DNA from: a virus | Virus record (IMG/VR): IMGVR_UViG_3300042475_005524 | Coordinates: 1-53,368 of that record | Length of the DNA stretch: 53,368 bases | Direction: 5' to 3' (one strand) | In this document: piece by piece, positions 1 through 53,368 of the stretch | Layout: each line of letters opens with the position of its first letter | Position numbering within the stretch: position 1 is the first letter of the stretch | Position numbers and translations under genes: made by a program | Notes under the pieces: generated by a model | Told to the model about the DNA's origin: nothing | Databases searched by the model: none | The model's input: only the letters and a program-made list of their open reading frames with translations

Positions 1-1
1 C

Positions 2-430
2 GCGAATGGCACTAGCGGCACCACTGGCACTAGCGGTTCGTCAGGCACTAGCGGCACAGAAGGCACTAGCGGTACAAGCGGTACCCAAGGCACCAGCGGC
101 TCATCAGGCACTAGCGGCGCGAATGGCACTAGCGGCACCACTGGCACTAGCGGTTCGTCAGGCACTAGCGGCACAGAAGGCACTAGCGGTACAAGCGGTA
201 CTGAAGGCACCAGTGGCTCGTCAGGCACAAGCGGTGCAAATGGCACTAGCGGCACCACTGGCACTAGCGGTTCGTCAGGCACTAGCGGCACAGAAGGCAC
301 TAGCGGTACAAGCGGCACCCAAGGCACCAGCGGCTCGTCAGGCACAAGCGGCGCAAATGGCACTAGCGGTAGTAGCGGCACTAGCGGCACAACTGGCACC
401 AGTGGCTCTTCTGGAACTGCGGGCACATCT
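2..430 (+). repeat. 117-bp tandem repeats encoding 39-residue collagen unit (array 1)
   Basis: Ala-Asn-Gly triplets recur at bases 2, 119, 236 and 353, exactly 117 bases apart, with few substitutions between copies. Each unit codes for 13 Gly-X-Y triplets. The array continues off the left edge. Confidence 0.9.
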
Positions 431-3208
431 GGTCAAGATGGTAATTTTGGCGGCGCATCATTTAAATATAATTTTAGTTCAGTAACAACTGACTCTGATC
501 CCGGATCAGGGAATTTTATATTTAACCAATCAACTCAAAATTCATCAACAAGAATAAATCTTGATAATGTTGATTTAAATGGGGCAGATATACAAAATTA
601 TTTAAGAACAATTGATGATTCGACTTCAACAATAAAAGGTCACGTAAAAGTAAGTAAGTTATTCAATACTGCTGCTTTTATTTTGTTTACGATTAGCGCC
701 ACAGAAGAGGCATCTGGTTATTTTAAAATTACTGTTTCTCCTGTAGATAGTTCAGTTTCTAATCCATTCATTGATGGAGATGATTGCATTTTAACATTTG
801 CCAGAACTGGCGACAAAGGAGATAACGGATCTAGTGGCACTAGCGGCACTAGTGGCACTCAAGGCACCAGCGGCTCATCAGGCACCAGCGGCGCGAATGG
901 CACTAGCGGCACGACCGGCACTAGCGGTTCGTCAGGCACTAGCGGCACAGAAGGCACTAGTGGCACAAGCGGCACCCAAGGCACCAGCGGCTCGTCAGGC
1001 ACCAGCGGCGCAAATGGCACTAGCGGCACCACTGGCACTAGCGGTTCATCAGGCAGCAGCGGCACAGAAGGCACTAGCGGCACAAGCGGCACCCAAGGCA
1101 CCAGCGGCTCGTCAGGCACCAGCGGCGCAAATGGCACTAGCGGCACCACTGGCACCAGCGGCTCATCAGGCAGCAGCGGCACAGAAGGCACTAGCGGCAC
1201 AAGCGGTACGCAAGGCACCAGCGGCTCATCAGGCACCAGCGGTGCGAATGGCACTAGCGGCACCACTGGCACTAGCGGTTCGTCAGGCACTAGCGGCACA
1301 GAAGGCACTAGCGGCACAAGCGGTACACAAGGCACTAGCGGCTCATCAGGCACCAGCGGTGCAAATGGCACTAGCGGTAGTAGCGGCACTAGCGGCACAA
1401 CTGGCACCAGCGGTTCTTCTGGCACAAGCGGAACAGCAGGAACTAGTGGAGTTGGTCTTTCTGCTGGAAGAGATTACTTTTTTAATTATACTGAAGCCTC
1501 TGATATATCAGGATATAAAGATCTTGGACAAAGCACTATAACTGGACTTGAAGCAGTAGTTGCTGTACCTCTTTCTTCACACCAACAAAATGTAATTGTT
1601 GATGGAGGATTTATTACTGCTAGCGGCGATCCTAACGTAACAGTAGTTCCAAATGGAATTTGGCACGCTTATGCTTATTTTTCAAAATCTACTCAAAATG
1701 CAGACATTTCCTATTATTACACTGTATCAAAATATACTACAGGAAACCTTGAATCAGTTTTGTTCACTTCTGAAACTGTCGCATTAGGTTGGGATACAAA
1801 TAGCGGAATTCCTGTAGAGATTAAAAATAATGCCGTCGCTACTACAGAAATATTAGATCCTACTGATAGAATTCTTGTAAAATTTTATTTGAATAATAAT
1901 GACTCTAATGCTCATACTGTAAATTTTTTCACAGAAGGCACAAATCATTATTCTTACATTGTAACTACATTAACTGCTTTTCAGGGAAGTAGCGGAACAT
2001 CTGGTAGCAGTGGTACATCTGGATCTTCTGGCACCAGCGGAACAACTGGTACTAGCGGCTCCTCGGGCACCAGCGGTGCGACTGGAAGTAGTGGTGAGAC
2101 GGGCTCTTCTGGCACCAGTGGTACAACTGGCACTAGCGGTTCTTCAGGTAGTAGTGGCTCGTCAGGCACTAGCGGTTCGTCAGGCACCAGCGGTTCGTCA
2201 GGCACCAGCGGCATAGATGGCACTAGCGGTACAACTGGCACTAGCGGTTCTTCAGGCACCAGCGGTACAAGTGGCACCAGCGGTACAAGTGGCACCAGCG
2301 GTACAACTGGCACTAGCGGTTCATCAGGCACTAGCGGCACCAGCGGCGCTAACGGTACTAGTGGTACAACTGGCACTAGCGGAACTAGTGGATTAATGCC
2401 AGTTTGGGTAGTTAAAACATCTAACTATACAGCCGTAAATTCAGACAGAATATTGGCGGATACTTCCGCTGGTTCTTTCACGATTACATTGCCAAGTTCT
2501 CCGTCCCCAGCAAATTATATTGAAATCAATGACCCAGAAGGAACATGGGGAACAAATAATTTAATAATTGCAAGAAATGGAAGTAACATAAGCAGTCTTG
2601 CCGAAGACCTAACATGCAACGCTTCTACTGCTATTGGGTTAACTTATGTAGATGCTACAATTGGCTGGAAAGTTGATTTTATTATTGAACTTGGCGGCAC
2701 AAGAAATGTAACAAGAAGCTTGTGGATTCCAGCTTCGGCTTGGATTCCAAGAACAACCGCAGGATGCGGAATAAATTCTTTAGAAAGTTCTACAAATAAA
2801 ATTAACTACGATGTTCTTGAGTTTGATCCGGGCGCAATTGAATACGCTCAAGCAATGACTACAATGCCATCTAATTGGGACGGCTTAACTGTTAATGCGG
2901 CATTCTACTGGACAGTCACCTCTGGTTTTTCTGGTTCTGGCTCAGTTGTTTGGCAGATGGCAGGAAGATCTTATGCCGATCAAAGCGCTATTGATCAAGT
3001 AGTTTCAGCAGCTAAATCGACAACTGACGCATTTACTACTGGAGATTATGTTCACGTTTCTCCACTTGTTACAGGGATAACATTGGAAGGATTAAATTCG
3101 ACAGGAAATCCAATTGTGTACGAAATTAGCCGTAACGCAACTGATGCTAACGACACACTAGCAGTAGATGCCCGTTTGCTTGGAATACAAATATCTTATA
3201 ATACATAA
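2..3208 (+). CDS. giant collagen-like tail fibre/adhesin (5' end outside window)
   Basis: The frame beginning at base 2 stays open without a stop to 3208, so this is the 3' part (1068 residues visible) of one gene that starts left of the window. A TTG at 683 is internal and not a start. Visible layout: Gly-X-Y collagen-like block (residues ~1-143), globular domain (~144-274), second collagen block (~275-480), second globular domain (~483-660), third collagen block (~661-797) and a C-terminal globular tip (~798-1068). The triplets are nearly all GTS, GSS, GTT, GTE, GTQ and GAN with no proline, in a 39-residue (117-base) period. Phage collagen-like proteins form trimeric fibres; the globular parts probably trimerise or bind receptors. 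Ser/Thr density makes it a plausible target of the glycosyltransferases in this window (inference). Function as a fibre is likely; the receptor is unknown. Confidence 0.85.
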   Translation, partial: ANGTSGTTGTSGSSGTSGTEGTSGTSGTQGTSGSSGTSGANGTSGTTGTSGSSGTSGTEGTSGTSGTEGTSGSSGTSGANGTSGTTGTSGSSGTSGTEGTSGTSGTQGTSGSSGTSGANGTSGSSGTSGTTGTSGSSGTAGTSGQDGNFGGASFKYNFSSVTTDSDPGSGNFIFNQSTQNSSTRINLDNVDLNGADIQNYLRTIDDSTSTIKGHVKVSKLFNTAAFILFTISATEEASGYFKITVSPVDSSVSNPFIDGDDCILTFARTGDKGDNGSSGTSGTSGTQGTSGSSGTSGANGTSGTTGTSGSSGTSGTEGTSGTSGTQGTSGSSGTSGANGTSGTTGTSGSSGSSGTEGTSGTSGTQGTSGSSGTSGANGTSGTTGTSGSSGSSGTEGTSGTSGTQGTSGSSGTSGANGTSGTTGTSGSSGTSGTEGTSGTSGTQGTSGSSGTSGANGTSGSSGTSGTTGTSGSSGTSGTAGTSGVGLSAGRDYFFNYTEASDISGYKDLGQSTITGLEAVVAVPLSSHQQNVIVDGGFITASGDPNVTVVPNGIWHAYAYFSKSTQNADISYYYTVSKYTTGNLESVLFTSETVALGWDTNSGIPVEIKNNAVATTEILDPTDRILVKFYLNNNDSNAHTVNFFTEGTNHYSYIVTTLTAFQGSSGTSGSSGTSGSSGTSGTTGTSGSSGTSGATGSSGETGSSGTSGTTGTSGSSGSSGSSGTSGSSGTSGSSGTSGIDGTSGTTGTSGSSGTSGTSGTSGTSGTSGTTGTSGSSGTSGTSGANGTSGTTGTSGTSGLMPVWVVKTSNYTAVNSDRILADTSAGSFTITLPSSPSPANYIEINDPEGTWGTNNLIIARNGSNISSLAEDLTCNASTAIGLTYVDATIGWKVDFIIELGGTRNVTRSLWIPASAWIPRTTAGCGINSLESSTNKINYDVLEFDPGAIEYAQAMTTMPSNWDGLTVNAAFYWTVTSGFSGSGSVVWQMAGRSYADQSAIDQVVSAAKSTTDAFTTGDYVHVSPLVTGITLEGLNSTGNPIVYEISRNATDANDTLAVDARLLGIQISYNT
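824..1450 (+). repeat. 117-bp tandem repeats encoding 39-residue collagen unit (array 2)
   Basis: The same 117-base unit as array 1, with Ala-Asn-Gly triplets at 893, 1010, 1127, 1244 and 1361. The copies differ mainly by synonymous changes and a few SSG/TSG swaps. It lies in the same reading frame as array 1, separated by a globular domain. Confidence 0.9.
1984..2395 (+). repeat. collagen-like GTS/GSS array 3, irregular
   Basis: A shorter run of Gly-Ser-Ser, Gly-Thr-Ser and Gly-Thr-Thr codons in the same gene. It lacks the clean 117-base period of arrays 1 and 2. It links the second globular domain to the C-terminal tip. Confidence 0.8.
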
Positions 3209-3209
3209 T

Positions 3210-3896
3210 ATGAGAGCGCGACAACGACACTACAAACCTATAGGAGCGCTTTTATCTTATGATGCGAGATATATTGCTGGTTCAAATGGGTCTGAGATTA
3301 GCACTTGGGAAAATAGAAATAGCACCAGTTACAGTTTAACTCAATCGACATCTACAAACCGACCATTATTGCAAACCGGCACAAATGGGATAAATAATCA
3401 AAACGCAGTAAAGTTTGACGGAATCGATGATAACTTGTCGGCTGTAGCGCCTATAGTTACTTATGTTACACTGGTTGCAGTTGGCAAATTTACAAGCGCG
3501 AATCCAATGGTTTTTAGGCATGGTCCAGACGCTGGATTTTCTTTTTCAGGTACTAACAATTCGGCTTGGCTTATTTCAAGAGCGTCAACACATAGCGCAT
3601 CTGGAGTTAGTCAATGGATGGGTTCAGATAGTGCAGTTGCTTCTTTTGTTTATAATGGAGATGGAACATATTATAAAAATGGCGTGGCGCAAAGCAACGA
3701 AACCATTAGTGGAACAAGTCTAACAAATGGTCAAAGATACTCAAGTAGTTTTATTGCTTGCTGGGACCCGGTTGCCTCTAAATTTAGTGATGGATTATTG
3801 GGTATTTTAGTTTTATATATTGGAATTAAAAACGATTCATTACGCAAACGAACAGAACATGCTTCTAGTTATTCATATAAACTCGCCTGCTCATAA
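3210..3896 (+). CDS. LamG/concanavalin-like phage adhesin
   Basis: About 228 residues. The ATG at 3210 follows the fibre stop (3206-3208) with a one-base gap, and an in-frame start at 3168 inside the fibre gene is rejected. The pattern resembles LamG-type jelly rolls of phage receptor proteins: an N-terminal segment reading like LLSYDARYIAGSNGSEIS, then KFDGIDDN near residue 75, a lectin-like beta-rich middle, and a C-terminal helix-like tail. It is a divergent relative of the three LamG proteins at 5531-7875, sharing the order 'residue count of display, FDGxDD, tail'. Role: probable sugar-binding tip or accessory fibre subunit, translationally coupled to the long fibre. Ligand unknown. Confidence 0.65.
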   Translation: MRARQRHYKPIGALLSYDARYIAGSNGSEISTWENRNSTSYSLTQSTSTNRPLLQTGTNGINNQNAVKFDGIDDNLSAVAPIVTYVTLVAVGKFTSANPMVFRHGPDAGFSFSGTNNSAWLISRASTHSASGVSQWMGSDSAVASFVYNGDGTYYKNGVAQSNETISGTSLTNGQRYSSSFIACWDPVASKFSDGLLGILVLYIGIKNDSLRKRTEHASSYSYKLACS

Positions 3897-3899
3897 CCA

Positions 3900-4292
3900 A
3901 TGATTTATCTTACTTACAACTGCATTTTACGGTCTGAAACTGACGCTCAAGTCATTGATAATTTAATTCGCAAAGGTTGGCAAGTCACTACGCCGCCTAG
4001 TTATGATCCTGCTACTGAGCAGCCTCCTGTTTGGGAAGATTGCGGATGGGTAGTTCATCCATTGCCACCAAAACAACCATATAGAGTATCAAAAGACACT
4101 ATAACTTACAGAGTAATGGAAGCTGGCAAAACGGCAGATTTAATAAACTTAATTTCTAGTCTCACTACAGAACAACAGTTTTATTGGAATAACTTTGCTT
4201 GGTTTTGGTCAAATAACCAAACAGTAATTTCAATGTGCCAGCAACTTGGATTAGACGCAAATGTTATTTTGGCTGAAGATCCATATTTATAA
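3900..4292 (+). CDS. small protein of fibre cluster, putative fibre chaperone
   Basis: 130 residues, starting 3 bases after the LamG-like gene. No known domain is recognised with certainty. The first half has PPSYDPATEQPPVWEDCGW; the second half is helical (TADLINLISSLTTEQQFYW). It sits between two fibre genes, and the gene at 8749 has a comparable position and a similar mix of Pro-rich start and helical end. In many phages small helical proteins next to fibres help them fold or attach, so that role is inferred from position only. Confidence 0.55.
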   Translation: MIYLTYNCILRSETDAQVIDNLIRKGWQVTTPPSYDPATEQPPVWEDCGWVVHPLPPKQPYRVSKDTITYRVMEAGKTADLINLISSLTTEQQFYWNNFAWFWSNNQTVISMCQQLGLDANVILAEDPYL

Positions 4293-4301
4293 TGTAATAT
4301 A
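4292..4301 (+). promoter_or_regulatory. candidate phage promoter element (ATGTAATATA)
   Basis: A variant of the TGTAA(A/T)-type element seen before several gene starts in the window. It ends 7 bases before the ATG at 4309. The region is AT-rich, so chance is possible. Confidence 0.25.
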
Positions 4302-4308
4302 ATTATAT

Positions 4309-5529
4309 ATGAATTTAACTTCATTATTTCCAGTTGGGCTAACAGGACCACAAGGGCTAACTGGTAGTGCAGGCACTAGTGGTACTAGTGGTTCTACTGG
4401 AACAAGTGGAGTTAATGGCACTAGCGGTACTAATGGCGCAGCAGGCGCAAACGGTTCGTCAGGCACTAGCGGCGCGAATGGCACCAGTGGCACAACTGGC
4501 ACCAGCGGCTCTTCTGGCACAAACGGCGCGAATGGTACTAGCGGCACTAATGGCGCAGCAGGCGCAAACGGCACCAGCGGCACAACTGGCACTAGTGGCA
4601 CCAACGGCGCGGCTGGCGCAAACGGTTCGTCAGGCACTAACGGCGCGAATGGCACCAGTGGCACAAACGGTGCAGCAGGCGCAAACGGCACTAGCGGCAC
4701 AACCGGCACCAGCGGCACTAACGGTGCAGCAGGCGCAAACGGTTCGTCAGGCACTAGTGGCGCTAACGGCACCAGTGGCACAAACGGTGCAGCAGGCGCA
4801 AACGGCACTAGCGGCACAACTGGCACTAGTGGCACCAACGGCGCGGCTGGCGCAAACGGTTCGTCAGGCACTAACGGCGCGAATGGCACCAGTGGCACAA
4901 ACGGTGCAGCAGGCGCAAACGGCACTAGCGGCACAACCGGCACCAGCGGCACTAACGGTGCAGCAGGCGCAAACGGTTCATCAGGCACTAACGGCGCGAA
5001 TGGTACTAGCGGTACAACTGGTACAAGTGGTACTGCTGGCGCGGCTGGCACAAGCGGCACAAGTGGAGCAGGAACTATCTCAGGAACAACTAATACAGTT
5101 GCAAAATTTAGTTCAACAACGGCAGTTGGCAATTCTTCAATAACCGATACGGGCAGCTTAGTTACAATTGGCGTTAATACAACAGTTAATGGACACTTAG
5201 CAGCGCAAACTAAGGCATTCCTTATTGACCACCCCACAAAGAGTGGAATGAAGTTGCAATACGCCTGCTTAGAAGGCCCAGAGAATGGCGTGTACGTGCG
5301 CGGGCGCGCGCGTGGGCGCGAGATCAGATTACCCGATTATTGGGTCGCGCTAGTTGATTGGAACTCTATTTCAGTTCAGCTAACTCCTATTGGATCATTC
5401 AAGGAGCTTTATGTTGAGGCGGTAGACAGCGGCAGCGTTTACATTAACGGTAATGGCGGCAATCTGGATTATTTTTATATTGTTTACGCCGAGCGTAAAG
5501 ACGTAGAGAAATTAACTGTGGAGTTTTAA
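4309..5529 (+). CDS. collagen-like tail fibre with conserved C-terminal tip
   Basis: 406 residues. Residues ~18-255 are Gly-X-Y repeats rich in GTS, GTN, GAA and GAN and free of proline. They are organised in a 13-triplet (117-base) unit like the first fibre but with different triplet content. After a linker (residues ~257-300), the C-terminal domain begins around KAFLIDHPTKSG and contains CLEGPENGVYVRGRA, a motif I recognise from C-termini of many phage tail fibres. That domain probably folds as a trimeric tip. The start codon follows an AT-rich leader without a clear Shine-Dalgarno. Role: host adsorption fibre. The stretch coding for YVRGRARGREIR (about 5291-5325) is strikingly GC-rich for this genome. 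Confidence 0.85.
   Translation: MNLTSLFPVGLTGPQGLTGSAGTSGTSGSTGTSGVNGTSGTNGAAGANGSSGTSGANGTSGTTGTSGSSGTNGANGTSGTNGAAGANGTSGTTGTSGTNGAAGANGSSGTNGANGTSGTNGAAGANGTSGTTGTSGTNGAAGANGSSGTSGANGTSGTNGAAGANGTSGTTGTSGTNGAAGANGSSGTNGANGTSGTNGAAGANGTSGTTGTSGTNGAAGANGSSGTNGANGTSGTTGTSGTAGAAGTSGTSGAGTISGTTNTVAKFSSTTAVGNSSITDTGSLVTIGVNTTVNGHLAAQTKAFLIDHPTKSGMKLQYACLEGPENGVYVRGRARGREIRLPDYWVALVDWNSISVQLTPIGSFKELYVEAVDSGSVYINGNGGNLDYFYIVYAERKDVEKLTVEF
4363..5075 (+). repeat. 117-bp collagen repeat array in second fibre
   Basis: Units of 13 Gly-X-Y triplets (39 codons) alternate TSG-rich and TNG-AAG-ANG-rich parts. The period matches that of the first fibre gene although the triplet sequence differs. Confidence 0.85.
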
Positions 5530-5530
5530 T

Positions 5531-6223
5531 ATGCCGAATTATTACGGGCCAAGAATAGTTACTGATGGGTTAGTTTTGTGCTTAGATGCGGCTAATCCAA
5601 AAAGCTATCCTGGTTCTGGTACAGCTTGGACTGACTTGAGCCGAAATGGCAATAATGGAACTTTAACTAACGGACCGACTTTCAGTAGCGCTAATGGTGG
5701 CAGTATTGCGTTTGACGGTACTGACGATTATGTTTCTTGCCCAGCATTTACTGGACTTGGTTCATCAAATAGAACAATAGATGTCTGGTTTCAAATCAGA
5801 TCTTTGCCGCTCTCAGGAACAAAAAGAATTTTATCTTTAGTTACTGACGATACTTCTACAGACACACCCGCACTTACTATTGGATACAGCACTAGTTTAT
5901 CTTCACTGAATGCCGGATTTGGAGGCAGTCCTTACAATGGATACGTTTCTAATCTTAATTTTACTTTGTCTATGTGGACAAATTTGACAGTTACGATAAC
6001 AGGAAATAATATAGTTATATACAAAAATACTATTTCTGTTGGTAGTGCGACTAATTCAGGAACCGTTGGATCTAATCCAATATTGCATTTGGGAAGATAT
6101 AATAATTTTTACAGTCAATATGCAGATATAATCATAAGCAACGCCAAGATATATAATCGAGCGTTATCAGCATCAGAAATCATTCAAAACTATAATACAA
6201 CTAAAGGAAGATTTAAACTATGA
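5531..6223 (+). CDS. LamG-domain adhesin, paralogue 1
   Basis: 230 residues, ATG one base after the preceding stop. The N-terminus has TDGLVLCLDAANPKSYPGSG, then NGNNGTLTNGPT and FDGTDDYV, typical of phage LamG/concanavalin A-like proteins. The C-terminus has RALSASEIIQNYNTTKGRF. Residues 1-70 and the last ~20 are nearly identical to the proteins at 6482 and 7165, while the middle (carbohydrate-binding face by analogy) differs. Likely a tail-fibre-associated receptor-binding or decoration protein. The neighbouring paralogues suggest a repertoire of binding specificities. Confidence 0.8.
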   Translation: MPNYYGPRIVTDGLVLCLDAANPKSYPGSGTAWTDLSRNGNNGTLTNGPTFSSANGGSIAFDGTDDYVSCPAFTGLGSSNRTIDVWFQIRSLPLSGTKRILSLVTDDTSTDTPALTIGYSTSLSSLNAGFGGSPYNGYVSNLNFTLSMWTNLTVTITGNNIVIYKNTISVGSATNSGTVGSNPILHLGRYNNFYSQYADIIISNAKIYNRALSASEIIQNYNTTKGRFKL

Positions 6224-6480
6224 GTCACATATTCGAAAATAGAGAATACTTAATCCTACCAGTTTCTGAATTAACCAAGGTTGACTTTAACCTTGTTTTA
6301 GAAACCAGCGCCGAAACTGTTAGAAAATCAATTGACGAGACAAAAACATTTGTGAAGTGGGACGGCGAAACTCCCGCTTTCGTCGCCACAATTTCTGGCG
6401 CAGAAGGTCCATATACTTACTCTGAAATTCTAGATGTTTTGACTGGGGTAGAGTGGACATCAACTGGACTGTACCCTTAA
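6220..6480 (+). CDS. small uncharacterised protein
   Basis: 86 residues, overlapping the upstream LamG gene by ATGA and separated by one base from the next LamG gene. No family recognised. It is acidic with an alpha/beta look (VDFNLVLETSAETVRKSID, then FVATISGAEGPYTYSEIL). Its place inside the LamG series suggests a structural or chaperone role, by position only. Confidence 0.6.
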   Translation: MSHIFENREYLILPVSELTKVDFNLVLETSAETVRKSIDETKTFVKWDGETPAFVATISGAEGPYTYSEILDVLTGVEWTSTGLYP

Positions 6481-6481
6481 C

Positions 6482-7168
6482 ATGGCTTATCAAAACGGTC
6501 CAAAGATTGTTACTGATGGATTGGTTTTGTGCTTAGATGCTGGAAACCCAAAAAGTTATCCAGGTTCTGGAACAGCTTGGACTGATTTGAGCCGAAATGG
6601 GAATAATGGGACTTTGACGAATGGGCCGACTTATAATAGTGCGAATGGTGGGAGTATTGTGTTTGATGGGACTGATGATGTTATAACTTGCGGAACAACA
6701 TCACCACCATCTGGAGATTTATCAGTGTTTGCTTGGGTGTATTCAACATCATTTAATAGCACTTGGAATATCATATCTACAAAATGGTTTTCTGGTTCTG
6801 GTTCTGATTTTCACTGGGCACTTAAAAGTGATCTTGGTAATGGTACAAACATAAAACAAAATTTATATACAACTTCTAATAGTGATATTTACGGAACAAC
6901 AACTTTTTTAATAAACACTTGGTATTATGTTGGATTTACTTTAGTGAATGGGGGTACTCTAACATTTTATAAAAATGGAGTTTCTGATGGTACAAGTTCT
7001 ACAGTTTCTAGAACAGCACATAGTAGTACTTTACAACTAGGTGATTCTAGGGGAGTTAATTTTGGACTTATTGGCAGAATACCGCAAGTATCCATATACA
7101 AAAGAGCACTCACACCATCAGAAATTCTTCAAAACTACAACGCAACAAAAGGAAGATTTAAACTATGA
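6482..7168 (+). CDS. LamG-domain adhesin, paralogue 2
   Basis: 228 residues. Same architecture as the gene at 5531: TDGLVLCLDAGNPKSYPGSG near the N-terminus, NGNNGTLTNGPT, FDGTDDVI, a variable beta-rich middle and a C-terminal RALTPSEILQNYNATKGRF. DNA of the conserved N-terminal segment differs from paralogue 1 at many third positions while the protein is almost unchanged, so the segment is under protein-level constraint. Overlaps the next gene by ATGA. Confidence 0.8.
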   Translation: MAYQNGPKIVTDGLVLCLDAGNPKSYPGSGTAWTDLSRNGNNGTLTNGPTYNSANGGSIVFDGTDDVITCGTTSPPSGDLSVFAWVYSTSFNSTWNIISTKWFSGSGSDFHWALKSDLGNGTNIKQNLYTTSNSDIYGTTTFLINTWYYVGFTLVNGGTLTFYKNGVSDGTSSTVSRTAHSSTLQLGDSRGVNFGLIGRIPQVSIYKRALTPSEILQNYNATKGRFKL

Positions 7169-7875
7169 GTGTCTCCGGGGGTCCAGATTTAATCCAAGAT
7201 GGTTTAGTTTTGTGCTTAGATGCGGCGAACACTAAAAGTTATCCGGGCAGTGGAACTTCGTGGGTTGATTTGAGTGGGAATGGCAATAATGGGACTTTAA
7301 CAAATGGGCCAACGTTTAGTAGCGCTAATAGCGGAAGCGTCTTGCTTGATGGGGCCAATGATTACATAGCGTGCGGTAATTTTTCTACTCTTAACAATAT
7401 GAGTATTGGCATGTGGGTAAGGGTTTTATCTAACGCTGGAAACTATAAAGCTTTTGCGGGGGCAGTTGGTGCGGGTACAGACTGGGGTACGGGATTTGCC
7501 ATACATATGTCTCAAAATGGTCGAGCCTCTTTTGATACATGCTGCTTTGAAGGAGGTATATTATATGTTGGAGGGGGGACTAATTTTATGACAACATCTG
7601 TGCCGTTTGGTGATTGGGCAAACATATATTTTACCATATCTGCTAATTATATTCAATTTTATTTAAATGGCTCTGCTCAGTTTGGAACAGCAAGATTAAA
7701 TAACAGTACTTCTACGATAGGCATGAATAGTTTAGTAATTGGATCTAGGCCAGATGCGGTTGCTAGTAGGGGAGCAAATGCCAATATAGCATCAGCAATT
7801 ATACATAATCGTGCATTATCTGCCTCTGAAGTTTTTCAAAACTACAACGCAACTAAAGGCCGTTTTCGCTTATAA
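7165..7875 (+). CDS. LamG-domain adhesin, paralogue 3
   Basis: 236 residues, start overlapping the previous stop. N-terminus QDGLVLCLDAANTKSYPGSG, then GNGNNGTLTNGPTFSSANSG and a central lectin-like domain unlike its paralogues (MSIGMWVRVLSNAGNYKAF). The C-terminus RALSASEVFQNYNATKGRF is shared. The conserved ends may dock onto a common tail part while the middle binds different ligands (inference). Confidence 0.8.
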   Translation: MSVSGGPDLIQDGLVLCLDAANTKSYPGSGTSWVDLSGNGNNGTLTNGPTFSSANSGSVLLDGANDYIACGNFSTLNNMSIGMWVRVLSNAGNYKAFAGAVGAGTDWGTGFAIHMSQNGRASFDTCCFEGGILYVGGGTNFMTTSVPFGDWANIYFTISANYIQFYLNGSAQFGTARLNNSTSTIGMNSLVIGSRPDAVASRGANANIASAIIHNRALSASEVFQNYNATKGRFRL

Positions 7876-7876
7876 A

Positions 7877-7886
7877 GTGTAAAATA
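7877..7886 (+). promoter_or_regulatory. candidate phage promoter element (GTGTAAAATA)
   Basis: This copy of the GTGTAAA element ends 5 bases before the ATG at 7892, in a short gap. It resembles the T4 late-promoter box TATAAATA with a G at position 2. If it acts as a -10 box, the transcript would start almost at the ATG. Confidence 0.35.
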
Positions 7887-7891
7887 TAACA

Positions 7892-8734
7892 ATGCCCAAC
7901 ATATTAATACATCCAAATTCTGGCATACTGGAGTTCAATACAGGAACCACCGGGTCTTCTTCGCTGGATGCATCAATGAGCGGCGCCGCTAGGCTGACTT
8001 TTACAAATAGTGGAACTCTAGGTCTTACTAGCTACTCAACAGGGACTGTTGACAGATTTTTCGTCGAGGGTATTAATGGCAGATTATTTGAAGTGGACGA
8101 CGTTATGACAGGCTCATTAATGAGCGTTAACGACATTGCTGGCTTGCCAATATTTGAAGTATTTAGCGACGACAGAGTAGTGATGGGGCAATATAATCAA
8201 AATACTCTTGTTGTTTCTGGAACTTTAGTTAATATTAGCGGCAAAACGACAATTGCGGCATCTTCAACAGGACGCGCGAATTTAAATTTGCCACATGGAA
8301 CCGCTCCAACTTCGCCAGTTAACGGCGACATTTGGACAACAAATTCAGGATTATACGTTCAAATCAGCGGATCAACAGTTGGTCCACTTAGCACAGGTGG
8401 CGGCGGATCATCAAGCTTTAGTTATTATGTGGTTTCTGGTTTTACTGGAACAGCTTTGACTCTTGCTCTTGGACACGCCTCGGATTATATTAGAACAACT
8501 TCGGCCACAGCAGTCACCATTACTGTTCCTCCGACATCTGTTGTAAATTGGGTTAACGATACTGAAATTCTTTTTGAGCAAGCTGGCGCAGGGCAAATCA
8601 CATTTGCAACTGGAACTGGAGTTCTCATAAACACTAGTGAGACCCTTAAAACACAAAAACAATACTCTGTAGCTGCATTAAAAATGGTTTCTGGTAATGT
8701 ATGGACTTTGCTTGGAGAAAGGGAATTATTATAA
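7892..8734 (+). CDS. tail fibre-type structural protein
   Basis: 280 residues. The first ~160 residues are beta-rich repeats with NSGILEFNTGTTGSSSLDAS and MSVNDIAGLPIFEVFSDD, a pattern common in trimeric beta-helical phage fibres. NLPHGTAPTSPVNGDIWTT around residue 130 is the familiar linker before a fibre tip. A GGGGSSS hinge near 170 leads to a C-terminal domain (TALTLALGHASDYIRTT). Likely a short tail fibre or appendage. A candidate promoter element lies directly upstream, so it may begin a transcript. Confidence 0.7.
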   Translation: MPNILIHPNSGILEFNTGTTGSSSLDASMSGAARLTFTNSGTLGLTSYSTGTVDRFFVEGINGRLFEVDDVMTGSLMSVNDIAGLPIFEVFSDDRVVMGQYNQNTLVVSGTLVNISGKTTIAASSTGRANLNLPHGTAPTSPVNGDIWTTNSGLYVQISGSTVGPLSTGGGGSSSFSYYVVSGFTGTALTLALGHASDYIRTTSATAVTITVPPTSVVNWVNDTEILFEQAGAGQITFATGTGVLINTSETLKTQKQYSVAALKMVSGNVWTLLGERELL

Positions 8735-8748
8735 TATAATATACAAAG

Positions 8749-9261
8749 ATGCAAACTTTTCTTTACAATTTAAATACGCAACAAAGAGAAGGGCCAATTA
8801 GAGAAGGGCGCTATTTGGTTGATGGTCAACCCGGTCCTTTGCCAAATTATTTAGTTGAATTGGAAATTGTAGTAGTTGTTCCAGATCCTCCTTACAATCC
8901 CGCGACTCAAACATTAGAGCACAGATCTTACCCTGATTTGGTTAATAATAAATGGTATGAGGAAAACTATGTAAGAGATTTAACTGAAGAAGAAATCCAG
9001 CAAAGATTAGCGAAACCGCCGAATAGCTGCACCCCAAGACAGTTAAGACTAGCTTTAATCCAAAGTGGAATTTCTTTATCAGCAGTACAAGGCTTTATTG
9101 ATGGGATTGCAGATCCAATTCAAAAAGAAATCGCTATTGTAGAATGGGAATATGCTCTTGAAATCGTAAAAGAGCATCCTCTTGTACAGGCGATTGCGGT
9201 TAATTTAAATTTAAGTGAACAACAAGTGGATAATATTTTTACTTTAGCGGTAACTTTATAA
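8749..9261 (+). CDS. small fibre-cluster protein, putative tail fibre assembly protein
   Basis: 170 residues. N-terminal part: QTFLYNLNTQQREGPIREGR and VVPDPPYNPATQTLEHRSY. The C-terminal part is helical (NSCTPRQLRLALIQSGISL ... VDNIFTLAVTL). Such a 'beta start plus helical CTPRQ/RLAL segment' is common in small proteins accompanying phage fibres, so an assembly or attachment role is inferred. A TATAAT-like leader precedes the ATG. Confidence 0.55.
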   Translation: MQTFLYNLNTQQREGPIREGRYLVDGQPGPLPNYLVELEIVVVVPDPPYNPATQTLEHRSYPDLVNNKWYEENYVRDLTEEEIQQRLAKPPNSCTPRQLRLALIQSGISLSAVQGFIDGIADPIQKEIAIVEWEYALEIVKEHPLVQAIAVNLNLSEQQVDNIFTLAVTL

Positions 9262-9265
9262 TGTT

Positions 9266-12200
9266 ATGAGTTTATTGATAGATGTTCCGGTAAAATACAA
9301 TGCTTATAAAAAAATAGGAATTATAGCTAATGGTTCATCCGCAAATCATTCTTTATTTATTAATCCATTTAATAAAACTTTTGCTTGGGGAATAAATAGC
9401 AATAGTCAACTTGGAGATAATACAAATATCGCCAGATTTTCTCCTGTAATTATTGCGCTTTATGGATTAAATAAAACATTTTGCAAAATAAGCGCGGGAA
9501 ATAGCCACTCTCTTGCCATTGATAAAAACGGGCGCGCGTGGGCATGGGGAGTAAACGGCAATGGTCGCCTTGGCGATAATACACTCACTCAAAAATGTTA
9601 TCCGGTATTAGTGGTGGGTGTAATTAAAACTTTTTGTCAAATAAGCGCGGGAGGTAGTCACTCTCTTGCAATCGATAAAAATGGCCGTGCGTGGGGGTGG
9701 GGATATAATGGCCTTGGTCAACTTGGCGATAATTCAATTACCAGCAGGCTCACCCCCGTTAGCGTGTTAGGCGCCGTTAAAACTTTTTGTCAAATAAGCG
9801 CGGGAGCCAACCACACTCTTGCAATCGATAAAAACGGGCGCGCGTGGGCGTGGGGATTTAATACTAGCGGTCAACTTGGTGATAATTCAGTTATTAGTAA
9901 GCGGACTCCCGTTAGCGTTCAGGGAGGAGTAAAAACATTTTGCCAAATAAGCGCGGGAGCCAACCAGACTCTTGCAATCGATAAAAACGGGCGCGCGTGG
10001 GCATGGGGAATTAATACTAACGGTCGCCTTGGCGATAATTCAATTACAAGTAGGCTCACCCCCGTTAGCGTGTTAGGCGCCGTTAAAACTTTTTGTAAAA
10101 TAAGCGGGGGAGGTGGTCACTCTCTCGCAATCGATAAAAACGGGCGCGTCTGGGCGTGGGGACTTAATACTAGCGGTCAACTTGGCGATAATTCAGTTAC
10201 AAGTAGGCTCACCCCGGTTAGCGTGTTAGGCGCCGTTAAAACTTTTTGTCAAATAAGCGCAGCAAATAACCACTCTCTTGCAATCGATAAAAATGGTCGA
10301 GTGTGGGGCTGGGGATATAACACCAATGGTCAACTTGGTGATAATTCAATTGCTAGCAAGCGCACGCCAGTTAGCGTGTTGGGTGCCGTTAAAACTTTTT
10401 GTCAAATAATCGCAGGAGGTAGCCACACTCTTGCAATCGATAAAAATGGTCGCGCATGGGCATGGGGAGCTAATATATTTGGTATGATTGGTGATAATTC
10501 AACCTTTCAAAGACTCACGCCAGTTAGCGTTCTTGGCGCCATTAAAACTTTTTGTAAAATAAGCGTTGGATCTTTTTACTCTCTCGCAATCGATAAAAAT
10601 GGCCGTGCGTGGGGATGGGGTTATAACACCACTGGTCAACTTGGCGATAATTCAATTACCAGCAGGCTCACCCCCGTTAGCGTGTTAGGCGCCGTTAAAA
10701 CTTTTTGTCAAATAAGCGCGGGAAATGCTCACTCTCTTGCTATCGATAAAAATGGCCGAGCATGGGGGTGGGGATCAAACAATGGTCGGCTTGGTGATAA
10801 TACAACAGTTAGCAAGCGTACACCAGTTAGCGTACAGGGCGCCGTTAAAACTTTTTGTCAAATAAGCGCGGGAAATTCTCACTCTATTGCAATCGATAAA
10901 AATGGCCGTGCGTGGGGATGGGGTTATAACACCAGTGGTCAACTTGGCGATAATTCAATTACCAGCAGGCTCACCCCCGTTAGCGTGTTAGGCGCCGTTA
11001 AAACTTTTTGCCAAATAAGCGGGGGCCAAAACCATTCTCTTGCAATCGATAAAAACGGGCGCGCTTGGGGGTGGGGATTAAGTAGTGGTGGTCAAACTGG
11101 TTTAGGTGGAGTTCTTTTTTCATCTACTCCTGTCTCAATAACTGGAGCAATTAAAACTTTTTGCGCAATAAGCGCGGGAGATGGTTTTTCTACAGCAATC
11201 GATAAAAATGGTCGCGCATGGGCATGGGGCGCTAACAATGGCGGTCAACTTGGTGATAATTCAATAGTTCAAAAAACTTCTCCTGTTAGTGTTCTTGGAA
11301 CAGTAAGAACTTTTTGCAAAATAACTGGGGGCGGGGTACTAAATTCAAGTTCTTTTACCTTAGCTCTTGACAAAAATGGTAGAGCTTGGAGTTGGGGCTA
11401 TAATGGAGTTGGTCAACTTGGAAATAATGCTGTAACTTCTCAACTCACTCCAGTTAGCGTTCTTGGTGCAGTAAAAACGTTTTGCGAAATTAGTAATGGC
11501 GTTAACCAAGCATTTGCATTAGCTATAGATAAAAATGGTAGGGCATGGGCATGGGGAGTAAACGGGAATGGTCAACTCGGCAACAATACAGTTATTTCAC
11601 AACGTACTCCAGTTAGCGTACTCGGCGCAGTAAAAACATTTTGCAAAGTATCTGTAGGCGGATTTCACTCTCTTGCTATAGATAAAAATGGTCGCTTGTG
11701 GGCATGGGGAAATAATAGCAACGGTCAATTAGGAAATAATACTTCGGCAAATAGTGTTTGTACTCCAGTTTCTGTATTAGGGGCAATTAAAACATTTTGT
11801 CATATAGCTGGAGGAAATAGCCAATCAGTTGCTATTGATAAAAATGGTCAAGCATGGGGCTGGGGGTTTAACGGATCTGGTCAAACTGGAGACGGCTCTG
11901 CTACTGATAGATTAACTCCAGTAAGTGTTCAAGGCCAAAAGAAAACATTTTGCAAAATAGCTAGCGGTAACGGTGTTACTCTATCTATAGATAATTATGG
12001 GCGGTTATGGGCTTGGGGATTTAACGGAAACGCTCAAATAGGAGATGGCTCCACCATACCAAAAAGAACTCCAACAAGAGTTTGCAATACTAGAACTTTT
12101 TGTGAAGTAAAAGCCGCGAATAACCATGTTTTAGTAATTGAAAAAAATGGCAACGTTTGGGCGTGGGGCGGTAATGGTAGTGGACAATTAGCAAATAATT

Positions 12201-12556
12201 CTATTACAAGCGTTTTGACTCCAGTTAGCGTTGCAGGAGCAGTAAAAACATTTTGTCAAATAAACGCGCAAAACACTCATTCAATAGCTTTGGATAAAAA
12301 TGGAAAAATTTGGACTTGGGGAAGAAATGATGTTGGTCAACTAGGCATTGGTTCAACTATAGATTATGTTGCTACTCCTAGATCTCTTTATGGAAATAAA
12401 ACTTTTTGCAAAATAAATAATAAACTTGGCTCGTATTCCGCAGCTATAGATTATCAAGGTAGAGTTTGGAGTTGGGGACAGAATACCTCTAATCAATTAG
12501 GCACAAATAATTATATTACATGCACCCTTACTCCAGTAAGAGTTTGCGTCATTTAA
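9266..12556 (+). CDS. RCC1-repeat (beta-propeller) protein, 21 repeats
   Basis: 1096 residues made almost entirely of 21 repeats of about 50 residues, with the pattern (L)AIDKNGRAWAWGxNxxGQLGDN, then TPVSVLGAVKTFCxISAG. This is the RCC1/BLIP-II repeat of seven-bladed beta-propellers; 21 equals three propellers of seven blades. Repeats 3, 5, 6, 9 and 11 are almost identical in DNA, showing recent duplication or gene conversion. A Cys in nearly every TFC motif is unusual. No signal peptide or membrane segment. It closes the fibre block, so it is probably a virion-surface binding protein, but that is inference from position and family. Confidence 0.85.
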   Translation: MSLLIDVPVKYNAYKKIGIIANGSSANHSLFINPFNKTFAWGINSNSQLGDNTNIARFSPVIIALYGLNKTFCKISAGNSHSLAIDKNGRAWAWGVNGNGRLGDNTLTQKCYPVLVVGVIKTFCQISAGGSHSLAIDKNGRAWGWGYNGLGQLGDNSITSRLTPVSVLGAVKTFCQISAGANHTLAIDKNGRAWAWGFNTSGQLGDNSVISKRTPVSVQGGVKTFCQISAGANQTLAIDKNGRAWAWGINTNGRLGDNSITSRLTPVSVLGAVKTFCKISGGGGHSLAIDKNGRVWAWGLNTSGQLGDNSVTSRLTPVSVLGAVKTFCQISAANNHSLAIDKNGRVWGWGYNTNGQLGDNSIASKRTPVSVLGAVKTFCQIIAGGSHTLAIDKNGRAWAWGANIFGMIGDNSTFQRLTPVSVLGAIKTFCKISVGSFYSLAIDKNGRAWGWGYNTTGQLGDNSITSRLTPVSVLGAVKTFCQISAGNAHSLAIDKNGRAWGWGSNNGRLGDNTTVSKRTPVSVQGAVKTFCQISAGNSHSIAIDKNGRAWGWGYNTSGQLGDNSITSRLTPVSVLGAVKTFCQISGGQNHSLAIDKNGRAWGWGLSSGGQTGLGGVLFSSTPVSITGAIKTFCAISAGDGFSTAIDKNGRAWAWGANNGGQLGDNSIVQKTSPVSVLGTVRTFCKITGGGVLNSSSFTLALDKNGRAWSWGYNGVGQLGNNAVTSQLTPVSVLGAVKTFCEISNGVNQAFALAIDKNGRAWAWGVNGNGQLGNNTVISQRTPVSVLGAVKTFCKVSVGGFHSLAIDKNGRLWAWGNNSNGQLGNNTSANSVCTPVSVLGAIKTFCHIAGGNSQSVAIDKNGQAWGWGFNGSGQTGDGSATDRLTPVSVQGQKKTFCKIASGNGVTLSIDNYGRLWAWGFNGNAQIGDGSTIPKRTPTRVCNTRTFCEVKAANNHVLVIEKNGNVWAWGGNGSGQLANNSITSVLTPVSVAGAVKTFCQINAQNTHSIALDKNGKIWTWGRNDVGQLGIGSTIDYVATPRSLYGNKTFCKINNKLGSYSAAIDYQGRVWSWGQNTSNQLGTNNYITCTLTPVRVCVI
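9500..12000 (+). repeat. ~153-bp tandem RCC1 DNA repeats
   Basis: Near-identical blocks recur (for example aactttttgtcaaataagcg followed by cactctcttgcaatcgataa) at roughly 153-base spacing, reflecting the protein repeats. Similarity is highest between 9650 and 11050 and decays to both sides. Confidence 0.85.
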
Positions 12557-12592
12557 GATTGACTTTTGCGAAGCTTCCAAGATAATTTTCTT

Positions 12593-13372
12593 ATGGTTAA
12601 GCCCATAATTGTCGTAACTCATGAGCGTTCTGGCACTCATTTATTGATTAATTGCATTAACCACACTAATAATGGACAGTTTTATACAATTGGTTACACA
12701 TCAAACAGAAACGATTTTAATTTAAAAGGATATCTTCATACTACGCACAAAGATATCCTATGTAATGCGTATATGCCAAACTCGGTCTGCAAATCCCACC
12801 ATCAAGTAGACTTTATGGTGAATTATATAGATTTTTTATTTGCAAAGTATAAAGTTATATACGTAAAACGAAACTTGCCAGATGTTCTAACCAGTTATTA
12901 TAAATTTATTCCAAAGCCAGAGGAAAAAGATTTTCCAAAGATAGAAGAATGGGTTTTTAGCGAGCCAGACAGAGTTGGGCGCAAATATTTACAGCCTTAT
13001 TCTCCAGATCCTCACGTTATAATTGAACCGGAAAATTACGTTCATCGTTGGTACTTGCATACGAGCGGCTGGCTAAAATACGCCAATCAAATGCTAGTAG
13101 TTAATTACGAAGATATGCTGCTTGATTACAGAAATCAAAAGCAAAAGATTGAAAATTATATTGGCAGAAAAATTGCCGACAAAATTCCAGACGTAAACGA
13201 TAAGTCGCTTCCAAATTTTGGCCCAGTTAAAGGAATCATTGGTGGGCATAAAGAACTTATGTCAGAAGAGCTTCAGAAAAAAATTGAAGATCAAGTTTCT
13301 CTTTATACAATTAGAGAGAAGCATGAAAAAAGAGAACCTAGTTCTAGCCATCTCAATTGGGGATTATTATAA
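12593..13372 (+). CDS. PAPS-dependent sulfotransferase
   Basis: 259 residues from the ATG at 12593; an upstream in-frame TTG at 12566 is less likely because the fold begins at KPIIVVTHERSGTHLL. That segment is the 5'-phosphosulfate-binding loop of P-loop sulfotransferases. YVKRNLPDVLTSYY (about residues 88-101) matches the 3'-phosphate-binding motif. The family moves sulfate from PAPS to hydroxyls of sugars or small molecules. It overlaps the GT8-GT9 gene by 50 bases, so the product may sulfate a glycan built by its neighbours (inference). Phage-borne copies are unusual. Confidence 0.85.
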   Translation: MVKPIIVVTHERSGTHLLINCINHTNNGQFYTIGYTSNRNDFNLKGYLHTTHKDILCNAYMPNSVCKSHHQVDFMVNYIDFLFAKYKVIYVKRNLPDVLTSYYKFIPKPEEKDFPKIEEWVFSEPDRVGRKYLQPYSPDPHVIIEPENYVHRWYLHTSGWLKYANQMLVVNYEDMLLDYRNQKQKIENYIGRKIADKIPDVNDKSLPNFGPVKGIIGGHKELMSEELQKKIEDQVSLYTIREKHEKREPSSSHLNWGLL

Positions 13373-14921
13373 CGAAGTCGCAAAGATTACTTTGCCCTCG
13401 ATCAAGAAATACGCCGAGAAAATCGGCGCCGATTTCTTAAACGTTACAGAGTTCAATAAGTTTTATATTACGCAAAAATGGAATAAGTTCCTGATTGCGG
13501 AACTCCTAAATCAATACAAGAGAATCATTTATCTTGATGTTGATATTTTAATCAGAGATGATTGTCCGAATCTTTTTGAGGTTGTGCCCGAAAATAAATT
13601 GGGCATGTTTAACGAGGGCCGATATTCGCCGCGATTTGAATATCTTGAGCAAGCTTCAGAGTACTACAAAGAGCCACTAAAGAAGTGGGGCGGTAAGTTT
13701 TACAACTCTGGCGTGATGGTTATTTCGCGCATTCATAAGCAAATTTTCAGACTTCCAAAAGGTGTTGACTTTGTAGAAACTGATCAGCCCTACATTAACC
13801 TCCGAATCCTAAATGATAAGGTCGAGATGCATGACTTGCACTACGACTTTAATCGTATGGATATTCTTGATAAGTTCTGTGGCATTTCTCGCCTAAATTC
13901 TTATATTGTCCACTATGCTGGCGCTCCAAAGGATGTCCAAATGGGCGTTATTCTTAAGGATATCGACCAATGGGAAAGGGATAAAGAAGAGGGCTACAAG
14001 TACAAGCGTAATATCTTGATTTCTGTTACTGCTGGAATGGGCGATCAACTTTGCTCAGAGCCCGCTATCCGATACACTCAAAAAATGTATCCTGATGCAA
14101 ATATTACTGTAGTGTCGCATTTCCCGCGCTTGTTTGAGCATCTTAGCTGCCCAGTAATGACTTACGATCAGTGGAAGGGGATCAATGATGCTTTGCTTAC
14201 AATGTATACTTGTCCAGAAGACGAGCATTCGGAGCACAAGATGTCTCACGTTCTCTTCCATCCTACCGATTTCGCTTCAATGTCCATGATTAAGCGAACA
14301 ATCCCAAACAACGACAAAACAATTCAATTAAAATTGGACGCCGAGGATGTTTCTTATGTTATTGATTTGTTCAAGGACAAAGATCCTAAGAAACCTGTTG
14401 TTGTGGTTCATGCTGGCAAGTGGTGGCCTTCAAAGACCTTGCCCCTTGATTGGTGGCAGCAGATCGTGAATAAGCTTTCAGAGAAGCTGACTGTTGTTCT
14501 CATTGGTAAGACTATTGATGAGAAGCAAGGTTATCTCCCTGTACAAATTCCACAAGGCGGCTATGATCTGAGAGACCTCACAACTCTTGGTCAGCTTTTT
14601 GCCCTTATTTCGCTATCAAGATGCTTGGTCACTAACGATTCCTCGCCCCTGCATATCGCGGGCGCGTTTGATAACTGGATCGTGACATTCCCAACTTGCA
14701 AGCACGAAGACCATATCCTGCCATTCCGCAATGGAACTCAAGCTTATAAGACCAAGGCTCTACGTAAGGACCTTCTCCTAGACGACCTTGAGATTCGCCA
14801 CACAGAGTTCAAGCACGACACTATTGACTTGATTCCAAAAGGGAAAACAGTCCTTGAGTATCTCCCAGAGGTCGATACTGTCGTTAAGGAAGTAATGGAC
14901 ATTTACGACAACAAGCGATGA
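13323..14921 (+). CDS. bifunctional glycosyltransferase: GT8-like plus GT9 heptosyltransferase-like
   Basis: 532 residues from the ATG at 13323, preceded by purine-rich AGAGAAG. An earlier frame start at 13218 is rejected because it only reads through the sulfotransferase. The N-terminal half is GT8-like: YLDVDILIRD carries the DxD metal motif, followed by NSGVMVI and DQPYINLR. The C-terminal half (from ILISVTAGMGDQLCSEPAIR) is GT9/heptosyltransferase-like with VVVVHAGKWWPSKTLPLDWW and VTNDSSPLHIAGAF. The fusion implies consecutive sugar additions. The gene looks GC-richer than its neighbours, suggesting different expression demand or separate origin. Confidence 0.85.
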   Translation: MKKENLVLAISIGDYYNEVAKITLPSIKKYAEKIGADFLNVTEFNKFYITQKWNKFLIAELLNQYKRIIYLDVDILIRDDCPNLFEVVPENKLGMFNEGRYSPRFEYLEQASEYYKEPLKKWGGKFYNSGVMVISRIHKQIFRLPKGVDFVETDQPYINLRILNDKVEMHDLHYDFNRMDILDKFCGISRLNSYIVHYAGAPKDVQMGVILKDIDQWERDKEEGYKYKRNILISVTAGMGDQLCSEPAIRYTQKMYPDANITVVSHFPRLFEHLSCPVMTYDQWKGINDALLTMYTCPEDEHSEHKMSHVLFHPTDFASMSMIKRTIPNNDKTIQLKLDAEDVSYVIDLFKDKDPKKPVVVVHAGKWWPSKTLPLDWWQQIVNKLSEKLTVVLIGKTIDEKQGYLPVQIPQGGYDLRDLTTLGQLFALISLSRCLVTNDSSPLHIAGAFDNWIVTFPTCKHEDHILPFRNGTQAYKTKALRKDLLLDDLEIRHTEFKHDTIDLIPKGKTVLEYLPEVDTVVKEVMDIYDNKR

Positions 14922-15457
14922 ACAAATTCAGTTCCTTCCGCCCGCTCATGCATGAGCATGAGTATAAATTCATTGAAAAGTTCCTAAATAAAAATGACAC
15001 TTTGCTTGAGTTTGGTAGTGGCAATAGCACTATTTATTTTTCTGGAATTGTAAAGAAAGTAATTTCTATTGAGCATGACATTGATTGGGTAAATAGCCTA
15101 AATAAACTAATCAATGTTTATGACATCCAGAATATTGAATTGCTATATCAAGCAGCGCATTCTCCAGACCCAAAGCCTTGCAGATACGAGCAATTCAAGG
15201 ACTATGTGCATCTACCAGCAAACAAAAACCTAAAGTTTACCAAGGCTTTAATTGACGGTAGAGCAAGAAAGTATTGCGCCAAATATCTCTGGGATATTAT
15301 CGATGAAAATGTAGTGGTTTTTATTCATGACTTTAACCGCTCTGATTATCAAATGGCGCTAAAGTATTACGATATGATTGAGGTACTGACAGAGGGGCAA
15401 GGAATTGCCGCTCTAAAAAAGAAAAAAGAAGTCCCCAAAGAAGACTTCTATTACTAA
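14918..15457 (+). CDS. SAM-dependent methyltransferase-like protein
   Basis: 179 residues, ATGA overlap with the glycosyltransferase. LLEFGSGNSTIYFS (residues ~28-41) is a Rossmann motif I, VISIEHDIDWVN supplies the following acidic residue, and VVFIHDFNRSDY resembles a later methyltransferase strand. Probably acts on the glycan or sugar nucleotide made by the same operon. Substrate unknown. It ends just before a strong terminator, closing the operon that starts in the fibre block. Confidence 0.7.
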   Translation: MNKFSSFRPLMHEHEYKFIEKFLNKNDTLLEFGSGNSTIYFSGIVKKVISIEHDIDWVNSLNKLINVYDIQNIELLYQAAHSPDPKPCRYEQFKDYVHLPANKNLKFTKALIDGRARKYCAKYLWDIIDENVVVFIHDFNRSDYQMALKYYDMIEVLTEGQGIAALKKKKEVPKEDFYY

Positions 15458-15459
15458 TA

Positions 15460-15489
15460 AAAAACCCCCGAATTTCTTCGGGGGTTTTT
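15460..15489. terminator. bidirectional rho-independent terminator
   Basis: Perfect 13-bp stem: arm 15460-15472 (aaaaacccccgaa), loop TTTC, arm 15477-15489 (ttcgggggttttt). With A-tract left and T-tract right it can serve both the + operon ending at 15457 and the convergent - gene ending at 15509. Confidence 0.93.
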
Positions 15490-15508
15490 CTTTTAAGGGC
15501 TACTTAGT

Positions 15509-16672
15509 TTATAGTATGCTAGGGGTGTAAGCGGCGGTCTGTGTCCACACGAACACGCCGTTTGTGGTGTCTTGTGGGCTACCAATCTGAGTGGTGAAGG
15601 TGAGGTCAACACTCTTGTTATCGCCAATTGCGCTAGAATAATTTTCGCTGACAAGTTTAGCGCCTCTGATCTCATATACGATACGAGGTTCAGTACCAGC
15701 GCTACCAGGGGTCTTGAAGACGAAGGCGAGGGTCTTAGTAGTGTCTGCGTCAAGCAGGCTTGTGATAGACCCGCTGGTCTCCAGATCTGCAACGATTGCG
15801 CTCATATTGATAGTTACCTCTACAGGAAAGTCAATAACCTTAGTGAAGCCGAAACGGCTACCAAGACGCTCAAGTGTAGTACGACCAATTGGAATTTCAA
15901 TTGAAACGTTTTGAATGTGAGCAGCAGTATTGTTGGCAGGAGAGCCTTCAACGCCTGTGGGCAGATCAACAATTATACCGTCTGTAACAATTACGGTAAC
16001 GTCACCTGGGCGGAGGGCTGTAGTTCCAATACTTCCAGAAAGTGGAGGAGGAACAACAGAGGTGTTCTGGGAAGCGGTTCCAGCTTCTACGTTGATGCCG
16101 GGGCAGGTTCCAGAATTACCAGAGATAACATTAAGATTGAGTCCTTCAGCTGTAATCGATACAGTTGGCAGACCACCTACTGCGGCTTCTAAGCTGTAGT
16201 TGGTGATGTAGCCGTTGCCGATACCGATGGTTCTTGCGGAAGTCGCATTATAGATGCTTGAAGCAGAACCGTTTGCATCGTTACCTTCTGCGACCGAAAG
16301 AATATGGAAATTGCGTCCAGAAACGATACCAATGTTATTGGTGTTAACGGAAGAGTCAACAAGGCCGCTGATAAACGAAAGGGTGTTTGTGCCAGTACCT
16401 ACAGTAAAGCCAAGACCTCTTTCGTTGGTGCCAGTACCGATATAGTAAGAAAAATCAAGATTTACAGTTGGAGCCTCGATTGAGATCTGGTCAATACGAG
16501 CAAGGTTGCCAAATTGGTTAACATCTTGACGATTGATAGTAAGGCCATAGTTGGCCGATTGAACGCGATGAAGCTGGGTAATGTTGCCCGATGGGTGATG
16601 TGCTGTTGGAACAAGGGTGCCGTCAGCGACATACAGCGCTTCTGATTGATAAATTACTCTTGTGCGTGCCAT
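15509..16672 (-). CDS. tail tube-fold protein, probable major tail tube protein
   Basis: 387 residues. Three regions can be aligned by eye with the proteins at 29315 and 31047: an N-terminal NYGLTINRQDVNQFGN block leading to APTVNLDFSYYIG, a central GNGYITNYSLEAAVGGLPTV block, and a C-terminal beta-rich domain. The beta-rich, charge-poor composition and duplicated layout fit the tail tube fold of long-tailed phages. Its own terminator and apparently GC-richer codon choice point to high expression, so it is the best candidate for the abundant tube subunit (inference). Confidence 0.7.
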   Translation of the reverse strand: MARTRVIYQSEALYVADGTLVPTAHHPSGNITQLHRVQSANYGLTINRQDVNQFGNLARIDQISIEAPTVNLDFSYYIGTGTNERGLGFTVGTGTNTLSFISGLVDSSVNTNNIGIVSGRNFHILSVAEGNDANGSASSIYNATSARTIGIGNGYITNYSLEAAVGGLPTVSITAEGLNLNVISGNSGTCPGINVEAGTASQNTSVVPPPLSGSIGTTALRPGDVTVIVTDGIIVDLPTGVEGSPANNTAAHIQNVSIEIPIGRTTLERLGSRFGFTKVIDFPVEVTINMSAIVADLETSGSITSLLDADTTKTLAFVFKTPGSAGTEPRIVYEIRGAKLVSENYSSAIGDNKSVDLTFTTQIGSPQDTTNGVFVWTQTAAYTPSIL

Positions 16673-16698
16673 AAGTTTTTAGTTAAGAAGGTTTGAAA

Positions 16699-16708
16699 TA
16701 CTTTACAT
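16699..16708 (-). promoter_or_regulatory. candidate phage promoter element (ATGTAAAGTA)
   Basis: A reverse-strand TGTAAA element ending 26 bases before the tail tube start at 16672. A longer leader than at the other sites makes it a plausible separate promoter for this gene. Confidence 0.3.
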
Positions 16709-16731
16709 TTTTTTATCTAAAAATGGAATAA

Positions 16732-17568
16732 TCAGGCTCTTGGGTAACGATATTTGACTACCTCGAAATCGATAAAGCCGATGTAAGGTTTCGCATTGCC
16801 ACCTCTAGCGCGAGAATCTTTCAATTTTGAGCAAACAACTTCATCAATAAAAAAGTCATTTTGATTTGTGGGAGAGGAATCGTAGGAGTATGTTCCATTT
16901 TTAACATCTCCATACTCTGTCAGTGGATATCCAGTAAAATCTTTATATTTAAAACTGCTAGACTTAGAATCAGCAAAAATAGAGAGGACGCCATCAAGCT
17001 GATATGGGTTATCGGTAAAAACTACACACTTTACAAATGAACGACTCTCATCCTCACCGCCAAATGAGAATGGCGAATTATAAGTTGAGTCATTTGCAAT
17101 AAAGACTGCTGGAGCAACTTGATCGTATGGAGGAATGTATTTCCCAGTCCAAGGAAACTTTTTATTAAAATCTAGATTATTATCTAAAATTAAATCGTCT
17201 TCGTTCTCGTTAGTTAGGTAAATATTAAAGTCTTTGACCGCAAAAGATCCAGTAACAGGAACTCCAGCAGAAACGCCGCTAATCAGGGCTCTGCCATTGA
17301 TATAATCTATAATAACCCCATCGTTACGACCCTTAAAAACTCCCGACACATGAACGCCGCTAGGAATGCTTGCTCCAGTAATTGTGGAGTCGTATACAAA
17401 CTGTTTGTAAGGAGTGCCGAAAGCTTTGTAAGTAGTTGATATTCTTGGATCTGCATAATAAGTGAAAGTGCCAGTTTGGTTGCTATAAGCCTCACCCTTT
17501 TCTAAAAGATAGTGGTCAAACCATAAAGCAAAAGATGTCGTTACATTATGTTGATATTGCGGTTTCAT
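16732..17568 (-). CDS. virion structural protein, unrecognised family
   Basis: 278 residues; the start overlaps the end of the 17546 gene by 23 bases. No family recognised. The sequence begins MKPQYQHNVTTSFALWFDHY and is beta-rich with aromatic residues, ending EVVKYRYPRA. It contains VHVSGVFKGRNDGVIIDYIN, which looks like a beta hairpin of a barrel. It lies between the tail tube gene and two probable connector genes, so it may be a neck, tail-terminator or tail-associated protein by position. Confidence 0.5.
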   Translation of the reverse strand: MKPQYQHNVTTSFALWFDHYLLEKGEAYSNQTGTFTYYADPRISTTYKAFGTPYKQFVYDSTITGASIPSGVHVSGVFKGRNDGVIIDYINGRALISGVSAGVPVTGSFAVKDFNIYLTNENEDDLILDNNLDFNKKFPWTGKYIPPYDQVAPAVFIANDSTYNSPFSFGGEDESRSFVKCVVFTDNPYQLDGVLSIFADSKSSSFKYKDFTGYPLTEYGDVKNGTYSYDSSPTNQNDFFIDEVVCSKLKDSRARGGNAKPYIGFIDFEVVKYRYPRA

Positions 17569-18154
17569 CTAATAGGTTTATCTTTTTTTCGAAGTTAGCT
17601 AATATAGCGCTAATGTATTTTACATTTTTAAATCTCGTTTTTCTTCTAATATTTTTACTTGTTTGAATAGCAGTATCTGATCTTGAATTAGGAAGCTCTT
17701 CTCTCAAGGTATAAAAATATTGACCAATGCCTGAGATTCCTGTTTCTATACCTTTGACCCAACTGCGGCCCGGAGCCCAAGGCATTGGAGAAACATCCCA
17801 GATGTCTTCTTTAGCTGGAATAAAAACATTCCATACTACCCCGCCATCAATTAGCCTTGAAAAATTAATGCTGCTTTTTTGAAATAATTCTGTTATTGGC
17901 GAAATTGGATCGTCTCCATTATAAAAACCAATATAAGAAAAGAGATTACCATAACCATCGAGAGTGCCGCTAATGTTTTGAGCCGTTGGACCAGCTTCGA
18001 TTTCTTTCGTGACAGGGTGTCTAAGAAATTCATTGATAGTTTCTCTTTTGATCCTTTCAAAAGCTAGCAGCAGCCGTTTCTCAACGCTATTTCTTAATAT
18101 CGGCGCTATGTCTCGATTGATTTTTTTGGCGACGTTTTGAGGGATTTTCGCCAT
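17546..18154 (-). CDS. putative tail-completion/neck protein (gp10-like)
   Basis: 202 residues. Basic helical N-terminus (KKINRDIAPILRNSVEKRLL), then FLRHPVTKEIEAGPTAQN, a segment with GRSWVKGIETGI and a basic C-terminus. The layout of helix, loop and beta part before the tail tube gene recalls HK97 gp10-type tail-completion proteins. The match is by position and general look, not a clear signature. Confidence 0.45.
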   Translation of the reverse strand: MAKIPQNVAKKINRDIAPILRNSVEKRLLLAFERIKRETINEFLRHPVTKEIEAGPTAQNISGTLDGYGNLFSYIGFYNGDDPISPITELFQKSSINFSRLIDGGVVWNVFIPAKEDIWDVSPMPWAPGRSWVKGIETGISGIGQYFYTLREELPNSRSDTAIQTSKNIRRKTRFKNVKYISAILANFEKKINLLDETAIST

Positions 18155-18156
18155 AA

Positions 18157-18606
18157 TTATTCATTAATTGGAGATAAAATAAAAGAATAATACCGTGGCC
18201 CAAACATTCCGTAAGGCTTTGAGTCGGAAGAGATTGCGTATCTACGGCCATCAAACTCTACTCTGCGAGCTTCTTTTAAAATAGAGTAGGCTGCTGCTGG
18301 AACTTTGATCTTAACGCTGCCAGCGGGATAGTCGATCTTCTGTTGGGTATCTGCTCCGGGTACTGGAGCTTTAGCCTGATCTAAATATTTAATCTTTGCC
18401 TGAAAGGTATTCTGTACAGTAGTGAATTCTTTGCTTTCTACCTGTGGAACATCCTTATCGTAAAAGTAATTATAGCTAGCTGAAGTAGAGATAACTGTTT
18501 CCTTTGGGTTTGAGTAAACAGTGATTTCTCTTGAGAAGGTATCAAACACATCGTCAATAACTTCATTAATAAAGTTTTTCTGTGCGTCTGAGAGGTAAGA
18601 TGCCAT
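18157..18606 (-). CDS. putative head-tail connector/head-closure protein
   Basis: 149 residues, the first gene of the reverse-strand tail block. Helical start (SDAQKNFINEVIDDVFDTFS), then a beta-rich region ending RRYAISSDSKPYGMFGPRYY. Small beta-barrel proteins at this position are commonly head-closure (stopper) proteins. No diagnostic motif is visible, so this is inference from order and size. A GTGTAAAGTA element lies 4 bases before its ATG. Confidence 0.45.
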   Translation of the reverse strand: MASYLSDAQKNFINEVIDDVFDTFSREITVYSNPKETVISTSASYNYFYDKDVPQVESKEFTTVQNTFQAKIKYLDQAKAPVPGADTQQKIDYPAGSVKIKVPAAAYSILKEARRVEFDGRRYAISSDSKPYGMFGPRYYSFILSPINE

Positions 18607-18610
18607 ATTT

Positions 18611-18620
18611 TACTTTACAC
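18611..18620 (-). promoter_or_regulatory. candidate phage promoter element (GTGTAAAGTA), reverse
   Basis: A reverse-strand copy of the element, ending 4 bases before the ATG at 18606 in a 52-base divergent gap. The - transcript would have almost no leader. Confidence 0.35.
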
Positions 18621-18639
18621 TTTTTATATTAGATATAAT
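18614..18639 (+). promoter_or_regulatory. possible sigma70-like promoter in divergent gap
   Basis: TTTACA at 18614-18619 and TATAAT at 18634-18639, separated by 14 bases (shorter than the usual 17). It faces the + gene at 18659, which has a GG-rich leader (aaggtaaaaggt) before its ATG. Confidence 0.3.
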
Positions 18640-18658
18640 ATATAGTAAGGTAAAAGGT

Positions 18659-18955
18659 ATGACGGGCAAGGACTATTTAAATGACAGGGTAAAGGTTAAT
18701 ACTTCTGATCTTTTCAAGCGTATGCTTGGGGTATTGGAGGATATTAAGCACGAACACGACCGACAATTCGGGATTTTATACTCTTCTGCACCCGATTCCT
18801 TTAAGCCAGTGGTCAAACAAGCTAACTATCTTGACGAAAGTCAGATGGCTTGGCTCAGAAAAAAAGTGCTGGATATGGGCAATGAATCTATCCGCAAAAT
18901 GACAACTGAAATGGATTTAATCCGCATTGAATTTCATCATACATTTAAACAATGA
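18659..18955 (+). CDS. small helical protein before tail chaperone genes
   Basis: 98 residues, mostly helical and charged (LFKRMLGVLEDIKHEHDRQF, RKKVLDMGNESIRKM). No family recognised. First gene of the rightward tail operon, with an aaggtaaaaggt leader as ribosome-binding region, and its stop overlaps the next ATG. Role unknown. Confidence 0.6.
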   Translation: MTGKDYLNDRVKVNTSDLFKRMLGVLEDIKHEHDRQFGILYSSAPDSFKPVVKQANYLDESQMAWLRKKVLDMGNESIRKMTTEMDLIRIEFHHTFKQ

Positions 18956-19683
18956 AAGAACTATTCGACTTCACGGTCAAAATTAACAAAGAAGTAGAGA
19001 AGACCGAAACTCGCGAAGAGGACGGCAAGACCATCACTGTTACTAGCAAGGTAAAGGAGGATGTGCCTGTTCGTATCGTTTTCAAGCAGCCTTCTCGCCG
19101 CGACACTGAGGAGGCCGAAATTCAATTTAGCGTTGAAATGTCAAACTGCATCAAGAAGGGTATTTTGACAAAGGGAATGTTGGTTAAGAAGTACTCTGAT
19201 ACAGGCGGCATTTTTTCAGAGGATGACGATAAGCGTTTAACAGCAATGTATATTGATATGGCTAAGCTTCAGAGAGAGTATGTTGCCCTCGAAAATGGTA
19301 ACGCTGAGGAAAAGCAAAAGGCGAATATCGTCTTGGAAAAGCTCGCCGCTACAAGAAAGGAAATGGTCGATCTTGAGTCTACCTATCTTAATCTGTTTAA
19401 TAACACAGCGGATATTATCGCCCAAAATAATATCATCCGCTGGTTCTGCGTTAACCTCGCTTATAAGCAGGAAGAGAGCGGCAAGATTGAGCCGCTGTTC
19501 TTTGGCTCAACCTATGAGCAAAAGCTCGATAATATGAGAGATCTTGATGAGGCAGAAGATCCTCTGTATCAAGCAGCTTTTAGAAAGCTAGCTACATTTG
19601 TTTCTTTCTGGTACTTCAGCAAGAATGCCACAAAGGACGACTTTAAGAAGCTAGAGAAAGACCTTGAAGAAGGAAAGTATTAA
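18952..19683 (+). CDS. putative tail assembly chaperone, upstream frame (gpG-like)
   Basis: 243 residues. Beta-like start (FDFTVKINKEVEKTETREED, then VPVRIVFKQPSRRDTEEAEI) and a helical, charged body ending KKLEKDLEEGKY. No database-style signature seen. Its position as the first of two overlapping genes immediately upstream of the tape measure gene is where phages with long tails encode the G and GT tail assembly chaperones. The downstream frame overlaps by 20 bases and has no ATG. Larger than the typical gpG, so two independent proteins remain possible. Confidence 0.55.
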   Translation: MKELFDFTVKINKEVEKTETREEDGKTITVTSKVKEDVPVRIVFKQPSRRDTEEAEIQFSVEMSNCIKKGILTKGMLVKKYSDTGGIFSEDDDKRLTAMYIDMAKLQREYVALENGNAEEKQKANIVLEKLAATRKEMVDLESTYLNLFNNTADIIAQNNIIRWFCVNLAYKQEESGKIEPLFFGSTYEQKLDNMRDLDEAEDPLYQAAFRKLATFVSFWYFSKNATKDDFKKLEKDLEEGKY

Positions 19684-20653
19684 CGATACTGATTTATTCT
19701 TGGCGTTCTGCCAGATAGTTGAGGGTTGCTCTGAGAAGATCTTCTTGGGCAACCCTGTTTTTATTAAGCATATCGCTATTAAAGAGCGTGAGTTTTTTAA
19801 TAAAAAATATAAAACCTATCTCGCGCACGCTATATCAAAAGGGTTACCTAAAGAGGAGGATGCGCTAAAAAAAGCGATAGATGAAGAGCTTTGGTCAGAA
19901 AAAGAAGATGATGATATTAGGGTTTCGGAGAGGTATATTGAAACTCTTAACATAACAAAAAAGAAAGTATTTAAAAAGCTCCAGATTCAAGAAATTGAAA
20001 AAACCTTGAAAGAAGAGAAGGAAAAGATTGCAAAGAAGCTTGCAGAAAAAAAGCAGATTTTAGGGAAAACTGCTGAAGACTATGCATCAAACAGAGCTAG
20101 CGACTATTTGATATACAGCTGCTTTTACAAAGACCGTGAATTGACTAAACTGTTGTTTTCCGAGGAAGAATTTGAAGAGATATCAACTAAAGAATTAGAA
20201 GAGTGTATTCTAGTATATAATAGTTATTTTAACGACATTTCTGACTTAACTATCCAGCATATAGCGCTTTCTGACTTTTTTCAGCCAAATTATCTTGTTC
20301 TGGACTATCCTAACGAGCTTTTTGGTAAACCGATGGTAAAACTTTCGGAAAATCAGGTAAGATTATTAATTTATTCCAAAATATTTAAAAATATATTTGA
20401 GACTATTGAGCACATTCCTGATGGAATTAAGAAAGATCCAGAGGCTCTATTGCAATACAAGGACAAGAGTCAGGCTCAAAAAGAGTTCGAAAGCAAGACT
20501 AGAAGCAAAAAAAAGGGTAATGTCGAGGGCGCCGAAATGGTTTTTGGAGCTACAAAGGAAGAGATTGGCAAAGATACTAAAACATTAAAGGATGTCATGA
20601 AAGATAAAACATCTCTTTCAATGGAAGACTTGATGAAATTGCACGATCAATAA
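19664..20653 (+). CDS. putative tail assembly chaperone, downstream frame (gpT-like, possible frameshift product)
   Basis: Up to 329 residues in the frame one base ahead of the preceding gene (+1, equivalently -2). The frame opens after a TAG at 19652-19654. The only early starts are TTG at 19664 and 19697; no ATG occurs until close to the C-terminus. The overlap (19655-19683) contains gaagaaggaaag, a purine run that could permit slippage. The product is strongly helical and charged (KKKVFKKLQIQEIEKTLKEE). It ends 36 bases before the tape measure start. Either a TTG-initiated protein or, more interestingly, a frameshift extension. Confidence 0.6.
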   Translation: MKKESINDTDLFLAFCQIVEGCSEKIFLGNPVFIKHIAIKEREFFNKKYKTYLAHAISKGLPKEEDALKKAIDEELWSEKEDDDIRVSERYIETLNITKKKVFKKLQIQEIEKTLKEEKEKIAKKLAEKKQILGKTAEDYASNRASDYLIYSCFYKDRELTKLLFSEEEFEEISTKELEECILVYNSYFNDISDLTIQHIALSDFFQPNYLVLDYPNELFGKPMVKLSENQVRLLIYSKIFKNIFETIEHIPDGIKKDPEALLQYKDKSQAQKEFESKTRSKKKGNVEGAEMVFGATKEEIGKDTKTLKDVMKDKTSLSMEDLMKLHDQ

Positions 20654-20663
20654 TATAAATTCT

Positions 20664-20672
20664 GTGTAAATA
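20664..20672 (+). promoter_or_regulatory. candidate phage promoter element (GTGTAAATA)
   Basis: Differs from the T4 late box TATAAATA by one base within the shared eight (TGTAAATA). It ends 17 bases before the tape measure ATG, leaving room for the AAAGG ribosome-binding sequence. Confidence 0.4.
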
Positions 20673-20689
20673 ACCTCAAAGGTTAAAGG

Positions 20690-23600
20690 ATGGCAAAAGG
20701 AATCACAGTACCTGTAGTCCAGTCGGGTTTAGAAGCTTCTATCGAAGCAGCTGCCAAGAAAGCTGGGCCGCTGAACCTTTCTGCTACAGTCGATCCTAGC
20801 TCATTCAAAAGACTTTCCCAACCGCTCGGAAGAGTAAGTGGTTTGGCTACAGAGTTTGAAAAGTCCATTGCCGCCTCAAATGCGCGCGTTATCGCATTCG
20901 GCGCTTCGGTAGGAATTATCAACGGTGTGCAAAATGCTTTTGCGTCGCTTGTTAAGACGACAATAGAGGTTGAAAAGAGCCTAGCAAATATTGCAGTGAT
21001 CAGCGGCAAAACTACTGACCAGCTTCAGCCGTTTTCAAGAGCGCTTTTTGAAATCGCAAAGAATACCGCTCAATCGTTTCAGACTGCGTCTGAAGCTGCT
21101 TTAGAGTTTTCTAGACAAGGTTTAAGCCTTGAAGAGACGTTAAAGAGAACCCAAGACGCTCTTACTCTTACTCGTTTTACAAGCTTGAGTGCTGCTGAGG
21201 CGGTAGATGTATTGACTGCTGCGGCAAACTCTTTCGGCGCAACTGGAATCACGACTAGCGAAATTCTTAATAAACTCGTTGCGGTTGACACCAAGTTCGC
21301 AGTTTCCGCCGAAGACTTAGCCAAGGGCTTGTCCCGTGCAGGGTCGATTGCTCAGGAAGTTGGAGTTAACTTTGACGAGTTAAATGCTATCGTCACCATT
21401 GCGCAAGAAAGAACTGCTCGCGGTGGCGCGGTTATCGGTAACGCTTTCAAGACAATCTTTAGTAGAATTAGATCGGAGGAAACGATCCAAGCCCTACAAA
21501 GCATTGGTATTTACTCATTTGATGCGGAAGGAAGATTGAAACCAGTTGTAAGTCTTCTTGAAGAATTAGCTGGAAAAATTAATACTCTTGACGAAACAAA
21601 GAAAATTGAAGTTCTTGAGGCTATCGCTAGCAAGTACAACATCAACGTCTTAACGGCGCTTGTTGATGATTTGAGTTCGACCGCTAGTAAATTTAGAGAG
21701 GCTAGAGATGTTTCTTCTGGCGCGCAAAGCGAAGCATATCAGCGCCAGATTGAACTTAATAAAACTCTTGACGCAGTTATCAGCAGAGTGACAAACTCTG
21801 CGGCTCAACTTGCTGACACTCTTGGCAAAATCGGCGTAACTGACAGCTTAAAGTCACTTTTAAATTTCTTTGATAGTATTCTTACTGGAATTAATGACGT
21901 TGTTGATTCCGAGGGAATTGGTGGCACTATCGCCAAGGGTCTAATATCTGGAATCAGCGGGGTATTTTTCAAGATTGGTATCCCTCTTCTTTTAGCCATA
22001 TTTGTCAAGTTAACAAAAGATATCGCGCAGTTTGGCACTGAATCGCTAAAAACTATCTTAGGAATCAATAAAGAAGTTAGAGAGCGCCAAGCTTTGGAAC
22101 AGGCTGTTGTTAATACTTTGATTAAAGATCAGCAAGTAATGGCATCGATCTTGTCTCTTAGCGGAGACCGTAGGAAGCAGGAGGAATATTTACTTGGCGT
22201 ATATAACCGGCAGCTTGCGGCACTTCAACAGGTTCAGAGTATTGCCTCGACAGTCGCTCCTGCGTTGCAAGCCGCTGGATTGAGCGCTACATCTGGAACA
22301 GTTAAAAAGAGGGCGGCAGAGGGTTATTTGCCAGCGCAAGAAGCTGCTGACGTAAGGCGCGGAGTTGGTGGTGCAGACAAGAGCGCAAAAGTAGTCAAGA
22401 TTCCAAACTTTTCTTTTGGAGACGGCAAGAAAGGCACAATGTACGCAAATACAAGCGAATACATTGTTCCTAATTATAACGGAGGCGATGGAAGTGCTAT
22501 CTTTAATAAAGATATGGTTCGCAAGTATGGAATGCCAGAAAATGCTAAAAAGATAAATGCGGCAACTGGATATATTCCTAATTTTGTAGAAGAATCTCCC
22601 AAGTACTCAACAGCAAAAGAAAAGGAATTAGCTAAGAAAAAGGAAAGAAGAGAGAATTACAATAATAGAGTCGCTTCTTCTTTTGGTATAGCAGCCCTTT
22701 TAGTAAAAAGTGAAGCTGAACAAAGGGAAGTCGAATCAGAAACTGCTTATGGCAAGATGCCAAAAACAGATGCTAATTTTAATCAATTTTCAAGAGTAAA
22801 GTTTCCAGTTTATGGGTTAAAGCAGTCAGGTTTAGATCAAGCAAAGCTTGGGCTTTTACCAGAAATAGAAGAGCCTTTACGACGGGCTGCTTTTGATGTT
22901 GGTCTAGCAGCTTCTTCTCAAATTTCTGGAAGACAAGTTGCTCCTGAAGAGTATAAAACTTCATTTAAAAAATCGCTCGGTGGCGCTGGAGCTTTTGGCG
23001 GAACAATTGGATCAATTTTTGAATCTGCTGCCAGAACTGCATTTAAATTCGAAAATAGCCCAGACAATACTTTAGACGTTCCAGTGGTTTCAGATTCAGT
23101 ACGAACTGCATTTGGAATAACTGGAGGAGAAAGAAGTGCGGATCTTAAGGGATCTGTTAGCGATGGAGTTTTAAGAAGATTCGCAGATCAAGTAATAAAT
23201 AACGGCCTAATTAGAGACGAGACTCCTAACGTTAAGCAGGCGATAGCCTCAAAAGGCTATATTCCAAATTTTGCTAAAGAAAAAGGAATTGGAGGTTTAG
23301 CTGGAAAGGTTATAGAGATTTTAGCTGGAAGAGTTTTTGAATCTTTAGTAAAAGATTCAGATACAGTTGATCTTTATGAAAATGCAGCTAGACCAGACAT
23401 TGATCTAAACCCAGAAGAAAGGTCAAAAGAGATAAAATTATCTTTGGATGCAGCCGCAAAAGATGATCGCGTAGGTAAAAAAGTAAGTCAAGGAGGAAAA
23501 GGTTTTACGGTAGTAGTCCCACAAAATGCTCAAAATGAGCCATCTGCTGTTAAAAAATTACAAGATAAAAAAGTAAAAATACAAAGGTGGCCCATACGAA

Positions 23601-26600
23601 GAGAAAAAGCTTTTGAAGGCGCTAGAAAGCTATTAGAAATATATGAAAATGTAGATAGAAGTAAAATTGGCAATCCGTTACCATTACCAGGCAAACAAAA
23701 AGGCAAACGAAATGATGTCACGGCAGTAAAAGGCTATATCCCAAATTATGCTGAAACGCTTTCTGAAATGTATGATTGGGATGGTACGATCATTCCCAGA
23801 ATGGCCGGTAAGCCAGAAGAATATATCCAATCTCTTCAAAAGTTAGAAAAGAAAGATCTTTTACCCATTGGTAAAGAGCTAGCGTCTTCAAAAGAAAAAT
23901 TTGATATTGCGACCGCCAGACCGATTCTATTTAGAGAGCCGATTAAACAGACGGCTCAAAGACTTGGCCTTAATGTTGAAAGAATTTTTCCATTAGGTTC
24001 AATGTTTGAAAACCGTAGAACCATGGGCGTCAAGGGAAAACCAAGAAAGCTTTATGGCCCAGAAAGAAAAGCTTTGTTTGCTGAAAAAACTAATAGATCA
24101 ATCGTTGATAATCAAGAAGATGTTTTAGCCGCTTTAGGAAGTCGCGGCATTGATGCGAATTTAAGAAATCGCGGCGCTTTTGGGTTTATTCCAAATTTTG
24201 CTTCTCAAAACGCAATAGACGCGATGAGAAGAATCATCTCAGACCCTGCGGCTCCACAAGGAGAAAAAGATGCAGCGTCGTTAAAACTTTCTCAACTTAC
24301 AAAAGTAAGTTCATTAAATAATCCAAGAGTTGCGGCGCAAAAGACCACAAAAATAAAGGTTCCGATAACCCAAGAAGACAAGGACTATCTTAATCAGAAC
24401 AAAGAAAAAATTGTCGCAGGAATGGGCAGAAGTTTTGGAATGCTGTTTAATTTAGATGCTTTGGAGATGGGGGATTTAGGCTACGTAAAACGTTTAGATC
24501 CAATAGTTGCGAAAAAATTGTCGGAAATAGCGCAAAAACAAGGTGGCAGAGATTCTATCAGATCTTTGGTTGATTTCGGATCTGCGGCGCGAGGATATAT
24601 TCCAAACTTTGCCGAAAATGAGCCGCTGAAAGAAGCTATTAGTAGAGAGATGGGTGCGGGCGTGCCTGCCGCGCGCGTGCGCGTGACGCAGGACGGTAGA
24701 CTAAAGAACCCCAAGAACCCAAATGGTCTTGCCGTCATCAATACTAGAGACGAGCCAAATGGTAAGATTCCAAATGATTTTAGAGAAAGAGGCATGCGCG
24801 CCGCTATGGCGAGTAGAGGCTTTGTACCGAATTTTGCAGATGAAGATACTAGTATTAATGTTGGGGGCGTTTTTGGTATGGGCTCTAACAAGGTAGATTT
24901 AAGCGGAATTCAAACAGCAACAACAGAGCTTCTTGCAAAATTAAAAAATTCAACTATAGAGTCTGATCAGTTTAATACTGAACTAGAGTCTTTAACAAGA
25001 GCTTTTAATGACTTAAAAACCAAAGCACTTAAAGACTTAAAAAACAAAACAGAAAATGCTGGTGATGCTACTAAAAAATATTCGGATGCTGTACAACAAA
25101 AAGCAAAAGCTATTCAGGCTCAAAAGACTGCGCCGACAACAGGTGGAGGCGCAACAGGTGGAGACGTAGCAGGCCGAGGAAAAGGTCTAGATATTGGTAA
25201 ATTTCTTGTTTTACAAACGGCAGTAGTTGGTTTAACTTCCGCGATTCAATCTGCAACTGAGCAAGGAAGCGCTGCTGCTAATGCATTGGAAGGTATTTCT
25301 GCGATTGGATCGGGACTTGCGACCTTTGTCGCCATAGGAACAAGTCTTTCTCCTCAGTTTAGGATATTAGCTGCCGCTGCCACTGCTTTAGCATCCGCTT
25401 TCCCGCTTTTATCAAGACTTTACGAAGACTTTAAAGATCCAGCGCAAAGAGCAGCGGAAGCGCTTTCCAAACTTGCTAAAGAAGCAGAAAAAACAGGAAG
25501 AAAGATAAGTCCAGAAGAATTTTTGGCTATTTTTGAAGAGCAGGATAAAATTAAAAAAGCAGAAGAAAAGAAAAAAAGCGCGACACAGCAAATTCAGGAA
25601 TCTTTAAGTAAACAAGGCTTAGGGGCTGGCACGGAAACATTACAGCAGCTTTATGCAATAGCAAATACTTTAGACCTTATAAGTAAAGACGGGATTGTGC
25701 AACAAGCAGAGTTGCAAAAAATTATAAGAACTTCACAAAAAGCTCTACCTGTCAGGGGTGGAGCCCCTGGTTTAGGTTTTGTAAGTACAGAAACTGGTAT
25801 CGATATTGGTGCTACGATACAAAGTGCAAGAGAAAAAGTAACTGAAAAACGTTTGGCCGACGCAAGAAAACCGCAAACAGAAGATCGTACAGTTAAAACT
25901 GTAAAAGCTGAAAATGAATTGTTGAAAATAAAATTTGATATTTTAAATAGTATTGTAAAAAAAGAACTAGAAATTAATAATGTTTATGCCAACAGGATAA
26001 GAAGTATTAATAGCGAAAACACTGCTTTAGAAAGATCTAAAACAATTTTACTCGAAACAAAATTTTCAGAATTACAAGCTTCTCAAGAAAGACGGAAAAT
26101 TAGAGCAGAAGAAGCTAAGGCGATAAGCGAAAATGCAAATAATTTAAGATCTTCTTTGGCTGGATTGCAAGACCAAGGGTTGGGAAATATATTTGGAGAG
26201 GCAGACACTGGAAAACTGCAAGGCTTATTAGAGGCTTTTAAAACAGGAGGAGTTGGGTCAGAAGCATTTGGAAAGGCTTTTCAAGCTGCTACGGCTCGCG
26301 TTGGACAGGATGGAAAGCCTATAGCTGGCACCAATATAGCGCAGCTTTCTTCTGCAACTCAGCAGGATGTTTATAAAAATTTAAATGAAGCTGCGAACAA
26401 TGAAGCTAGAGCAAGAAATAATGCAGTTAACAGAGTAAGAGATATAGATCAAGCTCAAAAAGATTTTCAATCTTCAACCCAGCTTTTAATAAATGAAACA
26501 AATTTATTAAATGCTATAATTTCTGGAACTCCTGTTTTAGTTGGAAAATTAAATCAAACTTTTTCAGGCGCAGCAAAGTACGAAGAGATCCTTGGAGGCG

Positions 26601-29311
26601 AGCGTGCAAAACTTTCAAATTCGTTATCAAAAGCAGCACTGCAAAATAAAATTAGCATTGATTTAGCCGAGGAAAATTATGCAAGTGAAGTGGGCTTGCT
26701 TGCATTAAGAATTAATTTGGAGGAAGAGCTTAGAAAAAGAGTTCCAATAGAGGCTAGAGTGCGCAAGGATGCAATGGAGCTTAATAGAGCCACTTCTGAA
26801 AGAATAGATCAGTTGGGAAGAGATGCCCGTAATGCTGGACCGAGACTCAAGGCTCAAAGAGACATTCTGGATGCTGAAAGCCTAGTTATAGAATCTGAAA
26901 ATGCCATTAATGAAGGAAATATTGATTTGGCTAATGTAACTTCCTTGAGAAAATCAACTTTAGCTAAATTAATACAATCGGAAAAAAAAGCTGAAGAAGA
27001 GACATTGGCTTCTGTTCAAATAATTGGAAAAAAAATAGGAGCCAACAGAGCGGCTCTTGTCAGAGAAACTGGTTTGATAAACGCAGAAAATAATTATTAC
27101 AATATAGTTGAAAGACTTGCTGACATAAGCGCCTTAAGAGAATCTACTTTAGCGAAACTAAATCAATCAGAAAGACAGGCTGAAATTCAAAATCAGGCCG
27201 CAATTGAAACTGCATCAGAAAAATATGATACTGATCTTAATGCGATTAGGAGACAAGCTGAACTGACTGAGGCGCAAAATCGAGCGGCTGAAAATACCAA
27301 TCAATTAAATGCAGTGGTTATTGGTCTCAGGTTAGCCAGAGCAAAACTTGTTGAGTCAGAAAGAAAAGCTGAAGAAGAGAATCAGATCGCAATTCGAATG
27401 ATTGGTCAGAGTTATCAGGCTGATATTGATTCGACAAAGAGAAAAATTGAATATGCTCAAGCTTTAATTGGGCAGATAGATGCGGCAAAAGTAAATGAAA
27501 AAGTAACCGGAGAAATGACTCTGGAGGCTTTGAATTTGATAAATTCTTTGAGAGAGGCTCAAGCTAAATTTAATAACATCGACGATATAGAAGTAGGAAA
27601 TGAAGCTTTAAGAACGCGCACAAATATTCTTGGAGAAACTACTTCTACAATATCAAGGGGATTAGCGCTTTCAAATCTGGGGATAGGTGGAGAACTGGAG
27701 GCTCAAGCTTTTGCCAAGGTAGCGGAGCAGAGAAGAGCCGGAAGAAAGGCTGAAGACATCAGCGCATCAGAACTTTATGATATCTCTAAGGGTAGAAACT
27801 TAAGCATAAGACAGGGGCTGTCCATACAAAAATCGGCTCTTCTGGACGAAGCTCAGACATTCCAAGATATTATTGGTAAATCAACACCAAAGCTTTTTGC
27901 AGATGGTATGGCCGAAGCTATGCAAGCGGCTCTGAATCAAGCAGACGATCTTGGGGGCGCATTAAGAAATGTTGCATTGACCTTCCTTAAAAATCTTCAA
28001 AGCGCATTTTTGCAAAGCGCTTCAAGGCAAATTGTTTCTTCAATTCTTCCAAATGCTGTTCCTGGTATGAAAGAAGGTGGCTATGTAAAAGGTTATGCTT
28101 CAGGTGGTCTTGTAACAGGGGGCAGTGGCTACAAAGATGATGTTCCAGCAATGTTAAGCGAAGGCGAATATGTCATCCGTAAGTCTTCTGTAAATAAATA
28201 CGGTGCGTCTAACCTTCAAAAACTGAATTCGGGCGAGGCTCCTAAATTTGCCGATGGTGGTATCTTCTTGCCCGGTGTTCGCGGGCAGGGGCAAATTTCT
28301 GGATATAAAGATTTAACTGCTTTTGCCAAGCAAACTACAACAAGCGGAGCAACTGATGTATTAGCTGGCGGCGCAACAACTGCTTTTGCCAGCCTTGAAG
28401 ATCAAAGTTCAAGACTTTCTGCGTATGCGCTGATGAACGAAGACGATACTATTAATCAAGAGATTCGTAGTGCCCAAGAGCAGGCGATGAACATAATGGC
28501 GGAAAGAGAAGCCTACAGAACTGCGGAAAGAAAGGCGTTTCAAAAGCAGCTAATCGGAACAGTAGCTTCTGCTGCTTTAAGTTTTGGCGTTGGAAAGTTG
28601 GGTTCGATGTTTACTACAAAAACTCCTGCGGCAATTCCAAATTTAGGATTCGATGCTGCAAAGGCATCTTCTAATATTGGGCAAGTTGCGCTTCCAACTC
28701 CAAGCATGCTGTCCGCGCCAATAACAACTCCGAGTATAAGAACTCCAAGTACATCTTTTGGAGACTTTATGTCTCCAGCAAGAATCCAGACTCCAAATTA
28801 TGGAAGTGTGCTTTCGATGTTCCAGCCGCAAATGCAGTCTCCAGTTCTTATGGGATCTAGTATATTCTCAGCGCCTCGCGCTCCTGGTCGTGCTTACGGC
28901 GGGATAGTCAAGCGCTATAATACTGGTGGCCCAACAGACGATATCCCAGCCCTCCTTATGGGTGGCGAATATGTAATGAATCGCCAAGCCACCAAGAAAT
29001 ATGGCAGGCAGTTCTTCGATTCTATTAATCAAGGCCGCGCCCCAAGATTTGCAGACGGCGGCAATGTTTCAACCGCAGAGCCAAGCTTTGCTGAGAAAGC
29101 CGCTTCATCTTCCGACTCAAAGGCCACAGGTGCAACTAACGTTAGCATCAATATCAACGTTACTAGCGGAACATCAGATACCCAGACTCAGGGTGACACC
29201 AAGCAAGGCGGCGTTGATTATAAGAAGATGAGCGAGCAGATCAAACAAGTCGTTATCCAAACAATCAACGAAGAAAAGAGGCTAGGTGGATCACTAAGAC
29301 CGCGAAACTAA
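20690..29311 (+). CDS. tape measure protein with inserted enzyme-like modules
   Basis: 2873 residues, one of the largest genes here. Residues ~50-350 are a TP901-type tape measure domain (ALEFSRQGLSLEETLKRTQD, AVDTKFAVSAEDLAKGLSRA, ARGGAVIGNAFKTIFSRIRS), with a hydrophobic segment near 410-440. Six linkers of form G(Y/F)(I/V)PN(F/Y) lie at residues 627, 856, 1015, 1165, 1302 and 1377. Between them sit a PD-(D/E)XK-like module (E778, D796, D818-x-K820), a second (E884, D903/D905, E914-x-K916) and a HAD-like module (D1029-x-D1031-G-T, T1075, D1140). A second hydrophobic region (~1500-1580), long coiled coils, and two copies of a GGY/GEYV(I/M)-FADGG motif near the C-terminus follow. At ~1.5 angstrom per residue it would specify a very long tail. 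AAAGG seven bases upstream supports the start. Confidence 0.92.
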   Translation: MAKGITVPVVQSGLEASIEAAAKKAGPLNLSATVDPSSFKRLSQPLGRVSGLATEFEKSIAASNARVIAFGASVGIINGVQNAFASLVKTTIEVEKSLANIAVISGKTTDQLQPFSRALFEIAKNTAQSFQTASEAALEFSRQGLSLEETLKRTQDALTLTRFTSLSAAEAVDVLTAAANSFGATGITTSEILNKLVAVDTKFAVSAEDLAKGLSRAGSIAQEVGVNFDELNAIVTIAQERTARGGAVIGNAFKTIFSRIRSEETIQALQSIGIYSFDAEGRLKPVVSLLEELAGKINTLDETKKIEVLEAIASKYNINVLTALVDDLSSTASKFREARDVSSGAQSEAYQRQIELNKTLDAVISRVTNSAAQLADTLGKIGVTDSLKSLLNFFDSILTGINDVVDSEGIGGTIAKGLISGISGVFFKIGIPLLLAIFVKLTKDIAQFGTESLKTILGINKEVRERQALEQAVVNTLIKDQQVMASILSLSGDRRKQEEYLLGVYNRQLAALQQVQSIASTVAPALQAAGLSATSGTVKKRAAEGYLPAQEAADVRRGVGGADKSAKVVKIPNFSFGDGKKGTMYANTSEYIVPNYNGGDGSAIFNKDMVRKYGMPENAKKINAATGYIPNFVEESPKYSTAKEKELAKKKERRENYNNRVASSFGIAALLVKSEAEQREVESETAYGKMPKTDANFNQFSRVKFPVYGLKQSGLDQAKLGLLPEIEEPLRRAAFDVGLAASSQISGRQVAPEEYKTSFKKSLGGAGAFGGTIGSIFESAARTAFKFENSPDNTLDVPVVSDSVRTAFGITGGERSADLKGSVSDGVLRRFADQVINNGLIRDETPNVKQAIASKGYIPNFAKEKGIGGLAGKVIEILAGRVFESLVKDSDTVDLYENAARPDIDLNPEERSKEIKLSLDAAAKDDRVGKKVSQGGKGFTVVVPQNAQNEPSAVKKLQDKKVKIQRWPIRREKAFEGARKLLEIYENVDRSKIGNPLPLPGKQKGKRNDVTAVKGYIPNYAETLSEMYDWDGTIIPRMAGKPEEYIQSLQKLEKKDLLPIGKELASSKEKFDIATARPILFREPIKQTAQRLGLNVERIFPLGSMFENRRTMGVKGKPRKLYGPERKALFAEKTNRSIVDNQEDVLAALGSRGIDANLRNRGAFGFIPNFASQNAIDAMRRIISDPAAPQGEKDAASLKLSQLTKVSSLNNPRVAAQKTTKIKVPITQEDKDYLNQNKEKIVAGMGRSFGMLFNLDALEMGDLGYVKRLDPIVAKKLSEIAQKQGGRDSIRSLVDFGSAARGYIPNFAENEPLKEAISREMGAGVPAARVRVTQDGRLKNPKNPNGLAVINTRDEPNGKIPNDFRERGMRAAMASRGFVPNFADEDTSINVGGVFGMGSNKVDLSGIQTATTELLAKLKNSTIESDQFNTELESLTRAFNDLKTKALKDLKNKTENAGDATKKYSDAVQQKAKAIQAQKTAPTTGGGATGGDVAGRGKGLDIGKFLVLQTAVVGLTSAIQSATEQGSAAANALEGISAIGSGLATFVAIGTSLSPQFRILAAAATALASAFPLLSRLYEDFKDPAQRAAEALSKLAKEAEKTGRKISPEEFLAIFEEQDKIKKAEEKKKSATQQIQESLSKQGLGAGTETLQQLYAIANTLDLISKDGIVQQAELQKIIRTSQKALPVRGGAPGLGFVSTETGIDIGATIQSAREKVTEKRLADARKPQTEDRTVKTVKAENELLKIKFDILNSIVKKELEINNVYANRIRSINSENTALERSKTILLETKFSELQASQERRKIRAEEAKAISENANNLRSSLAGLQDQGLGNIFGEADTGKLQGLLEAFKTGGVGSEAFGKAFQAATARVGQDGKPIAGTNIAQLSSATQQDVYKNLNEAANNEARARNNAVNRVRDIDQAQKDFQSSTQLLINETNLLNAIISGTPVLVGKLNQTFSGAAKYEEILGGERAKLSNSLSKAALQNKISIDLAEENYASEVGLLALRINLEEELRKRVPIEARVRKDAMELNRATSERIDQLGRDARNAGPRLKAQRDILDAESLVIESENAINEGNIDLANVTSLRKSTLAKLIQSEKKAEEETLASVQIIGKKIGANRAALVRETGLINAENNYYNIVERLADISALRESTLAKLNQSERQAEIQNQAAIETASEKYDTDLNAIRRQAELTEAQNRAAENTNQLNAVVIGLRLARAKLVESERKAEEENQIAIRMIGQSYQADIDSTKRKIEYAQALIGQIDAAKVNEKVTGEMTLEALNLINSLREAQAKFNNIDDIEVGNEALRTRTNILGETTSTISRGLALSNLGIGGELEAQAFAKVAEQRRAGRKAEDISASELYDISKGRNLSIRQGLSIQKSALLDEAQTFQDIIGKSTPKLFADGMAEAMQAALNQADDLGGALRNVALTFLKNLQSAFLQSASRQIVSSILPNAVPGMKEGGYVKGYASGGLVTGGSGYKDDVPAMLSEGEYVIRKSSVNKYGASNLQKLNSGEAPKFADGGIFLPGVRGQGQISGYKDLTAFAKQTTTSGATDVLAGGATTAFASLEDQSSRLSAYALMNEDDTINQEIRSAQEQAMNIMAEREAYRTAERKAFQKQLIGTVASAALSFGVGKLGSMFTTKTPAAIPNLGFDAAKASSNIGQVALPTPSMLSAPITTPSIRTPSTSFGDFMSPARIQTPNYGSVLSMFQPQMQSPVLMGSSIFSAPRAPGRAYGGIVKRYNTGGPTDDIPALLMGGEYVMNRQATKKYGRQFFDSINQGRAPRFADGGNVSTAEPSFAEKAASSSDSKATGATNVSININVTSGTSDTQTQGDTKQGGVDYKKMSEQIKQVVIQTINEEKRLGGSLRPRN

Positions 29312-29314
29312 AGG

Positions 29315-30085
29315 ATGAAATCCTCCGTATCAAATTATGAAAACAGTCTTTATATCAGCGGCGTTAAAATATTTGGCGTCAACGATGTTAATTTCGGCTA
29401 TTCTTTACCAATTGAGCACATCAATGTTATCGGAGCTAATAAATTTACTACATTCACGAATAATGCGCCGCAATCGAATCTGAGTGTTCAAAAATATCTT
29501 TCGCCAGCAGATTTCTTTTTAAATTTTACAGGAGCGGGGCAGATTAGCGGAGGCTTATTTTATAATAATAAAAATTTTACTTTTAATCGGGCATATCTAA
29601 ATAATTATTCAGTTTCCTGTGCGGTTGGGAACTTTCCTTCTTTAAGCGCCGATTTTACTATTTTTGGCAATGTTGGGACTGGGGTTGCGGGCTCTGGAGC
29701 TTCGCAGACTGGAGCCTTATCGGTTGTGCGTCCAAGAGACATCGCTATTCGATGCGATGGCACAGGCACAAATAGAATTGAGGCTTTTACTTATTCAGTA
29801 GAGTGTCCAAGGCAAGCTTTTTATCACCCAACTGGATCAACTCCAATGGATGTCGTGACCTTGCGCCCATTTAGGGCAACCGCCCAATTTACAATTGGGG
29901 TTGATGATTATGAATCGAAAAGAGCTTTAGATTATATTGTTGACTCCAACAAACAGAATATTAATATAACAATAGGATCTCTAGTAACTTTTTCGATGTC
30001 GAATATGGAATTAATAAGCGAAACAATCAACTCGTCCGCAACCGACGAGCTTTCGTTAACGCTTAGTTATCAAGGATTTATCTAA
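29315..30085 (+). CDS. tail tube-fold protein, short paralogue (distal tail)
   Basis: 256 residues; the start lies 3 bases after the tape measure stop, with AAAGG directly before the ATG. By eye it aligns with the proteins at 15509 and 31047 over NFGYSLPIEHINVIGAN, APQSNLSVQKYLS and NRAYLNNYSVSCAVGNFPSL, and over a C-terminal beta domain. It lacks about 130 residues relative to them. Position after the tape measure suggests a distal tail or tail-tip ring subunit built on the tube fold (inference). Confidence 0.65.
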   Translation: MKSSVSNYENSLYISGVKIFGVNDVNFGYSLPIEHINVIGANKFTTFTNNAPQSNLSVQKYLSPADFFLNFTGAGQISGGLFYNNKNFTFNRAYLNNYSVSCAVGNFPSLSADFTIFGNVGTGVAGSGASQTGALSVVRPRDIAIRCDGTGTNRIEAFTYSVECPRQAFYHPTGSTPMDVVTLRPFRATAQFTIGVDDYESKRALDYIVDSNKQNINITIGSLVTFSMSNMELISETINSSATDELSLTLSYQGFI

Positions 30086-31047
30086 TGTCATTCCTATACG
30101 ACAGAGATTATAATGTCACTGGAACGGTTCAAACAACGTTTGATTTCAAGCCGTCTTATGGCACCTCTGTCAATTTTTCAGCAGATTTGACTTCATATAA
30201 TACTGTTGATAATTATTTATATACTATGCCCAGAGGACTGAATCATTTGCAGATGACGGTGCAAATGCCCTTTGAAAACAGAAAAGAGGCCGAAGCGACA
30301 AGGATCGCCAGCTTTTTTGAAAACCTTCGTGGTACAGGATATTTTACCTTTACTGATCCAGCTTCTATATACAAGCCAGTTAATTTATTTTGCGGCGGTA
30401 TTCAGACTAATTTCACTGTTAACGATCTTTATACAATACAAGTTGAATTGGCCACCGACCAAGTTTCGTCACTTTTAAATTGGAATGGAATGTTTGTTAC
30501 AGGTTCAGGAATCAAGGGAAGCTGGGCTACATCAACAGCGTATTCTAAGTACGATGTTGTTAGGCACACTGGTAACGCATCTTACCCGCAGAATACTGGC
30601 AACTTATATGACTGTTTTTATTACTGTACTGGTGACCACACGAGCCAATCTTCGATCAACGGCTCCGAAATCACCAACGGAAAATGGACGCAGGAGTTTT
30701 TTTACCAGCCAACTTACTCGTCAACAATTGGAAAAGAGACTTCTGTTTTAAAGACTGAGCTTCCATACTCTTTCACAAAGAGAAGCGACTTTGGACTTCA
30801 TGCGAATGTTATGAGGCAGTTTAGCATGGAGTTTAAAGGAATCAGCGACCTTGAGGCAAGATCGATTTTGCATTTCCTAACCGGAAGACAGGGATACAGA
30901 AAATTCCAGTATAAGATTCCGAATATCTATAATAAGAATAAGTATTTCTTTGCGCCTGAATGGAAGCATACTTTTGTTTATAAAAACGTTAACGATATTT
31001 CGGTAACACTAGTCGAAGATCCTGTCGGCATAAGGAGGACTTATTAA
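30085..31047 (+). CDS. minor tail protein, duplicated gpM-like domain with carbohydrate-binding-like insert
   Basis: 320 residues, TAATG overlap with the previous gene. Residues ~35-130 and ~220-315 appear to be two copies of one domain: MTVQMPFENRKEAEATRIAS and TGYFTFTD in the first, FSMEFKGISDLEARSILHFL and GYRKFQYKIP in the second. That resembles lambda gpM-type minor tail proteins. Between them, residues ~155-210 (SWATSTAYSKYDVVRHTG, YYCTGDHTSQ, GKWTQEFF) resemble a CBM5/12 chitin-binding-like fold with conserved Trp and Tyr. Likely a tail-tip component with a built-in sugar-binding module. Confidence 0.65.
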   Translation: MSFLYDRDYNVTGTVQTTFDFKPSYGTSVNFSADLTSYNTVDNYLYTMPRGLNHLQMTVQMPFENRKEAEATRIASFFENLRGTGYFTFTDPASIYKPVNLFCGGIQTNFTVNDLYTIQVELATDQVSSLLNWNGMFVTGSGIKGSWATSTAYSKYDVVRHTGNASYPQNTGNLYDCFYYCTGDHTSQSSINGSEITNGKWTQEFFYQPTYSSTIGKETSVLKTELPYSFTKRSDFGLHANVMRQFSMEFKGISDLEARSILHFLTGRQGYRKFQYKIPNIYNKNKYFFAPEWKHTFVYKNVNDISVTLVEDPVGIRRTY

Positions 31048-32225
31048 TGGGTAGGCCAATTTCATATGAGATGCAAATGATGTTTGTCGGCTCCTCTGGC
31101 GCTTTTGAGGAGTCGATGAATACTGGCAGCGGAATCAGTCGGCTTGATTTCATTCAAAGCTACGACTTCTCTTTCAATATTGAAAGAACTCCGCTGAAGC
31201 AAATCGGGTCAGATTCTTTTGCAACAAGGCAAACTCAGCTTGCGCCAGATGTTAATTTAAATATTGAATATTATTTAAATGATGGTTGGAACGATAAGTA
31301 TATTGGACTAGATATTCCGACAGGTGTGACTGGTAATCCATTTGACTCTATTCTTTCGTCTACTGGCGACCGTAATTTTTATATCAGTATTGCGCAAAAT
31401 GACGGTATTGATCAGAATTTGCAGACTGGAATCGTTAATAGTAATATCCTCGCGGTTGGTAATGCCTATATCACTAACTACGAGATCAGTGTGGCGGTTA
31501 ATCAGCTGGCGACTGTTTCCTGTTCTTTTGTGGGGGCAAATGCTAATGTGCAAGATTACGCGACTTCAAAGTACTTACCATCAGTAAATACTCTTGTTAG
31601 CGGCCAAAACGCTCAGGATGCTAATAAAAATTTTGCATTAAACTTTGTCAATAATTCTAGAACAGAAAGTTATCTGCCAAAAGCTAAAGAAATATTTGAT
31701 GGCGGTTGTCCTTATAGCAAATGCAAGATTACGCCGAATTTTCAGTCTGGAGGAGGAACGTCTCCAATTACTTTTGGATTTTTTGATGCAATTGCTAATA
31801 ACTTTCAAAGCATGCAGTTCTCCGTGCAGTTTGAAAGAAAAGCTCTTTATGGATTTGGTAATAACCATCCATATATTAGAAAAATCCAAAGACCAACAGT
31901 TGCAACTCTTGCATTATCAGCTTTAATTGATGACTTTCAGGCTGAAAATTTGAGTAAGGTTTTTCATAGCGAAGGAGGAACTCAGAAGTCCATGTTGATC
32001 GAATTCTTTAACCTCCAAGATGTAAAGAAGTTTGGATTATCATTGCAGAACTTAACACTTGAGTCTTATAATCTTGGCGCGAGGATTGGAGATAGGGTTT
32101 TAGTAGAAACTAATTGGAGTGTTGAAGTTAAGAACGGGGCAAGCGCAGATATTGGGATGGTTGGGTCTTATGGGCCGCCGCTTCTTGATGTGACAAAAGT
32201 CAACGAGTCTTTTAATGTAAATTAA
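31047..32225 (+). CDS. tail tube-fold protein, long paralogue (distal tail)
   Basis: 392 residues with a strong AAGGAGG ribosome-binding site (31032-31038) 8 bases before the ATG. By eye it matches the tube protein at 15509: DFSFNIERTPLKQIGSD, APDVNLNIEYYLNDG, GNAYITNYEISVAVNQLATV. The C-terminal domain also follows that pattern. Placement downstream of the tape measure suggests a distal tail or hub ring. Which of the three paralogues forms the tube cannot be decided from sequence alone. Confidence 0.65.
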   Translation: MGRPISYEMQMMFVGSSGAFEESMNTGSGISRLDFIQSYDFSFNIERTPLKQIGSDSFATRQTQLAPDVNLNIEYYLNDGWNDKYIGLDIPTGVTGNPFDSILSSTGDRNFYISIAQNDGIDQNLQTGIVNSNILAVGNAYITNYEISVAVNQLATVSCSFVGANANVQDYATSKYLPSVNTLVSGQNAQDANKNFALNFVNNSRTESYLPKAKEIFDGGCPYSKCKITPNFQSGGGTSPITFGFFDAIANNFQSMQFSVQFERKALYGFGNNHPYIRKIQRPTVATLALSALIDDFQAENLSKVFHSEGGTQKSMLIEFFNLQDVKKFGLSLQNLTLESYNLGARIGDRVLVETNWSVEVKNGASADIGMVGSYGPPLLDVTKVNESFNVN

Positions 32226-32228
32226 TAT

Positions 32229-34121
32229 ATGAGCGTTTCATTCCAAGATCTTCAAGAAGCACTGACCCTTGACGACAAGGATGAATTTATCATTTGGCAA
32301 AACTCAAGCAAAAGAAACAAAAGAGTAAAGAGAGGAAATCTATTTGCAAGCAAAGGTTTAACAGTAAAGGGTAAGTTTATTGATGTTGAAAGTGGCAATG
32401 ATGTTGGATTAGCAGCTGCTGCTGCTGCAAACGATGCTGCTGTCGCGCTAGCGACAGCGGAAGGGGCGCAATTATCAGCTAACGGCAAAAATAGAATATT
32501 TTATCAAAGCTCGGAGCCGACAAGCGGATCAGGAGGTACAAGCGGTTACGCCTTAATTGAAAATGACTTATGGTTTGATACTGATGGTGGATATAGAATG
32601 GCTAAATGGAACGGAACTTCTTGGGAAGACTATGGACTTGAAACAGAAGCTATTGCTAATCTTGATGCGGGAAAGATAACTGCTGGGTTTATTGGCGCTC
32701 AAGTTATTAATATTAATGGTTCTGAAGGAGGAGGTATTAGTGGAACAGCTGGCGCTGGAGGCTATATAGAATCAACAAATTTCGTTCCAAGTTGGGTCTC
32801 TGGCGCTTTGACCGTAAGGCAGTATACAACATCTGGAACATATGGCGCTTATTTAGGTAAACATATTCCAAGCGACGCTGTTCAAGTAAAGGTTTTACAA
32901 GGCGATGGAAAATATAAACTTTTTAGATCGCTACAAAATCAAGGAGAAAACGCTACAAATGCCCCGCCTTCTAGCGGAAATAATTCCTATTGGCAGGAAA
33001 TAACTGGAGCCAATATTCCAGTATTTGAAATAGAGCTTCCAGGCGGAGGCACAAAACAAATTCAGAATTTTGGATTCAGAATAGTAAGCAATGGATATGC
33101 TGAATTTGGAGGCTCTCTTTTTAGAGGGGCTGTTATTGCAAACGAGGGTTTTTTTGGTACTACTTCTAATGCGGTAAGATTAGATGACGATGGGTTGACT
33201 GTAGGAGACTATGGAAGATTAAAATCTGCTAGTCTTGGTTATAATGGAACTAGTTTCTTTGTAAACTCTGGGACATCTGGGGGGTTTTTTCTTGGAAACA
33301 CTCAAGCAGAAGGGGGACCAGCTCTTTACCAGTTATATATTGGCAGTCCAGCTGGAAATAATTTATGGTGGAATGGAACTAGTTTAATTATAAATGGTAA
33401 AATTGGATTGCCAGACGGTGGAGATCAAGACAGCGATGCCGGTTTAGAGATTACAAGCGGATTTGGTATTAGAAGGTCTACAAGGAATAAGGTTTTAACA
33501 ATAACCGGAGGAGATGGCAATGGTGTTACCTTCGGGTCACAGATTGACCTTGTTGGTACACAATTTATGGGCGCTGGAGGTGGTGCCGAGGGTCAGTTAA
33601 TTTTATCTGGCGGCTATGACGCTACTTTAGATCCAGTTGATCCTTCTCGCGATGGATGCATCATATTTAGAACCGCCAGAGAAGAGGATAATGAAAATAT
33701 TGGGGCTGTTAGAGCTAGAATAGATTTAGATGGAACTTTTAGAATTATTGCGGCAGATAATGTTTATTCTGAAGCGCCAAATGATGGGGCTGGAAATTTA
33801 ATTGTCGATAATGAGGTTGAAGCGATAGCTTATAATTCGACTTCTTCTAAGCGTTTTAAGAAGAAAATTAAAAATTTAAAAAATGGTCTTACTCTTGTAA
33901 AATCTTTAAGGCCAGTTACTTTTGAATGGAAAAATAAAAAAAGAACAAGTGATATAGGTTTAATTGCTGAAGAGGTGAATGAAATTCTTCCAATGGTTGT
34001 TGGAAAAAATACAAATGGAGAAATTTCAAGCTTAGACTATGGCAAATTAACTACAATTTTAATTCAAGCGGTTAAAGAGCTTTCTGTTGAAGTTGAAAAA
34101 TTAAAAAGTAAAATAGGCTAA
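32229..34121 (+). CDS. tail spike/fibre with C-terminal peptidase S74 intramolecular chaperone
   Basis: 630 residues. The N-terminus ([20 protein letters not shown]) may attach to the tail. Residues ~75-150 contain an Ala-rich helix and a [20 protein letters not shown] linker. The middle is beta-helix-like ([10 protein letters not shown]-type segments, [20 protein letters not shown]). The last ~90 residues are the S74 autocleaving chaperone: [15 protein letters not shown] around residue 540, [32 protein letters not shown] and [17 protein letters not shown]. This domain trimerises the fibre and then cuts itself off at the conserved Ser. Probable host-recognition fibre or enzyme at the tail tip. 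Confidence 0.85.
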
Positions 34122-34132
34122 GCTTTAATAAA

Positions 34133-35479
34133 ATGCCAGAAGAGCCGCCACCATCGACTTCGACTTCGACTTCGACATCGACTTCGACATCTGGTTCAAC
34201 ATCGAGTTCGACATCGAGTTCTGGTTCAAGTTCTAGTTCAACTTCTAGTTCAACTTCTAGTTCTAGTTCAACTTCTACTTCCAGTTCAACTTCTAGTTCT
34301 AGTTCCAGTTCGACTTCGAATTCAACATCGAACTCGACTTCTAATTCAGACTCTGCTTCGGTATCCGATTCGCCTTCGGTATCCGATTCTGTGTCCGAAT
34401 CGGACTCTGTGTCGGTGTCAGAGTCTGACTCGGTGTCCGTGTCCGAATCGGACTCTGTGTCGGTGTCCGAATCGGACTCTGTGTCGGTGTCAGAGTCTGA
34501 CTCGGTGTCCGTGTCCGAATCGGACTCTGTGTCGGTGTCCGAATCGGACTCTGTGTCGGTGTCAGAGTCTGACTCGGTGTCCGTGTCCGAATCGGACTCT
34601 GTGTCGGTGTCAGAGTCTGACTCGGTGTCCGTGTCCGAATCGGACTCTGTGTCGGTGTCAGAGTCTGACTCGGTGTCGGTGTCAGTGTCGGATTCGGTGT
34701 CGGTGTCAGTGTCGGATTCGGTGTCGGTGTCAGTGTCGGATTCGGTGTCGGTTTCTATTGAGATTACCACTACGCCGCCGCCGACTACGCCGCCGCCGAC
34801 TACGCCGCCGCCGACTACGCCGCCGCCGACAACGACGCCGCCGACAACGCCGCCGCCGACAACGACGCCCGCACCAACTACACCGCCGCCGACAACGACG
34901 CCTGCACCGACTACAACGCTTGCACCAACCACCACAACTGTTGCGCCGACAACTAGCACTACTCCAGCGCCGACAACTAGTACTACAGCTACCAGTACTA
35001 CTCAAACTAGTACCAGTACTACTCAAACTAGTACCAGTACTACCAGTACTACTCAAACTAGTACCAGTACTACCAGTACTACTACCAGTACTACTCAAAC
35101 TAGTACCAGTACTACCAGTACTACTACCAGTACTACAACTAGCACCACAACTAGTACTACTACCAGTACCACTACAACACCATCTCCTGTTTTTTGTAAT
35201 TATTTAGTAACTAATGAAAGCCTATCGATGGAAAGGGTTGATTTAGGTGAAATATTCTTTCCAAGAATTTCTGACAAAAGAGACGATATTAATTTTAAAA
35301 GTACTGGATACCAATATTCTGGAGTTGCGACAACAATTTTAAATGAAGATCCAATTGATATTTCTAATTTTTATGAAAAATCTACTGGAAATGGAATTGC
35401 TGCTGATGATCAAATAGATTACGATACGAACTATAAATTTAGCGGAGTAGATTTAAGATATTACTTTAGAAAGAAATAA
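34133..35479 (+). CDS. mucin-like Ser/Thr/Pro-rich repeat protein
   Basis: 448 residues. Four low-complexity blocks follow one another: Ser/Thr (residues ~8-85), SESDSVSV-type (~87-205), TTPPP-type (~212-275) and TSTT-type (~280-345). A short ordered C-terminal domain (~350-448) runs from [20 protein letters not shown] to YYFRKK. No signal peptide is seen. The composition is mucin-like and offers hundreds of hydroxyl acceptors for O-glycosylation. It sits between the S74 fibre and a glycosyltransferase island starting 1 base later, making it the most obvious acceptor for that island (inference). The reverse strand is also open over 34072-34959, but only as a consequence of the repeats. Confidence 0.75.
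34391..34756 (+). repeat. 24-bp repeats with palindromic cores encoding SESDSVSV
   Basis: Two synonymous 24-base units alternate. One carries GAGTCTGACTC and the other GTCCGAATCGGAC, each a perfect inverted repeat around a single centre base. The array could form many small hairpins and is prone to slippage. Confidence 0.8.
34770..35180 (+). repeat. TTPPP- and TSTT-coding microsatellite arrays
   Basis: ACTACGCCGCCGCCG-type repeats (34770-34930) followed by ACTAGTACCAGTACTACT-type repeats (~34965-35180). They encode the Thr/Pro and Thr/Ser stalk of the mucin-like protein. Confidence 0.8.
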
Positions 35480-35480
35480 T

Positions 35481-36203
35481 ATGAAGGTAACAGCTTTAAT
35501 GGCTACATGCGGTAGGCACTACTACTGCGAAAGATCTGTCGCAATGTTTTTGGCGCAAAATTACCAAAATAAACATTTAGTTATAATTCAAAATTCAGAA
35601 AAAGAACAAAAGTTAGACCAGAATTATGATAATATCACACTGCTTAATAAATTTGGATTTTCTAATTTAGGATCTATTTATAATTACGCTTTAGATTTTA
35701 TTCCTCAAGATACAGACGTAATTTGTTTGTTTGACGATGATGATATGTATATGCCTGAGCATGTTACAGAGGGGGTGAACGGTTTAAAAAGAGGCGGCAA
35801 GAAGGCGTATAAGCCAAAATTCTCTTTTATGCAAATGAGATACGACATCTCTAAAATAAATAACGTCCTAGAACCGAGTTGGTTTATTAGTGCGGATGTT
35901 ATAAAAAAAGAAAAATTTAGAGAAGAAAGCGCAAAGCATCATTTCAACTGGATTGACTGGTGCCTAAAGAATAAACAAATTTATGTAGATCCAGAAGGTC
36001 CGTCCACATTAATTTATACTTGGGGAAATCAAGAGCGCCCGTGTTACAAAACAAGCGGATATGGTAAGCGCCCAGATGCTTTTGAACAATACAGAAAAAA
36101 CTCTCAAGATCACGGAGATGGAGTAATAACTCCAAATTCAAAAGAAGAAATAAATAAAATTTACGAAAAATTCTATCAATGGAAGCCAAAATCCACGCAG
36201 TAA
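35481..36203 (+). CDS. glycosyltransferase family 2-like
   Basis: 240 residues, one base after the mucin-like gene. KVTALMATCGRHYYCERSV is the GT2 nucleotide-sugar N-terminus and CLFDDDDMYMPEHV holds the metal-binding Asp run (residues ~80). WFISADVIKKEKF and NWIDWCL fall where the acceptor-side motifs are expected. Cytoplasmic, no membrane helix. Likely begins or extends an O-glycan; donor unknown. Overlaps the next gene by 25 bases. Confidence 0.8.
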   Translation: MKVTALMATCGRHYYCERSVAMFLAQNYQNKHLVIIQNSEKEQKLDQNYDNITLLNKFGFSNLGSIYNYALDFIPQDTDVICLFDDDDMYMPEHVTEGVNGLKRGGKKAYKPKFSFMQMRYDISKINNVLEPSWFISADVIKKEKFREESAKHHFNWIDWCLKNKQIYVDPEGPSTLIYTWGNQERPCYKTSGYGKRPDAFEQYRKNSQDHGDGVITPNSKEEINKIYEKFYQWKPKSTQ

Positions 36204-36769
36204 TAGTTGGTAAAGGGGCGACAGCAATAGAATTAAAAAGAAAAGACTTTCCAAATTCTATTTTAGTAGGAGTTAATCAGTCACCTTGTTTAGCAGACGA
36301 TCTTGATTATTCTTTTGCAAATGATGTTGAGGGTCTCTATGGCTTAACTGACGAGCATATGAAAAATGTTAAAGTTTTGGCGATACCAGAATACCCTCAC
36401 TTTAAAGGCTGGTCAAAGATTGATGTTTTGTATACAAAAGTCTTCGAAACTTGGGGTCATGTTGTTAAAGATTTTTTAATATATAATCTGTGGACGACTC
36501 CCAAAAAAAATAAAGATTTACCAACTTTAGATTGGGTAATGTCTAGTGGAGACGCTCCAATAAGCTATTTGGCAAAATACCATAATATTAAAAAATTTGA
36601 TTTATATGGAATTGGCGTTGGTAATGGATATCATCCAAAAGTATTAGAAATATTACCAAAAGATCATAAAAGATTTGGGAATACTTGGTCCGCTCCTCGA
36701 ATTGGCAAGCTTAGCAATAATATACAAAAGTTAAAAGATCTATACAATTTAGAGATTAATCTTCATTAG
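36179..36769 (+). CDS. putative sugar transferase, DUF115/GT42-like Rossmann protein
   Basis: 196 residues. HAVIVGKGATAIELKR and LVGVNQSPCLADDLDYSF resemble the start of DUF115 and bacterial sialyltransferase-like proteins. SSGDAPISYLAKYHNIKKFD followed by LYGIGVGNGYHP matches their second conserved region. Assignment is by pattern only. Embedded in the glycosyltransferase operon with overlapping or 1-base spacings, which supports a role in glycan synthesis. Confidence 0.5.
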   Translation: MEAKIHAVIVGKGATAIELKRKDFPNSILVGVNQSPCLADDLDYSFANDVEGLYGLTDEHMKNVKVLAIPEYPHFKGWSKIDVLYTKVFETWGHVVKDFLIYNLWTTPKKNKDLPTLDWVMSSGDAPISYLAKYHNIKKFDLYGIGVGNGYHPKVLEILPKDHKRFGNTWSAPRIGKLSNNIQKLKDLYNLEINLH

Positions 36770-36770
36770 T

Positions 36771-37631
36771 ATGAACGATAAATTAACAATTGGAATAGCC
36801 ACCTATGAAGACTATGATGGTTTATTTTTTACAATTCAATCTTTAAGAATGCATCATGCGGATGCAATGAAAGATGTCGAATTTGTTGTTATAGACAATA
36901 ATCCAGATAGCGCCTGTGGAGAAGCGTCAAGAAATTTTCTAAAGTCTATAAGGGAGCCAGCTAAATATATCCCATTTAGCGATTATAAATCTCCATTTCT
37001 TAAAGGGCAAATTTTTCATTTTGCCGAAACTAAATATGTGCTAGTTATGGATTCCCACATCCTCATGATGCCAAATTCAATTAAAAAATTAATTGAATTT
37101 TTTAGGCAGGAAAGGGATGAGGGTAACTTGCTTCATGGTCCACTTATTTACGATGACTTAGATAATATTTCTACTCACTTTGAAAATACTTGGAGAGGGC
37201 AAATGTGGGGAGTTTGGGGCACCGATGAAAGAGGGCGAAATGAGAATAATCCTCCTTTTGAAATTGAAATGCAGGGAATGGGGTTGTTTGCTTGTAGAAA
37301 ATTTTCTTGGCCAAAATTTAATCCTAATTTTAGAGGATTTGGTGGAGAAGAGGGCTACATACATCGTAAATTTAAAGCTGCTGGCAAAAAGACATTGTGC
37401 TTGCCTTTTCTTAGATGGATGCATCGATTTAATCGACCAAATGGAGTTCCGTATCCACTAGCACTAAAGGATAGAATAATGAATTATTTTATTGGCCATA
37501 TAGAATTGGGGCTAGACTGCGCACCAATATTTGAGCATTTTAAACAGTGGGAATCTGAAGAAAATCTTAAAAACATGCATCAAGATGCCGCCAGAATGAT
37601 AGATAATGATTTTTTAAAATTTTCAATTTAA
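36771..37631 (+). CDS. glycosyltransferase family 2-like (GalNAc-transferase-like)
   Basis: 286 residues. LTIGIATYEDYDGLFFTIQS, FVVIDNNPDS and YVLVMDSHILMMPNSI form the GT2 core, with DSH in place of DxD. The C-terminal region FRGFGGEEGYIHRKFKAAGK resembles the gate region of polypeptide GalNAc-transferase-type GT2 enzymes, and LRWMHRF follows. This makes a protein-O-glycosylating or chain-initiating role conceivable (inference). Stop abuts the next start. Confidence 0.75.
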   Translation: MNDKLTIGIATYEDYDGLFFTIQSLRMHHADAMKDVEFVVIDNNPDSACGEASRNFLKSIREPAKYIPFSDYKSPFLKGQIFHFAETKYVLVMDSHILMMPNSIKKLIEFFRQERDEGNLLHGPLIYDDLDNISTHFENTWRGQMWGVWGTDERGRNENNPPFEIEMQGMGLFACRKFSWPKFNPNFRGFGGEEGYIHRKFKAAGKKTLCLPFLRWMHRFNRPNGVPYPLALKDRIMNYFIGHIELGLDCAPIFEHFKQWESEENLKNMHQDAARMIDNDFLKFSI

Positions 37632-38720
37632 ATGAGCAGAACAGTAGAATTTTTATTTTGGAATGATAAAAAGCTGTACGACTATAAAATGAGAGGTATA
37701 GTGATTGAGGCTATAGATGACAATGGTGGTAGAAAGAAAGAGTATAAAATGTCTATGGTCTCAACTTTAGATAATTTTTTTCATGACTTCTCTATAGAGA
37801 AAACTCTAAAGTCTATAAGAAAAGGTAGAATAGCAGCCGATGTTTTAGTTAGGAGAGATGAACATGGAACTTTATGGGGTGGAACTGAAAAATGGAAGAG
37901 TGTTGTAAATGAGTGTTATGCATTAAACATCAAGCCAATGTTTTTTGATTTTGGTTATTTTGACCATTACGACTCTTTCATGATTGATCATTATAACATA
38001 GATGGGAGAAGTGATATTTTTGCAGAATGGTCAAGCATTAGTGATGTGGTGAATTGGGACGCTTCGGAAAGTTATATCCAAAAATATAGAAATAATTTTC
38101 TAAAAAATTTAAAAAAAGCAAAAGAAGAAAAGCCTCTGGATGGACTAAAAGAGGGCGAATATGTAGTAATTTGGCCGCAATACTCTATGGATCTTCTACG
38201 AAAAGAGTTTAAGGAAAATTTAAATAAAAAGGATGAAGTAACAGATTGGATTAATAATATATGTAAAATAGTTTTAGATCAAGGTTTGATTCCAGTTGTA
38301 AAAGGTGGTCCTGCAATGCATAAGTGGTCAAGATTAAATACGGAAAACGTAAAAGATGTGCGGGTATTTACGCATACCGAAAAGCAGTCTGCTGAAATGA
38401 AAAATACGAAGTTTGAAAAAGATATAAACTATAAGCTAATCGCTCATGCTAAATACCATATAGTTTCATGCAGCAGCGTAACAAATGAACTCGTCTTGGC
38501 GAATGCACCAGTGGTCGCAATGGGTAAAAGCTGGTTTACTGGATTGGATATTTTTAATGAGCCTAATTCTTGGGGAAGTTTAACAAAAAATGCAACAGAG
38601 ATTAACACCAAAAACAGAAACAAATGGATAAATTGGTGGTTGAGCAGGCAGGTAAAAAAAGAAAAAGCGGCTGAAAAATTTTTTCAAATTTATAAAAAAT
38701 ATTCAAATATCGATTCCTAA
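37632..38720 (+). CDS. putative glycan-synthesis protein, GT-B-like
   Basis: 362 residues. No confident family. EYVVIWPQYSMDLLRKEF, GLIPVVKGGPAMHKWSRL and HIVSCSSVTNELVLANAPVV recall the second domain of capsule-type GT-B transferases, where a Ser-Ser motif binds the nucleotide. The N-terminal part (FLFWNDKKLYDYKMRGIVIE) is unlike known enzymes. Its operon position supports glycan work. The 3' end overlaps the convergent gene at 38703 by 18 bases. Confidence 0.5.
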   Translation: MSRTVEFLFWNDKKLYDYKMRGIVIEAIDDNGGRKKEYKMSMVSTLDNFFHDFSIEKTLKSIRKGRIAADVLVRRDEHGTLWGGTEKWKSVVNECYALNIKPMFFDFGYFDHYDSFMIDHYNIDGRSDIFAEWSSISDVVNWDASESYIQKYRNNFLKNLKKAKEEKPLDGLKEGEYVVIWPQYSMDLLRKEFKENLNKKDEVTDWINNICKIVLDQGLIPVVKGGPAMHKWSRLNTENVKDVRVFTHTEKQSAEMKNTKFEKDINYKLIAHAKYHIVSCSSVTNELVLANAPVVAMGKSWFTGLDIFNEPNSWGSLTKNATEINTKNRNKWINWWLSRQVKKEKAAEKFFQIYKKYSNIDS

Positions 38721-39437
38721 ATAATCGCATGCATTTTTAAATCCAGCACTTTCTATCTTTCCGTGAATACAAAATGGTTTAATTTTATTCTTTTCAAATT
38801 TAGAAATTCTTGACTTCCAAGCTTCTTGATTTTCAGAAGCTATGTTGAATCTATATGGATATTTATAGTAATTTTCCATTAATACTTTATTCGGAATTTT
38901 ATTTAAGAAAAATTTAGCCGCTTTAAATCCTGATCCTTTATTAAGATTTAGATTTTTATTTATATTCAAGAATTCTTTTAGGTATCCACTGCACCTTGGG
39001 CTAAAAAAAATAGAAAGATCGCTCCATTCTACTTTGCTCTTTTCTGGCTTTATTTTTTTTATTTGGCCAGAGCAGTATATATCGTACTTTTCTAAAATTT
39101 TATCTATATTTTTGGTTTCAAAAGGCTTAAACTGGAAGTTATCGTGATCGTTAACCCATAGGTTTTCGCCAAATCTTTCAATAGCCCAATTTAAAGCTAT
39201 ATACTTGCTTAGGCAACATCCGACCTGATTTTTAAATTCAACTTCTATATTAAAGCTTTTTATATCAAAAAGCTCATAATCAAAGTTTGTGGCTATAATG
39301 ATGTCGTTCTTGACCCAGCCACATTTTAGACTAGTGGACACTTGCTTATTTAAATAAAAAATAGCCTGCTCTTTCTCTAAGGAGTGCTTCCATTTTTCAT
39401 GTCCACTGGACAGGGTATAAGAAATCAGTTTCTTCAT
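38703..39437 (-). CDS. lone reverse-strand protein, possible GT-A-like transferase
   Basis: 244 residues, the only - gene within the 34-45 kb + operon. KLISYTLSSGHEKWKHSLEK starts the protein; ALNWAIERFGENLWVNDHDN holds an Asp-His-Asp that could replace the DxD of GT-A enzymes, and IKPFCIHGKIESAGFKNA is near the end. Family not certain. Reverse orientation, convergent end overlap and a hairpin with T-tract upstream suggest a separately acquired gene (moron-like), inference. Confidence 0.55.
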   Translation of the reverse strand: MKKLISYTLSSGHEKWKHSLEKEQAIFYLNKQVSTSLKCGWVKNDIIIATNFDYELFDIKSFNIEVEFKNQVGCCLSKYIALNWAIERFGENLWVNDHDNFQFKPFETKNIDKILEKYDIYCSGQIKKIKPEKSKVEWSDLSIFFSPRCSGYLKEFLNINKNLNLNKGSGFKAAKFFLNKIPNKVLMENYYKYPYRFNIASENQEAWKSRISKFEKNKIKPFCIHGKIESAGFKNACDYLGIDI

Positions 39438-39458
39438 TAAATGAATAATATTTAAAAA

Positions 39459-39487
39459 AGCCCTATTATTTTATAATAATATGGGCT
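39459..39487 (-). terminator. hairpin with T-tract on - strand in divergent gap
   Basis: Arms 39459-39470 (agccctattatt) and 39475-39487 (aataatatgggct) pair with a single bulged T, loop TTAT. On the - strand the stem is followed by TTTTTT, the form of an intrinsic terminator, and lies 21 bases upstream of the ATG at 39437. It may block antisense transcription or attenuate the lone - gene. Confidence 0.6.
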
Positions 39488-39491
39488 ACGT

Positions 39492-40259
39492 ATGAATTTA
39501 AAAGATAAAATATTTAAAAAAATTTGGGATGGCAAGAAAACGGCCCATACGCCGATAGATCAATCAAAAATTGAACCGTATAGTATATACAAGAAATATA
39601 TAGTAGATATAAGCGATAAAAGATCTGGCAGCAGTAGCTTAGCTAGAAAAAAAATTTCTGTTTGGAGCGAATGTATGGAGTTATTGCCTGATGATTTTAT
39701 AGGTTTGGAGTTTGGTGTTTTTGAGGGGCGATCAATAAACTTTTTTTCAAAATTTTGCTCAAATGCTGTATTTTATGGATTTGATACATTTGACGGTCTA
39801 CCTGAACCTTGGATAGATCCTAGTGGCAGGGTTATTGGAAAAACTGGGGCGTTTAAAACTAAATTTAATAAAATTTCATTTAACGAAAACGTTAAAATAG
39901 TAAAGGGTTTATTTCAAGATACGCTACCAAAATTTTTAATAGAAAAACAAGATTTACTAGAAAAAGTAAATCTTATACATATTGACTGCGATATATATTC
40001 ATCAACTAGATTTGTTCTAGATCAGTGCCTAAGTATTATCAAATATAATAAGCCATATATTTTATTTGACGAATTTGTTAACTGCATAGAAGGCCAAGAT
40101 GAAAATTTTAAAGTAAATAATAAATTAATAGATATTACTCATGGATGTGAGTCACTTGCGTTTTTAGAATTTGTTGAAAAAAATCAAATAGATTTCGAGG
40201 TAATAGTTTCTTTCTTAAAGCCAAAAAAGACTTCCGTTGTTTTGATAAAGATTTTATGA
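39492..40259 (+). CDS. TylF-like O-methyltransferase
   Basis: 255 residues. LEFGVFEGRSINFFSKF is SAM-binding motif I, FYGFDTFDGLPEPWIDPSGR is the diagnostic TylF/macrocin O-methyltransferase segment, and LIHIDCDIYSSTRFVLDQC gives the metal-binding Asp residues. The family methylates hydroxyls of sugars. Here it probably caps or modifies a residue of the phage-encoded glycan. Overlaps the next gene by ATGA. Confidence 0.82.
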   Translation: MNLKDKIFKKIWDGKKTAHTPIDQSKIEPYSIYKKYIVDISDKRSGSSSLARKKISVWSECMELLPDDFIGLEFGVFEGRSINFFSKFCSNAVFYGFDTFDGLPEPWIDPSGRVIGKTGAFKTKFNKISFNENVKIVKGLFQDTLPKFLIEKQDLLEKVNLIHIDCDIYSSTRFVLDQCLSIIKYNKPYILFDEFVNCIEGQDENFKVNNKLIDITHGCESLAFLEFVEKNQIDFEVIVSFLKPKKTSVVLIKIL

Positions 40260-40966
40260 GTATTCCAAAAAAAATTCATCAAATATGGATTGGTGAATCG
40301 GCAATACCAAGAAGCTGGGAATTTGACTGCAAGGAAATAGAGAAAAGACACCCAGATTGGGAATATATATTTTGGGGCAATGAAAAAGTTAATACGGAAT
40401 TAGATAAGATGCCTAAAAATGTAAAAGAAAAATATCAATATTTCTTCTCGGAAAAGAAGTGGGCCTATGCATGCGATATTCTTAGATACTGGATTCTATA
40501 TAAGCATGGTGGAGTTTATTTAGACTGTGATTTTAAAATGACAGAAAATGGGTCTTTAAATATGCTTCCTTTGAAAAAAAACCTAATCCTAGTGAACATG
40601 AGGGCGATACATAAAGGAAAAAAATTTAAATGTAGAATTCAAAATTGTTTTATGGCGGCAAAAAAGAAACAGAGTTTCTTAAAAAGAGTTGTACAAAAAA
40701 TATCAAATCTGAATTATAAATTAAAAACAATGCATGGGCAGGAAACAGAAAAATATAGCTGCGGGTTTCTGACTACAGAATATTGTTTCTACTCTCAAGG
40801 ATTAGAGACTATAAAGCATAAGAACTCATTTAGAAAAAAGATAAAAAAGATAATGCCAGATAAAGAGTGTATTTTAAATAAAGAATTTTTTCTTGGCAAA
40901 GATCCTATTATTGCCAAACATTTATCAAAAAGATCACACGGTCTAAAGCTTACAAATATATTTTAA
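40256..40966 (+). CDS. GT32 family glycosyltransferase (OCH1-like)
   Basis: 236 residues. PKKIHQIWIGESAIPRSW at the start and ACDILRYWILYKHGGVYLDC with DCDF (residues ~72-95) are the hallmark motifs of GT32, the 'glycosyltransferase sugar-binding region containing DXD'. No membrane anchor, unlike eukaryotic members. Donor often hexose; not predictable here. Translationally coupled to the methyltransferase. Confidence 0.88.
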   Translation: MSIPKKIHQIWIGESAIPRSWEFDCKEIEKRHPDWEYIFWGNEKVNTELDKMPKNVKEKYQYFFSEKKWAYACDILRYWILYKHGGVYLDCDFKMTENGSLNMLPLKKNLILVNMRAIHKGKKFKCRIQNCFMAAKKKQSFLKRVVQKISNLNYKLKTMHGQETEKYSCGFLTTEYCFYSQGLETIKHKNSFRKKIKKIMPDKECILNKEFFLGKDPIIAKHLSKRSHGLKLTNIF

Positions 40967-40974
40967 ATTTTAAT

Positions 40975-41436
40975 ATGTGCGCCGCAATAGGAACTACAGA
41001 CCCGTATTCTACTCATCAAGAAGCTTTAGTTTTTGCGGCTCTATCTACTTCGGGAGATATTTTGGAGCTAGGATGCGGAGATTATTCAACTCCAATTTTA
41101 AATCAAATAGCTAATTTTCAGAAAAAAAAATTTAAAATTATTTCTTCTAATAAGGCTTGGTTAGACAAGTATCAATACGTAGAAGATAGAGAGTTAATAA
41201 AAAAATGGAAAGACTATGTTTTTGAAGGCTCGTATGGAATGGTATTTTTAGATAACGAGCAGTTTACTATTGACCGATTAGAGTTAATTCCAAAAATATT
41301 TAATATTACTAAGACTTTAGTTGTTCACGATGCTGACAAAATTAGCAAATTAAAAAATTGGAATGATTATGTTTTTGGTAAAAAAATAACTTGGTTTAAA
41401 AAATATTTACCTCATACAGCTATTATAGAAAAATGA
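40975..41436 (+). CDS. small SAM methyltransferase-like protein
   Basis: 153 residues. GDILELGCGDYSTPILNQIA is a clear motif I, followed by KFKIISSNKAWLDKYQYV and YGMVFLDNEQFTIDRLEL. Shorter than most sugar methyltransferases, with only the N-terminal Rossmann part evident, so it could be a minimal or partner-dependent enzyme. It resembles the gene at 14918 in motif I style (GSGNST versus GCGDYST). Confidence 0.65.
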   Translation: MCAAIGTTDPYSTHQEALVFAALSTSGDILELGCGDYSTPILNQIANFQKKKFKIISSNKAWLDKYQYVEDRELIKKWKDYVFEGSYGMVFLDNEQFTIDRLELIPKIFNITKTLVVHDADKISKLKNWNDYVFGKKITWFKKYLPHTAIIEK

Positions 41437-42086
41437 ATGTTTTTTGCCAAAGCTGTAAAAAAAATATTGCCAATATAAATCCGTGCGTATCTAATCTTGA
41501 TAGAATTCATTTTCCATTTCAAAGAAGAAAGGATTCAGATATCCCAGAATTGCAGGATGTAAAGAAAATAAAATGCAAGTATAAAAAATTAAAATATTGC
41601 ATATGCGCTTTAAGAAGAAAAAAAATTCAATATTGGTACTTATTTGATGAAATTGTCAGTAATAATATAGACGAGTTATGCACTACATTAAACGCTAGAT
41701 GGATAGTTTCAATTTGTGATACATATATAGACTATGGAAGTGATGAAGAAAAATGTGGATCAATTGCAGTATCGACATTAAATTTTTGCTTTACACTTAA
41801 CAATTCTATATATCATTCAAAAGAAAAAATAAATCCAAAATCAAATATAATAGGCAAGATATGCTCTGTTCCGTATGACACTAGCTTTATGTTTAAAAAC
41901 GAGAATGATTTTTTTGAAAACTATCTTAAAAGATTTATTTATTCAATAAAGAGATCGGATAAAATTTATCGCTTTGGTATGGCTTTTTTACAAAGACAAA
42001 TAAAAGACAAGAATACTTTATTTTTCTATGTAAATAGTTTAAATGAAAAAAAATTTAAAATAGATGAACAAATTTCAAATAGTTAG
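41433..42086 (+). CDS. Cys-containing protein of the glycan island, unrecognised
   Basis: 217 residues, ATGA overlap upstream and 23-base overlap with the next gene. Not recognised. The N-terminus FCQSCKKNIANINPC could bind metal. The middle has ARWIVSICDTYIDYGSDEEK. Its close coupling to a glycosyltransferase-sulfotransferase fusion suggests a helper or modifying role, by context only. Confidence 0.5.
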   Translation: MNVFCQSCKKNIANINPCVSNLDRIHFPFQRRKDSDIPELQDVKKIKCKYKKLKYCICALRRKKIQYWYLFDEIVSNNIDELCTTLNARWIVSICDTYIDYGSDEEKCGSIAVSTLNFCFTLNNSIYHSKEKINPKSNIIGKICSVPYDTSFMFKNENDFFENYLKRFIYSIKRSDKIYRFGMAFLQRQIKDKNTLFFYVNSLNEKKFKIDEQISNS

Positions 42087-43227
42087 TGGCTATACCAAAA
42101 ATACTCCATACGAAAAAGAAGTTCAAAACTTAAAAGCTTCACTAGATAAGTTTGGATTTAGCTGTGAGCACGTAGTTGGTTTTGAAAATCTTGGAACTTG
42201 GGAAAAAAACTGTCAGCAGAAAGCCTTGATACTAAAATCAAAACTACAAGAGCTTAAAACTCCAATTGTGTGGTTAGATGCCGATGCGGTGCTAAAAAAG
42301 AATCCAGTGCTCTTTTATGAAATAGAAAAGGATATTGCGTTTTGTTATTATAGGATAGCTGGCAAGGATGAACTCCTTAGCGGCACTATTTTTTTAAAAC
42401 CTTCTGAAATAAGCTTTAAAATATTGGATGAATGGATTAAATTAAACAATCAAAATCCAAAAGAATGGGATCAAAGAACGCTGCAAAAAATAATAAAAAA
42501 TTTCAAAATAGATTATTACAACTTACCGCCTTCGTATTGCAAAATAGATTACATAAAATGTGATGAAATAGTAATAGGACAAAATCAATCTAGCAGAAGG
42601 TTTAAGTCAATAATTAATGCGGACGAAGAAATTTATAAAAGATATTCTGAATATAATGTTTCTTTATGGGAAAATTTAAAAATTGTATACTGGGCAATTC
42701 CAAAGAGTGGATCAACAACAATAAAGAATCATTTATTAAATCTAAATAGCGGTATTGTATTAAAAAATCCTTTACAGGTTCACGATCAGCAATATCAAAA
42801 AATAATAAAACCAGAGTATAGAGATAAGTATTTTAATTTTTCATTAGTCAGAAATCCAATATCTAGATTTTGCAGCATGTATCAAGATTTTTTTGTATAT
42901 AGGCAAAAAAATAATATGTACTTTCCAAAGGAGTTGAATAAAGATTGGAAGGCATTGGATTTTGCAAAATACCTTTTAGAAACAGAAGATAAACAATTAA
43001 ATATTCACTTTAAAAGTTTTTCATTTTTTTTAAAAGATAAAAGGATTAAAATTTTTACATTAGAAAATTTAAAAGAAGATTGGAGCATTGATATACCGGC
43101 TCCAGATAAAAAAATGAATACAAGATCTGATAACAATTTTACAATTTGTGAAGATACAGTCGCTTTAATAAAAGCAAGATATAGTGATGATTTTTTAATT
43201 TGGCAAAATAAAGATTTAAATTTTTAA
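42064..43227 (+). CDS. fusion of GT-A-like glycosyltransferase and sulfotransferase
   Basis: 387 residues. The N-terminal ~180 residues look like a nucleotide-diphospho-sugar transferase: TPIVWLDADAVLKKNPVLF has the DxD motif and EWDQRTLQKIIKNF the later conserved Asp-Gln. The C-terminal ~190 residues are a P-loop sulfotransferase: IVYWAIPKSGSTTIKNHLL (5'-phosphosulfate loop) and FSLVRNPISRFCSMYQD (3'-phosphate motif). A single chain that adds a sugar and sulfates it is unusual. Stop overlaps the next ATG. Confidence 0.82.
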   Translation: MNKFQIVSGYTKNTPYEKEVQNLKASLDKFGFSCEHVVGFENLGTWEKNCQQKALILKSKLQELKTPIVWLDADAVLKKNPVLFYEIEKDIAFCYYRIAGKDELLSGTIFLKPSEISFKILDEWIKLNNQNPKEWDQRTLQKIIKNFKIDYYNLPPSYCKIDYIKCDEIVIGQNQSSRRFKSIINADEEIYKRYSEYNVSLWENLKIVYWAIPKSGSTTIKNHLLNLNSGIVLKNPLQVHDQQYQKIIKPEYRDKYFNFSLVRNPISRFCSMYQDFFVYRQKNNMYFPKELNKDWKALDFAKYLLETEDKQLNIHFKSFSFFLKDKRIKIFTLENLKEDWSIDIPAPDKKMNTRSDNNFTICEDTVALIKARYSDDFLIWQNKDLNF

Positions 43228-44153
43228 TGAAAATACTTTACATAACCCCTCACTTATCAACTGGAGGTTTGCCTCAGTATCTTTTAAAAAAGATGGAATG
43301 CTTAAAAAAGCATGAACTCTGGTGCGTTGAATATAATTTTGTATCAGATAAATATACGGTTCAAAGAAATCAAGTAGTAGATCTTTTAAAAGATAGATTT
43401 GTTTCTTTAGGCAATCGGCCAAAAGAAAAGCTGCTGGACTTGATAGCTGAGACATCGCCAGATGTAATTCATTTTGAGGAGTTTCCAGAAACGTTTGTCT
43501 CTCACGAAATGCTGTATAAAATATACAGCAAAAGTAGGAATTATTTAATATTTGAAACCAGTCACGGAATTTATTACAAGGCCGAAAGTAAGATTTTCCT
43601 ACCGGATAAGTTCATTTTTGTTTCTGAAATGCAGGCTGAATTATACGGAAAGATGGGCGTTAGTTATGAGATAGTTGAGTACCCAATAGACTTTAAAAAC
43701 CCAGATAAAAGTTTTAAAAAAGAATTGGGATTAACTGGCGATGTAAAGCACGTATTAAACGTTGGACTTTTTACTCAGGGTAAGAACCAAAAAGAGTTAA
43801 TAGAATACGCGCGCGCGCTAGTGGGCGAGAAGATTCAATTTCATTTTGTTGGCAATATGGCAATTAACTTTAAAGAGTATTGGGAGCCGATTCTAAAAAA
43901 CTTACCAAGTAACTGCTTAATTTGGGGCGAAAGAAGCGATGTGGATAAGTTTTACCAATCTGCCGATTTGATGGTATTTACCTCAAAAAAAGAAACATCG
44001 CCACTAGTTATCAGGGAAGCCTTGTCTTGGAAACTGCCCTGCTTAATTTATAATCTACCAGCCTATAAGAATATGTACGACAAGTTCTCTGGAGTTGGTT
44101 ATTTAAAAGATGGCGACTTTAAGGAAAACATTAAAAAGATAAAAAGCCTATGA
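43227..44153 (+). CDS. GT4-like glycosyltransferase (GT-B fold)
   Basis: 308 residues. KILYITPHLSTGGLPQYLLK is the Gly-rich N-terminal acceptor loop, HVLNVGLFTQGKNQKELIEY begins the donor domain, and MVFTSKKETSPLVIREALSW contains the E-x7-E-type nucleotide-sugar motif of GT4. Slightly shorter than usual. Contains a GCGCGCGC run near 43811-43819. ATGA overlap with the heptosyltransferase-like gene suggests sequential action. Confidence 0.82.
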   Translation: MKILYITPHLSTGGLPQYLLKKMECLKKHELWCVEYNFVSDKYTVQRNQVVDLLKDRFVSLGNRPKEKLLDLIAETSPDVIHFEEFPETFVSHEMLYKIYSKSRNYLIFETSHGIYYKAESKIFLPDKFIFVSEMQAELYGKMGVSYEIVEYPIDFKNPDKSFKKELGLTGDVKHVLNVGLFTQGKNQKELIEYARALVGEKIQFHFVGNMAINFKEYWEPILKNLPSNCLIWGERSDVDKFYQSADLMVFTSKKETSPLVIREALSWKLPCLIYNLPAYKNMYDKFSGVGYLKDGDFKENIKKIKSL

Positions 44154-45319
44154 AAGACAGCTTAATGCAAATTTACTCAATGACTGAGAAGTCGTCTAAG
44201 GAACCAAGAAAGGCTCAAAATGCTATCGAAGTATCATTTACTGATTCCGCTAAGGTGTCAATAAACGGCCCAGTTGATCAGAGTTATACCGTAAAGTTTA
44301 TTAATAATAAGACTGGCGAGATTACTTATTCTTCAGAAATTAAAAATAATATGTGGTCGAAGTCAGCGATCTCCTATTATGTTGAATGGAGAATCATAGT
44401 GGAATCAGGTGGTCAAACCGTATTTGACCAAGTTTTAAATCTTAACGATAAGAAGGTATTGATAATTATAGACTCACAAAGCCTTGGCGATATTCTTGCC
44501 TATACTGGTCAGATTGACCGATTTCAAATTAAGCACGGATGTAAGATGGATGTTTTGGTGCTAAATAAGGAGTTGGCTGAAATACTTGATTCCTCTTATG
44601 AGAATATAAGTTTTATTTCTGATATTGGCTATAGGGAAGATTACTATGCAATTTACAGTATAGGCTACCCATTAGAAAACTGGAAAAACAAAAATGCAAT
44701 TGATCCTCGGACCATTCCATTGCAAAAAGTTGCCAGTTCAGTTCTTGGCCTTGATTTTAAAGAGGAAAAGCCTATTTTGACATTTTTAAATACAACTAGG
44801 AAAAATAAAAAATATGTGACTATTGCGACTCAAAGCACGGCTCAGTGCAAATACTGGAATAATGAAAATGGCTGGAAAGAGGTAATAAAATATTTAAATA
44901 ATAAAGGGTATGATGTTTGGTGCATTGACCGTTTTCCTTCTTTTGGAAATCAAAAGATGATGAACTATATTCCAAAGGGCGCAATAGATAAGACTGGAAA
45001 CTTTCCGCTAGAGATGAGAATGTCGCAAATCTATAATTCCGAATTTTTTATTGGCTTAGGATCTGGTCTGTCTTGGTTGGCATGGGCGTTGAACAAGCCT
45101 GTAGTTCTCATTAGCGGTTTTAGCAAACCGCTTGCAGAGTTTGAGACTCCTTATAGAATTATTAATGAGTCGGTTTGTAATGGTTGCTGGAATGATTCAA
45201 GTTTAAAATTTGATAAATCTGACTGGATGTGGTGTCCAAGAAATAAAAAATTTGAGTGCTCTTCAGAAATAAGCTCTGATATGGTTATAGATAAAATTAA
45301 AAATTTATTAAAAAATTAA
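44150..45319 (+). CDS. TibC/BAHT-like iron-binding protein O-heptosyltransferase
   Basis: 389 residues. I recognise the pattern of bacterial autotransporter O-heptosyltransferases: an N-terminal beta domain with KKVLIIIDSQSLGDILAYTG, then VTIATQSTAQCKYWNNENGW, FFIGLGSGLSWLAWALNKPV and LISGFSKPLAEFETPYRI. The C-terminus carries the Cys set VCNGCWND, DWMWCPR and KFECS, matching the four cysteines that hold Fe(III) in TibC. The known family transfers heptose from ADP-heptose to Ser of autotransporters. In a phage the likely acceptors are its Ser/Thr-rich fibres (inference). Confidence 0.85.
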   Translation: MKDSLMQIYSMTEKSSKEPRKAQNAIEVSFTDSAKVSINGPVDQSYTVKFINNKTGEITYSSEIKNNMWSKSAISYYVEWRIIVESGGQTVFDQVLNLNDKKVLIIIDSQSLGDILAYTGQIDRFQIKHGCKMDVLVLNKELAEILDSSYENISFISDIGYREDYYAIYSIGYPLENWKNKNAIDPRTIPLQKVASSVLGLDFKEEKPILTFLNTTRKNKKYVTIATQSTAQCKYWNNENGWKEVIKYLNNKGYDVWCIDRFPSFGNQKMMNYIPKGAIDKTGNFPLEMRMSQIYNSEFFIGLGSGLSWLAWALNKPVVLISGFSKPLAEFETPYRIINESVCNGCWNDSSLKFDKSDWMWCPRNKKFECSSEISSDMVIDKIKNLLKN

Positions 45320-46018
45320 TTTTTGTTTTATTTTTTCAAAATTTAGACCAAGTTCAAAAAGCTTTTCTTCGTAGCCATATCTTACAAAAGCTGAATATTC
45401 GTATATAGCAGTTTTAATCAGAGTTTCTTTGTCCCATACCAGCCCATTTTGTGGTGCAATGCTTTGGTTTTGACGGGGGTACTGTCTTACAAAATCTTCG
45501 TCAAAATTAATATTCATTATATTTAAAACTTTAATAAAGTCATTTAACAAATTTTCTTGCTTTCCTATAAAATTTATTTTATGCATTGTGAACCAGCCAT
45601 ATAGCTCTGTGACATATCCTGGTCTTTTTTTATTTACACTTTGTACAAATGAATTAAAATTTGTATTATCTATTTTATTCAAAATACAACTTGGGTGCCA
45701 GTAACGAATATCATTTTCATCTCCAAATGTTCGCCATTGTATATTTGGAAGATTCATGTAATTAAACCATGATTCATACCAAGTTATTGGATTTCTGACA
45801 AAGCAAAAAGAAAATGGGGGAGCCTGAATTTCTTTACTTTTATTAAGCTTGCTTGCGGCCATTTTATAAAGCTCTCTTTTACCGCATAAAAAAGTAGCAT
45901 GTTTTACGCTAACTCTTTTTTCAATCAGGCCAAGATCTTTTAATACACTAGCTACCCAAGTTCCGCCTGTCTTTGGTACATGTAAAAATACTGCTCCATT
46001 TTTCAATATTATGGGCAT
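45308..46018 (-). CDS. PAPS-dependent sulfotransferase
   Basis: 236 residues, last gene of the leftward block, converging on the heptosyltransferase gene with a 12-base overlap. VFLHVPKTGGTWVASVLKD is the 5'-phosphosulfate loop; FSFCFVRNPITWYESWFNY the 3'-phosphate motif. This is the Sulfotransfer_2-like arrangement. Third sulfotransferase domain in the window. It starts 1 base downstream of the FmdB-like gene, so it is cotranscribed with replication-type genes, not with the glycan island. Substrate unknown. Confidence 0.85.
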   Translation of the reverse strand: MPIILKNGAVFLHVPKTGGTWVASVLKDLGLIEKRVSVKHATFLCGKRELYKMAASKLNKSKEIQAPPFSFCFVRNPITWYESWFNYMNLPNIQWRTFGDENDIRYWHPSCILNKIDNTNFNSFVQSVNKKRPGYVTELYGWFTMHKINFIGKQENLLNDFIKVLNIMNINFDEDFVRQYPRQNQSIAPQNGLVWDKETLIKTAIYEYSAFVRYGYEEKLFELGLNFEKIKQKLIF

Positions 46019-46019
46019 T

Positions 46020-46400
46020 TCAATACTCTACTTTAACCCGCTTAGACTCGTAGGTCTTTTTTTGGTCAGGGTGAATTGCCCCTTTGCGACTGGAGGAATA
46101 GTCCTTAAAAAACTTTTCTTTTATTGGATCAGATCCGCCATAAGTCTTTGCGCGCTTTTCGCTTAATTCTTTACTTTTATCTATCAAATCGCCATAAGTA
46201 CCCTTCTTGTTCTTTGTTGCGTCAATGAATGCGGTACTGCTATTCGGGTCTATTTGCGAATCTATCGAGGCATTGGGTATCTGGTATACCCTTTTCCACT
46301 TTAGGCCGCTTTTGTCGATATATGAGTGCTCCTCGTTCATAGACTGGAGCACGTCGATAGTTTCTCCAGTATCGGGATTCTCGTATGTGTAAAGTGGCAT
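46020..46400 (-). CDS. FmdB-like small protein lacking zinc cysteines
   Basis: 126 residues. MPLYTYENPDTGETIDVLQS resembles the start of FmdB-type zinc-ribbon proteins and of a small protein common in T4-like cyanophages, but the CxxC pairs are absent. The C-terminal half is basic and charged (KSKELSEKRAKTYGGSDPIK, RKGAIHPDQKKTYESK). A DNA- or virion-associated role is possible. It begins directly after the terminator of the Hsp20 gene. Confidence 0.6.
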   Translation of the reverse strand: MPLYTYENPDTGETIDVLQSMNEEHSYIDKSGLKWKRVYQIPNASIDSQIDPNSSTAFIDATKNKKGTYGDLIDKSKELSEKRAKTYGGSDPIKEKFFKDYSSSRKGAIHPDQKKTYESKRVKVEY

Positions 46401-46418
46401 ATTTTATTATAAATAAAA

Positions 46419-46440
46419 AAGCCGCTTTTTCAAGCGGCTT
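46419..46440 (-). terminator. rho-independent terminator after Hsp20 gene
   Basis: 9-bp stem aagccgctt (46419-46427) / aagcggctt (46432-46440), loop TTTC, followed on the - strand by TTTTTT. It lies just beyond the stop at 46446 and 19 bases before the next - start. Confidence 0.88.
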
Positions 46441-46445
46441 AGTTT

Positions 46446-46769
46446 TTACGTAATTTTAATTGTTTTCAGTTGAGGAGGCTTCTTGTTTGGAATTCTAAAT
46501 AGAAGCTGTCCGTGTTCCATAGTTGCCGTCGCATTGTGCATATCAAGCTTCTCGGAAACATCAAAAACTTGGCTAAACACGCTAGCCTTATTCTTTTGAG
46601 CTTCGATTTTAACCGTATAGTCAACGTCACTATACGAGATGGTCACGTTGTCTTTGTGGACTCCTGGTAGATCAACGGTGATTGTGGCGCCGTTTTCATC
46701 TACGTTAGAGATATAGTTATAAGTGCTCGCAGCACTTGTTGCTGAATAATAATATGTTTTTGAGTACAT
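46446..46769 (-). CDS. Hsp20/alpha-crystallin small heat-shock protein
   Basis: 107 residues from the ATG at 46769; a TTG at 46793 could add 8 residues but has no support. The alpha-crystallin core is clear: TITVDLPGVHKDNVTISY, YTVKIEAQ, then ATMEHGQLLFRIPNKKP. It is an ATP-independent holdase. Similar genes are carried by T4-like phages of cyanobacteria and related groups, where they may aid virion assembly. Closed by its own terminator. Confidence 0.9.
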   Translation of the reverse strand: MYSKTYYYSATSAASTYNYISNVDENGATITVDLPGVHKDNVTISYSDVDYTVKIEAQKNKASVFSQVFDVSEKLDMHNATATMEHGQLLFRIPNKKPPQLKTIKIT

Positions 46770-46824
46770 AGTTGTTACGGCGCTATTTAGCAAAGCTTAT
46801 GCCAAGAGCTTTTCCTAGGCAGAG

Positions 46825-47925
46825 TTAGGAAATGCCCTTAATAATTGAGACAATTTGTCTTACAGATTTTTCGTAAGTGAAGTTTTGTCTCGTAATCTTG
46901 CCCTGCTCATTTATCTTCCCAGCCTCAACAAGAGTAACAGCTTTCTCCATTGCAGCAATAGCCTGATCTTCATTGAAGTCATAGATGCATCCTTGATTGA
47001 AATCGCTGCCTTTATTAAAGAATGTTCCATCATAGGCTTCGATTTTAGCAGAAGGATTAACTAGAATTGAGTTCTGATCTGTGGCCCAGTCCTTATGGCT
47101 AGTAGCGTTAAGAACAACGCTCCACTTACCTAAACAAGTGGAATTAAAAGCTGGAAGACCCCAGCCTTCTGCGCCGCTCAGTCCGCTTAGATCAATATTA
47201 CAAGAATTAATAATATCATTAACTTCTGAGTTCGTACTGACATAGGGTAGAACATTAATATTCCAAGCTAGGCCGCGATAACCCAAAATAATCTTCTTCA
47301 TCAATTCGTGATTAAAAAATGGGTTAATAATCGAGCAGTTAAGCTGGAACTTGGGATTGTTCCCGAATCGCTTAGCCCACATTTTAACAATCTTATCAGT
47401 ATGCTTCCGCTTCTCAAACTTACCCATTAGCAAGAATGAGATCTTGTCTGGCATGTATGTCTTCTTTGTTTCGAAGAAGTCTTCGTCAAAACCAAGAGGG
47501 GTAGAATACGCCTTGCCAAGATTAGCGTTAGCAAAACACCTAGATGCGTGCGAACTAGAGAAGATCACCGCATCTTGAGAACCAACTATTGCATTTTCCG
47601 CAACAGTTGGCTGATCAAGTTCGTAAAAGGTATAAAGAACCTGTTTTGGACAGATCCTCTTTTCGGCTCCATTAATGTGCCAAAGCTTAAGACTTACCGC
47701 ATCCTTTGATAAGGACGAGTATCGATTAGAGATAATCGACTGAACCCAAGCGGAAAAATCCTTGTCCATTTTATCGAATGCGGAAGTTTTAACTTCCCCG
47801 ATAGGGAACATAGAGATTTTAAAGCTTGGATCAGAAATCGAAAGCTTATAGAACTCCTTTAGGAAGTTGTAACAAACATTCCCAAAGGAAACTTGGTTTA
47901 ATGGAGCTTCAAAGACGATCTTCAT
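46825..47925 (-). CDS. GT4-like glycosyltransferase (GT-B fold)
   Basis: 366 residues. KIVFEAPLNQVSFGNVCYNF at the N-terminus, YSTPLGFDEDFF and ISFLLMGKFEKRKHTDKIVK at the domain boundary, and GLSGAEGWGLPAFNSTCLGK with the donor-binding acidic motif. No membrane segment. Stop and start overlap with the SSB gene (1 base), so this enzyme is expressed with replication genes; it could modify phage DNA bases or proteins early in infection (inference) rather than fibres. Confidence 0.82.
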   Translation of the reverse strand: MKIVFEAPLNQVSFGNVCYNFLKEFYKLSISDPSFKISMFPIGEVKTSAFDKMDKDFSAWVQSIISNRYSSLSKDAVSLKLWHINGAEKRICPKQVLYTFYELDQPTVAENAIVGSQDAVIFSSSHASRCFANANLGKAYSTPLGFDEDFFETKKTYMPDKISFLLMGKFEKRKHTDKIVKMWAKRFGNNPKFQLNCSIINPFFNHELMKKIILGYRGLAWNINVLPYVSTNSEVNDIINSCNIDLSGLSGAEGWGLPAFNSTCLGKWSVVLNATSHKDWATDQNSILVNPSAKIEAYDGTFFNKGSDFNQGCIYDFNEDQAIAAMEKAVTLVEAGKINEQGKITRQNFTYEKSVRQIVSIIKGIS

Positions 47926-48377
47926 TACATTGGTACTTCGTCGTCCTCAAGAGGAGCAGGCTTCTGAGGCTTTGAATAGGCTGGAGCCTTGGCAGCTGGC
48001 TTTGCAGCTTGTTTTACTGCTGGGCGTTGAGCAGTCTCATCTTGCTCTTCACCGTCTTGAGCAGTATCCTTCTTTTTGCCCCCAACAAAATTTACTCGGT
48101 CCGCGACGACCAGAATCTTGGACTGCTTCTTTCCGTCCTTCTCCCAAGAGTCCTGCTTCAGACGGCCAACTACAGAAACCGCGCTACCCTTCTTTACGTA
48201 GGTTGTAACAAAGTCCGCCTGCTTTTCCCAAGTATCAACGTCGATATAAACAACGTCCTTATCATTGATTGGGTTATTAACGGCGAGACGAAAAGTGGCA
48301 ATTGCCTTGCCAGTTTGAGTGCTGCGCGACTCTGGGTCGGCAACCACATTTCCTGCTAATACGATTGAGTTAATCAT
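47925..48377 (-). CDS. ssb: single-stranded DNA-binding protein
   Basis: 150 residues. Bacterial-type OB-fold: MINSIVLAGNVVADPESR, AIATFRLAVNN, VYIDVDTWEKQADFVTTYVK, GSAVSVVGRLKQDSWEKDGK, ILVVADRVNFVGG. The rest is an Ala/Pro/Lys linker ending EDDEVPM. Cellular SSBs end DDDIPF; here the final Phe is Met, which may change docking to partner proteins. Protects ssDNA during phage replication. Overlaps the sigma gene by 8 bases. Confidence 0.93.
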   Translation of the reverse strand: MINSIVLAGNVVADPESRSTQTGKAIATFRLAVNNPINDKDVVYIDVDTWEKQADFVTTYVKKGSAVSVVGRLKQDSWEKDGKKQSKILVVADRVNFVGGKKKDTAQDGEEQDETAQRPAVKQAAKPAAKAPAYSKPQKPAPLEDDEVPM

Positions 48378-48957
48378 GTGATTTATAAAATTTCTTCTTC
48401 AGTTTTTTTAACGTAGAGTTATGAATATTAATGCATCCCTGTATCGAAAGGTTAATCTCTTTTGCTATCTTACGCCAAGGAACGATCTTTCTTTTGCCAT
48501 CGACCGAAACATAGCGCATCTTGAAAATTTTTACAACGCGAGAATCTTCACTATCTTCTATATATTTAAATACTTTATTTAATGTATCGCTTTCAATCTT
48601 TTGAATAGACTCTGAGCTTTCGAACTCGCAGTCAAAATTATCATCAAGCGGGCAATGGCTCTTCTTGTTTGCCGCATTCAAGCATAACCAGCGAGTGTGG
48701 TTGCCAAGATATGTTGAGAATTTGATGTTGCGACTCTCATCAAAGTTTTGAATTGCGTCGTAGATATGAGACTCCTTGCTATCAAGTAGGTCGTTAATAT
48801 TATCGATAGCGATTGAACGAGGAGCGTAACTATGAACCATTTGAAGGTAGATCCCAGAATGACGGTTTACAATCTCCTGAAAACAGGAGCTATCTCCGTG
48901 ATCTCTGACCTTTTCAATCAGAGATAAGTCATCCATCTTTTCTGGGACAAGCTTCAT
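48370..48957 (-). CDS. phage RNA polymerase sigma-70 family factor
   Basis: 195 residues. Region 2 spans ~10-105: SLIEKVRDHGDSSCFQEIVN, then IYDAIQNFDESRNIKFSTYL and GNHTRWLCLN (core-binding and -10-binding helices). Region 4-like helix-turn-helix lies near the C-terminus: VPWRKIAKEINLSIQGCINI, followed by a basic tail KKLKKKFYKSHD. No region 1 or obvious region 3. It probably directs host RNA polymerase to phage promoters, perhaps the GTGTAAA elements in this window (inference). Confidence 0.82.
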   Translation of the reverse strand: MKLVPEKMDDLSLIEKVRDHGDSSCFQEIVNRHSGIYLQMVHSYAPRSIAIDNINDLLDSKESHIYDAIQNFDESRNIKFSTYLGNHTRWLCLNAANKKSHCPLDDNFDCEFESSESIQKIESDTLNKVFKYIEDSEDSRVVKIFKMRYVSVDGKRKIVPWRKIAKEINLSIQGCINIHNSTLKKLKKKFYKSHD

Positions 48958-49421
48958 GCTCCGGTGCTACCAAATCCGCCTAAACCTCTTTGGCTTTCAT
49001 CCAGCGAATCAGTTTGATGAGCAGAAAGGTTAAAGCTTGGCATAAACAGTAGTTGCCCAATCTTGTCTCCCTTTTGGTAAATTAAAGATTTCTTTGTCAG
49101 CTTCTTGCCCAAGAAACGGAAGCGCAGCTTGATAGAATTGCGATACCCAGCATCAATTACTCCAACCGAGTTTGCTAGCGAAAGCTCGTACTTGCTGATG
49201 CTTGAGCGAGGAAACACAAGGGTAAAAAAACCATCTGGGGGCTGAATCGTAACTCCAGTGTCATACTCGACATACAAAACCGTTTTGTTCGAATCGTCAG
49301 TAAACACGATCTGGGCCTCAGACGAGGCTACGAGATCCCAACCGACATCGCCTTTTGCTGGGGTAAGCAAGTTGTTTTCGTGACCGTTTTTGAGAATTTT
49401 GAAGGCGAGGTTTTGGCTCAT
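48954..49421 (-). CDS. dut: dUTPase (dUTP diphosphatase)
   Basis: 155 residues from the ATG at 49421; an in-frame ATG at 49490 would add MRSAQKSLEKLLTRTT and seven more residues, which is not needed by the fold. All five trimeric dUTPase motifs are present: DVGWDL (1), FPRSSISKY (2), GVIDAGYRN with catalytic Asp (3), QKGDKIGQLLF (4) and RGLGGFGSTG (5). Converts dUTP to dUMP, supplying thymidylate synthesis and keeping uracil out of phage DNA. ATGA overlap with the sigma factor. First gene of the leftward block. Confidence 0.92.
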   Translation of the reverse strand: MSQNLAFKILKNGHENNLLTPAKGDVGWDLVASSEAQIVFTDDSNKTVLYVEYDTGVTIQPPDGFFTLVFPRSSISKYELSLANSVGVIDAGYRNSIKLRFRFLGKKLTKKSLIYQKGDKIGQLLFMPSFNLSAHQTDSLDESQRGLGGFGSTGA

Positions 49422-49489
49422 TGGACAGACTGTGCCACCAATCGTAGTTCTCGTCAATAGTTTTTCCAAAGATTTTTGCGCGGAGCGCA

Positions 49490-49510
49490 TAAAAAACCGA
49501 AGGTTTTTTA
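49490..49510. other. A/T-flanked hairpin beside the dUTPase leader
   Basis: aaaaaacc (49491-49498), loop GAA, ggtttttt (49502-49509), extended by a T-A pair. Terminator-like but with only two G-C pairs. It lies between the dUTPase gene and the G-rich tract. Confidence 0.45.
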
Positions 49511-49520
49511 TATATCGAAA

Positions 49521-49616
49521 GGGAGGGGGATAAAGGGATAGTGGGTTGGGGGATAATAGGGGGGGAGTCTGAGGGGGGGAAAGAAGGGGGAAGGGAGAAA
49601 GGGTTAAGGGGGAGGG
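49521..49616 (+). other. G-rich polypurine tract, G-quadruplex-prone, in divergent gap
   Basis: Within 96 bases there are twelve runs of three or more G (for example 49559-49565 and 49573-49579, seven each) and a single C. Spacers are mainly A and T. The tract separates the leftward replication genes from rightward genes and has no open coding sense. Such strand asymmetry in an AT-rich genome is not explained by any gene. It could be a replication or packaging signal, a quadruplex regulator or a triplex element (inference). Confidence 0.85.
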
Positions 49617-49630
49617 AAAACCAAAATCGG

Positions 49631-49640
49631 GTGTAAAATT
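49631..49640 (+). promoter_or_regulatory. candidate phage promoter element (GTGTAAAATT)
   Basis: This copy of the element lies 15 bases downstream of the G-rich tract and ends 4 bases before the ATG at 49645, implying a nearly leaderless transcript. Confidence 0.35.
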
Positions 49641-49644
49641 TTAG

Positions 49645-50319
49645 ATGAGAAATCAGGCCAAAAACATCTACTTTTTCCTCGCAGGATTGCTGCTTGGATT
49701 GGGGTCTGTATTTTTATCTCGGACTGCCGAGAAGTTCTATCATAAGTACAACCCAATCAACGAGTCACAACCAATTCGCAGGCTTGGCCGAAACAATATT
49801 AATTCTTGGTTTCAAGACGGTCTTCTTTTTTTAAAAACCTCTCCCAAAACTGAAAGTATTAGCCAATCTTATAGCACAGACTACCTCAAAGAAACTCTTC
49901 TTAACACCGGACTATCAACAAATGTTGATGTGATCTTTAGAGACAAGCATTACAGCTTCTCCACTCTTTCTTGGTTTAACAAATACGTAACGTGGTGGAT
50001 CACGATGGTAATCGATCACGATATTTATTTTGTAGCAAACTCCTTTGATTGCGACAATTTTAGTGATTTTTTTATGGTCGCTTATAGCTTTTCGAATTAT
50101 AATTTGAACAGCAACTTGGCGTCGCAGCTTGCTTGTGGAACCGTTATAGTTGAGCAGCTTGAAGAGTTTGGCGGGATTCAATATGGAAACGGCATATGGC
50201 ATTCCCTGAATATTGTTTGGCTGGACGAAGGCTGGTTTGTAATCGAGCCGCAAAACGGAGCTTACATAAGTTTAGCTTCTTATCCAAACAAAAAGAACAT
50301 AAAAGCGATAATCTTTTAG
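49645..50319 (+). CDS. membrane-anchored papain/transglutaminase-fold-like protein
   Basis: 224 residues. The N-terminus NIYFFLAGLLLGLGSVFL is one membrane helix or uncleaved signal, so the rest would face the periplasm or outside. Near residues 130-210, FDCDNFSDFF (Cys), GIWHSLNIVW (His) and FVIEPQNGAY (Glu/Asn) are ordered like the Cys-His-Asp/Asn triad of transglutaminase-like and papain-fold proteins. Possible roles are peptidoglycan or protein cleavage or cross-linking during infection or exit. Preceded by the G-rich tract and a GTGTAAA element. Confidence 0.5.
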   Translation: MRNQAKNIYFFLAGLLLGLGSVFLSRTAEKFYHKYNPINESQPIRRLGRNNINSWFQDGLLFLKTSPKTESISQSYSTDYLKETLLNTGLSTNVDVIFRDKHYSFSTLSWFNKYVTWWITMVIDHDIYFVANSFDCDNFSDFFMVAYSFSNYNLNSNLASQLACGTVIVEQLEEFGGIQYGNGIWHSLNIVWLDEGWFVIEPQNGAYISLASYPNKKNIKAIIF

Positions 50320-50328
50320 TGTAAATAA
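50319..50328 (+). promoter_or_regulatory. candidate phage promoter element (GTGTAAATAA)
   Basis: Shares ten bases with the copy before the tape measure gene (GTGTAAATAA). It starts on the last base of the upstream stop codon and lies 7 bases before the ATG at 50336. Confidence 0.4.
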
Positions 50329-50335
50329 CAATACT

Positions 50336-50953
50336 ATGGAACTTGATTTTTCTGAAAAGATCTTGGCTAGAAAAAGATCTGGCCCAAGAAGCGCAGCTCA
50401 AACACCGGCTAAACCAGAGGACAGGCTGAAGGGATCTCCAAAAAATAAACCCGGTTCTGCTGGCACATCCCCAGACGCCAAAGAAAAAGCCGAAAAAGCA
50501 CTTAAAAGAAAAGACGATAAAAAAGTAGTAAAAGCCGCTATCACTTTCAGCGAAAAAGTCACAGAAGCTTTAAGAAAAAAAGTACAAGAGCATAATAAAA
50601 AATACTCAAAGAAAGTAACCCTTTCTCAGCTAAAAAAAGTATACAGAAGAGGTGCAGGAGCCTTCTCTGCATCTAGCAGACCTGGTAAAAGTCGCGGTCA
50701 ATGGGCAATGGCTCGCGTAAACATGTTTTTGAAAATGATGGCTGGCGGCAAAGTTAAAGATGCGTACAGAGCCGCCGATCAAGATATAGCAAAAGCGGAT
50801 AGCTATGAAATGAAAAGCATCACAGACGAATCAACAGCGTCAATTGATTTCGAAGATGTGGAATTAATCATAGCCTCATTTGACCTTTCAAATTCAAACA
50901 TTTCTACTAAAGAAATGAACGAAGTATATGAACCACAAGACGAACAAGAATAA
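50336..50953 (+). CDS. basic conserved phage protein starting MELDFS
   Basis: 205 residues. N-terminal MELDFSEKILARKRSG, then a Lys/Pro/Ala-rich stretch, then VTLSQLKKVYRRGAGAFSAS and SRGQWAMARVNMFLKMM (residues ~98-145). I recall this last part from a family of uncharacterised phage proteins (DUF5824-like; name not certain). The C-terminus is acidic and ends DEQE. It shares start and end peptides with the next gene, hinting at common targeting, for example packaging into the head as internal proteins (inference). Confidence 0.6.
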   Translation: MELDFSEKILARKRSGPRSAAQTPAKPEDRLKGSPKNKPGSAGTSPDAKEKAEKALKRKDDKKVVKAAITFSEKVTEALRKKVQEHNKKYSKKVTLSQLKKVYRRGAGAFSASSRPGKSRGQWAMARVNMFLKMMAGGKVKDAYRAADQDIAKADSYEMKSITDESTASIDFEDVELIIASFDLSNSNISTKEMNEVYEPQDEQE

Positions 50954-50954
50954 T

Positions 50955-51707
50955 ATGGAACTAGACTTTTCAAAACAAATATCGGAAATTTCAAAATCTG
51001 GACTTTGGGACAATATTAGAAAAAAGAAGCAAAGAATGGGCAAAAACTATCGCGCAGCCAAGCCCGGTTCTCCTGAGCGCCCAAGCAAACAAGCTTGGGA
51101 AAAAGCTCAGGCATCTATTGAGCTTACATACACAGAAGCAGAAAAGAAAACTCTTAATAAACCGTTCCGACTTCCTTCTGGCTCAAAAAAGAAATTCGGC
51201 GTATATGTAAAGAATCCCAAGGGCAATGTTGTCATGGTTAAGTTTGGTGATCCAAATATGGAGATCAAACGTGATGATCCAGATCGCCGCAAGAATTTCC
51301 GCGCACGCCACCAATGCGACTCCAACCCCGGTCCTAAATGGAAAGCTCGCTACTGGTCTTGCAGAATGTGGGAGGGTGGCAAATCAGTTACTCAGGTGAC
51401 TAAAGGATCACTTGAAGAAGATCTATACGAGCAGCAAATGCTGATGCAGGAAAACCCAGAACTCAATAACGTAGAGGAAGTTGAAGATCCAGAAGAGGAG
51501 ATGATGGATTATTCTAAAGAAGCCGCAGAAATGGCTTACTCAAACCTTATGGCTATCAAGAGAAATGCTTTGATGATCGAAGCTCTTGTTAATTCATCTG
51601 AAGAAGTTAAGATGGAGCTTGGAGAGTCTTGGTTGGGCGGCAAGCTGGTTATTTGTGACGACTATCTTAATTCTGTTGCTAAGTATTTAAGTTCAGAACA
51701 AGAATAA
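50955..51707 (+). CDS. conserved phage protein starting MELDFS, Cys/Trp-rich core
   Basis: 250 residues from the ATG at 50955; an in-frame ATG at 50928 reads through the end of the previous gene and is rejected because 50955 gives the matching MELDFSKQIS. Core (residues ~70-150): KKKFGVYVKNPKGNVVMVKF, GDPNMEIKRDDPDRRKNF, RARHQCDSNPGP and KARYWSCRMW, a motif set I know from uncharacterised structural or assembly proteins of large phages. The acidic helical C-terminus ends SSEQE. Followed by a terminator. Confidence 0.65.
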   Translation: MELDFSKQISEISKSGLWDNIRKKKQRMGKNYRAAKPGSPERPSKQAWEKAQASIELTYTEAEKKTLNKPFRLPSGSKKKFGVYVKNPKGNVVMVKFGDPNMEIKRDDPDRRKNFRARHQCDSNPGPKWKARYWSCRMWEGGKSVTQVTKGSLEEDLYEQQMLMQENPELNNVEEVEDPEEEMMDYSKEAAEMAYSNLMAIKRNALMIEALVNSSEEVKMELGESWLGGKLVICDDYLNSVAKYLSSEQE

Positions 51708-51729
51708 TAATTAATTTGTAGAATTTATC

Positions 51730-51759
51730 AACCCGCACTCTAGGATTAGGGTGCGGGTT
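51730..51759 (+). terminator. rho-independent terminator
   Basis: 13-bp stem (one G-T wobble): arm aacccgcactcta (51730-51742), loop GGAT, arm tagggtgcgggtt (51747-51759), then a short T run. The next ATG begins at 51761, directly after the stem, so the hairpin may also hide its ribosome-binding region. Confidence 0.85.
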
Positions 51760-51760
51760 T

Positions 51761-52342
51761 ATGATTTGTGGCAAAACTCTTACCGTTTTAACTGTAGCTT
51801 GGGGGAAAGAACTGCCCCTAGCAGAAAAGGTTTTGAATCATTGCGCGACTTGTTTCCCAAGCTTTGATTCTGTTGTTTTGTATAAAGAAATAGATAACCT
51901 TTTAGACTATAACAAGTTTATGGTCGAAGGGCTCAGTAGTATTATAAATACTGATTTTGTTTTGATCGTTCAACCTGATGGTTTTATTATAAACTCCAAT
52001 CTGTGGCAGGACAAGTTCTTGGAATATGATTATATTGGCGCGCCTTGGCCTTGGCACGGCGTATGTGGAAACGGAGGCTTCTCTTTAAGAAGCAAACGAT
52101 TCTTAGATCTAAGCTCTCGGTTGAAATACGACCATAGACATGAAGAATATGATTTTTGCCCAGAAGATAACTTTCTATGCTTAGAAAAATACAATAGAAA
52201 TTATTTTCTACAAAATCAAATAAAATTCGCAGATATTAAAACATCTATCGAGTTCTCTTTTGAGCATCCGATCAAAGAGTATCCAGATCATAAATTATTT
52301 AACTCGTTTGGTTTTCACGGTAAACATTTAATTCAAAATTGA
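51761..52342 (+). CDS. DUF5672-like putative glycosyltransferase
   Basis: 193 residues. VLIVQPDGFIINSNLWQDKF, LEYDYIGAPWPWHGVCGNGG, FSLRSKRFLDL and YDFCPEDNFLCL match the DUF5672 pattern, a family found in glycan loci and thought to be GT-A-like, with the Gln-Pro-Asp-Gly segment in the DxD position. The ATG at 51761 abuts a terminator stem, and no other early ATG exists. ATGA overlap with the next gene. Confidence 0.8.
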   Translation: MICGKTLTVLTVAWGKELPLAEKVLNHCATCFPSFDSVVLYKEIDNLLDYNKFMVEGLSSIINTDFVLIVQPDGFIINSNLWQDKFLEYDYIGAPWPWHGVCGNGGFSLRSKRFLDLSSRLKYDHRHEEYDFCPEDNFLCLEKYNRNYFLQNQIKFADIKTSIEFSFEHPIKEYPDHKLFNSFGFHGKHLIQN

Positions 52343-53202
52343 TGAAAGTTTTAATTTTTAACCACCATCCAGATTGCTCCTTGTACATGTGGAGAGCAAT
52401 GAAGGAGATCGGACTAGAGGTAGATTTCGCAACCGAAGATCTGACAATGAAAGTTGGATTCCCTCATTCAAGTACAAAAAACAATAAATTTGAGGTGGTT
52501 AATCGACTATATTCTCCAGAAGAATTTAACTCAGAGTTTAAAAATGTAAGCTTTACCGACAAGATAAGTCACGATCTATACTTATCTATTCAGCCAGAGG
52601 TGGTTAATATATTTGGGCCGTATGCCTACTGGGACGCTCAAATGCAATATTTTCTAAGAAACTTTGGACACATAAACGTCAGAAAAAGCTGCAATCATCC
52701 TGACGCGCAGAAATTTGGATTCAAATTTTGTGCAAACTGGATTCCAAATCAAAATTATAATCTAGATAACCCAAAGCTGATAACCCAGCTAATTACTCAG
52801 CATCAACTAGTTCAAGAAACTGAAGAACTAATTAAGCTACAGGATAGCGGCTATCCAGTCGTTATCGCTGGTGGAGACAATTGTAAAAATGGCTTCATCA
52901 GAGATACTGAAATCCTACCAAAGACAAGTATGCTTGTTCATAATAAGCAATTTGGAATAAACTGCTATGCTGTTTGCAAGGCTTTAGATTTAGGTATTCC
53001 AGTCTATATGAGCAAGGCTACAAAGCAAATTATTGGGTTTGACGATCTACCAGATAGCCTCTTTCTTTTTAAGGAAGAGCTTTCGATTCTTGACGCTTAT
53101 AACCAATCATTAAATATCAATAGGAAAACTATACAAGACACGTATAGATCAATTTATACCTTAGATAGAACAGTATCAACATTAAAGGAATGCTTAAAAT
53201 GA
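52342..53202 (+). CDS. putative GT-B glycosyltransferase
   Basis: 286 residues from the ATG at 52342 (a TTG three bases earlier is less likely). KVLIFNHHPDCSLYMWRAMK, LSIQPEVVNIFGPYAYWDAQ and FGINCYAVCKALDLGIPVYM followed by MSKATKQIIGFDDLPDSLF have the look of a GT-B enzyme with a C-terminal donor site. A C-terminal helix ends the protein. No exact family. Context in a glycosyltransferase cluster supports the call. Confidence 0.6.
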   Translation: MKVLIFNHHPDCSLYMWRAMKEIGLEVDFATEDLTMKVGFPHSSTKNNKFEVVNRLYSPEEFNSEFKNVSFTDKISHDLYLSIQPEVVNIFGPYAYWDAQMQYFLRNFGHINVRKSCNHPDAQKFGFKFCANWIPNQNYNLDNPKLITQLITQHQLVQETEELIKLQDSGYPVVIAGGDNCKNGFIRDTEILPKTSMLVHNKQFGINCYAVCKALDLGIPVYMSKATKQIIGFDDLPDSLFLFKEELSILDAYNQSLNINRKTIQDTYRSIYTLDRTVSTLKECLK

Positions 53203-53236
53203 TAGAAAACGAATTTAACAATTTCGTATTTTAAAT

Positions 53237-53368
53237 ATGAAGATCTTTGATGGATTCATGTTTTTTAATGAGCTAGACCTTTTGGAAATAAGGCTAGAAG
53301 AGCTTTATGACGACGTAGATTTTTTTATTATCTCTGAGTCAACCAAAACCCACCAAAATAAAGACAAA
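53237..53368 (+). CDS. GT17-like glycosyltransferase, 3' end outside window
   Basis: The first 44 codons of a gene running off the right edge. KIFDGFMFFNELDLLEIRLE followed by LYDDVDFFIISESTKTH is the signature N-terminus of GT17 (beta-1,4-mannosyl-glycoprotein GlcNAc-transferase-like) proteins found in phages and bacteria. Starts 34 bases after the previous gene with an AT-rich leader. Confidence 0.82.
   Translation, partial: MKIFDGFMFFNELDLLEIRLEELYDDVDFFIISESTKTHQNKDK

Follow-up and report, generated by a model that had tools for sequence, protein, structure and literature searches.

Virion-delivered effectors are already known from phage heads and from phage-derived injection systems, and the enzymes reported so far in phage tape measure proteins are mainly wall-degrading. 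The polyvalent proteins of phages combine unrelated enzyme domains in one polypeptide, which should, by prediction, reach the host together with the DNA and is likely to be packaged in the capsid; the paper that describes them (Iyer et al. 2017, PMC5512222) nowhere uses the word 'tape'. MuF polymorphic toxins, from temperate phages, are head proteins whose exchangeable toxin-like domains lie at the C-terminus and are proposed to be delivered with the phage DNA (PMC5576092). In bacterial CIS, Tme (PMC11126660) and Sle1 (PMC13277306) are carriers related to tape measure proteins (TMPs) that bear a nuclease or another exchangeable functional domain. The available text of these two sources gives one such domain, at the C-terminus, reports an active nuclease domain in a TMP-related CIS effector (PMC11126660) and describes no linker array of the kind presented here. 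The TMP of lambda has been proximity-labelled at the inner membrane while injecting (PMC13190303).

The TMP analysed here is encoded in a viral DNA stretch of 53,368 nucleotides (IMG/VR record IMGVR_UViG_3300042475_005524), referred to below as the window. Its repertoire and that of its relatives overlap with the polyvalent proteins (GNAT, peptidase, possibly kinase and ART) and, by sequence rather than by assay, it likewise holds several disparate enzyme activities in one mobile-element polypeptide. Unlike polyvalent proteins, however, the carrier is a TMP, a signature linker stands between the cassettes, and exchange takes place at the linkers. Unlike Tme and Sle1, as far as the available text of those sources describes them, it is a phage TMP with an internal array of several cassettes; the cassettes are not C-terminal, and a Pfam scan of the full-length protein found no DUF4157. 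Virion location and exchangeable domains are shared with the MuF toxins, whereas here the protein belongs to the tail, the arrays are internal, the full-length Pfam scan found no N-terminal MuF head-morphogenesis domain, and GTDB genomes scanned with the DEP and P-loop cassette alignments gave no relatives. We found this cassette-and-linker arrangement of a TMP in no cultured phage and in no paper.

The tape measure gene and its linkers

The sequence-only reading that preceded this analysis had called the gene product a tape measure, and this was borne out. PhageMin_Tail (PF10145) is the sole Pfam domain in the full-length protein, it matches many PHROG families annotated as tail length tape measure protein, and the gene is the largest in a conserved tail block. 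The two ORFs that precede it (Table 1) have no PHROG match; from where they lie and how they overlap, they are candidate tail assembly chaperones. A tail sheath was sought in seven records, possibly fragments, and was not found. The transmembrane-like segment seen in a hydropathy scan precedes the cassettes and is present in most relatives.

Table 1. Features of the tape measure gene and its surroundings (positions in the window)
Feature	Position	Strand	Remarks
Two overlapping ORFs directly 5' of the TMP gene	18952..20653	+	synteny kept
Tape measure protein (TMP), cassette-bearing, 2873 aa	20690..29311	+	
PhageMin_Tail domain, aa 123-312	21056..21625	+	PF10145, E=2.1e-27
Transmembrane-like segment, about aa 419-439	21944..22006	+	hydropathy scan
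YIVPN within EYIVPNYNGGDG block, linker-like, just 5' of linker 1	22463..22477	+	direct reading
Linker 1, GYIPNF, aa 627	22568..22585	+	
Cassette 1, predicted PD-(D/E)XK nuclease domain (E778, D796, D818-x-K820, Q834)	22586..23254	+	
Linker 2, GYIPNF, aa 856	23255..23272	+	
Cassette 2, possibly nuclease-like (E884, D903, E914-x-K916)	23273..23731	+	three sequences only
Linker 3, GYIPNY, aa 1015	23732..23749	+	
Cassette 3, HAD phosphatase-like (D1029, D1031, T1033, T1075, K1127, D1140)	23750..24181	+	
Linker 4, GFIPNF, aa 1165	24182..24199	+	
Cassette 4, 137-aa family F5, no known domain	24200..24592	+	other position in order in L054
Linker 5, GYIPNF, aa 1302	24593..24610	+	opens block common to L035
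Cassette 5, conserved NTRDEP (DEP) module	24611..24817	+	usually last of block
Linker 6, GFVPNF, aa 1377	24818..24835	+	
C-terminal tape region without linkers	24836..29308	+	

The six hexapeptide linkers that had been reported by eye are exact in sequence at every residue listed in Table 1. They conform to G[YF][IV]PN[FY], six occurrences where shuffling the protein gives an expectation of 0.0005, and a chance origin was rejected. The corresponding DNA pattern also occurs six times in the window, always on the + strand and always inside the TMP gene. Among IMG/VR relatives there are 299 linkers in 74 distinct linker-bearing proteins, with the consensus [AG][AS]xG[FY][IV]PNFA. A search for the linkers in other tape measures had been proposed; across the 2.8 Mb searched, none was found in a protein other than a TMP. 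The cassette block is no assembly artefact, since four further IMG/VR contigs (L007-L010) contain it with 100% identity; a frame artefact was considered and rejected as well.

Predicted enzymes among the cassettes

By its residue pattern cassette 1 is a predicted PD-(D/E)XK nuclease. The residues on which this had been suggested (E778, D796, D818 and K820) are present, and they are retained in 46 homologues of 15-57% identity, even in the distant ones: D796 and K820 are found in 46/46, E778 in 45/46 (D in the other), and position 818 is always D or E (31 and 15, respectively); after K820 comes a K/Q, again in all 46. Apart from the linker, these active-site residues belong to the best-conserved positions. 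The AF2 model (pLDDT 89) contains, in its own numbering, a helix at 137-159 with E152, a strand at 190-193 with D192, and a helix at 199-211 with a short strand next; the middle strands are short. Foldseek gave no significant match for this model in PDB or BFVD, which leaves the residue pattern, together with the succession of secondary-structure elements, as the basis of the nuclease prediction. When a strict PD-(D/E)XK pattern was applied to 33 cassette families, F1, F6 and F19 fitted in most or all members and F13 gave one chance-like match, while several more families are similar by eye only.

Cassette 2 had been read as a second nuclease of this type. All the residues named (E884, D903, D905, E914 and K916) are present, but the assignment is a weak one, drawn from three sequences of 33-34% identity and a poor, low-confidence structure model, and the cassette may be nuclease-like. 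E884, D903, E914 and K916 are kept in 3/3 sequences. The choice between D903 and D905, originally left as alternatives, falls on D903 as the conserved acidic residue, since D905 aligns with S in L011 and L019.

Cassette 3 is a predicted HAD phosphatase, as judged from invariant motifs and a match to the HAD Rossmannoid fold. The residues of the original HAD proposal (D1029, D1031, G1032, T1033, T1075 and D1140) are in place, and motifs I-IV (DxDxT, T/S, K, D) are represented by D1029, D1031, T1033, T1075, K1127 and D1140, invariant in 15 sequences. The HAD stretch of the model is mostly at pLDDT 84-95, with some blocks at 64-79, and its best Foldseek match is T4 Pnkp (E=6.7e-5), followed by Pnkp1 and then by many HADs. 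Structural comparison thus supported the HAD part of the earlier proposal, whereas it was uninformative for the nuclease part. Profiles made from the nuclease and HAD alignments found nothing relevant in PDB, and the HAD profile of cassette 3 was not significant against T4 PseT alone. Several sister TMPs combine P-loop and HAD cassettes; compared with T4 Pnkp, the window TMP is without the P-loop cassette. The P-loop cassette of the sister TMPs matches the T4 PseT profile over the P-loop stretch only, and the P-loop profile is unspecific, with matches to many P-loop proteins.

The window's cassettes alone gave no Pfam match. In sister TMPs there are P-loop, SNase, GNAT, NMNAT-like and metallopeptidase-like cassettes, of which the SNase and GNAT cassettes exceed Pfam cut-offs; PADLOC and NCBIfam gave weak single matches only, these two excepted.

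Exchange of cassettes at the linkers

On comparison of related sequences, the segments bounded by linkers are exchangeable cassettes. Swapping between tape measures had been named as something to look for; swaps were found, and they are located at the linkers. The DNA of the window and of L015 is 98.0% identical up to nt 22590, then shows no match, and is 95.7% identical from nt 23732, the two phages having different cassettes between linker 1 and the first base of linker 3. The boundaries in L012, L014 and L016 are the same to within a few nt. A breakpoint at 22586-22591, after linker 1, is found against L012, L014, L015, L016 and L018, and homology with L012, L014 and L015 restarts exactly at 23732. 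Of the homology breakpoints in the whole set, 72% are <=6 nt from a linker, versus 7% at random, and the cassettes vary among TMPs in kind, number and order.

Breakpoints that fall at linkers could also arise if the linker were a DNA-level recombination site, the scar of a mobile element, and the peptide motif incidental. However, synonymous codons vary among the window's six linkers, and likewise in 5/6 further contigs searched, which places the constraint on the peptide; we rejected the DNA site, which is very improbable. A second possibility is that the cassettes only make the tape longer, as inert filler whose enzyme residues are relics or chance. Tail length is set by TMP length in model phages and TMPs tolerate insertions, as filler would have it. 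Against this, the active-site residues are conserved as described above, dN/dS is 0.08-0.28 in the cassette pairs compared, far under 1 and a sign of purifying selection, and between near-identical phages the cassette block varies by about 210 aa, the remainder being conserved. Filler is scarcely credible in our view.

A possible role in infection

Exchange at the linkers suggests that the TMP leaving the tail is also a changeable enzyme payload for the host cell. We consider it likely that the TMP is also a virion-borne effector carrier, which would supply the host cell with enzymes as the DNA enters. Residues 627-1382 would form a polymorphic cargo region within an otherwise conserved TMP, with the linker as a recognised protein motif marking cassette boundaries; in the window the cargo would comprise the PD-(D/E)XK nuclease, the nuclease-like domain, the HAD phosphatase, the 137-aa domain and, at the end of the block, the DEP module. 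The cassettes would travel through the narrow tail tube, probably unfolded, and, from what tape measures do, would exit together with the TMP on ejection. Their folding may take place at the inner membrane or within it; upstream of them the TMP has its transmembrane-like segment (near aa 420-440). The enzymes could then act within the first minutes of infection: the nuclease would attack nucleic acid of host, rival or defence origin, and the phosphatase would work on nucleotides or on the ends of nucleic acids. One difficulty is that a nuclease entering alongside phage DNA would need a means of sparing that DNA.

It has also to be considered that the cassettes might be real enzymes acting in assembly or at the entry site, in DNA trimming at the tail or in the periplasm, and not in the cytoplasm. 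They do sit inside a structural protein, and the TMP enzymes known so far are muralytic, with the envelope as their site of action (references listed in PMC6145125). However, the sister repertoire of SNase, GNAT, NMNAT-like, P-loop and HAD cassettes is suited to substrates in the cytoplasm, a Pfam scan of 51 cassettes found no family of peptidoglycan enzymes, and rapid cassette exchange suits conflict better than a constant assembly job, so a role confined to assembly or entry appears improbable.

A bolder form of the effector carrier, which we hold only tentatively, is that a class of tailed phages has an interchangeable effector magazine in its TMP. The cassettes, many of which would be nucleases, would pass along the tail as a thread, come free at the linkers in the host and be swapped between phages like polymorphic-toxin domains, as a first blow against defence or rival elements. 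The linkers could in particular be cleavage sites at which a protease of the host or of the phage would cut the cassette block, a polyprotein, into free enzymes, either ahead of injection or once it has taken place, and this would be compatible with the carrier as a refinement of it. Polyvalent proteins have been proposed to be self-processed by their own metallopeptidases (PMC5512222), two sister TMPs contain a HEASH peptidase-like cassette, and what is conserved in the linkers is a specific motif and not a flexible spacer. The window, however, has no recognised peptidase cassette, and the S78 prohead protease was not detected in the window and six relatives, whose records may be fragments. 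To our knowledge the linker motif resembles no known protease site, a further point against cleavage, which we regard as unlikely.

If the TMP is an effector carrier, phage tails would have a defined swappable cargo region for nucleases, phosphatases, acetyltransferases and others. The linker grammar could guide the search of metagenomes for new effectors and for enzymes of counter-defence, and the system would allow study of how large enzymes (domains of 150-250 aa) pass through the tail tube.

Occurrence of the family

Searches by tblastn with the cassettes, the first-linker block and the DEP module gave no match in 50,697 phage records, in which only the N-terminal TMP domain finds matches, at about 20-30% identity. 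The collections searched hold no cultured member of the family; in IMG/VR it is large, and the DEP module has 185 confirmed matches there.

Linker-bounded cassettes of the tape measure protein

Six hexapeptide linkers, G[YF][IV]PN[FY], beginning at residues 627, 856, 1015, 1165, 1302 and 1377, divide the tape measure protein (TMP) into five cassettes. Their positions, and every motif residue named in a sequence-only reading of this DNA, proved exact. Shuffled copies of the TMP held a mean of 0.0005 such hexapeptides, and the window has six copies of the linker DNA pattern, all inside the TMP gene and with differing synonymous codons. That the open reading frame is an artefact is ruled out, since four further IMG/VR contigs carry the cassette block at 100% identity. 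The gene sits in a tail block whose neighbouring genes are conserved across relatives.

Scans with the cassette block, the N-terminal domain and the P-loop, HAD and DEP cassettes recovered 74 distinct linker-bearing proteins. In most complete members 626-642 residues precede the first linker, in the remaining ones 539-555, and the conserved DEP module (..NP.GLAV.NTRDEP..), the type of cassette 5, usually comes last in the block. A profile of the 299 linkers with enough flank gave the consensus [AG][AS]xG[FY][IV]PNFA, in which P and N were fixed beforehand by the search pattern; outside the TMP set, no linkers occurred in 2.8 Mb. The peptide motif is kept while its codons vary, and thus selection on the linker acts at the peptide level.

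Exchange of cassettes

Whether cassettes swap between tape measures had been posed as a check on the modular reading; they do, at the linkers, and architectures vary in which cassettes they contain, in how many, and in their arrangement. The related contig L015 gives the clearest example: it matches the window at 98.0% DNA identity over 4590 bp until nt 22590 (linker 1 ends five bases earlier), shows no match from there to nt 23732, where linker 3 begins, and then resumes at 95.7% identity over 8.5 kb. Between these shared flanks the window encodes 388 aa (nuclease and nuclease-like) and L015 598 aa (P-loop, another nuclease and family F6). Two other contigs (L012 and L014) have the identical two breakpoints, L016 has them within a few bases, and for L035 the match within the block is limited to the DEP cassette, from one linker to the next. 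Over all pairs at 75% identity or more, 72% of homology ends were no further than 6 nt from a linker, compared with 7% of random points; the 1148 alignment ends are not mutually independent, and with repeats of the same place removed the figure was 65%. Purifying selection acts on the cassettes, with dN/dS of 0.08-0.28 for those pairs that were compared.

Directly after the cassettes, residues 1385-2384 (nt 24842-27837) could not be aligned as DNA with L012, L014, L016, L018 or L035, both flanks being alignable; this tape region evolves fast.

Predicted cassette functions

By its residue pattern cassette 1 is a putative nuclease. Among 46 homologues (15-57% identity), identity in at least 45 is confined, outside the linker, to G774, F777, E778, D796 and K820; at position 818 there is D (31 homologues) or E (15), and every homologue has K or Q at position 834. 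Of about 220 columns these five rank highest, and three of the residues had been named before any homologue was seen (probability by chance about 5e-6 by our own arithmetic). The conservation follows the PD-(D/E)XK rule with K/Q in the following helix. A confident AF2 model (pLDDT 89, pTM 0.79) places E778 (model E152) in a long helix and D818 (model D192) in a strand followed by a helix. Foldseek gave no significant match in PDB or BFVD, so that the proposed PD-(D/E)XK assignment is drawn from the residues and the succession of secondary-structure elements; if it holds, cassette 1 is a divergent representative of the superfamily. In cassette 2, whose structure model is poor, E884, D903, E914 and K916 are kept in three sequences only. 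Cassette 4 (137 aa) is without known domain.

Cassette 3 is predicted to be a HAD phosphatase, as had been proposed: all 15 sequences share D1029, D1031, T1033, T1075, K1127 and D1140, the modelled HAD stretch has pLDDT mostly 84-95 (some blocks 64-79), and the PDB matches were headed by T4 polynucleotide kinase/phosphatase (E=6.7e-5) and bacterial Pnkp1, ahead of numerous other HADs. It may be a 3'-phosphatase; its profile was insignificant against that of T4 PseT. Several sister TMPs carry both P-loop and HAD cassettes, which together would resemble the two halves of Pnkp; we regard such a pair as a lead, not a result.

SNase and GNAT sister cassettes exceeded Pfam cut-offs, the PD-(D/E)XK pattern recurs in two more cassette families (F6 and F19), and kinase-like sequences were recognised by eye only. 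One cassette of L117 looks like NadR and is possibly a NAD-related counter-defence.

Coordinates of the window tape measure gene and of cassettes in sister tape measures (L-numbers, related IMG/VR contigs)
Feature	Location	Strand	Basis
TMP open reading frame, 2873 aa	window 20690-29311	+	PhageMin_Tail domain; many PHROG tape measure families matched
SNase homologue (staphylococcal-nuclease)	L187 8190-8792		PF00565, E=7.7e-6
P-loop, then nucleotidylyltransferase-like domain	L117 5367-6839		weak Pfam and PHROG matches; TKGH, ISGTKAR motifs by eye
Metallopeptidase-like, HEASH zinc-peptidase motif	L118 7404-8000; L117 7392-8000		motif; no Pfam match
ADP-ribosyltransferase-like, LYRG and SFSTS-like stretches	L171 2511-3278; L182 1089-2012		by eye only

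Proposed delivery and relation to known systems

Tape measure proteins occupy the tail tube until ejection, when they leave it. The cassettes may pass the tube in extended form, come out at or through the inner membrane, and then fold and act early; cleavage at the linkers is possible. A transmembrane-like stretch lies upstream of the cassettes near residues 420-440, and in phage lambda an inner-membrane partner labels the TMP in the course of injection (PMC13190303). The predicted repertoire (NMNAT-like, GNAT and nuclease) speaks for targets in the cytoplasm and for a conflict with rival elements or the defences of the host.

The window TMP would work like polyvalent proteins (PMC5512222). 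It would also work similarly to MuF toxins (PMC5576092) and to Tme and Sle1, the CIS effectors derived from TMPs (PMC11126660, PMC13277306), but lacks the defining features tested and is a member of none of these three. No paper mentioning GYIPNF was found in a search that left preprints and most subscription papers outside, and neither cassettes nor DEP module matched annotated phage records. We file this TMP as a putative virion-delivered multidomain effector, in which the vehicle and the linker-based grammar are new.

Other genes of the window

Just upstream of the TMP, two open reading frames at 18952-20653 overlap by 20 nt, the second without an ATG start; their position and overlap are like those of tail assembly chaperones produced by programmed frameshifting. 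PHROG matches point to many RCC1-like repeats (regulator of chromosome condensation) in a 1096-aa protein (9266-12556). A large sugar-modification cluster in a phage tail region (13218-14921, 35481-36203, 42064-43227, 44150-45319 and 46825-47925) comprises several glycosyltransferases, of families 8 and 9 and, by weak matches, 2, together with a nucleotide-sugar transferase that carries a fused Sulfotransfer_2 domain.
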